Source: a virus
DNA length: 31,776 bases
Virus record (IMG/VR): IMGVR_UViG_3300005663_000145
Location: 1 to 31,776 of that record
Reading direction: 5' to 3' (one strand)
Part shown: positions 1 to 31,776 of the stretch, piece by piece
Layout of the letters: each line of letters begins with the position of its first letter
Position numbering within the stretch: position 1 is the stretch's first letter
Translations under genes and position numbers: made by a program
The notes under the pieces: model-generated
Seen by the model: the letters and a program-made list of their open reading frames with translations, nothing else
Databases searched by the model: none
What the model was told of the DNA's origin: nothing

Positions 1-10
1 GTTTCAGTTA

Positions 11-214
11 TTAGTTTATAAATAATGTTAAACAATTATCATCACAGTACCATTTGCCATTCCATTGTGTCGCAATAGTGGGATCAATCACTCTCATACA
101 TTGAGTGCATTCCTTCTCATAACAAATGCATGAGTGGATTGTACCACCGCAGTTGCAACATTCCCTGTCATCAGCGCCCTCTTGCCATATATCGGCTTCG
201 TGTAGATCAGTCAT
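11..214 (-). CDS. small cysteine-rich, probable zinc-binding protein
   Basis: The 67-residue product is acidic at its N-terminus and carries cysteines in CC-x2-C, CxC and CxxC arrangements (ECCNCGG near residue 18, CICYEKECTQC near 29), with two more in WYCDDNC near the end. This spacing suggests one or two structural zinc sites. It is the last gene of a four-gene leftward group. Its ATG lies inside the 3' end of the coiled-coil gene upstream (8-nt overlap), which implies translational coupling. No family is recognised. A zinc ribbon of this size in a phage could bind DNA or a host protein, but nothing in the sequence decides this. Confidence 0.72.
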   Translation of the reverse strand: MTDLHEADIWQEGADDRECCNCGGTIHSCICYEKECTQCMRVIDPTIATQWNGKWYCDDNCLTLFIN

Positions 215-563
215 TGCTTTTGTTTATTAATTTGAAGGTGTCTCTACAATTCTGTTTATTAATTGATTTGATTGTTTCTCTGTAATGGCGTATATCTGCT
301 CTATCCTCGCCCAATTCACGTTTAATCGTATCTAATGCACTATTCAAATCTGATAGCAACTTATCCCTCTGCGCCTCTGCTATAAATCTGTGAGCAATAG
401 CGTTGTCGGAAAGGATTTTGAGTTCATCCCTCTGCCTCTTTGCCTTTGACTTTTCGGAAAGGGCTTGGTCGCAAATTATACGGAGTTCGTTGAATTGCTT
501 TTTTAGGGTGTCGTATTTTTTTCCGAGTTCTGATAAGTCGTGGGGGTGTTTTATATGTGTCAT
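207..563 (-). CDS. coiled-coil protein of unknown function
   Basis: The 118-residue product is rich in Lys, Arg, Glu, Leu and Asp, and is predicted to be almost continuously helical from about residue 12 to 105 (heptad-like Leu/Ile spacing in stretches such as YDTLKKQFNELR and AQRDKLLSDLNSALDTI). It has no signal peptide or membrane segment. It follows the 48-residue zinc protein after a 10-nt gap and overlaps the next gene by 8 nt. A Rz/spanin-like role is possible for a charged helical protein near lysis genes, but it lacks the N-terminal membrane anchor an i-spanin needs, so the function is left open. Confidence 0.72.
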   Translation of the reverse strand: MTHIKHPHDLSELGKKYDTLKKQFNELRIICDQALSEKSKAKRQRDELKILSDNAIAHRFIAEAQRDKLLSDLNSALDTIKRELGEDRADIRHYRETIKSINKQNCRDTFKLINKSND

Positions 564-573
564 TGTTTTTGTT

Positions 574-720
574 TTAGCTCTTCATCGGGACTGTTGACAA
601 TCGTTGGTTTAATTTTGTAGTAACTTCTTTTTCTCTTTTTGTTTCACATTTTTTATGTATCCCCCATTTAGTTCCGTTGTATTTCACACCTTTACCGCAT
701 CTTGCACATTTTGTTTTCAT
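574..720 (-). CDS. 48-residue zinc-finger-like mini-protein
   Basis: Translation from the ATG at 720 gives a basic protein beginning MKTKCARCGKGVKYNG, with a later His and Cys (GIHKKC), so a C-x2-C...H-x3-C zinc site is plausible. The start has an unusually strong Shine-Dalgarno match for a Bacteroidota phage (TAAGGAGGTAA on the minus strand, 14 or so nt upstream). A 15-bp dyad (754-768) lies just upstream of that. The next gene begins 10 nt after its stop. The family is unknown. The reality of the gene rests on the SD, the zinc motif and its tight packing between neighbours. Confidence 0.65.
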   Translation of the reverse strand: MKTKCARCGKGVKYNGTKWGIHKKCETKREKEVTTKLNQRLSTVPMKS

Positions 721-753
721 AACTTTCAGTTTTTACCTCCTTATACGTACTTG

Positions 754-768
754 GTAACAAAAGGTTAC
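754..768. promoter_or_regulatory. GTAAC-N5-GTTAC dyad, copy 1
   Basis: The inverted repeat GTAAC-AAAAG-GTTAC is followed by AAT. The same 18-bp string with two changes recurs at 1005-1019, each time 24 to 48 nt upstream of a minus-strand start codon (720 and 981). A repeated dyad in front of two adjacent genes suggests an operator or a promoter element read by a specific regulator. No regulator gene is visible in the window. Confidence 0.5.
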
Positions 769-786
769 AATTAAGTTCAAAAAAAT

Positions 787-981
787 TTATACCCAGCCCC
801 CTTGTACCTTCTTATATCCCCTATTAATTAATTCAAATGTCATTAATCGGTCTGATAATTCGCCTTTAGGTAATCTGTACCTCCATTCCTTACGCAAATC
901 TGCTTTAATGTCATCAAATTCATTCAGCATATCAAGGAATGCTTCCTCTATTGTCATGGGTTTAATAAGTTCTTTTTTCAT
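787..981 (-). CDS. small acidic/basic hypothetical protein
   Basis: The 64-residue product starts MKKELIKPMTIEEAF, has an amphipathic helical first half and ends GYKKVQGGWV. No motif is recognised. It is the first gene of the leftward four-gene group. It lies downstream of the terminator and promoter at 1427-1488 and of the second GTAAC dyad (1005-1019), and 66 nt upstream of the 48-residue zinc protein gene. The ATG is preceded by only weak purine signals, as is usual for Bacteroidota genes. Confidence 0.65.
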   Translation of the reverse strand: MKKELIKPMTIEEAFLDMLNEFDDIKADLRKEWRYRLPKGELSDRLMTFELINRGYKKVQGGWV

Positions 982-1004
982 TTCAAATAGTTTAACGATG
1001 CGAA

Positions 1005-1019
1005 GTAACGTAAGGTTAC
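1005..1019. promoter_or_regulatory. GTAAC-N5-GTTAC dyad, copy 2
   Basis: GTAAC-GTAAG-GTTAC followed by AAT is nearly identical to the copy at 754-768. It lies 24 to 38 nt upstream of the start codon at 981. A pair of near-identical dyads at matching positions upstream of neighbouring genes is best explained as binding sites for the same protein. Confidence 0.5.
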
Positions 1020-1426
1020 AATAGCATCCTAATTTATTCGCATTTATTTTTTCGATATTCGTTGAACAGGCAAAATCGCATGACGAATATTATTAGAGTT
1101 TAAAACATACAATCCCTATCCTTGCACCCCTGTATTGAGCAAGTTTGATTAGCAATTAGAACTACCACCCCTTCATAATGAATGAACATAGAGTTCGCTT
1201 TTATTCATTATTAAGCTAAAATGGCTTTTCTTTATTCACCAAGTTAGCGACTTAGTTCCCCCTTTATTTATCACCCGCAAAAGCAACGAGGGTGCATAAT
1301 GACCGGGTTGTGGGATTGAACACATTGCCCGGATTAGGGTTTAACTACTATTTCAGTTGAGGTTTTTTGGATTCATCAGTCCCTTTGATTCGGTCAACTC
1401 TAGAAATAACACCGAACCATATTTTG

Positions 1427-1434
1427 CAAATATA
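1427..1434 (-). promoter_or_regulatory. Bacteroidota-type promoter (-7 TATATTTG)
   Basis: On the minus strand TATATTTG matches the Bacteroidota -7 consensus TAnnTTTG. A TTG for the -33 element is available at 1454-1452, with slightly short spacing. It would start a transcript near 1420 running toward the small gene group at 981-11. It sits directly after the terminator hairpin of the late operon, a sensible place for an operon boundary. Confidence 0.4.
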
Positions 1435-1435
1435 A

Positions 1436-1488
1436 TAAAAAGGAAAACCGCCAATGCAATAAGTTTGAGAACTTATCAACAATGACGG
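1436..1488 (-). terminator. terminator of the lysis/late operon
   Basis: Read leftward, a hairpin closes with CCG/CGG at its base and an ATAAGTT/AACTTAT upper stem with a four-base loop (1459-1465 and 1470-1476). It is followed by a T-rich tail, TTTTCCTTTTT. It lies about 70 nt after the last lysis gene stop (1558). The lower stem is interrupted, so efficiency is uncertain. Confidence 0.5.
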
Positions 1489-1557
1489 CTGTGTATTTTC
1501 CCGACCTGATGAATCAGCACAAAGAAACAAAATTAAATTATGTAAAACAACTATTTT

Positions 1558-1872
1558 TTAATCTTTTTCTTTCCAGCTTGTAATGAAACTCATGCCTAAA
1601 GAATATAATACGCCTATCCCTACAAGTGCCAAAGTCCATTTATCCAAGCCGTTTTTTTGAATAAGAAACAGGGCAATAGTTAAGATAGCACCTGTTCCGG
1701 TGAAGTTTAATACCCTTTTGGAACTGATACTAACACCCCTGCGGACGGTTTCTCGAATAAAAGAAGTATCACTGTCCCTAACCTTGTCCTTTATTAAAGA
1801 CAGGGCGGTATTTGCAAGTCCCTCTGCGGGATTAGCTACGTTTTTTGTGAATAATGATAGTAGTTTTTTCAT
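1558..1872 (-). CDS. two-TM membrane protein, putative second holin or holin regulator
   Basis: The 104-residue product has a polar N-terminal half and two hydrophobic segments (about residues 58-75, GTGAILTIALFLIQ, and 80-97, WTLALVGIGVLYSLGMSFI), with a short charged C-terminal tail (SWKEKD). It follows the endolysin gene by 15 nt. Its position and two-helix layout fit a phage holin, antiholin or another lysis membrane protein. The 53-residue protein just upstream of the endolysin is an equally good holin, so one of the two may be an antagonist. The assignment rests on topology and neighbours. Confidence 0.6.
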   Translation of the reverse strand: MKKLLSLFTKNVANPAEGLANTALSLIKDKVRDSDTSFIRETVRRGVSISSKRVLNFTGTGAILTIALFLIQKNGLDKWTLALVGIGVLYSLGMSFITSWKEKD

Positions 1873-1887
1873 AATAATTGTTTTAAG

Positions 1888-2328
1888 TTAAGTTTTTTCT
1901 ATCTCAATGTGCGGGGTGTCGTCAAAACTTTGTTCAAGTATCTCATTATCTCGATCAAAGTTAGCTCCCCAACGTACCTTGTGGCTTATTCTCCCTTCGT
2001 TTAAGAGGCGATTAGCTACTGCGGTGATAACTCCGCCCAAATATACTAAATAAGTTGTATTAAACGCTAATTTGGGCTTGCTTTTTACATAAGCATAATA
2101 ATCAAACGCCATTGAGGGTTGGTAGTTGTGCTTTCCTTTTATCTTAATACCGTCAATCTTTGACTTTCCAGTGTTAAAGTATTCCAATTGCTTTTCTACG
2201 CTACGGTGTCCTTCGCTTACTCCAAAATCTACCATGCTGACCTTTAAACTTTCCTCTGCGATTAGTTGTAAGTCGGGATGACAACTTGCTAACTTAGTTT
2301 TGCTTCTATTTCCAAATTGATAACTCAT
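1888..2328 (-). CDS. endolysin, M15 (VanY/L-Ala-D-Glu) peptidase family
   Basis: The 146-residue protein is a single-domain peptidoglycan peptidase that would cut the stem peptide of host cell wall during lysis. The M15 zinc site can be followed: SEGHRS near residue 38, the His/Asp pair in KHNYQPSMAFD (H67 and D76), and the C-terminal DTPHIEI with H140. The length is typical of phage M15 endolysins without a binding domain. No signal peptide is present, so it needs a holin. Its ATG overlaps the stop of the 53-residue membrane protein (ATGA). Confidence 0.9.
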   Translation of the reverse strand: MSYQFGNRSKTKLASCHPDLQLIAEESLKVSMVDFGVSEGHRSVEKQLEYFNTGKSKIDGIKIKGKHNYQPSMAFDYYAYVKSKPKLAFNTTYLVYLGGVITAVANRLLNEGRISHKVRWGANFDRDNEILEQSFDDTPHIEIEKT

Positions 2329-2486
2329 TTGATTTTCTTTTTGATTAAATCATATAATAACTTAGCAAACAAACCACCAAAAGCACCGATAAATCCTAAA
2401 ATAAACGCCATGCCAATATCACCGATCCAGCCGAAAGTAACTGTTGTAAAGATATAACCTGATAATGAAAATTTAAGGTGTTCCAT
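2325..2486 (-). CDS. 53-residue membrane protein, probable holin
   Basis: Translation from the ATG at 2486 gives a short polar start, a long hydrophobic glycine-rich stretch from about residue 10 to 45 (including FILGFIGAFGGLF) that could form one or two helices, and a basic tail (DLIKKKIK). The charged tail and size are those of small phage holins. The start shares a base with the stop of the lectin-like gene (TAATG), and its TGA overlaps the endolysin ATG, so it is translationally coupled on both sides. It would form the membrane lesion that releases the endolysin. Confidence 0.75.
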   Translation of the reverse strand: MEHLKFSLSGYIFTTVTFGWIGDIGMAFILGFIGAFGGLFAKLLYDLIKKKIK

Positions 2487-3184
2487 TAAAATATTGCGTA
2501 TCTGGTGTTTAGATAATTTCGTATATCAGTTCTATCAGCAGCACTAACATCTGCATTGTAAACTATAAACTCAGCTATCTTACCTGTAAGAAAGTTTGCA
2601 GGGGCGCTGTTTGCTCCGAAACGAATATTTGCAAGACTTAATATACCAGCATCGCCAATCACCAGTGATGTGCCATCGATAAATAATTCTGAATTTACAC
2701 CATCATATGTACCTTCGTAAATATGTGGATTCGTGTCAATAAACGGAGTGTTTAAAGAAACATTCGCATTAATACTAATATTGCCACCTGACTTGAATAG
2801 TGCGTTCCTCTGCGCCCCGCCAGTTTCAAAAAACATTATCTCTATTGCAGCAACACCAAAGTTGCTTACAATAAATATAGTATTAGGTTGTATTATATTA
2901 GCACTGAAGTTAGGCGTATCTAAAAAATCATTTCCGCCAAAACTAACAGTTGATCGGTTGTTATAAACAGGGTCGCTTACTATGTGAGTGGGTCTGTTCG
3001 CTCCTGCGCCTTGTCCGAGCCTAAATACACCCCTGAATGTTCCGTTGAAAAAATCCCAAAACTCTACCAACCCTCCCACAGCGTTTATCCCCTGATCCGC
3101 CCTTGTCCATACCGCCAAATTGGCTACATCAGAAGGCAAAAAGCCGTCAAACCTTCGCCTACGCCTGTCATTATTACGATCCAC
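2486..3184 (-). CDS. concanavalin/LamG-like domain virion protein
   Basis: The 232-residue product resembles the jelly-roll (LamG/ConA-like) proteins found in phage fibres: an N-terminal PSDVANLAVWTRADQGI segment and a C-terminal TGKIAEFIVYNADVSAADR segment, where such domains end with a strand and a helix that leads into RNYLNTRY. It probably sits at the particle surface and binds carbohydrate, perhaps as receptor binding protein. The only suitable start is GTG at 3184, which overlaps the upstream gene by 11 nt. The N-terminus is strongly basic (DRNNDRRRRRF). Confidence 0.72.
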   Translation of the reverse strand: MDRNNDRRRRRFDGFLPSDVANLAVWTRADQGINAVGGLVEFWDFFNGTFRGVFRLGQGAGANRPTHIVSDPVYNNRSTVSFGGNDFLDTPNFSANIIQPNTIFIVSNFGVAAIEIMFFETGGAQRNALFKSGGNISINANVSLNTPFIDTNPHIYEGTYDGVNSELFIDGTSLVIGDAGILSLANIRFGANSAPANFLTGKIAEFIVYNADVSAADRTDIRNYLNTRYAIF

Positions 3185-3476
3185 TGTTATAAACTCTTAC
3201 GCTACCACCGTTTAACTTGATAGCAGTTATTCTCTGACGGTTATACCCCATCCTGATTAATTCTCCTTTGACATGACCCGAAGCATTAAAAGTGGGTTCA
3301 CCGCCTGTCGAAACCATTTCAACAGATGCCGCCCAAGCTAATGTCGTGTCATTTTTTGTTTGCATATTAGCGGTATCAAATCCTGTTAAATCCTCTAATA
3401 CTTCGACAATATCACCATCCAAACCCGTGTGAAGGGCTGTGTCTGATATTTTTATTCCTCCTTGTTGATAGCTCAT
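3174..3476 (-). CDS. small virion-associated protein, unknown
   Basis: The 100-residue product is soluble, without Cys, and begins MSYQQGGIKISDTALHTG. The middle part suggests a small beta-rich domain. It lies between the large fibre-like protein (4-nt gap) and the lectin-like protein (overlap), so it is probably a fibre adaptor, attachment or decoration protein. No family is recognised. Confidence 0.65.
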   Translation of the reverse strand: MSYQQGGIKISDTALHTGLDGDIVEVLEDLTGFDTANMQTKNDTTLAWAASVEMVSTGGEPTFNASGHVKGELIRMGYNRQRITAIKLNGGSVRVYNSGS

Positions 3477-3480
3477 AATT

Positions 3481-4797
3481 TTAAGTTAATTGTCTTATTG
3501 TTATACTTCCCTGAATATCCTCATTTGAACCTAATGGACGAACACATAAAACAATTTCATCTGGCGTCCCGTCTATTAATGACCCAAGTCGTAATTCATT
3601 TATAATCTCAGCAGTAGCAGGTGCAGCATTGATAGAAAATCCACCCGACATGGGTGTTCCATTGGTAACCGTATTTGCTGTTACCCCTCTTGCTACTTGT
3701 AGAGCCGAATTGACAAAGTTTGCATAAGCAAAAGCCCCCGCAACAGTTGGATTGAACATTAAAATCCACTCAAAATCATCATTTGTTTCTGAAATCATAG
3801 TGGTATTTATTATCTCTATATCTGCTGCTAAATGAGTCGGTCTTAATCTTATACCCACAACTGCATATATGGTATTAGCAACATTAGCGTCTACATGAGT
3901 GCCGTCAGTAGATAGATAATGAATCGCTCCTGTGTCATGCTGTCCTCCCTCTGATATTACGGTACTGCAAATATCCTCAAAAGTAGAAGCTGCCCCCGAA
4001 CCATCATTAGAAATCTCTGCCCTGACAGGAAGGTTCGGAGTAGACATATAAGCCACATCCAAAGAATTAGCGTTATTCAATTCATGGCATATATGAGGAA
4101 TACCGTCTACAACAAGTCCGTATCTTACCCTTCCCACTGATAACCACTCGAAATCTATAAAAAAGATTTGCGACTTGGAAAGATCTAAATTAATGCCGGA
4201 AGGGTTACCCGCGCCACCTGTTCCGTCTAATTTGTCAGTATTCCAGTTGGCTTGTGTTACTGCCACATCCACAGCCGCCCCCGTTGCAAAAGACCTGCGA
4301 ACCACTGAAAGTATAGTCCCTGATTGTTGAAAAAACAAACCATTTGATTCATCAAATAGACCCTTTCTCCGGGTTATCCCTGCTGCATTTGCACCGAAAA
4401 TTGCTGTAAATACGCATAATTGACTTTTACCCGGCTGATAATTAAACCTTTCCCGGGTCTGCCTAACTCTTACCCCTACTGTTGTGTTGCTTACTGAAAG
4501 CGTAGTGCTTGCACGGTCTACGTCAAAAGCTGTTGCCGTTCCCGCTCCCGAAGTTTGCTGATTGTCAAAGAACAAAGGAAAGTTCTCCACGTTATTTGCT
4601 ATGTCGGCATCATCAAATATCTGTTTGGAATCAAAAAGAGTTTGAGGGTTGGAAACTCTTAACCTTGCAAAAGCGTCTATCGCCATTGAATCGGCAAAAG
4701 AGAATCCATGCTCAGGGGTATGCACCCCACCCTTGTCTTTGGCTTTAATGGTGCGGGTTATTCCGTTACCGTCTTTTATTGCTAAATTATCTGCCAT
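3481..4797 (-). CDS. conserved phage structural protein, tail fibre/appendage
   Basis: The 438-residue protein has a start and core characteristic of a structural family widespread in environmental phages: DAFARLRVSNPQTLFDSKQ near residue 41, then a YQPGKSQ motif, a TRRKGLFDESNG segment and IDFEWLSVGRVRYG. Members occur next to tail or fibre genes and are predicted beta-rich appendage proteins. Here it follows the tail tube region and precedes the lectin-like protein, consistent with a fibre or head decoration role. Family recognition is from memory of the motifs; the exact position in the particle is inferred. Confidence 0.75.
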   Translation of the reverse strand: MADNLAIKDGNGITRTIKAKDKGGVHTPEHGFSFADSMAIDAFARLRVSNPQTLFDSKQIFDDADIANNVENFPLFFDNQQTSGAGTATAFDVDRASTTLSVSNTTVGVRVRQTRERFNYQPGKSQLCVFTAIFGANAAGITRRKGLFDESNGLFFQQSGTILSVVRRSFATGAAVDVAVTQANWNTDKLDGTGGAGNPSGINLDLSKSQIFFIDFEWLSVGRVRYGLVVDGIPHICHELNNANSLDVAYMSTPNLPVRAEISNDGSGAASTFEDICSTVISEGGQHDTGAIHYLSTDGTHVDANVANTIYAVVGIRLRPTHLAADIEIINTTMISETNDDFEWILMFNPTVAGAFAYANFVNSALQVARGVTANTVTNGTPMSGGFSINAAPATAEIINELRLGSLIDGTPDEIVLCVRPLGSNEDIQGSITIRQLT

Positions 4798-4799
4798 TG

Positions 4800-5198
4800 T
4801 TATAATATTAAGTATTGTGAATCACAAGCAAAACTAAAATCTAATAGCTCAGGACATATAACAGGCGATGCCGTTATGCCCCCTGCCGTAGCTACTATGC
4901 AATCAAATGATGTTGAACCTATTACAAAAGGAACTAAATTCTCCCTTGTCGCATCTGTAAAAATCTGAATCTCTACCGCCCCAAAAAATTCCGTCCATGT
5001 CTGAGTGATAGTAAACTCACCGCTTGCATCTGTTAGTACGGTGAGTTGTGTAACGATGTCAAACTTGTCTATCAGGTTTAAAAAGAACACCGTATTTGGT
5101 GGCAAACCCAAAGAGAAAGTCAAAACATCGTTACACTTCCCGTAACTAAATTCAAAACAGACATCACACGTAGGAGTTATATCGTTACAAAACCCCAT
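4800..5198 (-). CDS. cysteine-rich virion protein, unknown
   Basis: The start is placed at the ATG overlapping the upstream stop (TAATG at 5198), giving 132 residues, rather than six codons upstream. The N-terminus has four closely spaced Cys (FCNDITPTCDVCFEFSYGKC), a beta-sandwich-like middle and two more Cys near the end. The gene is embedded in the tail tube/fibre group. Such Ig-like or carbohydrate-module proteins often decorate tail tubes. The Cys cluster may bind metal. Confidence 0.65.
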   Translation of the reverse strand: MGFCNDITPTCDVCFEFSYGKCNDVLTFSLGLPPNTVFFLNLIDKFDIVTQLTVLTDASGEFTITQTWTEFFGAVEIQIFTDATRENLVPFVIGSTSFDCIVATAGGITASPVICPELLDFSFACDSQYLIL

Positions 5199-5737
5199 TA
5201 GTTGATACCGATGCACCTGTCAAATACACCTGTTGGCTGATCTGACGGACACGGTATGTCTTCCTGTGTGAACTTAGCTTGTACATTCCATATTACGCTT
5301 TGCTTTTTGTCTTCTGCAATAGGTGCTTTAGGGATAAACATAGCTACATTATCTGATAAATGAACCTGCGTTTCTGTTCGGTAGCCAACTTTCCATTCCT
5401 TACTCCTTTTTATATCGTTCCAAAAGTTGCAGTTAGCTTTATAGTTTGGCTCGAAAAAATTAAGCACGTGTTCATAACCGTCTAATGTTTCCAATGTATC
5501 ACCAAAGCCGGGCTGTACGTTCTCGTTGGATTCAAAACTGCCCCGTGTAAATGGAAATACAAAAATGTCTTTTGCGTTTAACCCCGCTGTCCATTCTGAG
5601 GTATCGGTTATGTCCGTGAAGGAAAAAGTATTTTTAACTATAAAAACACCCCTGACATCGCCCAACTCTTTAGTCGGGCAATCGGTACATACCGGGTCGG
5701 CTTGGGATGTAGTACATCCCGGATAATAAACTGACAT
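5198..5737 (-). CDS. putative major tail tube protein
   Basis: The 179-residue beta-rich product starts MSVYYPGCTTSQADPVC with four Cys in the first 20 residues and has two further Cys in the C-terminal part. Its size and its position, just after the tail completion-like genes and before the fibre genes, are right for a siphovirus tail tube subunit. There is no direct motif match, so the call is positional. It lies more than 20 kb downstream of the chaperone and tape measure genes it would work with, an unusual arrangement. Confidence 0.5.
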   Translation of the reverse strand: MSVYYPGCTTSQADPVCTDCPTKELGDVRGVFIVKNTFSFTDITDTSEWTAGLNAKDIFVFPFTRGSFESNENVQPGFGDTLETLDGYEHVLNFFEPNYKANCNFWNDIKRSKEWKVGYRTETQVHLSDNVAMFIPKAPIAEDKKQSVIWNVQAKFTQEDIPCPSDQPTGVFDRCIGIN

Positions 5738-5758
5738 AATTTTTTGTTTTAAAGTTTA

Positions 5759-6349
5759 CTATTCGCAAATCTCTATACAAGTCGTCCATGTCTTTGTTAC
5801 CACCTGGTAACTTAAAGAAAACAGTATGTCTGAGGGTTTGGTCCCAACCTCAGTATTAAACTCTGAGTTCCATACTTCCTCTTTGTTAAGATTGAATTCT
5901 CCTTGTATGATATTTGCGCCTACTAATGAATTAGCTGTAAGGAATGCCGATCCTAATTCTACGGGCATGCCTAAGTTAATTCCGGTTATAATATCTTCCT
6001 TATTAAGTTTTAATCTCTGTCGGTCTCCCATGACCACTAAAACCATATTAGCCGTTTCCTCCCTTATCACCCTGTCTCCAAAATCTGCCTCTATCTCTGT
6101 TACCGTACTCGTTAAATGCCTGTGATATAACTCAAATGGGTAACTGTCATCTATTGTTAATTTCGTTTCATCACCACTGTTATCAATTATTGCAGGTATT
6201 GTCTGCCTTATTTCTTTTTTATCCACCTTAGTAATGAGTTCTGCAATGCCTGAGAAGCGCCCCTTTTGAAACTTCTTGCTATCAAACTGTCCACCGGCTT
6301 GTGTCAGGCGGGTATTAATCTCTGCTACTATTTGATGTAACTTTGCCAT
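5759..6349 (-). CDS. putative tail terminator/head-tail joining protein
   Basis: The 196-residue protein begins MAKLHQIVAEINTRL, a helical start similar in style to tail terminator proteins, and continues with a mixed alpha/beta region (residues 70-150) and a C-terminal strand region ending WTTCIEICE. It lies 3 nt from the upstream morphogenesis gene. In the normal siphovirus order this place between the HK97 gp10-like protein and the tube protein holds the tail terminator. The assignment is by position and size only. Confidence 0.45.
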   Translation of the reverse strand: MAKLHQIVAEINTRLTQAGGQFDSKKFQKGRFSGIAELITKVDKKEIRQTIPAIIDNSGDETKLTIDDSYPFELYHRHLTSTVTEIEADFGDRVIREETANMVLVVMGDRQRLKLNKEDIITGINLGMPVELGSAFLTANSLVGANIIQGEFNLNKEEVWNSEFNTEVGTKPSDILFSLSYQVVTKTWTTCIEICE

Positions 6350-6352
6350 TTT

Positions 6353-6832
6353 CTAATCAAGTTTTTTCTTTATCTCTTTGCTTATAATTCTCACAATGGC
6401 TTGGTTATCGCTTACAGTGATCCCCCAGATGTTACCAAACCTATCTTCAAGCCAGCCATGTAAATTACTTCCGTAAGAAGTTAAAAACCCTACTCCCCAT
6501 CCACCTGAGATCGCTGCTGCCTGAAATTCCGTGCTTAACTGTCCTGTAAAGCTCAAATCCACCTTACTTATTTGTTTTGCACTACCTCCTTTTGGATTCT
6601 GTCTACGTTTTGCATAGGAACGTGAATAAGCCCCTTGTCTGGGTGTCTTACGTGAGGGTTTAAATGTTATGTTAGCTCCTGATACATCTTTGCTTTCATT
6701 GTGTATTCTTCTTGTATTTGAACTTGCTAAATCCACTGCAATACCCCTTAACATATCATCTTGATTTTTTAGTCCTCTCAATTTTACATTGAGTTTATCA
6801 ACTACTACCCCCATGTTTGATTTATAACTCAT
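6353..6832 (-). CDS. head-tail completion protein, HK97 gp10/virion morphogenesis-like
   Basis: The 159-residue basic protein has the layout of tail completion or phage virion morphogenesis proteins: an N-terminal helix (VDKLNVKLRGLKNQDDML), a flexible basic central loop rich in Arg, Lys and Gly (RKTPRQGAYSRSYAKRRQNP), then a beta-rich C-terminus and a final Lys-rich helix. It overlaps the upstream gene by 4 nt (ATGA). The role would be sealing or joining head and tail. Recognition is at the level of fold pattern. Confidence 0.55.
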   Translation of the reverse strand: MSYKSNMGVVVDKLNVKLRGLKNQDDMLRGIAVDLASSNTRRIHNESKDVSGANITFKPSRKTPRQGAYSRSYAKRRQNPKGGSAKQISKVDLSFTGQLSTEFQAAAISGGWGVGFLTSYGSNLHGWLEDRFGNIWGITVSDNQAIVRIISKEIKKKLD

Positions 6833-7923
6833 ATTATTGCTTCATCATATCTTACCGGCTCATTGCATACCAGGCAATAATCGTTAAGATTAAGGTTAAT
6901 TCCATCCACTGCCATTGTCAACTCCCCATCGTCTAAGGTTTGTATTACCTCTCCATCCTCATTTAATACCTGCCCGTTATATTTCCGGGTAAATAATTGT
7001 AGTAATTCCTTTGCCTTATTACGATCATAAGCAGTAAATTCATTCAACCTTGATGTATAAAGACGCTCAGTCATTAATTCCATGCCTAAGAGATACCACA
7101 GAGCCGTAGTGAACGATTCTTTATTGTTACATACAAAACCGTCAAACGAACATATAACGCTCCATATCCCGCTTAACCCGAAAAGATCATCACCGAAAGT
7201 AATATCACTCGCTGTTATGGTGGTTGCGATAGTCGCCTGCGTGGCCCTTAACTCTGCGTTCCTGTTACTCCCGCCACAACCGTAACAAACCACCGTACAA
7301 CCGTCCTGAGACCTGTTAATTCCATTTCGTAAGTCGGTTACATCAAAGTTCACCCCCGCTAAAAGAGTGGCATCATAAGCTACAAACAGTCGCCTTTGCG
7401 TAAAAGTTTGGTAGATGTTAATAGTAGTCCAGCCGATTGCTGAAGGTGCGGGAACCGCCTGGGTAAAAAGTTCTGTTCCCGTTAGAATGTCAAAGACCTT
7501 TATAGTGGTGGCATTTGTAGATGTAAAGTATAGAGATAAAGTTTGAATGTAGATCGTCTCTAAATTAGAATAAGCAAAATTATCATCGGTACGATCAAGT
7601 TCTAAAGTAAACCCACGATATTCTGCTACTGCCGGTGTCGTAGAAGTGGTGTCAATATCTCTTTCAAGATCAATGCTTTGGGTGATGTTCTTTAACTTGT
7701 AGCGTTCCTTAAATTCAGCGTTAATGTCTGTTTTAAACTTCCTTATGGCTCTTTCCTGTACATCGTCCCATACCCCGTTGAAATCAACTTGCTGTTCGTC
7801 AGCGAGCTTGTCAATCATTTCCAACTCTATTCCCGGAAGTTGGTTAATGAATATACCACTGTTAGGGGTTGTCGTAGTGCAGCCCTCAACTCCAATATGT
7901 CCCGTTAAACAGTTTAAACTCAT
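6829..7923 (-). CDS. cysteine-rich structural protein after the major capsid gene
   Basis: The 364-residue product starts MSLNCLTGHIGVEGC, contains further Cys (VVCYGCGG near residue 214, CSFDGFVCNN near 260, CLVCNEPVRYD at the C-terminus) and a predicted beta-sandwich middle (residues 95-210). It is the first gene after the capsid terminator at 7931-7976 and precedes the head-tail completion genes. It could be a head-tail connector or a decoration protein. The C-terminal CLVC with the internal CYGC could form a zinc or disulfide-linked site. No family is recognised. Confidence 0.65.
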   Translation of the reverse strand: MSLNCLTGHIGVEGCTTTTPNSGIFINQLPGIELEMIDKLADEQQVDFNGVWDDVQERAIRKFKTDINAEFKERYKLKNITQSIDLERDIDTTSTTPAVAEYRGFTLELDRTDDNFAYSNLETIYIQTLSLYFTSTNATTIKVFDILTGTELFTQAVPAPSAIGWTTINIYQTFTQRRLFVAYDATLLAGVNFDVTDLRNGINRSQDGCTVVCYGCGGSNRNAELRATQATIATTITASDITFGDDLFGLSGIWSVICSFDGFVCNNKESFTTALWYLLGMELMTERLYTSRLNEFTAYDRNKAKELLQLFTRKYNGQVLNEDGEVIQTLDDGELTMAVDGINLNLNDYCLVCNEPVRYDEAII

Positions 7924-7930
7924 ATTTTTT

Positions 7931-7976
7931 AAAAAACCCTCTTACCCCAAACCTAAAGGCAGAGATAAGAGGGTTT
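7931..7976 (-). terminator. terminator directly after the major capsid gene
   Basis: Read leftward, an 11-bp perfect stem (AAACCCTCTTA, 7976-7966, with TAAGAGGGTTT, 7944-7934) has a 21-nt loop and runs into TTTTTT (7936-7931). It begins 20 nt after the capsid stop and ends 8 nt before the next start codon. It probably reduces transcription into the downstream genes so that capsid protein is made in excess. Confidence 0.85.
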
Positions 7977-7995
7977 AGAAATTTGTTACTGAATT

Positions 7996-9105
7996 TTATA
8001 CGTTGGTAAAGTTGTACCTGTAAGTACCCCTGTTACCTGTTAACCTGTCTGTTGCCCTGTAAGCTCCCGGATTTATCAAGTGTAATCCGCACTCTTTAGA
8101 GATTATCAGAGACCAGCCCTTACTTACTGTGGTTGATGTACCATAATAAGCATCTGTTTCAGTTGTCGGACATGGGCGATAAATTAATTGAGCGTCAAAC
8201 TCTACCATCCTTACCCTGTCGCTTACCTGCATAGGTAAGAAGAAAGTAAAGAAGAAATCAGCCCCTTTTAATCCACCTTTGAAACCCTTGTAGTTCATAT
8301 ATTCTACCAACTGAGCGCTTTCTGGCTCAAGCACGAGCGACTCGTTTGCGCCCAGCGCCACCGCTACACGGGGGTCTTGGAAAAACTCAAATCCGTTAGC
8401 CAAAATAGGTGTGTTCATTCCTGATTGGTCAAGACCTTTAGCTTGTTGCTGGAGCATGTGATTATGAATTAGTCCAGTACCTACCATCTTGGGTTTACCG
8501 GTACTTTCGTTTAGGTCATAATCTGTCAACACCTGTGTCAATCCCTGGTTCAAAGGGTTGTTAGTAGTATTCAGAACAAGGTTAATGTTTTGAGCAGCGT
8601 TATTACCTGACCTTTGGTTTACACCGATGCCGGCTGCCTGAAGCACCCACAAGTCCTGATTGATCGCTGAAAGCAAAGCGTCTGCACCCGTTTTAATAGA
8701 AGTTAAAAACTCATCCATTAAAGGTGTTGACGGAGTGCCTACGTTAGCTGAGGCACTTGCTTGCGTTGGATAGAGGGCGATTGTTTCGTCCTCAATGTGA
8801 ATACCCAACTGTCGATAAATACCCAAAGCTACTGTACGCTCCTGGTAAACAGGTACGTTGGTTTGGTCGCAACTGCGAGTAGTGTCGGTATGAGCGACAT
8901 TAAAGCGTTGCCTTGATTTGATAATTACTGTACGCCTGTGTCCTTCATTAGCGGGGTCGTTTAACCTTACGACCTTAGCGTTTTTGTTAGACAATAGCAT
9001 ATTGAGATAACCCTGCCAGTTAAGTTTAAATTCGGGGGTATTCTCTACTGTGATTTTTGCGACATGCTTGGTTAAGCTGTCGGCAAATCCTAATCCTCCT
9101 GCCAT
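7996..9105 (-). CDS. major capsid protein
   Basis: The 369-residue protein follows a scaffold-like gene by 6 nt and is itself followed by a strong terminator, the usual context of the major head subunit. It has features of phage capsid proteins of Bacteroidota phages: GGLGFADSLTKHVAKITVEN at the start, an extended N-arm, an IEDETIALYPTQA segment, and a C-terminal RMVEFDAQLIYRPCPTT followed by a beta-rich end (GTYRYNF). No maturation protease is seen nearby. HK97 fold is expected but not shown by sequence alone. Confidence 0.8.
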   Translation of the reverse strand: MAGGLGFADSLTKHVAKITVENTPEFKLNWQGYLNMLLSNKNAKVVRLNDPANEGHRRTVIIKSRQRFNVAHTDTTRSCDQTNVPVYQERTVALGIYRQLGIHIEDETIALYPTQASASANVGTPSTPLMDEFLTSIKTGADALLSAINQDLWVLQAAGIGVNQRSGNNAAQNINLVLNTTNNPLNQGLTQVLTDYDLNESTGKPKMVGTGLIHNHMLQQQAKGLDQSGMNTPILANGFEFFQDPRVAVALGANESLVLEPESAQLVEYMNYKGFKGGLKGADFFFTFFLPMQVSDRVRMVEFDAQLIYRPCPTTETDAYYGTSTTVSKGWSLIISKECGLHLINPGAYRATDRLTGNRGTYRYNFTNV

Positions 9106-9111
9106 AATATT

Positions 9112-10056
9112 TTAAGATTGTGCGGGCTGTGCTTCACCCAACGTTTGTAATGACCCAACGTGTTCTATGGCAATCCTGCTCGCTTCCGTATTGTCAAGCT
9201 TCCCGTTACCTGCTGGTGCAGGTGGAACTGCTGGAGTTCCGGGAGTTGGTGGAGTGAGAGGAGTGTCGGACACTTTGAGTAACTTATGCTCTGCGAGTAC
9301 CGCATCAGCCAAATCTTTTGGAGTTACTTCTTTGTTGTCTTTGAAATATTTGGTATAATCACCGTTTTCAAGTTTGGTTTTTAGTACCAAATTTCCATTG
9401 TCATTGACAACCTCTACTCCCAATTTTGTAAGTTCACTGTTAAACAGCGATGAAGCTGTTAATATATTTACGTCTTTAGAAACATCTAAAGCGTAATCAT
9501 AATTTGAAAATAAACTGTTTTTGTGTAAGTCAAGTATCTTGTTTTCGTAGCTGTCAACCTTAGCTTGGTGGTCGGTTGAAGATACGGTACTTTCTCTAAG
9601 TCCTGAGAGTTCACCGTTCAGGTCGTCAATAGTTTTCTGAAGCTCTGCCTTTGCGCCCTTGTCATCTGTTGTGCCTTTGGACTCTTCCAATGTTTTAATA
9701 GCGGCTGCATGTGCCTCTGAAACATGTTTAGCAAACAAATCCATACGGTTGTAAGTTCCTTTAGTAGTTTTCAAAGTTTCTATGAAAGTGTCATCGGCAT
9801 TAAAGATGTCTTTCGCTAACGCTCCGAGTTTGTCATCCACAGCATTAAGCGATTCAGCTTTTAACTTATTGACTATCTCAGGGTTGTTCAAAGCAGCGTC
9901 CATTGTCATAAGTTTGCTTAGAATTGCTGTCGAAAAATCGTCAGCAACTTCGGCTGTCGCTACCTCTTTAACTGCTAATAATTTGACAAGGTGTTCGTTA
10001 TCTTCGGGCACACCTGCCATTTTCGCTAATGAGTTTATAAATTCTCCTGCTAACAT
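9112..10056 (-). CDS. capsid scaffolding protein
   Basis: The 314-residue acidic, helical protein sits directly upstream of the major capsid gene. It has long coiled-coil stretches (residues 125-185, including KAELQKTIDDLNGELSGL), a low-complexity Pro-rich linker (PLTPPTPGTPAVPPAPAG near residue 265) and a short C-terminal tail likely to bind capsid subunits. This layout is that of phage scaffolds, which guide procapsid assembly and are removed. The start is the only nearby ATG. Confidence is from composition plus position. Confidence 0.75.
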   Translation of the reverse strand: MLAGEFINSLAKMAGVPEDNEHLVKLLAVKEVATAEVADDFSTAILSKLMTMDAALNNPEIVNKLKAESLNAVDDKLGALAKDIFNADDTFIETLKTTKGTYNRMDLFAKHVSEAHAAAIKTLEESKGTTDDKGAKAELQKTIDDLNGELSGLRESTVSSTDHQAKVDSYENKILDLHKNSLFSNYDYALDVSKDVNILTASSLFNSELTKLGVEVVNDNGNLVLKTKLENGDYTKYFKDNKEVTPKDLADAVLAEHKLLKVSDTPLTPPTPGTPAVPPAPAGNGKLDNTEASRIAIEHVGSLQTLGEAQPAQS

Positions 10057-10077
10057 AATATATGGGTTTGTTGGTTA

Positions 10078-10449
10078 CTATAACAATTCATTAAGGCGCT
10101 CTCTCGCTGCATCTTTTACCGTTTTACGGGCTTCGCCTTTCATTACAATTCCGATTTCTTCAATAGTTCGTTTTGGCTTGTTAATCCATTCGATAAGTTC
10201 TCCTGCTGTTACCTTATTGTCTTTTAATATCTTGCCTAATAGGGATGCTTTGGTGTTTACAGGGGTGGCTACTTTCGGTGCAGGGGCTTCCGGTTGGTTG
10301 ACGGCTGGTGCTGTCTTTGGATATTCAACCCTGATAATATCCTTCTCCATTTGTCGCATTGTGTCGGCTAAGTGTATGCGAGGGGTTACATAAGAAAGTC
10401 CCTCTTTGGGGTAAATTCGCACTTGATCGGGTGCTAATGTTTCAGGCAT
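10078..10449 (-). CDS. small Pro/Ala-linker protein upstream of scaffold
   Basis: The 123-residue protein has an N-terminal part (residues 1-45) likely to be folded, a Pro/Ala-rich linker (TAPAVNQPEAPAPKVATP) and a basic helical C-terminal region (residues 80-123). It is the first gene of the capsid block and lies directly downstream of the accessory region. It may be a second scaffold or internal head protein. No family is recognised. A divergent promoter region lies immediately upstream. Confidence 0.65.
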   Translation of the reverse strand: MPETLAPDQVRIYPKEGLSYVTPRIHLADTMRQMEKDIIRVEYPKTAPAVNQPEAPAPKVATPVNTKASLLGKILKDNKVTAGELIEWINKPKRTIEEIGIVMKGEARKTVKDAARERLNELL

Positions 10450-10477
10450 GGGATAAGTTTTTATTGATTATTTACGT

Positions 10478-10485
10478 CAAAAATA
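10478..10485 (-). promoter_or_regulatory. promoter for the scaffold/capsid block
   Basis: On the minus strand TATTTTTG fits TAnnTTTG; a TTTG at 10512-10509 could be the -33 element although the 23-nt spacing is long. It would start transcription near 10471, about 22 nt upstream of the start at 10449. It lies back to back with the plus-strand promoter at 10498-10527, with overlapping elements. Confidence 0.4.
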
Positions 10486-10497
10486 TAATTAAAGTTG

Positions 10498-10527
10498 TTT
10501 GTTTTTAACAAAATAGGTGTATATTTG
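10498..10527 (+). promoter_or_regulatory. strong Bacteroidota promoter of the mini-gene operon
   Basis: The -33 TTTG (10498-10501) and -7 TATATTTG (10520-10527) are 18 nt apart and both match the Bacteroidota sigma consensus. The first start codon (10547) follows about 13 nt after the expected transcription start, so the leader is very short. Confidence 0.75.
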
Positions 10528-10546
10528 CGGTAATTACTGTTAAAAA

Positions 10547-10717
10547 ATGCAACGAGCAAGCATAAAAGAATGTTCTACATATACCGTCCAGCTTTGTAAA
10601 GCGGAGAAAGAAACGGTTAAACAGATACAAGACGAATATAGGGAAAGGACGGGTAACTATCTGTCAATCCCCAGAACAATCAAACAAATCATAAAAGAAT
10701 GGAAAACGACAAAATGA
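10547..10717 (+). CDS. 56-residue basic protein, mini-operon gene 1
   Basis: The frame from ATG 10547 encodes MQRASIKECSTYTVQLCKAE and then a basic helical region (KETVKQIQDEYRERTG, PRTIKQIIKEWKTTK). It lies right behind a consensus promoter and is followed by two overlapping genes. The basic helical composition would suit a small nucleic acid-binding or regulatory protein. No family is recognised. Its stop overlaps an ATG of the next gene (ATGA at 10714-10717), which supports both. Confidence 0.6.
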   Translation: MQRASIKECSTYTVQLCKAEKETVKQIQDEYRERTGNYLSIPRTIKQIIKEWKTTK

Positions 10718-10893
10718 TATTATTCTCTGACTATTTAGAAGATAAAAAAGAACTTAGAAGAAATATTGAAGGTTTGTTACATAGATTCCTTAATAAATAC
10801 CCTGTTAAGATAATTGAATTGCCTGTTAAATCTGCTCCGGGCCTTGGTGATACTGCTTGCATATTTAACGGAATTGAAATAATTGTAAAATAA
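10699..10893 (+). CDS. small hypothetical protein, mini-operon gene 2
   Basis: Two starts are possible: ATG at 10699 (64 residues) or ATG at 10714 (59 residues), which forms an ATGA overlap with the preceding stop and is perhaps the more natural one. The product (MILFSDYLEDKKELRRNI...) has an N-terminal helix of alternating charges and a C-terminal beta part ending FNGIEIIVK. No motif is recognised. It shares its stop with the next start (TAATG). Confidence 0.6.
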   Translation: MENDKMILFSDYLEDKKELRRNIEGLLHRFLNKYPVKIIELPVKSAPGLGDTACIFNGIEIIVK

Positions 10894-11066
10894 TGTTAAT
10901 AGTAATACAACAAAAAGGGGATAAGTGGCACGTAGTTTATACGCTAAACGGAAAAGTCCTAAGCGTGTTGCATGACACTTGGGATGAGTTACTAAAGGAA
11001 TTATCTAATAAAGAAACCATTGAAAAGGCCCTTACTTCACACTCGAATACCGATAATGATAAATAG
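10893..11066 (+). CDS. 57-residue hypothetical protein, mini-operon gene 3
   Basis: The frame starts at the ATG in TAATG (10893) and encodes MLIVIQQKGDKWHVVYTLNG, a beta-hairpin-like start, followed by a helix (TWDELLKELSNKETIEKAL). It ends TSHSNTDNDK. It is convergent with the glycosyltransferase gene 11583-11032 and overlaps its last 35 nt, so the two transcripts are antisense to each other at their ends. The family is unknown. Confidence 0.55.
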   Translation: MLIVIQQKGDKWHVVYTLNGKVLSVLHDTWDELLKELSNKETIEKALTSHSNTDNDK

Positions 11067-11583
11067 GTCGGTCAATCATTTCCTCTGTAACCAATAGCCC
11101 TGAATTTCTGATTTGCAAAGCCCAGTCAGTATCTTCGCCATGATTGGTTTCGGGAAATCTGAATTGTTTGGCTATACTTGACCGGATAGGGTTAAGGTGG
11201 TTAGGTGGTCGGTAAAAGATATTACATTGTTCAAAATAGCCCCAATGTCTTAGAGAGTGTTCAAATCTTTTCTTATTAAACCCGTCTGTGTTCATTATGC
11301 CTATCATCTGTACAACGTCAGGATTTGTTTCAAGGGCTTTTAAAATGATGCTTATGTACTCTTTATCTATCCAGTCATCATCGTCCACATAACAAAGCCA
11401 TTCGCCTTTAGCATGATCTAAAAGCCAGTTACGTTTCTCTCCTATGCTCATTTCTCCGGCATCGCATTTAGATAGTACCTGTACGTCAACCCCCTCTGTT
11501 TGACTGTTTAACTCTGCCATTAAAACCTTAAACCGGGTTTCTCGCTTCTCTATCGTACAAATAAGGACGGAAAACTGAATCAT
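11032..11583 (-). CDS. GT-A fold (GT2-like) glycosyltransferase
   Basis: The 183-residue protein has the GT-A pattern: a beta-strand start (FSVLICTIEKR), a SIGEKRN motif at 47-53, a DxD-type site YVDDDDW (67-70, binds the metal and sugar-nucleotide) and a GEDTDWAL motif near 152, where the catalytic base of GT2 enzymes is found. It is shorter than most GT2 enzymes. It is a clear paralogue of the next upstream gene, sharing SIG-x-KR, GE-x-x-C-x-VDDDD and GED motifs. It is the last gene of the glycan operon. The sugar and acceptor are unknown. Confidence 0.82.
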   Translation of the reverse strand: MIQFSVLICTIEKRETRFKVLMAELNSQTEGVDVQVLSKCDAGEMSIGEKRNWLLDHAKGEWLCYVDDDDWIDKEYISIILKALETNPDVVQMIGIMNTDGFNKKRFEHSLRHWGYFEQCNIFYRPPNHLNPIRSSIAKQFRFPETNHGEDTDWALQIRNSGLLVTEEMIDRPIYHYRYSSVK

Positions 11584-12137
11584 TTTGCCTCTGTTATTTT
11601 GGGATCAAAGATATACGTATGTAATATTTTGTCTATCTTATATTGAGTTTTTGCTCTCTGCCACAGAGGTTTTAGCCAGCCGGAATCTTCACCGTACATT
11701 AAATCAGGGAATTTTACCCTTTTGCCGAGAGATGACTTCCATGCACAACAGATAAAGGGCTTGCGCTTTGTAACCTTATTGGGAGTAAATTGTTCGTTAT
11801 GGTTTTTTAGATCGAAATCTATTATCCCTTTCATGTCGCCTATGATCGCTCTCTGCTTAAATACTATCACATCGGGATTGCCTTTCATTCCTTTTAGTAT
11901 CTCTTTGATAAAGTCATCGCTTACATCGTCATCGTCATCTACAAAACACATATACTCTCCGTTTACAAGTATCTTCAGAGCGTCCCTTTTTGCCCCTATG
12001 CTTCGCTTTTTGTTGTCTATAAGCCCCAATACCTCTACGTCTTTAGTGGCTTGTTTATCTAACTTATTGTAAATCTTTTGAAACTTCTCCCAACGTGAAG
12101 GTATTGCGGGGATCAGGACGGTCAATTTTAGCGACAT
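11580..12137 (-). CDS. GT-A fold (GT2-like) glycosyltransferase, paralogue
   Basis: The 185-residue protein begins LKLTVLIPAIPSRWEKF, a nucleotide-binding start, then SIGAKRD (47-52), CFVDDDDDV (the DxD site, 67-71) and YGEDSGWLKPLW near 150. It resembles the neighbour downstream along its whole length, so the pair arose by duplication and may add two different sugars. It overlaps the next gene by 4 nt (ATGA) and the upstream FkbM gene by 10 nt. No membrane segment is present, so it would act on a soluble or protein-bound acceptor in the cytoplasm. Confidence 0.82.
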   Translation of the reverse strand: MSLKLTVLIPAIPSRWEKFQKIYNKLDKQATKDVEVLGLIDNKKRSIGAKRDALKILVNGEYMCFVDDDDDVSDDFIKEILKGMKGNPDVIVFKQRAIIGDMKGIIDFDLKNHNEQFTPNKVTKRKPFICCAWKSSLGKRVKFPDLMYGEDSGWLKPLWQRAKTQYKIDKILHTYIFDPKITEAK

Positions 12138-12709
12138 AAGATTATATTTTCACCATTACTATATATTTCCTTCCATCCCGCCATGTACGAATTGACCTCT
12201 TTTCGATATTGATAACTACATTCTAAACATATCATCCCAACACTATAAAGATCAATCTGTTTTAAGATGTCAATTCCCAGCCGGTCATTTTCTACGTCAA
12301 TGCTTACGAAGTTGAATTGTTTGTACTTGCTCTTTTTCAGCAAGTCATTCAAAGTATAGAATTGAGTAGGAACTTTGGTAAAAACAGAGTTGTAATTTTC
12401 AATCCACTTCTTTACATGGGCCGGGTCGGTAGAACTCAAAGCATCACCGTTAGAATCAAACAAATTAAAAATACCCGTTTTGTTACCGATAGCGCAATTA
12501 TACACTTCTACTTCAGTATCTTTGTAAAACTCTGCTAAAGTAGGATAACAGTTCTTAGACGGCTCAATACACACCCCTTTCCATCCTCTTTCATATAACG
12601 CCCGGACATTACTAAATATTTCAGGATGATATGATCCGATGTCTAAGAATACCCCGCTATCACCGAAGTAACTAAGGATATGTTTTTCTTCTTCTCTTTG
12701 GCTAAACAT
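12128..12709 (-). CDS. FkbM-family SAM-dependent methyltransferase
   Basis: The 193-residue protein has the FkbM pattern: VFLDIGSYHPEIFSN (motif I, residues 20-34), GWKGVCIEPS (acidic residue for SAM ribose, E49) and FVSIDVEN...DILK in the second half (post-motif). FkbM enzymes O-methylate hydroxyl groups, often on sugars of surface polysaccharides and glycans. It sits between a methyltransferase and two glycosyltransferases, so the substrate is probably a sugar added by this operon. It overlaps both neighbours (8 and 10 nt). Confidence 0.85.
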   Translation of the reverse strand: MFSQREEEKHILSYFGDSGVFLDIGSYHPEIFSNVRALYERGWKGVCIEPSKNCYPTLAEFYKDTEVEVYNCAIGNKTGIFNLFDSNGDALSSTDPAHVKKWIENYNSVFTKVPTQFYTLNDLLKKSKYKQFNFVSIDVENDRLGIDILKQIDLYSVGMICLECSYQYRKEVNSYMAGWKEIYSNGENIILCR

Positions 12710-13298
12710 TTTTTATTCCTAATTTATTAAATTGTGCTTTTGTGATAAATGAACTACTTTTAATCTTTTTGAGTACACAATATATGTTCCAGCCGTCCGT
12801 TGTGTTACCCATTGCCGGATGCTCTCCGAGTTCTATTATCTCATACCCCTGCGCTTTGGCTAAGTTTCTATAAAATTCCTCTGTGCAATACCAATGTCCG
12901 TGTCCTTTCCAGTTACCTGTTTTGGGGTTTTCTGAAATGATGTAACCGCCTGTTTTGCAGAAATTATATTTATTGAACCAACAATTATAAATATTCTTAA
13001 CGTGTTCGGATGTTCCAAAGTCGGTAACAATATCAAAATTTGACGGAGGAAATAATATACTTATATCGCAGAGCTTTTTCCATAATTTCCATTTTTTACC
13101 CAAATCTAATTTAAAAGCCCCGTCCTCTCCATTTAGGTCGATACTTATATGCTCAAACCCCATCTTCTCAAACATTGGCTTTGCGGGTTTGCCGTAGTCA
13201 TCCCCGAAGTAAATAGTTTGATTGCCTAATTCAAGCATCTGGTCGCCTGTTTTGGCGTACTTCATTAGCAGATCGTAGCTATATTTAGTTAATCCCAT
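12702..13298 (-). CDS. class I SAM-dependent methyltransferase-like protein
   Basis: The 198-residue protein starts with a helical segment, then MLELGNQTIYFG (motif I, E-x-G at 23-25), an acidic loop ISIDLNGEDGAF near 51-62 (SAM ribose contact D54) and NFDIVTDFGTSEHV at 87-100 (motif IV-like), with YIISENPKTGNW after it. The order is that of a Rossmann methyltransferase. The motif I glycines are atypical (one instead of three), so activity is not certain. The gene overlaps the kinase-like gene by 14 nt. The likely substrate is a glycan or nucleotide-sugar of the pathway. Confidence 0.72.
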   Translation of the reverse strand: MGLTKYSYDLLMKYAKTGDQMLELGNQTIYFGDDYGKPAKPMFEKMGFEHISIDLNGEDGAFKLDLGKKWKLWKKLCDISILFPPSNFDIVTDFGTSEHVKNIYNCWFNKYNFCKTGGYIISENPKTGNWKGHGHWYCTEEFYRNLAKAQGYEIIELGEHPAMGNTTDGWNIYCVLKKIKSSSFITKAQFNKLGIKNV

Positions 13299-13755
13299 TT
13301 GCTATTTCTTTTATTAAATCAGTAACAGTTACAAAATTATCATTAAATACATTCGTCCAGATGCCAAAGTCAATAAGATATATCATCCTGTTTTTTACAT
13401 GAATGTTTTTATGATGCGGGGGGATAGGATTGTCTTTGCCCACTAAATCCTGATGATAGATACTACATTTGTGTAGCGTTTCTTCGATCTCGGCACATTG
13501 TTTTTCCCAGTTCTTTGGCAGGTTTTTCTTTGTTAACGGCTCACCGCAATATGTCATCCATATAATTCTATCTTTACATATACTGACCTTTATAACTTGC
13601 GGAAAATGCTTTTTACCTTTAAGTAGTTTTAATGCCTTTATCTCATTCTCCCAATGTGATTTTATTTTCCTGTCGGCATATTTTACTTCGTCTGGTAAAT
13701 AAACCTTCTTAATAATTCCATTCTCCAAATATACATTTGACACCATTCCTTTCAT
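13285..13755 (-). CDS. miniature protein-kinase-fold protein
   Basis: The 156-residue protein has the core of the kinase fold: a β3-like lysine (IIKKVYL, K16/K17), an αC glutamate (ENEIKAL, E38), a hinge (RIIWMTYCGEPL near 63), the catalytic loop YHQDL...KNIHV (D103 and N117) and the DFG motif (D129-G131, LIDFGIW). No glycine-rich loop is clear and the C-lobe after DFG is very short (25 residues), so it is close to the smallest possible kinase unit. Such small lipid/sugar kinases (WaaP/Kdo-kinase, RIO-like) act on lipopolysaccharide cores or proteins. Here it sits in a glycan operon, so a sugar or a virion protein is a plausible substrate. Confidence 0.72.
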   Translation of the reverse strand: MKGMVSNVYLENGIIKKVYLPDEVKYADRKIKSHWENEIKALKLLKGKKHFPQVIKVSICKDRIIWMTYCGEPLTKKNLPKNWEKQCAEIEETLHKCSIYHQDLVGKDNPIPPHHKNIHVKNRMIYLIDFGIWTNVFNDNFVTVTDLIKEIANGIN

Positions 13756-14339
13756 TTCTGATAATGTATAAACGGTCTTATAAGTTCCCTGTCTCTGACC
13801 TTTTTGGATTCTATTTGAGTTAAATTAGTGTCTAAATATGAAGTTAAAGGCGACCAGTAGCTATTGGGTTCTTTGAGTGTAGAGTTTGGTAGGTGGTAAC
13901 CTGTCGGGTGTCCTTCTAAGAACAGATGACCGTTAGGGTTTAACATACTTATAAGGCATTTACCAAACTCCACCATTGGCATATCTGCGTAAATATGAAA
14001 GGCCAGGCAGAGAATTACATCAAATTTCTGATTAAGGCATTTAAAATCCTGATGTGCGAGGTTGCAATTAGTAATAGTATGGGATAGCATCTCCCGTACC
14101 CCTATGTCTATCTGTTTTTTATCGCTGTCTATTCCGAGATAGTGTTGAATATGCGGAGAGAGAAACACCCCAAAGAACCCCCTGTTGCAGCCCAAATCCA
14201 GCACTAACGAGTCCTTTGTAACATAATTCATTATGCCATAGTCCTTTACCCTGTCGGGAATAGAACGGTTGGCTTTGGCTGCTTCGCCCTTAGTACCCGT
14301 TTCTAAGCATTGATAGTCGGAAAACATATTAAATCCCAT
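13752..14339 (-). CDS. class I SAM-dependent methyltransferase
   Basis: The 195-residue protein has a strong motif I (LVLDLGCNRGFFGVFL, 45-60), LGIDSDKKQID (acidic residue D71), and DVILCLAFHIY at about 105-115, followed by a FLEGHP stretch. This is the Methyltransf_25-type Rossmann fold. It is the first of three methyltransferases in the operon and overlaps the kinase gene (ATGA at 13755-13752). A sugar or lipid O-methylation step is the likely role. Confidence 0.82.
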   Translation of the reverse strand: MGFNMFSDYQCLETGTKGEAAKANRSIPDRVKDYGIMNYVTKDSLVLDLGCNRGFFGVFLSPHIQHYLGIDSDKKQIDIGVREMLSHTITNCNLAHQDFKCLNQKFDVILCLAFHIYADMPMVEFGKCLISMLNPNGHLFLEGHPTGYHLPNSTLKEPNSYWSPLTSYLDTNLTQIESKKVRDRELIRPFIHYQK

Positions 14340-14341
14340 AG

Positions 14342-15022
14342 TTAGATTCCTTGAGCGTACATGACTGCGGTTTCGGGTGGTTCTCCGTAAGGTTCACCTA
14401 CATAAACCATTAAAGTATGCTCAGGATATGCAGTCATCTTTAATTGATTTGCAATAACGCTTCCGCACAGCATATCATGTCTCGTACCTTTGCATCGAGG
14501 GTCTGAAGATACGCAATTATTGTCATTATTCCAAGGTCCTTTAAATTGTCCGTCTAACATTGCTTGTCGCCAGCGTTTAAAAAACTCTGCTGCAATAGGC
14601 ACATCAAAATCCAAAGCCAAAAAGCCCCCGTTTCCATACATTTCAAGTTTCATAGCTTCGTCTCTCGTTACTCCAAAATATACTAATTGTTTATCGCTTG
14701 ACCATGTACCACACAAATGTCCCGCATATTGTTTAACATACCCGTGTTTTTCTAATGCTTCCCAAATAGGATCAAGGGGTTTTATAGCCCAAATAGAGGC
14801 GTCCACCCAAAGGATTTTAGTATAGCCGGCTTTCAATGCCTGTTCAAAAGCATAGATTTTAAAGGCATACGGATTGTCTTTGTGGACTGGTGAGCCGATT
14901 GATTCTTCTTTTGTCCAGCTTAGAAAAGTGCCGTCAAATCCTACATCTAATAATGACTTATGCAGGCGGTCTTGACCTACTACGTAACGTCCTGATGCGA
15001 AGTTAATTATTGCTGTTTTCAT
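14342..15022 (-). CDS. glycosyltransferase-like protein with DxS site
   Basis: The start is taken at the ATG at 15022 (226 residues) rather than 12 nt upstream, because the sequence then begins MKTAIINFASGRY, a strand entering a nucleotide-binding fold. The core has NPYAFKIYAFEQALKAGY and KILWVDASIW (DAS, 74-76; the position of the metal-binding DxD), then GNGGFLALDFD. It resembles GT-A (GT8-like) enzymes. It follows the 98-residue gene with 20 nt overlap. One Cys-rich segment (SSDPRCKGTRHDMLC) is unusual. Confidence 0.68.
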   Translation of the reverse strand: MKTAIINFASGRYVVGQDRLHKSLLDVGFDGTFLSWTKEESIGSPVHKDNPYAFKIYAFEQALKAGYTKILWVDASIWAIKPLDPIWEALEKHGYVKQYAGHLCGTWSSDKQLVYFGVTRDEAMKLEMYGNGGFLALDFDVPIAAEFFKRWRQAMLDGQFKGPWNNDNNCVSSDPRCKGTRHDMLCGSVIANQLKMTAYPEHTLMVYVGEPYGEPPETAVMYAQGI

Positions 15023-15299
15023 TTTTTTCTGCAATTATGGTAATTCCATGCAAAGAAATTAATTTACCTCCTTCACTATTGTTATATAAAACAGACATAA
15101 AATCCCTATCTTTAACATCGCTTTCCCAATATTCTTCTTCGTATTCTTCTTTTTTTGCTTTGTTATGAAATGATTTTAAATCAGCCAAATACTGCCCAGT
15201 TAATAACGAAAAAAGATCGTCTTTGTCTTTGATTAAAACTTTTTTATCACCATTAATGGCATAAAAATTATACTGTTTGAAAAAATCAATAGTTCTCAT
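15003..15299 (-). CDS. hypothetical protein in glycan operon
   Basis: The 98-residue product starts MRTIDFFKQYNFYAING, has a charged helix (NKAKKEEYEEEYWESDV, 46-62) and ends IIAEKNENSNN. There is no membrane segment or motif. It overlaps the upstream gene by ATGA (15299-15296) and the downstream glycosyltransferase by 20 nt, so it is translated as part of the operon. Confidence 0.65.
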   Translation of the reverse strand: MRTIDFFKQYNFYAINGDKKVLIKDKDDLFSLLTGQYLADLKSFHNKAKKEEYEEEYWESDVKDRDFMSVLYNNSEGGKLISLHGITIIAEKNENSNN

Positions 15300-15508
15300 T
15301 TTGGTTTTCCATATTTGTTCATGTTATCAACTGCAAATTCTATATGTCCATCACTTAATCCATGCAATATAGTATCTTTATCTGCGTCTTTCTTTAATTT
15401 CTCAATAAATTTTACTGAATAAGCTCCTGAATGTCTTTTTGACCAGTTGCCATTAACTTTTACTTGAACCCAACCATTAGATAGTAAATGTATTTCGTTT
15501 ATTTTCAT
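15296..15508 (-). CDS. small hypothetical protein in glycan operon
   Basis: The 70-residue product has a beta-hairpin start (IHLLSNGWVQVKVNGNW) followed by two helices. Both ends overlap neighbours by ATGA. A similar beta-hairpin then helix layout is seen in the plus-strand 57-residue protein (10893-11066), but the sequences differ. The function is unknown. Confidence 0.65.
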   Translation of the reverse strand: MKINEIHLLSNGWVQVKVNGNWSKRHSGAYSVKFIEKLKKDADKDTILHGLSDGHIEFAVDNMNKYGKPK

Positions 15509-16218
15509 TTTGGAAACCCTTTAGCTTTACGTTGTTCATAAATTTCTTTATCCATGTTAAAATATGCCTCGTTCCTGTCGTAAAGTTTATCTCTTTTGGT
15601 TTGAGGATTGTTGGCAAAATGCTCATGCTTAAAAAGAACGGTGGTAAAGTAAGTCATTTTATCTAATCCCTTTGCTACATTAGTGAACTCCTCATCGCAA
15701 AACAAACTATTGTAGTCAGGATGATATATAAATCCGAAACGGTCATAGTAAGCCCTGCCAATAATACAAAGAGTACAAATCCTGTCCTGATAACCGTCAT
15801 TAAACCACAGGCATCCGTCAGTATCGGGATAGTATTTAGCCATTGCCTGACGTATTATTTCGTCCCATCCCTCTATTTGGGGTATCATATCATCGCTCAT
15901 AAGTACAACGATGTCCCATGATAGAGATATTTCCTCCATTGTTTTTGTAAAAACATCAATATCTCTATTGCAGGCATGGATTTTATTATTGCTTAACCCG
16001 CCATATAATATAGGGAAATGAGAAAGCCCCTTCATGCCGTAATAATTGTCAAATTTCTTTTTTAATTCGTCCTTTGTGGGGTCGTCATTGTCAACAGTAA
16101 TAAGATAAAATATATCGTCTCCATTAGATGCTGTTGTCCAAAGTTTATGAAAGACCTTAATACATTGTTCGGGGCGTTCCCTTGTAGGGAATTTAATTAA
16201 TAGCTTTAATGGTTTCAT
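15505..16218 (-). CDS. GT2-like glycosyltransferase-fold protein
   Basis: The start is placed at the ATG at 16218, which overlaps the preceding stop (ATGA), giving 237 residues including the run MKPLKLLIKFPTRERP. A second strand (FYLITVDNDDP) and IVVLMSDDMIPQ (acidic metal site, near 101-112) are typical of GT-A enzymes, as is FCDEEF near 165. It is the first catalytic gene of the operon. No transmembrane helix is visible. A sugar transferase acting in the cytoplasm is inferred. Confidence 0.72.
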   Translation of the reverse strand: MKPLKLLIKFPTRERPEQCIKVFHKLWTTASNGDDIFYLITVDNDDPTKDELKKKFDNYYGMKGLSHFPILYGGLSNNKIHACNRDIDVFTKTMEEISLSWDIVVLMSDDMIPQIEGWDEIIRQAMAKYYPDTDGCLWFNDGYQDRICTLCIIGRAYYDRFGFIYHPDYNSLFCDEEFTNVAKGLDKMTYFTTVLFKHEHFANNPQTKRDKLYDRNEAYFNMDKEIYEQRKAKGFPK

Positions 16219-16451
16219 AGTGATTCGGGTTTTAATATTGTCATTCCTACGGGTTGCATCGGTTGTCCCCCTGTTATTTGTTTCCAATAAATACGCCCAG
16301 TTTTCTTTACTTGCTCTTTTTCTTCATTATCTAATTCAAAGCAGAAAATCAGTGAACCTTCTTTTTCATTGTGATAAGCGGGTAGCGTTTCGTACTGTTC
16401 TTGTTTTTCCGCTATTTTTACATTGTGTCCTTTAAATGCTATTGCTTTCAT
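16215..16451 (-). CDS. small conserved phage protein, TGRI/PMQP type
   Basis: The 78-residue protein starts MKAIAFKGHNVKIAEKQEQY and has a core SLIFCFELDNEEKEQVKKTG followed by RIYWKQITGGQPMQPV. This resembles a small protein found in many Bacteroidota phages and in other tailed phages (a 'CW-L-x5-G-I-W...P-Q-P' pattern), whose function is unknown. Family recognition is from memory. It overlaps the next gene by ATGA. Confidence 0.65.
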   Translation of the reverse strand: MKAIAFKGHNVKIAEKQEQYETLPAYHNEKEGSLIFCFELDNEEKEQVKKTGRIYWKQITGGQPMQPVGMTILKPESL

Positions 16452-16475
16452 AGTTTAGTTTTTATAATATAAGGT

Positions 16476-16535
16476 CGCCCCCTCATAAACAAACCGCAAA
16501 ACCGTGAAGGGTAGTTGTCTGTCTAATCAGGGGCG
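16476..16535. other. 60-nt hairpin region between small genes
   Basis: CGCCCCCT (16476-16483) and AGGGGCG (16529-16535) pair with one bulge across a 45-nt interior that includes a second GC-rich possible pairing. It is in the 102-nt gap between the 97-residue and 78-residue genes. It lacks a T-tract, so it is not a clear terminator; it could be a leader structure for the genes that follow. Confidence 0.35.
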
Positions 16536-16553
16536 TTATTTGAGTTAGGGATT

Positions 16554-16847
16554 TCAATTAAAAATTGATTTGTTTTTCTTCTTTAGTGTCTTTTTTAAGC
16601 TGTAAAGCTCGCTGCTCAATTTATAAGTTTTCTCCTGCCAAACTGCAAGTTCTTTATTAAAGTTTTTGATTTCGTTATCATCAATACCGTTTTTTGAGTA
16701 TATGACAATCCCGTGTCTTGTTCTGCCTCCCGGACCGCCTGTAAAATAACTATCATGTTCAATCCATAGTTTATTTTCCTTAAATGCTTTTTCCATTTCG
16801 ACAAATCGGTTAAATTCGTCTAATTCTATTATTATTTGTGGTTTCAT
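16554..16847 (-). CDS. small coiled-coil hypothetical protein
   Basis: The 97-residue product starts MKPQIIIELDEFNRFVEMEK, has a short central GGPGGRTRHGIVIY strand region and ends in a Lys-rich coiled coil (LSSELYSLKKTLKKKNK). It begins 2 nt after the stop of the 33-residue leader gene. No family is recognised. Confidence 0.65.
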   Translation of the reverse strand: MKPQIIIELDEFNRFVEMEKAFKENKLWIEHDSYFTGGPGGRTRHGIVIYSKNGIDDNEIKNFNKELAVWQEKTYKLSSELYSLKKTLKKKNKSIFN

Positions 16848-16849
16848 AA

Positions 16850-16951
16850 TTAATAAACCCGACTTAGAATATCAAACGGTATCGTAACAGAAACCGCACC
16901 AATCCTTTCGGGTATGGTATTCGTATCGGGATTTTTTAATGGATTTTTCAT
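16850..16951 (-). CDS. 33-residue leader mini-gene of the glycan operon
   Basis: ATG 16951 to TAA 16850 encodes MKNPLKNPDTNTIPERIGAV followed by a short hydrophobic segment. The start is 24 nt downstream of a TATCTTTG -7 element (16982-16975), and the next gene begins 2 nt after its stop. Position and coupling support translation; the peptide itself has no recognised function and could be a regulatory leader. Confidence 0.5.
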   Translation of the reverse strand: MKNPLKNPDTNTIPERIGAVSVTIPFDILSRVY

Positions 16952-16974
16952 GTTACGATTTTGTTTTGATATTG

Positions 16975-16982
16975 CAAAGATA
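16975..16982 (-). promoter_or_regulatory. promoter of the glycan operon
   Basis: TATCTTTG on the minus strand matches TAnnTTTG. The -33 region is weak (TTAG about 20 nt upstream). The predicted start is near 16968, giving a 17-nt leader before ATG 16951. Thirteen coupled genes follow without another obvious promoter. Confidence 0.55.
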
Positions 16983-17130
16983 ATCATTATATTTTTACAT
17001 CCTAATAATATTTTTCCGGCTCGCAAACGGTTCCTGATTAAAACATAGGGATTTCTTCTTCAGAAATACCGAGGTTTTGAGCAGGAATGAAAGGAAAATG
17101 CACTGCTACAAGTGTCCCTTGTGCGGCTAT

Positions 17131-17186
17131 TTAACATAAAATTTGGTTATAGGGCTTAGTACGTTCTATAACCCATATTATGTTAA
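17131..17186. other. two-tier hairpin upstream of the three-way junction
   Basis: TTAACATAA (17131-17139) pairs with TTATGTTAA (17178-17186), and GGTTATAG (17145-17152) inside pairs with CTATAACC (17166-17173), leaving a 13-nt loop. It lies 10 nt before the three-way junction and may be part of the same structured element. Confidence 0.5.
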
Positions 17187-17196
17187 TATAGCTCAG

Positions 17197-17269
17197 CGCT
17201 ATTCAGCCCGGTAATTGCTAACTTTTCATAGCAATTATTCCGACCTTAGTCGGAAAGGGTTGAATAGCG
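17197..17269 (+). other. compact three-way-junction inverted repeat
   Basis: A 13-bp outer stem (17197-17209 with 17257-17269) closes over two adjacent perfect hairpins: TAATTGCTA/TAGCAATTA (17212-17220, 17229-17237, eight-base loop) and TTCCGAC/GTCGGAA (17238-17244, 17249-17255, four-base loop). Only three bases in the junction are unpaired. The outer stem contains a G·U pair on the plus strand (an A·C mismatch on the minus strand), which hints that the plus-strand RNA is the functional form. It could equally be a cruciform-type DNA site. It is not a tRNA and lacks the hammerhead core. Confidence 0.6.
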
Positions 17270-17298
17270 AAGCGCAGGTGGCTCAGGAATAAATTAGA

Positions 17299-17355
17299 CG
17301 TACTTCTACGCACTTCTTTACGTAAAAGTACGCAAAAAGATTGCGTAAATATACG
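17299..17355. promoter_or_regulatory. triple operator CGTA-N4-TACG
   Basis: Three dyads, CGTA-CTTC-TACG (17299-17310), CGTA-AAAG-TACG (17321-17332) and CGTA-AATA-TACG (17344-17355), start 22 and 23 nt apart, two helical turns, and each is followed by C. The third extends to GCGTA-N4-TACGC. They end one base before the -33 element of the promoter at 17357. This is the layout of a multi-site operator or activator site for one dimeric regulator. Confidence 0.65.
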
Positions 17356-17356
17356 C

Positions 17357-17387
17357 TTGTTTTATTTGTACCGATTGCCTACTTTTG
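17357..17387 (+). promoter_or_regulatory. promoter of the structured RNA and lipoprotein genes
   Basis: TTG (17357-17359) and TACTTTTG (17380-17387) are 20 nt apart and fit the Bacteroidota -33/-7 consensus. Transcription should begin near 17394. Three operator-like dyads are directly upstream. Confidence 0.65.
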
Positions 17388-17393
17388 TATTAT

Positions 17394-17560
17394 TGTTCTT
17401 TGAACCTTACTTATGTAGGGAAAAATGTTAATCTGGTTTTGTACTAAAATCGCCTTTTATAAATTAATCCAACCAGAAGGAATAGCGTAGGTTGTTCCTG
17501 TGGATTATATAGGTGTTTGGCGATACCTTGTACAAGCAGGATGCAGTCCTGCGCTTTTTT
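17394..17560 (+). ncRNA. putative small structured RNA, 6S-like rod
   Basis: Between the promoter and a terminator lies a 167-nt non-coding segment. It has a short 5' hairpin (CCTTAC/GTAGGG, 17405-17420) and a long rod: TTGTAC (17439-17444) with GTACAA (17530-17535), ATCGCC (17449-17454) with GGCGAT (17519-17524), then a 10 by 11-nt internal bubble, then TAATCC (17465-17470) with GGATTA (17502-17507) and an AACC/GGTT inner pair. A rod with a large central bubble and a 3' terminator is how 6S RNA is built, which binds RNA polymerase. No primary-sequence match to a known family is claimed. An alternative pairing (TCTGGTT with AACCAGA) exists, so a switching leader for the lipoprotein gene is the main competing idea. 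Confidence 0.5.
17536..17560 (+). terminator. terminator of the structured RNA
   Basis: GCAGGA (17536-17541) pairs with TCCTGC (17547-17552) around a five-base loop, followed by GC and TTTTTT (17555-17560). It separates the RNA from the lipoprotein start at 17627; read-through or the following palindrome would control the protein genes. Confidence 0.75.
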
Positions 17561-17626
17561 ATTTTATAAGCAAGGGTGAAAATTTCACCGCAACATAGTA
17601 CTAATAATTTTAAAAACCAAACTATT

Positions 17627-18028
17627 ATGAAAACAACAATCTTGCTTTTACTGTTATCTCTTTTTAGTTGTAAGAAAGAAGAAACACCATCACCTGCGGT
17701 ATCACCCGCACCACTACCCGATAAAATATTCAGCGTGAGAATGTACGAAACACAAACTAAACCCTGGATGGATTCATTTAATCAGAATTGGTTTGTAACT
17801 TATAATCTTACAACAACAGGCACACCAGCTACGGCAATAGATATGTACTGGCTACGTGAGAATGAAACTATAACAATAGATGGAGAGTTTAAGCCTGCCT
17901 ATCCTTATAGTTTAATATATGCTTATGTAAGAAGTTGGGTAGACTTAACAGACACCGTGCCAACAACGATAGTAGTACCGGTAACGGTTACGTCCAACGT
18001 ATTTAGCTACACCTTTACTTATAACTAA
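17627..18028 (+). CDS. secreted lipoprotein, unknown
   Basis: The start is taken at ATG 17627 (133 residues), not at an ATG 51 nt earlier, because a lipoprotein signal then begins at once: KTTILLLLLSLFSC with the lipobox LFSC and Cys15. A Lys/Glu-rich and Pro/Ser-rich spacer (KKEETPSPAVSPAPLP) follows, then a beta-rich domain of about 100 residues with several Trp and Tyr. It would be anchored in the host outer membrane or periplasm. In a late phage region it is a 'moron'-type gene: superinfection exclusion or host surface change are the usual roles, inferred only. Confidence 0.72.
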   Translation: MKTTILLLLLSLFSCKKEETPSPAVSPAPLPDKIFSVRMYETQTKPWMDSFNQNWFVTYNLTTTGTPATAIDMYWLRENETITIDGEFKPAYPYSLIYAYVRSWVDLTDTVPTTIVVPVTVTSNVFSYTFTYN

Positions 18029-18039
18029 ATCTAAAAGCT

Positions 18040-18582
18040 ATGAGAAAATTACTTACTATATTATTGGTATGTGCTTCGTTTATTGCACAAGCTCAAATAG
18101 AGGGCATCTTATCAAGGGATTGCGTTTTTAAACAGTCAATTGAATTTTCAGATTCGATTATAAAGACAATACAAAAAGGTGAGAAATTAATTTTATTTAA
18201 GTTAGAAGATGTTTTTTTCTCAGCAGAATATGAAGGGAAAAGGGGTTACATTGTTGATGTTTGCTTTAAATTTACTGATGAGTTTTTAACTTTCTATGAA
18301 AAAGAGTTGGAACGGGTTAAAAAAGAAGAAGATGAACAAAGAAGGATAGAAATACAGCAATGGCATGATTTTTTAATTACAGAATTTGGCAGAATAAATG
18401 CAAATAGAATATTAAATCATCAATATTGGATAGGAATGACGGCAGTTATGGCATCAAACAGTTTAGGTTCTCCAAAAGACATTAATAAATCAGTGGGTTC
18501 ATGGGGAGTACATGAGCAGTGGGTTTATGATAATACATATCTATACTTTGAAAATGGAATATTAACAAGCTATCAGAATTAA
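18040..18582 (+). CDS. secreted protein with SH3-like and SmpA-like parts
   Basis: The 180-residue protein has a cleavable signal peptide (MRKLLTILLVCASFIAQAQ), a beta-rich domain at 20-85 that looks like a bacterial SH3 unit (EGKRGYIVDVCF), a charged coiled-coil (FYEKELERVKKEEDEQ) and a C-terminal module (WIGMTAVMASNSLGSPKDIN, then EQWVYDNTYLYFENG) of the SmpA/BamE-like type common in Bacteroidota envelope proteins. It starts 11 nt after the lipoprotein, in the same operon, and ends before a terminator. It probably modifies or protects the host envelope. Confidence 0.7.
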   Translation: MRKLLTILLVCASFIAQAQIEGILSRDCVFKQSIEFSDSIIKTIQKGEKLILFKLEDVFFSAEYEGKRGYIVDVCFKFTDEFLTFYEKELERVKKEEDEQRRIEIQQWHDFLITEFGRINANRILNHQYWIGMTAVMASNSLGSPKDINKSVGSWGVHEQWVYDNTYLYFENGILTSYQN

Positions 18583-18674
18583 CCATTACGGTTGGGCTGT
18601 GTTCATGGAATCAGAACGGGGAATTGCTTAGGTTCGATTAAACTCCGCACTTATAATAAACAATTCCTATTAGT

Positions 18675-18702
18675 AGGGGAGGTTCACGCCTCCCCTTTTT
18701 TT
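18675..18702 (+). terminator. terminator of the lipoprotein operon
   Basis: GGGGAGG (18676-18682) pairs with CCTCCCC (18689-18695) around six bases and is followed by TTTTTTT (18696-18702). It is about 90 nt after the stop of the 180-residue gene. On the minus strand it has no T-tract, so it is one-directional. Confidence 0.85.
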
Positions 18703-18735
18703 AACCTCTTAATTTTCCTTTCAAGTTTGCGAGCC

Positions 18736-18801
18736 CAAACCTAAAATTTAAAGTCCGGGAATCCGAAGTATGAGGATGGAGGACTTTGAATTTTGGGTTT
18801 G
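18736..18801. repeat. 21-bp near-perfect inverted repeat
   Basis: Positions 18736-18756 pair over 21 bases with 18781-18801 around a 24-nt loop that itself has an ATCC/GGAT pair. On the plus strand the pairing includes two G·U pairs; on the minus strand they become A·C mismatches. The leftward promoter at 18810-18841 would start an RNA near 18804, just in front of this hairpin, giving a 5'-terminal stem. Confidence 0.65.
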
Positions 18802-18809
18802 TCATCCGA

Positions 18810-18841
18810 CAAAGATATATACATCATTATTAAAATCCAAA
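18810..18841 (-). promoter_or_regulatory. leftward promoter facing the long inverted repeat
   Basis: On the minus strand TTTG (18841-18838) and TATCTTTG (18817-18810) are 20 nt apart, a full match to the Bacteroidota consensus. The transcript would run through the 21-bp hairpin and be antisense to the lipoprotein operon. No gene starts within about 1.8 kb in that direction. Confidence 0.6.
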
Positions 18842-18894
18842 CTATTTTTATAATTTTTTGCTACCTTTAGCCGGTGGTCCCGTGGCACGTTTTT

Positions 18895-19782
18895 TTAATC
18901 TGCAAACTTTTCCCTGATATTTTTTGGTACGAATTCCTCATTAGTTGCCGCAACCAAGTGGTTGCACGAATAACCTCCGGCTTTTGACCTGAATGTTTGT
19001 GCGTTGGTATTAGGTTTTAGTCCCGCTAAACTTACTTTTTTACCGTTAATAGTTCCCTTTGTAATTTTATCAAACTCCGATATATGAATCCATCTTTTTT
19101 TTACTAAAGCAATGCAAAAATCCCTGCTTTTTTCAACCAAAGCTCCGGTATATTGAAACCACTCCATGCCTAAATCTTCGCTTACTATTTGATTATATTC
19201 CCTTGCAAATCCATTGAGAGAATCGGTTGTAAGCACTTGGGTATAACGGGACAAAGCACCGGTTCCCTTGTCGGTCTTAGTAAGGAAGGTTCTCATCTCA
19301 TCCATGAGATCGTTAAACCCCGCCCCCTCGGTGATGTTTCTCTCTACAATCTGAGCCGCCTTCTCGGTGATGTTAGACCTTATACCTGCCTCTGTAAGAC
19401 CTTCGACCATTGCATCTACTGAGGTCTTTTTTAACTGATTGACAAAGGCGGGTAATTTAAACCCTTTTTGCAAGCTGGCAAAATACTCTGTTTGTAGTTC
19501 GGTTACTTTCTCAAATGACTGACCAAATACATTGACTTGTTTGAGGTACTTATCATTAAGAACAGCGTTTTGGATTTCTCTTTTTAAGCGGTTGATCTTA
19601 CGCAGGTTGGCAACCGTAGGGCGTATGTCGCCCCTTCTAATATCCAAGTCCCTTAGAAGTAATTGAATACGGTTAAGTATATCCTTTTGAAGTCGTGGGA
19701 TACTCTCATTAAAACTATCTACTGAGCCGTCTATTAAGTCATTCAGTTGGCTCAGGAGGGACTGGCTCTGTTGGAGGGACAT
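18895..19782 (-). CDS. minor head protein, SPP1 gp7/Mu gpF-like
   Basis: The 295-residue mostly helical protein follows the portal gene (44-nt overlap), the standard place of the phage head morphogenesis protein. Its C-terminal half has the family pattern: YTGALVEKSRDFCIALVKKRW near residue 213 and a final GGYSCNHLV motif, where the Cys/His pair of the SPP1 gp7 domain is found. A helical N-terminal part (1-190) would interact with portal or DNA. It may enter the head and aid DNA ejection or portal incorporation. Confidence 0.78.
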   Translation of the reverse strand: MSLQQSQSLLSQLNDLIDGSVDSFNESIPRLQKDILNRIQLLLRDLDIRRGDIRPTVANLRKINRLKREIQNAVLNDKYLKQVNVFGQSFEKVTELQTEYFASLQKGFKLPAFVNQLKKTSVDAMVEGLTEAGIRSNITEKAAQIVERNITEGAGFNDLMDEMRTFLTKTDKGTGALSRYTQVLTTDSLNGFAREYNQIVSEDLGMEWFQYTGALVEKSRDFCIALVKKRWIHISEFDKITKGTINGKKVSLAGLKPNTNAQTFRSKAGGYSCNHLVAATNEEFVPKNIREKFAD

Positions 19783-21574
19783 CTTTAGGTTTTAGTTCTA
19801 AAATCTTTTCATCAGTCATCTTGCGTATTAACTTTAATTGCTGTTCGGGCTTCATGGTTAGAAACTTATCATCCTCCTGGATAGCTTTAGAGACGAAATA
19901 ATCAGCATATAGAGCCGTTACAGCATCGGCTTTAGTTATTAAACGGCTCATTTCCATATCAGCTACCTCCTCACTTGACGAAGTGTTAAAAGGATTGACT
20001 TCATTGGAAATTCTTAACCTATCCCTTATCTCCGGTTGGTCTCTGAATTTCTTATTGATGAGATCGGTTTGCATTTCATTGATGATAGTAGGATCAACTT
20101 TTGCCTCCATTGCTTTACTCAGTTGCTCTATTAAGGCGTTTTCTGTTAAAAGGTCAAAATGCTCCGGCACTTGAATAGTAGGTAGCATCTTTTCTCTCTC
20201 CTGCTCACTCACCAACTCCCCGTAACGATATTCTGTTATTAACCTATATATCAGTTTCAGCACGTTATTAACAATATGAAAAGCTACTCCATAGACAAAG
20301 TTATTCAACTCCTCTTTGTCTACTTCTTTGGCTTTGCCTGACTGATTAAGTGGGGTATCGGCTAAGAACTCCATATTAAGCGATGACAAAGCCCTGTGAA
20401 TATGATTATCTATTCTCTCATCTTGTATCTTTACTATTTCAATGTCTTTGGTAATATAACCTGCGGGTGGTACTGGAACGGGTTGTTTGTCCGATCCCTG
20501 CTGGCGCAATATCATCTGTTTGTAGGGGCTTACGGGCATTGCCCCGCTTCCTTTACAGTCCCCACAGGCAATGGGGCTTCCTTTCTTTATAATTTTACCC
20601 GTCCCCGAACAGGTTTGACAATCCTGTCCCTGAAACGCCCAAAGAGTAGAGTGTATGTGTTGCACGACCTCTGCCTGAAGGTCGGAATACTCCCTTGCAG
20701 CTTCGTCCATTCTCGGCAGCATAGGAGTAAGAAAAGAGTCATATAAAGGTAAGTTGTCTATTATTAACCTAATTACTCCACCGTTAAATATGACCGGAAG
20801 CGCTTTAAGTTTTAAGACCTCTATCTGTTTATGAGAAAAGTTTCTCTCATCGTCTGATTGCTGGACATTCCATATTCCCTGCTTAGTAATTATCTTAAAT
20901 ATCGGCACTCTCATTACCTGGCCTGCCTTTGTCTTGAACTCGCCTGTCTCATTACTTCTAAAAATAGCTACCTCACTTGAGTAGAATAACATATTTATCG
21001 AAGGTACATAACTCACAAATGGTTTTTTAAATTCGTTACTCTCTACCTTTTCAAGTGGCATCACAACCATATATCCGTTAGGGTCACCGAGTATCTTTTT
21101 AATCCCAAATACAAATAACCAATTAGTCAATGAGCTAAAGACGGGATAGTTTTTTTCAGCATAATCTTCTAACGTCTCGCCCTCCTTAATTTTAGTCGGC
21201 ACAACCGCTTTAGAGTAGTCAATTTTCCAATCCTCGCTTCTTACTATCTTATTCAAAGAATTAATGACTTTAAAGCATGGTTCTTTAGTAATAGAGGCAT
21301 ATATCGTCCTTCGATATGTCTTAATTGTTTCGCTCTCAGACGGTCTGCGGTCATCTATAAGGTTAGAGAAATAAGGGTTATGCCTTACGTGGTCAAGGTG
21401 CAGCATCCTCATATATTTAAAGGGATCAAACTTTTCTTCCTCTAATTTAGGGAACTTAAACCCGTCAATATGAAAAGACAGGTGATCCATTATGTCCACT
21501 GCCTTATCATAGGCAGCATGTCTCGCACCGCCTTTGATGTACTTGTCTATTAATGCCTTATTTACTGTTATCAT
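19739..21574 (-). CDS. portal protein with inserted zinc-finger hairpin
   Basis: The start is placed at the ATG at 21574, which overlaps the glycosyltransferase stop by ATGA, giving 611 residues. Size, the following minor head protein and the Asp/Glu-rich C-terminal half with long helices (residues 285-310, 385-440, 470-520) fit a portal, the 12-subunit ring through which DNA is packaged. It carries two CxxCxGxG motifs at 319-326 and 337-344 (CQTCSGTG and CGDCKGSG), the zinc motif of DnaJ, which would hold one zinc in a loop just after the stem helix. Family call is by context and layout; the zinc motif is seen directly. Confidence 0.75.
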   Translation of the reverse strand: MITVNKALIDKYIKGGARHAAYDKAVDIMDHLSFHIDGFKFPKLEEEKFDPFKYMRMLHLDHVRHNPYFSNLIDDRRPSESETIKTYRRTIYASITKEPCFKVINSLNKIVRSEDWKIDYSKAVVPTKIKEGETLEDYAEKNYPVFSSLTNWLFVFGIKKILGDPNGYMVVMPLEKVESNEFKKPFVSYVPSINMLFYSSEVAIFRSNETGEFKTKAGQVMRVPIFKIITKQGIWNVQQSDDERNFSHKQIEVLKLKALPVIFNGGVIRLIIDNLPLYDSFLTPMLPRMDEAAREYSDLQAEVVQHIHSTLWAFQGQDCQTCSGTGKIIKKGSPIACGDCKGSGAMPVSPYKQMILRQQGSDKQPVPVPPAGYITKDIEIVKIQDERIDNHIHRALSSLNMEFLADTPLNQSGKAKEVDKEELNNFVYGVAFHIVNNVLKLIYRLITEYRYGELVSEQEREKMLPTIQVPEHFDLLTENALIEQLSKAMEAKVDPTIINEMQTDLINKKFRDQPEIRDRLRISNEVNPFNTSSSEEVADMEMSRLITKADAVTALYADYFVSKAIQEDDKFLTMKPEQQLKLIRKMTDEKILELKPKDVPPTEPVPPEPTE

Positions 21575-22473
21575 AGGTTTTGTCTTCCGGGCATCCATCC
21601 TCTTTTGTCTAACCAAAAGAACGGAAACCTTTGATTGAACTGATTGCAATAAAATTGCACTAAATTATTATAGGTCTTTTTCATCATAGGGTGAGATATA
21701 TGACCACCCATAGAATAAGCGTAAAACCCATTGTTAAGGTCAGCGCCTTGTAAACGTAAGTGCTCGGCACTCTCCCAATAGAAGGGCTTGTAATTGTCCT
21801 TGTGGGGGTATATCTTATTCTTAATCATTGAGATAGTAAACGGTAATTCGTCAGGCATCCCGCCATTGAAAAACCTGCTTATGTTAAAACTATCATCATC
21901 GAACAATTTAAAAGCATCTGCAAACAACTTACTGACCTCTTTTGTTCTTTTGAAGTAAATCATTTCACTGCTGAGGTTGTAAAATCTGCCTTCCTTGAAT
22001 TTAAACACTTCCTTAATATGTTTAGGTGAAGCCCAAATACCAAAGGCATCCGTCAAGTTATCACTCTCCAAAGCCATCCAACTACGATTAGCCATTGTGA
22101 AATCTGTGTTTAACTCGTTAAAGAGTGTCATTACAGACCTTTTAGGAAGCCAAACCATATCGGCATCTAAATATATCGTCTCTCCGTAAGGACTTAACTT
22201 ATAGAGGGCTGTTTTAGCTTTTAAGTATTGAATACGCCCATCGGTACTATAATATTTAGCAGGCACTTCTTTTACCTTGTCAAACAATGATTTGTCAACA
22301 ATCTGTGTTATTCCACTCCCTGCATAGAGTAATGAGATTTTAACTTCGGGACAGGTATATTTTAAACTCATTGCCAGGTTATATGCCCATCGTCCCCAAT
22401 AGGCGTGTCCGAGTGCTAATATGACAACTCCCCTGTCGGGGTTTTTTGTTTTCGGTGTTTGTTTTGCTTTCAT
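21571..22473 (-). CDS. glycosyltransferase, GT8-like, inside the structural region
   Basis: The 300-residue protein has a GT-A pattern: a VVILALGHAYWGRW start, LKAKTALYKLSPY and then IYLDADMVW with the DxD site at 103-105, followed by a second Asn/Asp-rich half with FNGGMPDELP near 213. It resembles GT8/Glyco_transf_8-like or nucleotide-diphospho-sugar transferase proteins. It lies alone between a tail protein gene (ATGA overlap at 22473-22470) and portal (ATGA overlap). It may glycosylate a virion protein; the lone position in the head-tail genes differs from the GT operon at 11-16 kb. Confidence 0.72.
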   Translation of the reverse strand: MKAKQTPKTKNPDRGVVILALGHAYWGRWAYNLAMSLKYTCPEVKISLLYAGSGITQIVDKSLFDKVKEVPAKYYSTDGRIQYLKAKTALYKLSPYGETIYLDADMVWLPKRSVMTLFNELNTDFTMANRSWMALESDNLTDAFGIWASPKHIKEVFKFKEGRFYNLSSEMIYFKRTKEVSKLFADAFKLFDDDSFNISRFFNGGMPDELPFTISMIKNKIYPHKDNYKPFYWESAEHLRLQGADLNNGFYAYSMGGHISHPMMKKTYNNLVQFYCNQFNQRFPFFWLDKRGWMPGRQNL

Positions 22474-24026
22474 TCGTTCCGGTTTATTTGGTTAGGTTGA
22501 CTTGTTTCTTCTATTTCTATTGTTGCGTTCATTAAATCCTTAAAGAGTACCCTTGAATCGTTAGGTGCTGAGGGTTCGTACTCATCGTCCATAATGTATG
22601 ACTTTCCGTTGATAGTTCGGTTATCTTGCATAAAAAAGGCAGCTATGGCATCATGTATGTATTCAGGGGCAAAATATATGTCTAAAAGTTTCGTTTTTCT
22701 CATATCAGAGTAGTCCATGCTTTTTCGTCCTGCTGAGTCCTCTCCAATATTTCTCTTTGAGGGATATTTCGCTCCCCTGAAATTACAGGTAACCCTTAGC
22801 TTATGCTGAAAAGTAAGTATCGCTCCGCCTGTTATTACGCTATAATCATAACTGCGCCACCTGTTTTCATTGCTCCATACCCAAAGGAAAGTACAGTCAT
22901 GTGCGTCCTGAAGGTCAAAACATTCGCTCTGCCCGTCAAAATTTCCGAGTTTACTTACTATCACATTATCTACCCCTAAATTTCCTACCCCTGCAACATC
23001 GGCAAACAAAAACACTAATTGTCCGTTTACAGTACAGATCAAAGTTTCTGTGAAAGTGCCGTTTCCGTTTCTTGTAGTGCCTAACGTATTGCCTACTTTT
23101 AAAGTTACCTCACCTGATACATAACCTACAACATCATAAGTAACGGTATATTCCACACCTACCTCAAGCAATGATATAAAAGCAGCATTTATAAAATCAC
23201 CCGTAAAAACAAAAGCCATGCTCTGAACTGCTGATGGTATAGTTACCCCTCCAAATGTACCCCATCCCTGATTAGTCTCAAAGGTGTCCTCAAGGATATT
23301 ACCAGGATCTCCCACAGAACCGCCTTGTAAGAATACTCTTATCTCTCTGCAACCATTGGTAACCGTTACATCATTCGTCCAATTAAAATCTACCGTTATT
23401 ACGTTGTTCTCGGTGCTTCCTGTGATAGCTGCCGGAGGTACGGTGTCTATTGTTAATCCTGTCTCTACGTTAAATATCTCTACTGTGTAGTCGGCTGCGG
23501 TTGCTATTTGTACCACAGAGAGGTTGCTAACAGCCCCGTCAAAGGCAGAGCCTACTGAAAACCTGAAATCTCCGTTTACCGGTGTCCATATTATATGATA
23601 TGTGTATGTTCCGTTTTCTATGATATTTGTTAAATTCAAGCCATGAAGCGGAAGGATAAACCCTGCTGTCATATCTGTAATGGTTACCGTAACCCGATAA
23701 TAGTTTCCTGTTGTAAATACCGATAACTGTTTTAACCTTTGGGTGTTACCTATAAGATGAGTTGCTTTGTTATTAAGGATGCTCCATCCCTGGCCGCACC
23801 AACTCTCTATGCCACAAATAGAATTATGCGATCCGTCAGGAAAACCCCCGTCAGCTACTAAATTAACTGTCTCTGCAGCTAAGAACTGAAAGGTAATGTT
23901 ATCCCCCTGTTCTGTGGGCTGACAAAATAATTGGTTAGTACCACAATCCTCTGCCTTTGGTGGTGCAAATAAATTAACACTCCCAAATTTAAGGTACTCG
24001 GTTGCTTTGCCTATGAATTGTGCCAT
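22470..24026 (-). CDS. tail-associated structural protein with carbohydrate-binding-like domain
   Basis: The 518-residue beta-rich protein has Cys-containing segments at its start (PKAEDCGTNQLFCQP, residues 22-36), a CBM-like jelly roll at about 60-190 (TDMTAGFILPLHGL), an FnIII-like strand region near 190-235 and a second CBM-like unit at 240-350 (NTLGTTRNGNGTFTETL, with YDVVGYVSGEVTLKVG). The C-terminus is mixed. These are common in Bacteroidota phage fibres and tail tips that touch glycans. It follows the tape measure and the 657-residue tail gene and so is likely a tail tip or fibre part. Confidence 0.7.
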   Translation of the reverse strand: MAQFIGKATEYLKFGSVNLFAPPKAEDCGTNQLFCQPTEQGDNITFQFLAAETVNLVADGGFPDGSHNSICGIESWCGQGWSILNNKATHLIGNTQRLKQLSVFTTGNYYRVTVTITDMTAGFILPLHGLNLTNIIENGTYTYHIIWTPVNGDFRFSVGSAFDGAVSNLSVVQIATAADYTVEIFNVETGLTIDTVPPAAITGSTENNVITVDFNWTNDVTVTNGCREIRVFLQGGSVGDPGNILEDTFETNQGWGTFGGVTIPSAVQSMAFVFTGDFINAAFISLLEVGVEYTVTYDVVGYVSGEVTLKVGNTLGTTRNGNGTFTETLICTVNGQLVFLFADVAGVGNLGVDNVIVSKLGNFDGQSECFDLQDAHDCTFLWVWSNENRWRSYDYSVITGGAILTFQHKLRVTCNFRGAKYPSKRNIGEDSAGRKSMDYSDMRKTKLLDIYFAPEYIHDAIAAFFMQDNRTINGKSYIMDDEYEPSAPNDSRVLFKDLMNATIEIEETSQPNQINRNE

Positions 24027-24469
24027 TAGATTCTAAATGCTACTATCTGTATATCACAAGGCGCTGTGTCCGCCTGTGCTATGATAGTATCTATTTGAGT
24101 AAATGCTGCAAATGCGCCCTCTGTCGTAGATACGCTTATGTCTGTGTTCCAAAAGAACATAAACCTGCCAGCGTCCAGCTTAAAATCTACGGTATGCGCT
24201 CCCGTGTCTGCAAGACGCAATCTGACAAAATTAGTATCGTCTTTATTAATGACAAACACACCGTCAAAATCCAAAGCCCCGCCCGTTTCAATGTCTGAGG
24301 CATCTAATATTGTTACCTCTGCTGCAATGCCTATGTTTTTTGTGTTTGACTCTCCCTCTGTGTTGGAAGATACAGTTACGCTTTCGCTTACGTCTGCAAT
24401 TTTTAATCCTGTTAGCCCGGTTATGGCTGCTACTATGGCAGCGTTAGCTGGAGTGATTACTGTTGCCAT
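24026..24469 (-). CDS. small beta-rich tail protein
   Basis: The 147-residue protein is Ala/Thr/Asp rich and beta-structured (VTVSSNTEGESNTKNIGIAA; DFKLDAGRFMFFWNTDI). It sits between the 657-residue tail gene (3-nt gap) and the carbohydrate-binding-like gene (TAATG overlap). It may be a decoration or tail fibre assembly piece. No family is recognised. Confidence 0.6.
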   Translation of the reverse strand: MATVITPANAAIVAAITGLTGLKIADVSESVTVSSNTEGESNTKNIGIAAEVTILDASDIETGGALDFDGVFVINKDDTNFVRLRLADTGAHTVDFKLDAGRFMFFWNTDISVSTTEGAFAAFTQIDTIIAQADTAPCDIQIVAFRI

Positions 24470-24472
24470 TGT

Positions 24473-26446
24473 TTAAGTTATTAGTTGATAATCTGTCTCG
24501 CTTGTCTCAACCTTGTAATCTATTTTGTCAATCCAAGCAAGTTTGTCTAATGCAGGGTCACTGCCTTCGTTAAATTTTATTCTCCTTAGTGATTGACTTA
24601 TTAACGTATTAAAGTCGGTAAAGTTAGTATTTTTTTGAAACCTGTATGTCAACACTCTATAATTTTCGGGTTGGAAATATTCATAAACTCCGGCATCGTT
24701 ATCTGCACCGAGACATTTGAATATTGTTGAGTCCTTAACTACTGTAACGGTAACAGCATCAGTAGGCGTAAGATTTTCTGATACGATTTGTATAGAACTT
24801 CTTACCCTTATTCTCTCTCCTGTCGAACAAGTCATAGATACTGTTAAATCAGGTGCGCTAAATCCCTGTACATCCAAAGTAGTTGCTGTTAAAGAAACTT
24901 GTGTGCCAAATAGCTCCTGCGATTCTTGTATAACGCTTAATCCTGCGTTCCATCGTTGAATCTCTACTCTGCCTCTAAATGCGATTGTCCTTGAAGTTAC
25001 ACCACCGGGTAACAAGACGCCCACCCTTACTCTCGACCTAAACGTAAAGACCCCGTTAAATGGTATTTCGTAATAATGATTAGGTACGGCTGCATTGAAA
25101 TTAGCTCCTAAATCAAAACCCGGAAATGTAGAATCGTCATCAAAATCCACAACGGTTACCAACACAATAATTGAAGGGATTGCTCCAACAAGATTGAATG
25201 AACTTGTATTTGATTTGAATGCAAAACAAGGCGTGATTTGAGCAGATAAGTATTTAGAAATAGAAAGCGGTATTGAGTTTATCTGCCTTAATATTACTTG
25301 ATCGTTGGTAAGTCCTTTATTGTAGTGGAAATCAGGTGTGCCAAATTTGCTTGTCAGTGTACCTGCTGTGTTGCCTGTTACAATGATAGTGTCTTCGTCA
25401 AACTCATCGTCTGCTGTTCCGATGTTAACAACTACGATCTTTTCAATGACATTATTATCTGTTATGTAGTCGGTCTTTAAATCTAACGCTTTATCTACGT
25501 TAGAGAATCCCTCAATTAGATAATCCTCATCTCTAAATGAGAAAAACCTTGTCGTAGTAGAAAAATTACCTGACTTCTCAAAAATGTTATTTCCTACTCC
25601 TAAGTGTGAAAATAACTTGCTCCTGTCAACTTTTAGTTCTAAATCTTGTATATTGCGGATTGTAAAAGATGTGTCGGTTTCAAAGAAAAACTCTTTTTCC
25701 TCAATTCTCATCACGGGATCGCCATTACTATCCGTTTCGATAACAAAACTGATATTATGAGTTCGTTGTAAAAATTGAAACAGTCCTTTAAAACTTATAT
25801 TAGGGTGTTGTCCTATTCCGGTTCGTATTTCTTCTCCTGTTGTAACATAAAGTAAACCGCCTTCAAAGTTTGACGGGGTAGTTAGATATGTAGATACTAC
25901 GCCCTTAACTACATCGTCTGTCATAAATCTAACGAGAAAATCAAGTGCATCGCTTACAAGATAATGGTCTCTATTGCCAAATCCAAAGAATACTCCAGTC
26001 GCAGGTGTGAAATAGTCAAGCTGAAAAGCTGTTGGGGTTGTTATCTGTACTCCATTCTTTGTAAATTCTGAATTTAGAAAGGTCTTTATGTTTTTATTAT
26101 TATCTATTGCTCCGAAAAAACTAATATCTTGTAATTTTACCCTTGCTGTTCTTTTGTTAAGGTTGAAAAGAATATCACTCAATAGGATAAGCCCTGTAAA
26201 CAACCTGTCATAATTCCCGCTATCATTCAGGACATCAATATTTGCCGTTATCTTATCATTGTAATTTACAACAAACTTTTCGTTTAGTAAGTCATAACCG
26301 TCCTTAATAAAAGTTAACTCAGAGGTAAAAATGAGTAACAACCCTTGAATATCCTCCTGTCGCTCTAAGGTTATTTTAATATCCTCCCAGTTCTCCGGGT
26401 TGCGTATTAAAGTAGTGCCGTCTAATGTGAATCTATATTTTTCCAT
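24473..26446 (-). CDS. large tail protein after the tape measure (distal tail/hub-like)
   Basis: The ATG at 26446, which forms TAATG with the tape measure stop, gives 657 residues; a TTG two codons earlier is less likely. It begins MEKYRFTLDGTTLIRNPENW and has long beta-rich stretches. The order chaperone, tape measure, then a large protein at the tail tip is that of siphoviruses; Dit and Tal hub proteins occupy it. The fold cannot be decided from sequence alone. Confidence 0.68.
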   Translation of the reverse strand: MEKYRFTLDGTTLIRNPENWEDIKITLERQEDIQGLLLIFTSELTFIKDGYDLLNEKFVVNYNDKITANIDVLNDSGNYDRLFTGLILLSDILFNLNKRTARVKLQDISFFGAIDNNKNIKTFLNSEFTKNGVQITTPTAFQLDYFTPATGVFFGFGNRDHYLVSDALDFLVRFMTDDVVKGVVSTYLTTPSNFEGGLLYVTTGEEIRTGIGQHPNISFKGLFQFLQRTHNISFVIETDSNGDPVMRIEEKEFFFETDTSFTIRNIQDLELKVDRSKLFSHLGVGNNIFEKSGNFSTTTRFFSFRDEDYLIEGFSNVDKALDLKTDYITDNNVIEKIVVVNIGTADDEFDEDTIIVTGNTAGTLTSKFGTPDFHYNKGLTNDQVILRQINSIPLSISKYLSAQITPCFAFKSNTSSFNLVGAIPSIIVLVTVVDFDDDSTFPGFDLGANFNAAVPNHYYEIPFNGVFTFRSRVRVGVLLPGGVTSRTIAFRGRVEIQRWNAGLSVIQESQELFGTQVSLTATTLDVQGFSAPDLTVSMTCSTGERIRVRSSIQIVSENLTPTDAVTVTVVKDSTIFKCLGADNDAGVYEYFQPENYRVLTYRFQKNTNFTDFNTLISQSLRRIKFNEGSDPALDKLAWIDKIDYKVETSETDYQLIT

Positions 26447-28842
26447 TACCAATTATGACTTGCTCTTTTCATTGAGGGTATCATACCCCGTAATAGCTTG
26501 TTGTTTTCAGATAGTAACCCTATTTGTTTACGTTGGTTTCTTTTGTGGTCGAAATCGTCATAAGGTATTTGATCGGCTTGATTTGAATATTGCTTAATAA
26601 TCGGCATCTGATACTTCATAAATACAAATCTCTCAAACTTATTCTGTAACATAGCGTCTAATTCTGCACTATGCTTTCTGCTTTGCTCTGACGGGATAAC
26701 ATACTCACTTTTTTTTATCAGTGCCGGTATTTCTTCGTCTGATTGCTCTCCTCTTTTACCCTTGTGGAATGTTGGTATTGGCTGCGCTGCTATTGTAGCT
26801 ATCTCTGCTGCGCCAATCACCCCAACTAAGGCGGCTAAAACAATACCAGCTGGCGGGGGTACCTCCAAAGCAGCGGTTACGCCAATGGCTACGTTTATTG
26901 CAGCAGTGATAAGGGCTGCAATCTGATCTGCCTTTGCCTGTTTAGTTAGAATAGCAGCCCTTTCCCTGTCGAATTGCTTAGTAATTCTAAGTCGTTCATC
27001 TGCTAATTCGCCCTCTGCTAATCCCCTACTCTCTAATGACTTAATAGCTGCTTTGCGCTCATTCTCTATGCCTATCAGTTTGCCTTCATTAATATTGGAT
27101 ATTACATGAAATAATGCCTCCTCGGCTTCAATAGCAACATTGGCAGCGTTTCGTCTGTTTGCTTTAATAAGAGCTATTCTTTCTGCTTCTTCTTCTGCAT
27201 TTCTTTGTCTTTCTTTCTCTAAAAATTCTCCTAACGTAATGTCATCTGCGGTTATTTTCTGAAGATCCTCACGTATTGGTTTTAATCTCTTAAATTCAAA
27301 TCCTAAATCAGCTATTGCATCAGTTAACAAGATAGTGGCATCTTTGGCTTTTTTGGTTGCTTTTGCATATTCTATTAAAGTATCTTTTGAGAGGTTGCCT
27401 GCTAATGCTTGTTCCTCAAGTTCCCTTTTGAGTTCTGTAATACGTTTTTTTAATACTTTTAAAGCCGAGACGGCTATCTTTGTTGCAGCCGTGCTTTTTT
27501 CTGTTATTTCGGTTTCTTCTTCGTTTTCTTCGTTTAACTCTTTAATGATTTTTAATGCTATTCGTCTTTGTATAATTAATTTCTGTTGCTCCTCATTAAA
27601 TCCAAATAAAGCAATTTTTCCCTGTTCAAATAAAGTTAATTCCCGCCCTAAATCCTTTTCAAGAAGTTTAACATTTAACCTCATCTCTCCCATCAACTTG
27701 TCTGTGTCTGTCATTAAATTTAAAAACCCTGTTAAAGCATCTGTTGCCAATCTTAATACAGGTAACCCGTCATCTTGGCCTGTAATAAACTCTGCATACG
27801 CATTACTCAATTCATCTAATGATCCGTCTAAGTTATCGGTATTGATACGCATCTGTTCCATTGCGTTACCCGTCTCATTCAGGTTGCCGTTTAGTTCCTC
27901 AAATATGTCTCGTTGTTTGATAAGCGTGAGAAGTCCTTTAGCACCCTCAATTTGTACCAGCTTAGTAGCATCCTTAAAGCTAAGATTGCGTTTCTCCAAT
28001 TCTTCTAACGCTGCTGCCAATCCTACCACAGAAGGGTTAATTTTATCATCATTTTGTTTGGAAAGTTGCGCTAAGACGGCATTTAATGAAGTTCCTGCCA
28101 TTGATCCCCTGATAGCACCTTTAGCAAGTGCCTGGATAGCAGCAGTAGTTGTTTCAAAACTTAATCCAGTTGCGTCTGCTGAGGCGCCCGCCATCCTTAA
28201 TGCCTCTGAAGTATCAACAATAAAGGATGATCCCTTTTGTTGCGAAGTGGCGAATATATCTGTGAACTTAGCAGCATCGTCAGCAGATGCGCCAAATTGG
28301 TTCATAGCACTTGTCAGGGCATCGGCAGCTTGTACGGTATCTATTCCGGCTGCCTTAGCCAATATAAGGGCTTGTTCGGTTACGGCTGCAAGGGCTTTCT
28401 GGTTCTTCAGTAGTTCGGGTTGTGCAGAACCAATAATCGTAAATGCCTTTACTACCTCTATCCCTGCCGTTTTGGTTGCCCTGCCTATCTCAAATGCTGC
28501 TTTTTTAAAGAACTCCATCTCTTTTACCGTACTACCTGTAATGGAGCGCAGCGTGGACATCTCTTTCTCAAAGTCCTTTAGAATTTTAATAGCATCACCT
28601 ACAACTTGCTTTATAGCAAAAGCCCCTATTAAAGCAGTTCCCATTACAAGAGCTTGTTTACCAAGTCCTTTTAAAAGGGATGTTGATTCCTTAGTGGATT
28701 CCTGAAATTCTTTGGAGGTCTTTTTAAAAGAGGCGGCATTATTCTTATCTATCTTGCCTAACTTTTGAAGTTTGGTAATAGTAGGATCAAGGGCTTTGGA
28801 ATCACCCTCAACTTTTATAACTACCTTTTCAAGTGTCGCCAT
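26446..28842 (-). CDS. tape measure protein, TP901 type
   Basis: The 798-residue protein sets tail length and is carried within the tail tube. Its N-terminal third fits the phage tail tape measure family (helical, Ala/Lys/Thr rich, ALAAVTEQALILAKAAGI and GSSFIVDTSEALRMAGASAD around residues 155-225), with a coiled-coil middle, a hydrophobic segment near 640-690 (AALITAAINVAIGVTAAL, GIVLAALVGVIGAAEIATI) and a C-terminal FHKGKRGEQSDEEIP...EYVIPSEQSRKH motif that is usual in Bacteroidota phages. The start follows the stop of the frameshifted chaperone directly. Confidence 0.92.
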   Translation of the reverse strand: MATLEKVVIKVEGDSKALDPTITKLQKLGKIDKNNAASFKKTSKEFQESTKESTSLLKGLGKQALVMGTALIGAFAIKQVVGDAIKILKDFEKEMSTLRSITGSTVKEMEFFKKAAFEIGRATKTAGIEVVKAFTIIGSAQPELLKNQKALAAVTEQALILAKAAGIDTVQAADALTSAMNQFGASADDAAKFTDIFATSQQKGSSFIVDTSEALRMAGASADATGLSFETTTAAIQALAKGAIRGSMAGTSLNAVLAQLSKQNDDKINPSVVGLAAALEELEKRNLSFKDATKLVQIEGAKGLLTLIKQRDIFEELNGNLNETGNAMEQMRINTDNLDGSLDELSNAYAEFITGQDDGLPVLRLATDALTGFLNLMTDTDKLMGEMRLNVKLLEKDLGRELTLFEQGKIALFGFNEEQQKLIIQRRIALKIIKELNEENEEETEITEKSTAATKIAVSALKVLKKRITELKRELEEQALAGNLSKDTLIEYAKATKKAKDATILLTDAIADLGFEFKRLKPIREDLQKITADDITLGEFLEKERQRNAEEEAERIALIKANRRNAANVAIEAEEALFHVISNINEGKLIGIENERKAAIKSLESRGLAEGELADERLRITKQFDRERAAILTKQAKADQIAALITAAINVAIGVTAALEVPPPAGIVLAALVGVIGAAEIATIAAQPIPTFHKGKRGEQSDEEIPALIKKSEYVIPSEQSRKHSAELDAMLQNKFERFVFMKYQMPIIKQYSNQADQIPYDDFDHKRNQRKQIGLLSENNKLLRGMIPSMKRASHNW

Positions 28843-29570
28843 CTAACCAAATTCATTAAATTTTGGCTGATGGCTTTTGTTTGCCCGTAGATAGTTCTCA
28901 AATAGAACATGATAATCATAGTAACTTAATAAATGTAACTCGTTTAAACTTATTCCGTTGGACTCTGCGATCCTGACATTTTGCTGTAATCTGTCGTCCC
29001 TATATTGTTGGATAGTATGGTAGAAATGGTTGCCAAATGCTCCTGATTTATCTTGCTCCCCACCTCCATATATGTTAGTAAATCTTTGTCTGACAAGTTC
29101 GGTGAGCCAACTGTAATCTTGAATAGCTTGATTAAAAACATTGGGTCTGATTGTGCTTTTTTTTTAAACCGTTGTATCTTCTCCTGCCCGTATTTGAAGT
29201 CGTAATCATGTGGGTTTTCAGTTGTGTCGAAGATTATTACTGAGGCAATCTTATAAATCATATCTGATTCATGTATCATATCAAGACGCTCCTTTAGCTG
29301 TAAGTTGAGTTGTGATACTTTCTGAATATCTATTGACTTGTCGCTCAATATGACATCCATTGCCTTAGTATGCTCCTGTAAGTATTCCCTTGAGCATCGC
29401 ATACTTAACTCATTGAAGTAATCATTAGCTGCGAACATACGCTGACAGTTGGTCTTTGATATGTCTTTGTAGCGGTAGTGTTTTAACCCGTCTAAGGTGA
29501 ACAGGTAATCGGTGGGGTGTTCGGTCCTTAAAGAGCCGTTGCGTCTGTGGAAAAAGTTTAATACACTCAT
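28843..29570 (-). CDS. tail assembly chaperone frameshift product (G-T like)
   Basis: This is the predicted -1 frameshifted form. The zero frame is read from ATG 29570 to the A9 run (minus strand; 29165-29157), for 138 residues. A slip back by one base on the A-AAA-AAA heptamer continues in the -1 frame through a stop-free 104 codons (STIRPNVFNQAIQDYSWLTE...) to TAG at 28845-28843, directly before the tape measure ATG. The extension looks protein-like (aromatic and charged residues throughout, with RQRFTNIYGGGEQ and IQQYRDDRLQQNVRIAESN). It has no start codon of its own. This is the layout of lambda G/GT chaperones, which bind the tape measure and recruit tail tube subunits. Confidence 0.75.
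28950..29570 (-). CDS. tail assembly chaperone, unshifted short form (G-like)
   Basis: The unshifted product is 206 residues: helical and charged, starting MSVLNFFHRRNGSLRTEHPT and, after the A9 run, continuing KAQSDPMFLIKLFKITVGSP to ...SGSQSPTE. Its position just upstream of the tape measure gene is diagnostic. The long form shares the first 138 residues. The 3' part overlaps the -1 frame for about 207 nt, and both frames look coding there. Confidence 0.75.
   Translation of the reverse strand: MSVLNFFHRRNGSLRTEHPTDYLFTLDGLKHYRYKDISKTNCQRMFAANDYFNELSMRCSREYLQEHTKAMDVILSDKSIDIQKVSQLNLQLKERLDMIHESDMIYKIASVIIFDTTENPHDYDFKYGQEKIQRFKKKAQSDPMFLIKLFKITVGSPNLSDKDLLTYMEVGSKINQEHLATISTILSNNIGTTDYSKMSGSQSPTE
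29157..29165 (-). promoter_or_regulatory. slippery run for -1 ribosomal frameshift
   Basis: Nine consecutive A residues on the minus strand (frame ...TTT AAA AAA AAA GCA...). In the zero frame this contains A-AAA-AAA, which permits tandem slippage of the A- and P-site tRNAs. A homopolymer in this place is also a place where a sequencing error would occur; the tail gene context and the protein-like -1 frame favour the biological explanation. Confidence 0.65.
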
Positions 29571-29752
29571 AACTTTGCGATGTCGGCTTTTAGTTCTTTG
29601 ATTTGAGTTTCGTAATGTTTTACATCTTCTTCAAATCCTGTAAGTAATTTTTTATCTTTAATTTTTCCTTCGGCAAGCATTTCTTTTCTCGCCTTGATGC
29701 CATTTTCAAACCTCGTTATCTCAGCTTGGAGTACCGTTATTGAGTATTTCAT
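29567..29752 (-). CDS. small coiled-coil protein upstream of the chaperone
   Basis: The 61-residue product is a single predicted helix/coiled coil (ITRFENGIKARKEMLAEG; DVKHYETQIKELKADIAKL). It overlaps the next gene by 4 nt (ATGA). It could be a packaging or tail adaptor; the family is unknown. Confidence 0.65.
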   Translation of the reverse strand: MKYSITVLQAEITRFENGIKARKEMLAEGKIKDKKLLTGFEEDVKHYETQIKELKADIAKL

Positions 29753-29960
29753 TTAGTCGTGGTGTTAAATCGTTAATATTTCCGTTAGATATTGCCCGTC
29801 CTGACCTTTTTATGACTGCTGTCGTGCCCCTGACTATCCACACTTCTAATCCCGTTCCGTTCTTATACTTTACCATGCCGCCCCCGCAATTACACCTTTT
29901 GTATTCCCAAAATCCTTTTTCTGTTAATACCTGGGGCGCACTACTTAAAAAAGCTGGCAT
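29721..29960 (-). CDS. small hypothetical protein with CNCGGG motif
   Basis: The 79-residue product starts MPAFLSSAPQVLTEKGFWEY and has RCNCGGGMVKYKNGTGLEVW near residue 22, a glycine-rich Cys pair with beta strands after it, and a C-terminal helix. It overlaps the upstream membrane protein by 20 nt and the next gene by 32 nt. No family is recognised. Confidence 0.6.
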   Translation of the reverse strand: MPAFLSSAPQVLTEKGFWEYKRCNCGGGMVKYKNGTGLEVWIVRGTTAVIKRSGRAISNGNINDLTPRLNEILNNGTPS

Positions 29961-30261
29961 ATATCAAATGGTTAAGACCTGAGAGTGCAAATATATAAAA
30001 TAAATAAAAAACTGCGTTATAAATTGTAAAGTCATACATAAACCAATATACATAAAGAGAGTGAACCGATGCCATGCAGAGAATGCAACCGTAAATGGGG
30101 TTAGTGATCCATGTAGAGAGGTTGCGGGTGTACCACTTCACCCACCACAATACTTTCTTTTCTACCGGCTTCTTATCTACGTCTAATTCGTAATCAACGG
30201 CATTTGCAATGCCTACTATCAGGAGGGAGTTGAATATGAGTATAGTAATTAGTTCAATCAA
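29941..30261 (-). CDS. membrane protein downstream of terminase
   Basis: The 106-residue protein has an N-terminal helix (IELITILIFNSLLIVGIANAV) and two closely spaced ones near residues 60-102 (IYGCILCMASVHSLYVYWF and YNAVFYLFYIFALSGLNHLI), with a GC-x2-CM motif at the edge of the second. It starts at TTG 30261, which overlaps the terminase TGA by three bases; no other start gives the first helix. Similar short membrane proteins with a C-x2-CM motif occur in phages as proteins of unknown function. Confidence 0.65.
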   Translation of the reverse strand: MIELITILIFNSLLIVGIANAVDYELDVDKKPVEKKVLWWVKWYTRNLSTWITNPIYGCILCMASVHSLYVYWFMYDFTIYNAVFYLFYIFALSGLNHLIYASFFK

Positions 30262-31502
30262 GATATTCCCAAAATTTTAAGTTCATCTCTCATAAATGTA
30301 TGGCACATATACCTGAAGCAATCTAAGAAATCTGCCCGTTGCTCCTCTTTTGACCTGTTGTCCTTAATTATCTTTAGCTTTTCCGGGTCATATTCTACGT
30401 TTTTCATATCCCAAATAGTCCTTTCGCAGCTTTTTTCGTCAAAGATAATAAAACTTTTATTAAGCAAGCTATTTACTTCTATTCTACTGATTCTATGTAA
30501 TGGATTTTTGCCCGGCAACTTTATCTGCCCGTCTGTCAGCTTTAAATTTTCTTTTATCTTGCGATAATATGTCATCCCCTTTTTTATAGCCGTTGATTGC
30601 TCTCCGGTCTGGTCGCCTGTGATTATGAATAAAGCATTGGGATATTTGGCTTTAATTCTATCACATAGCTCGTCAATATCTGCTTGTTTAACATATATTT
30701 CATCTACAACATTCAATTTGTTAAATTCCGGCTTTTGAGCAACGATACAAGTAACTGGCTCTTTATTGAAATCAAAACTAAGTAGTGTTTCTAAATTAGC
30801 ATCCCATGTACATGACCCGATATGATTGTCATTAAAAGTAAATGCAAACGCCAACGCTGCCCTATCTAAGCTCTCTGCAAGTATTTCCTGCCTGAACTCA
30901 AAATCGTCCATCTGCGCCCTCATCATATCAATCTCTTTTTTAGAGATATAAGGATTTGTATAGGTGGATAGCGTCCACGACATCCAGTTATCGTATTTGC
31001 GTGGGTTCTCTTCTGCTAATTCTGTAAAATAGGTCTTTTTACCTTTAGGTGTGGAAAGAATCCAACAATCACCCTCATAATCCGCTAAAGTAGGTCTAAT
31101 CGTCTGCCCCCATGCTTCCTGAAATTTAAGGGCTTTCTCTGCCTCATCCACAATCGCCCTTTTGTATTTACGACCTCTGCCGGAGTTGGGTTCTTCCATG
31201 CTCCAAAAATCAATCTTGCCACCTGTTATTAAGGTGATTTGTTTTAACTGTTCGTTCTTTGATTGAATAATATCATTGAGAACGTATTTTAGCTCCAACC
31301 ATACTTCATTAAGGTCTTTGTAAGTAGGACACCAATACCCTACAGAACAGCCGTCAAGCATGGTATTTATAGAAAGGTCTTTAGCGAGTTCTGTTTTACC
31401 CCAGCGCCTGCCAATTCGTAGTACGTTAAACCTTTTGGCTTCGCTTAGAACTTGCTGTTGTGCGGTGTGAAGTTTAAGTAGTTTTAGGGTTATTTCCTTC
31501 AC
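30258..31502 (-). CDS. terminase large subunit
   Basis: The 414-residue protein is the DNA packaging motor: ATPase and nuclease. Walker A is GRRWGKTE at 31-38, Walker B is AIVDEAEK at 116-123, the coupling motif is STPKG at 150-154. The RNase H-like nuclease has acidic residues D244 (LLSFDFN), D297 (ITGDQTG) and D391/D394 (RADFLDCF). The start is GTG at 31502, overlapping the upstream gene by 29 nt; the next in-frame start would lose the N-terminal region. The size is short for a TerL but complete in motifs. Confidence 0.95.
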   Translation of the reverse strand: MKEITLKLLKLHTAQQQVLSEAKRFNVLRIGRRWGKTELAKDLSINTMLDGCSVGYWCPTYKDLNEVWLELKYVLNDIIQSKNEQLKQITLITGGKIDFWSMEEPNSGRGRKYKRAIVDEAEKALKFQEAWGQTIRPTLADYEGDCWILSTPKGKKTYFTELAEENPRKYDNWMSWTLSTYTNPYISKKEIDMMRAQMDDFEFRQEILAESLDRAALAFAFTFNDNHIGSCTWDANLETLLSFDFNKEPVTCIVAQKPEFNKLNVVDEIYVKQADIDELCDRIKAKYPNALFIITGDQTGEQSTAIKKGMTYYRKIKENLKLTDGQIKLPGKNPLHRISRIEVNSLLNKSFIIFDEKSCERTIWDMKNVEYDPEKLKIIKDNRSKEEQRADFLDCFRYMCHTFMRDELKILGIS

Positions 31503-31740
31503 GGATAACTTTGATTAATAATTCGCCAGTCATTTGACCTTGCATTTCAGTCGGAATAAGTTTTGATGCTATTTTATAAAAATCAGTTTCATTTTCCAGT
31601 GCCCATATTAACATTCCCTTGTCTTTTTTCCTTTCAAGTTCGCAATAAGTTTGCATTACTAACTCTTTAAAAGAAGTAGTTAGTTTATTTTGAGTCCCTT
31701 TTTGCCTTCCGCCAAATTTTTTGCCTGTTGTATTTGCCAT
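31474..31740 (-). CDS. small terminase-like DNA-binding protein
   Basis: The 88-residue protein precedes the large terminase and overlaps it. It starts ANTTGKKFGGRQKGTQNKLT, the basic GGRQKGTQNK motif typical of small proteins that sit before phage terminases in Bacteroidota and others, followed by a helical part. It is probably the small terminase that recognises packaging DNA, though it is shorter than most TerS. No other gene is visible to the right in the window (the last 36 nt are upstream leader). Confidence 0.72.
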   Translation of the reverse strand: MANTTGKKFGGRQKGTQNKLTTSFKELVMQTYCELERKKDKGMLIWALENETDFYKIASKLIPTEMQGQMTGELLIKVIREGNNPKTT

Positions 31741-31776
31741 AACTATTTTAAACTACTTTGGTTTATACGCTTCTCT

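Follow-up and report, generated by a model that had tools for sequence, protein, structure and literature searches.

Among tailed phages, virion glycosylation has been demonstrated in few cases, namely mycobacteriophages, as related in PMC11256854, PMC12363180 and PMC12619734, which credit Freeman et al. 2023 with finding virion O-glycosylation in Che8, Corndog and Myrna. The Che8 capsid is described there as bearing glycans (PMC11256854, PMC12363180), and Che8 gp110 is reported to be essential for capsid glycosylation. The chlorovirus PBCV-1, whose capsid is glycosylated, encodes soluble glycosyltransferases (GTs) that lack membrane anchors; it also has a methyltransferase domain and makes GDP-fucose by means of GMD/GMER (PMC5408694).

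Here we analyze IMG/VR virus record IMGVR_UViG_3300005663_000145 at its full length of 31,776 bp (the window; single strand, 5' to 3'), in which a leftward operon of glycosyltransferase and methyltransferase genes (the island) lies between minor-head-like and scaffold-like genes. We computed its gene content, co-occurrence, gene order, placement, protein folds, selection and movement between lineages. The island is a conserved, mobile glycan-building cassette. With a probability of roughly 60%, the product of this mobile and modular system is a short methylated glycan, for which a virion protein would be the target.

Genes of the island and its surroundings

The late genes of the window lie on the minus strand (Table 1). 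From u78 to GTa (ten consecutive genes plus u98/u70), neighbors overlap by 4–20 bp or are 2 bp apart, and the largest spacing inside the island is the one between u97 and u78. A sequence-only reading of this DNA had described a thirteen-gene leftward operon; the orientation and the overlaps stand, while the thirteenth gene, u58, starts with TTG and is unsupported, leaving 12 convincing genes.

Table 1. Positions in the window of the island genes and of neighboring late genes, with the evidence for each name
Feature	Position	Strand	Evidence
Presumed major capsid protein	7996..9105	-	position, size; 66–70% identity in closest relatives
Scaffold-like protein, island border	9112..10056	-	position and conservation only
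GTa, small GT2 glycosyltransferase, 183 aa	11032..11583	-	PF00535 4.7e-9; phrog_14775 2.8e-35
GTb, GT2 glycosyltransferase, old paralogue of GTa	11580..12137	-	Pfam 8.3e-7
FkbM-type SAM methyltransferase	12128..12709	-	PF05050 1.2e-9; TIGR01444 1.4e-12 (NCBIfam); alignment
MTenp, methyltransferase-like, ENPKTGNWxGHG motif	12702..13298	-	Methyltransf_11 (Pfam) 0.06; alignment with L003
Small kinase-like protein, 156 aa, N and DFG residues	13285..13755	-	TIGR03724 Bud32 2.3e-6; alignment
MT25, class I SAM methyltransferase (Methyltransf_25)	13752..14339	-	PF13649 4.5e-9
GT8l, GT-A fold glycosyltransferase	14342..15022	-	AF2 pLDDT 95.2
u98, 98 aa, overlapping GT8l and u70	15003..15299	-	ORF
u70, 70 aa	15296..15508	-	ORF
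GTc, glycosyltransferase, 237 aa from ATG	15505..16218	-	phrog_14945 1.2e-25
u78, 78 aa, 4-bp overlap with GTc	16215..16451	-	ORF
u97, 97 aa, 102 bp upstream of u78	16554..16847	-	ORF
u58, doubtful 58-aa TTG-start ORF	16850..17026	-	unsupported
Mu-F-like minor head protein (MuF), other island border	18895..19782	-	SRxxC...CxH motif in six relatives
Portal protein	19739..21646	-	phrog_7376 2.8e-10
GTd, glycogenin-like GT8 glycosyltransferase adjoining portal gene; lineage core gene	21571..22473	-	AF2 pLDDT 92.9; glycogenin profile match
Tape measure	26446-28842	-	profile match
Terminase large subunit	30258-31502	-	among the late genes

Three GT2-type enzymes had been proposed; two, GTa and GTb, are recognized by Pfam, and GTc matches only a PHROG glycosyltransferase family, with no Pfam match. 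The suggestion that GTa and GTb are recent paralogues fails, as they are 29–31% identical to each other against 51–60% between orthologues (51–53% for GTb and its orthologues). In alignments, the DDDD motif of GTa is kept in 29 relatives and GTc conserves SDD and HxH; homologues of GTc occur in Streptomyces phages and Pelagibacter phage HTVC008M, and it is weakly similar to dolichol-phosphate mannose synthase (0.049). Across the five GTs of the window, the 19-residue hydropathy maximum is 0.85–1.00, with no hydrophobic helices or membrane segments.

The GT8-like enzyme of the sequence-only reading, GT8l, has a predicted GT-A fold whose nearest relatives are GT6, GT34 and GT8 structures, although it has no profile match, Pfam included, and a GT6 sequence-profile match is thus absent. 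Its AF2 model is closest to BoGT6a (4ayj; VIA-align Z 14.6, 195 aligned residues, 3.2 A), followed by the blood-group A/B enzymes, glycogenin (Z 13.7) and the GT domain of the PBCV-1 capsid-glycan enzyme A064R (2p72; Z 13.6), with GT34-like and GT8 folds about one Z unit below BoGT6a. Because the nearest structures all lie within about one Z unit, the model would not place GT8l in a single GT family. Its DxD position reads DAS, and D74 is invariant in an alignment of 31 sequences.

For the three methyltransferases proposed, the FkbM and Methyltransf_25 assignments are clear and the third, MTenp, is weakly methyltransferase-like, so that its function is putative; homologues of it occur in 17 cassette loci. 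The FkbM protein is likely a sugar O-methyltransferase. The proposed mini kinase has only a Bud32-like match (2e-6), and its profile matched no PDB sequence. After a search for further kinase loci, the kinase was found in the window and in one related contig (L003), and MT25 is confined to the same two among the surveyed loci. Pfam and PHROG scans returned no family match for u98 or u97.

Outside the island, GTd is a glycosyltransferase that the sequence-only reading overlooked. Its AF2 model aligns with human glycogenin-1 (3u2t) at Z 17.4 over 218 residues (3.4 A), a profile of 34 GTd relatives matches glycogenin-1 at 2e-5 in the nucleotide-sugar half, and its DxD (D103/D105) is invariant in 34 sequences. 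GTd thus resembles the glycogenin/GT8 family in fold, DxD and nucleotide-sugar half, yet identity is only 14–16%, no Pfam family (including GT8) matches at E 0.1 and no named PHROG was found. Among portal loci drawn from the best 80 of 327, 73 relatives extend far enough upstream to show the neighbor of the portal gene, and in 66 of them GTd directly adjoins it.

The names of the flanking genes differ in their basis: the portal rests on a profile, the putative minor head protein on its motif and one relative that weakly matches Phage_Mu_F (PF04233; 0.012), and the scaffold and capsid designations on order and size, the presumed capsid having no profile match. Lipoprotein-like genes occupy window positions 17627–18582, inside the MuF–scaffold gap, and an Rfam scan of the window gave no match. 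In searches of cultured phages, window positions 9000–20000 gave no DNA match; portal, capsid, GT8l and MTenp gave none at the protein level, and GTd and FkbM gave one weak match each. The host of the window phage is likely a member of the Bacteroidota, because two cassette contigs fall in Bacteroidota metagenome-assembled genomes (MAGs; binning may err) and because the plus-strand neighbors appear, from their sequence, to begin with lipoprotein and signal peptides in a style common there. A portal profile had no match in 395 genomes from the phylum to which the L128 MAG belongs, an uninformative negative.

Recurrence, placement and movement of the cassette

With portal, capsid and GT8l as queries we retrieved >100 contigs from IMG/VR and two from Bacteroidota MAGs, and ran our own profiles on all of their ORFs. 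Most loci were found through GT8l; the portal loci, near-copies included, are the best 80 of 327. Any cassette GT was present at 45 non-duplicate loci and all three GT types at 36, or 33 distinct loci once further near-copies were removed. The recurring core consists of GTc, GTa/GTb, GT8l and usually FkbM. It is co-oriented in 33/33 distinct loci and ordered GTc-GTa/b-GT8l in 27, and GTa/b adjoins GT8l in 22. A different arrangement, in which GTb-GTa come last, is common to the window, L003, L005 and L096.

Accessory genes differ widely between loci. TylF methyltransferases occur in nine (Pfam 1e-34 and 2e-35), GT25 and galactosyltransferase-like genes in L008 and L009, GDP-mannose dehydratase in the L006 locus and the L126 record, and a GDP-fucose-synthase-like gene in L006; GDP-fucose synthesis genes do not occur in the window. 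In L006, the GT8l gene contains a single in-frame TAG where a Trp is otherwise conserved. The exact gene set including the kinase is found in two phages only, the window phage and L003.

The cassette genes are under purifying selection, with dN/dS of 0.04–0.27, mostly ≤0.16, in close pairs where it was measurable. Identity between the window and L003 is 75% for GT8l and 68% for FkbM, no lower than the 66% of capsid and the 58% of portal. The island holds up as one unit between head genes, as first proposed, and relatives as well as unrelated phages keep its genes together. A synteny search had been suggested as the way to recognize a random collection of genes; what it returned was co-occurrence at the 33 distinct loci, and the island is no such collection.

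Within the portal lineage (loci from the best 80 of 327), the MuF–scaffold gap is 14–2148 bp and free of the cassette in 55 of 65 contigs, and spans 3.3–10.3 kb in the other ten, seven of which hold a GT cassette; the remaining three (L020, L045, L055) carry lone opposite-strand FkbM genes. The cassette follows MuF in L096, L024 and L107, where the contig ends before the scaffold, and lies directly before GTd-portal instead in L019, L021 and L116. It is inverted in L008, L009, L102 and L112, and in L008, L009, L102, L099 and L103 it and the head genes lie on different strands. Unrelated phages carry it between the portal and major head protein genes (L099), near terminase (L104, L118), near the portal (L121) or before the tape measure gene (L128), and it also occurs beside a helicase (L108) or a GroEL-like gene (L007). 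The GT8l tree requires nine changes of lineage label, four of them forced by well-supported branches, which indicates that the cassette moved between phage lineages in at least four switches.

Probable target and mechanism

In the mechanism that we infer, whose conditional parts are the virion acceptor, the order of reactions and the roles of the kinase and methyltransferases, soluble GT-A glycosyltransferases in the infected cell would assemble a short glycan stepwise on a protein of the virion, whether of the capsid, the portal side or the tail. Nucleotide sugars would come mostly from the host, since the nucleotidyltransferase family PF00483 is absent from all 28 phage records. FkbM and the other methyltransferases would cap sugars by O-methylation, the small kinase may phosphorylate a sugar in the window phage and its one relative, and GTd may put on the first sugar in the portal lineage. 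More tentatively, and with somewhat less than even odds, uncultured phages of several lineages may share a moving cassette that glycosylates their own virions, primed in the portal lineage by the portal-coupled, glycogenin-like GTd as a core gene of the head module, so that a glycosylated virion would be ancestral in a large group in which no cultured member was found.

A virion target seems preferable to host surface glycan or DNA because of the head-block placement, the contact of GTd with the portal gene, the homology of GTa to Che8 gp108, the lack of GtrA or thymidylate-synthase-type genes and the parallel with the soluble GTs, GMD/GMER and methyltransferase domain of PBCV-1 (PMC5408694). 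Several observations run against it. Opposite-strand cassettes need not be parts of a late structural operon, and the helicase and GroEL-like neighbors point the same way; no Ser/Thr-rich acceptor tail is obvious in the structural proteins of the window; gp110 is unmatched by the island profiles and the Che8 GTs are distant from head genes; and most relatives in the lineage do without the cassette. The cassette might instead alter the O-antigen, capsule or exopolysaccharide of the host surface during infection and so keep other phages, or released progeny, from adsorbing, in the manner of O-antigen conversion; its optional presence in the lineage and the separate strand that it occupies in several phages would fit this. 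GTs, FkbM/TylF methyltransferases and GDP-fucose genes are moreover typical of bacterial surface polysaccharide loci, and L106 has a GtrB-like match. We nevertheless consider a host-surface target less likely, given that the GtrA flippase (PF04138) was found in 0/28 phage records, some of them partial, against 7/14 positive controls, that the window GTs lack membrane segments, and that the cassette repeatedly sits in the head or packaging block and in contact with GTd-portal.

Modification of phage DNA with sugars, as an escape from restriction, has a precedent in phage GTs able to glycosylate DNA (Pyle 2024, as cited in PMC12619734), and GTa is weakly similar to a beta-glucosyl-HMC-alpha-glucosyltransferase profile (E 0.07). 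It is nonetheless very improbable here: the thymidylate synthase/dCMP hydroxymethylase family (PF00303) occurs in 0/20 phage records (many partial), several different GTs, sugar methyltransferases and GDP-fucose genes would be unneeded, and the head-block placement fits poorly. That the genes are morons that share no function and were gathered horizontally at an insertion hotspot would agree with the great variability of the accessory genes and with the other cargo of the MuF–scaffold gap, which includes the lone FkbM genes and the lipoprotein-like genes. We rate this as highly unlikely too, because the same three GT types recur together in the 33 distinct loci, unrelated phages among them, with a shared orientation and for the most part a single order, and because selection preserves them.

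Relation to described glycosylation systems

Our literature search found no paper describing the gene set of the island, which agrees with the earlier impression that no such phage system had been described; that impression was too strong in view of the capsid and tail GTs of mycobacteriophages and the chlorovirus analogue. If its target is as proposed, the island would be a variant of phage virion glycosylation with a distinct gene set. Its defined core, insertion site and portal-linked GT8 would then make virion glycosylation a trait that can be predicted and tested in phages from the environment that infect other hosts. The cassette would also supply soluble glycosyltransferases of compact size, as well as sugar methyltransferases.

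PBCV-1 has soluble GTs as the window does, and GT8l folds like the GT domain of A064R. PBCV-1 is a eukaryotic giant virus with dispersed genes, the similarity seen holds at the fold level only, and its glycan and acceptor are established, whereas those of the island are putative. The mycobacteriophages likewise encode their own GTs, and GTa resembles the N-terminal part of Che8 gp108 over its full length (30% identity over 95% of the query, E 4e-17; profile E 2e-55). Their glycan has been demonstrated; the island has instead several GT types, methyltransferases and a kinase, mostly in the head gene block, and relatives of the window add GDP-fucose genes. In Che8 the GTs lie at the genome end, far from its head genes, and gp110 matched none of the island profiles at E 0.1, a level at which distant homology could escape. 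Actinoplanes phage phiAsp2, in which GTc is fused within a 597-aa protein and no GT8l or FkbM was found, comes close in arrangement: pas33–pas35, which come right after tail/head genes, encode a GTa homologue, then a GTc-domain/O-methyltransferase protein and then another GT.

Borders of the island

On both sides, the glycosyltransferase and methyltransferase island of the window is bordered by opposite-strand genes (see table). The two on the minor head side, of which the lipoprotein-like protein bears the sequence MKTTILLLLLSLFSCKK, are candidate surface or superinfection-exclusion genes. Of the three ORFs on the opposite flank, the last one extends into the end of GTa, the small GT2 glycosyltransferase gene. 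A DDE transposase gene adjoins the cassette of L003, the closest relative.

Genes in or beside the island and related cassettes
Contig	Positions	Strand	Feature	Location
Window	17627-18582	+	Lipoprotein-like protein and signal-peptide protein (two genes)	Between minor head gene and island
Window	10547-11066	+	Three small overlapping ORFs	Other side of island
L003	7472-8704	-	DDE transposase (PF13701, 3e-21)	Adjoins cassette
L005	9517-10011	+	N-terminus MSKLIILSTQRTGSS	Inside cassette
L006	9995-10666	+	GT8l (GT-A fold glycosyltransferase)	
L006	11480-12466	+	328-aa protein	Inside cassette, between TylF and FkbM genes
L007	13942-15528	+	GroEL-like	Immediately downstream of cassette

Additional genes in related cassettes

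The 328-aa protein of L006 has no family match; it is structural in appearance and possibly a glycan acceptor. In GT8l of the same contig, a conserved Trp position reads TAG in frame, reflecting a sequencing error, suppression or a nonsense mutation. The L005 protein, which has no Pfam match, looks sulfotransferase-like when its sequence is judged by eye, and the L007 cassette includes an additional GT-like protein of 517 aa.

Other cargo at the insertion site

The MuF-scaffold site also accepts other sugar-related cargo, since opposite-strand FkbM genes lie, without the GT cassette, in the corresponding gaps (3.3-8 kb) of L045, L055 and L020.

Follow-up and report, generated by a model that had tools for sequence, protein, structure and literature searches.

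A pseudoknotted RNA family of Bacteroidota and their phages with a probable attenuator leader of a phage lipoprotein gene among its members

Transcription attenuators and the expression platforms of riboswitches are terminator/antiterminator leaders in which a promoter is followed by a structured leader with mutually exclusive helices, a U-run, and a co-oriented gene that lacks its own promoter. The c-di-GMP (GEMM) riboswitches are present in many copies per genome, precede a broad set of exported and surface genes, and occur in phages. 6S RNA, including 6S-Flavo, is built of nested helices, and the ToxI RNA of type III toxin-antitoxin systems is a pseudoknotted RNA upstream of a gene with a terminator between the two. 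Bacteroidota are a dominant gut phylum for which, to our knowledge, few classes of cis-regulatory RNA have been described.

Here we analyze the plus-strand stretch 17394-17560 (167 nt, non-coding) of a viral sequence of 31,776 nucleotides, IMG/VR record IMGVR_UViG_3300005663_000145 (the window). The RNA and its relatives have the same order of elements as terminator/antiterminator leaders and differ from them in that the apex of their knotted fold is a pairing partner of the terminator strand and in having no common downstream pathway, known trigger, or Rfam family. The family resembles the GEMM riboswitches in copy number, exported and surface genes, and presence in phages, but has no Rfam match. 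It is like 6S and 6S-Flavo RNA in size and nested helices, whereas it is not single-copy, is pseudoknotted, and lies in front of genes. Unlike ToxI, it has neither tandem repeats, none being seen in the window RNA, nor a common downstream toxin gene; no ToxN-like gene appears in the family listings of 64 downstream proteins.

Structure and surroundings of the phage leader

A preliminary description of the window proposed a stand-alone 6S-like RNA with a clear promoter, three nested pairings flanking a large central bubble, and a strong terminator. The promoter, which is of the Bacteroidota type, the three pairings (P1, P2, and P3), and the terminator were all located in the sequence (Table 1). 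The promoter was read by eye and received no score in a sigma-70 scan; its layout is repeated in a homologous viral contig (L034). The 167-nt RNA has a folding energy of -50.3 kcal/mol compared to -34.7 ± 3.6 kcal/mol for shuffled sequences (z = -4.34), and none of 200 shuffles was as stable, in agreement with the claim of a structured non-coding RNA. The central bubble is not a feature of the family. In its place, the helices are separated by short joining sequence together with the pseudoknots K1 and K2. The TCTGGTT/AACCAGA pairing, described as a competitor of the proposed fold, is real and corresponds to the conserved pseudoknot K1. The 5' hairpin P0 is changed on both sides in L034, to TCTTAC/GTAAGA. 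By comparison with its relatives, the window RNA is a diverged, short family member in which the apical hairpin doubles as P4/P5 and the K2 strand is also part of a local terminator hairpin.

Table 1. Positions of the leader elements and neighboring features in the window
Feature	Positions	Strand	Sequence or detail	Basis
Probable second, reduced family copy	16864-16976	-	P1 AATATCAAA/TTTGATATT, P2 ATCGTAACA/TGTTACGAT	
Bacteroidota-type promoter	17356-17387	+	-33 CTTG (17356-59), 20-nt spacer, -7 TACTTTTG (17380-87)	
P0, 5' hairpin	17405-17420	+	CCTTAC/GTAGGG	sequence, folding
K1a, adjoining P1a	17432-17438	+	TCTGGTT	K1 partner-swap test
P1, 5' strand	17439-17444	+	TTGTAC, paired with 17530-35	covariation
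P2, 5' strand	17449-17454	+	ATCGCC, AAA just before; paired with GGCGAT (17519-24)	conservation, covariation
P3, 5' strand	17465-17471	+	TAATCCA; TAATCC (17465-70) paired with GGATTA (17502-07)	partner swapping
K1b, adjoining P3a	17471-17477	+	AACCAGA	K1 partner-swap test
Apical hairpin, P4/P5 equivalent	17478-17499	+	AGGAATAGC/GTTGTTCCT	folding, family comparison
K2a	17484-17491	+	AGCGTAGG, able to pair with 17548-17555	family comparison
P3, 3' strand	17501-17507	+	TGGATTA	partner swapping
Conserved segment with P2 3' strand	17512-17527	+	GGU GUUU (GGCGAU) ACC	family conservation
P1, 3' strand	17530-17535	+	GTACAA	covariation
Local terminator hairpin and T-run	17536-17560	+	GCAGGAT/GTCCTGC (hairpin 17536-17552) and GCTTTTTT; T-run reaches 17560	terminator prediction
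K2b, overlapping 3' arm of local terminator hairpin	17548-17555	+	CCTGCGCT	sequence
Lipoprotein gene	17627-18028	+	MKTTILLLLLSLFSCKK...	sequence; 81% identical homologue behind same leader in L034/L242
Second cassette gene	18040-18582	+	180 aa	sequence
Strong terminator closing the cassette	18675-18702	+		terminator prediction

The plus-strand cassette downstream of the leader (17627-18702) sits between minus-strand virion genes. This is the usual layout of a moron, and the lipoprotein gene, the gene for a 180-residue protein, and the terminator probably form a moron-like cassette. The same leader precedes the lipoprotein homologue in L034. A further candidate relative (L243) was rejected because its similarity to the window lipoprotein is limited to the signal peptide and no leader precedes it. 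A protein search found no relatives of the 180-residue protein.

The minus strand probably carries a second, reduced copy of the leader family at 16864-16976. The covariance model described below (R1) scores it at 23.4 bits with E = 0.0011, a rough value as are all E-values of this model. Its P2 shows a compensatory change, a TATCTTTG promoter box is located directly upstream, and the ORF at 16554-16847 begins shortly after P1. A pattern built for this variant gave no matches, and no relatives were found for the ORF.

An extremely stable inverted-repeat region (z = -7.47) occupies positions 17130-17290 of the plus strand and consists of an 11-bp hairpin within a 9-bp stem, followed by a three-way junction and a 13-bp closing stem. 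It could be a DNA element; no relatives were found in phages, in L034, or in BS-TP1.

Distribution and covariation of the RNA family

A permissive blastn search gave a single weak match of 47 bases, located in a stretch without annotation in the cultured Bacteroides phage BS-TP1. The BS-TP1 copy has the same layout with other letters in the helices: AATTCG/CGAATT replaces TTGTAC/GTACAA in P1, and P3 is wholly changed. Patterns derived from the shared core detected the family in 17 viral contigs and at least 119 genome contigs, nearly all from Bacteroidota. Covariance model R1 was built with the window RNA among its sequences, and the 65.7 bits it assigns to the window RNA are therefore the score of a training sequence. 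Searches with this model of 18 genomes or records that carry homologues found 1-10 copies in each. Of the genomes sampled from one class, 32 of 149 gave matches, as did 26 of 296 from the phylum under strict filters, and none of 299 Pseudomonadota genomes did. Locus L072 carries two leader copies on the same strand (1494-1618 and 4606-4729), 3.1 kb apart and each ahead of a different gene. Members from a Lentisphaerae MAG (L086, L240, and L241) and a Neomarinimicrobiota MAG (L100) passed the covariance model, and may reflect horizontal transfer or a binning error. Pattern matches in Asticcacaulis, Martelella, Dokdonella, Ardenticatenia, and Acidobacteria are attributed to chance because the model finds nothing in those genomes. 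Eleven viral matches to the exact core pattern CCAACCAGAAGGAATAGC were rejected as unrelated sequence without the flanking helices.

No Rfam 15 family matched over this RNA in the window or in any homologue tested, and no description of the family was found in the literature. A survey of candidate structured RNAs from human microbiomes (Fremin and Bhatt 2021, PMC8040213) reports 3161 candidates and lists Bacteroidetes RNAs of similar size. The passages of its text that were compared name no family with this anatomy, and the window family may be among its candidates without a name. Judged by these comparisons, the RNA family is large, widespread in Bacteroidota and their phages, and previously unnamed.

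Compensatory changes are abundant among the homologues. Among 111 deduplicated loci, the best-pairing partner is the cognate one in 96 for P1 and in 85 for P3, the latter supported by partner swapping, compared to about 6 expected for each. Each pair position of P1 has 14-27 both-side changes in 45 sequences. Across P1, P2, and P5 of the diverged members, standard pairs make up 97% of pair cells compared to 65% when shuffled and approximately 40% when slid, and there are 239 double changes versus 62. The first set of loci (A1) was collected with a pattern that fixed P2 and GGT/ACC, so the invariance of these elements in A1 is by construction. P2 is tested solely by the members found with the covariance model (A2), which are aligned to the model's own structure. 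Here P2 is replaced wholesale with pairing kept, for example by ACGACCAA/TTGGTCGT and ACCGCGAA/TTCGCGGT. What is conserved, partly by construction, is a short core, AAA-P2a ... GGY-P2b-RCC, while the rest covaries. The preliminary description held that a lack of covariation in homologues would speak against an independent RNA, and the abundance of compensatory changes removes this objection.

The GGY and RCC bases change jointly in A2 members L181-L215, from GGT/ACC to GGC/GCC in 6 sequences, which suggests a further pairing in steric conflict with full P2. A GGY/RCC helix simultaneous with full P2 was rejected: it covaries in part but would be sterically hard to build, and may thus belong to an alternative state. 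An (A/G)ACATA motif is conserved upstream of K1a in family 5' flanks (for example L018, L045, and L054) and is not evident in the window member.

Mutually exclusive pairings and downstream genes

The two pseudoknots were analyzed by partner swapping on helices picked as best, without an independent alignment. K1, whose strands abut P1a and P3a in the window member and across the family alike, scores above the 95% level of mismatched partners in 39 of 101 sequences (5 expected). K2 pairs the 3' strand of the apical hairpin with the strand immediately before the U-run and exceeds the mismatched-partner mean in 89 of 96 sequences. A control of 5' flank against 3' flank exceeded its threshold in 16 of 111 cases, so part of the K1 and K2 signal may be compositional. 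In 70 of 83 sequences, K2 reuses the P5 3' strand and so excludes that helix. P4 and K1b also draw on common bases in 37 of 56, which makes them mutually exclusive. This sharing of bases indicates two alternative states, both of them conserved.

The U-run is present in 96 of 101 members, and its start lies 28-33 nt downstream of the core (interquartile range). Across the 101 loci, 72 TAnnTTTG boxes fall between 40 and 120 nt before P2a, and the 60 nt that follow the core contain none. The first downstream ORF is co-oriented with the RNA in 111 of 118 loci, at a median distance of 90 nt, which together with the absence of boxes after the core fits a leader followed by a gene that lacks its own promoter. 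Using a crude signal-peptide rule on ORFs called by a simple script, 61% of these next ORFs look exported or membrane-bound compared to 20% of the other ORFs in the loci. The next genes are diverse and include BspA-type repeats, outer-membrane proteins, type III methyltransferases, HSDR subunits, and HTH proteins; within one genome or record, the copies precede different, unrelated genes. No leader peptide is apparent, the longest ATG-initiated ORF having a median of 7 codons and reaching at least 10 residues in just 46 of 101 loci.

Candidate functions of the leader

The covarying fold with its mutually exclusive pairings and the succession of promoter, RNA, U-run, and gene argue that the window RNA is probably a cis-acting 5' leader, a transcription attenuator, of the lipoprotein moron unit. 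The proposed transcription unit would comprise the promoter, the leader, two genes, and the terminator at 18675, with transcription starting near 17394. The nascent leader would fold into P1, P2, and P3 together with K1. In the putative on state, the apical hairpin (P4/P5) would be closed and RNA polymerase would continue through to the gene. In the alternative state, the strand before the U-run would pair with the apical strand (K2) and transcription would stop near 17560; in the window phage, this strand could also pair with the neighboring arm as a local hairpin with the same outcome. A signal read by the conserved core would select the state.

The main rival is a stand-alone, trans-acting small RNA that terminates at 17560 nearly always, the gene being expressed by leakage or through a promoter that escaped recognition; on this reading, the family would be a mobile, multi-copy small RNA. 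The RNA's own promoter, its very stable fold, and the strong terminator with its widely conserved U-run fit this account, and since the local terminator hairpin of the window needs no K2, constitutive termination yielding a discrete small RNA with some read-through is possible. We consider it rather unlikely in view of the close, co-oriented next genes, the lack of a promoter box after the core, the conserved exclusive pairings at the terminator strand, and the enrichment of exported proteins among the associated genes. The inverted repeats and varying neighbors would also suit a recombination site or another element that acts at the DNA level and merely looks structured. That is very improbable against the fixed order of promoter, element, U-run, and co-oriented gene and the G.U pairs of P5, which occur in one strand orientation.

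That the RNA is 6S-like, as in the preliminary description, and mimics a promoter to bind the host RNA polymerase is hardly credible. The nested helices and the size of about 165 nt recall 6S RNA, but the Rfam 6S and 6S-Flavo (RF01685) models match nowhere in the window at the gathering score or at E-values up to 10, nor at the gathering score in 25 homologous loci. The RNA occurs in many copies per genome ahead of unrelated genes, and the pseudoknots and the central P2 helix are not a rod with an open central bubble. A 6S family assignment was rejected on the missing Rfam match, the knotted fold, and the copy number. What survives of the earlier proposal is a discrete, covarying RNA running from promoter to terminator, without the polymerase decoy role; an attenuating leader, the alternative it named, is the better reading, with read-through, regulation, and the signal as its conjectural parts. 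Within the attenuator explanation, a metabolite or second-messenger riboswitch, for which the attenuator would be the expression platform and a small molecule the signal, is an unlikely sub-case. It would account for the short conserved core (AAA, GGY...RCC; partly by construction) amid covarying helices and for the broad set of exported-protein genes. However, P2 can change completely, which leaves few invariant bases for a pocket, and the downstream genes share no pathway that we could find, so no ligand can be guessed.

It is conceivable, if speculative, that the family forms a phylum-wide Bacteroidota RNA regulon in which the pseudoknot is the terminator and a common signal controls a large number of unrelated surface, restriction-modification, and moron genes, the phages having captured the leader to time their morons. 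This signal may be a small molecule, an RNA polymerase factor, or a host-cell state. The family is multi-copy, shows overwhelming covariation, is absent from Rfam 15, lies ahead of surface and accessory genes, and is present in a cultured phage, BS-TP1. It is possibly a new orphan riboswitch, and it provides a testable handle on accessory-gene switching in Bacteroidota and their phages.
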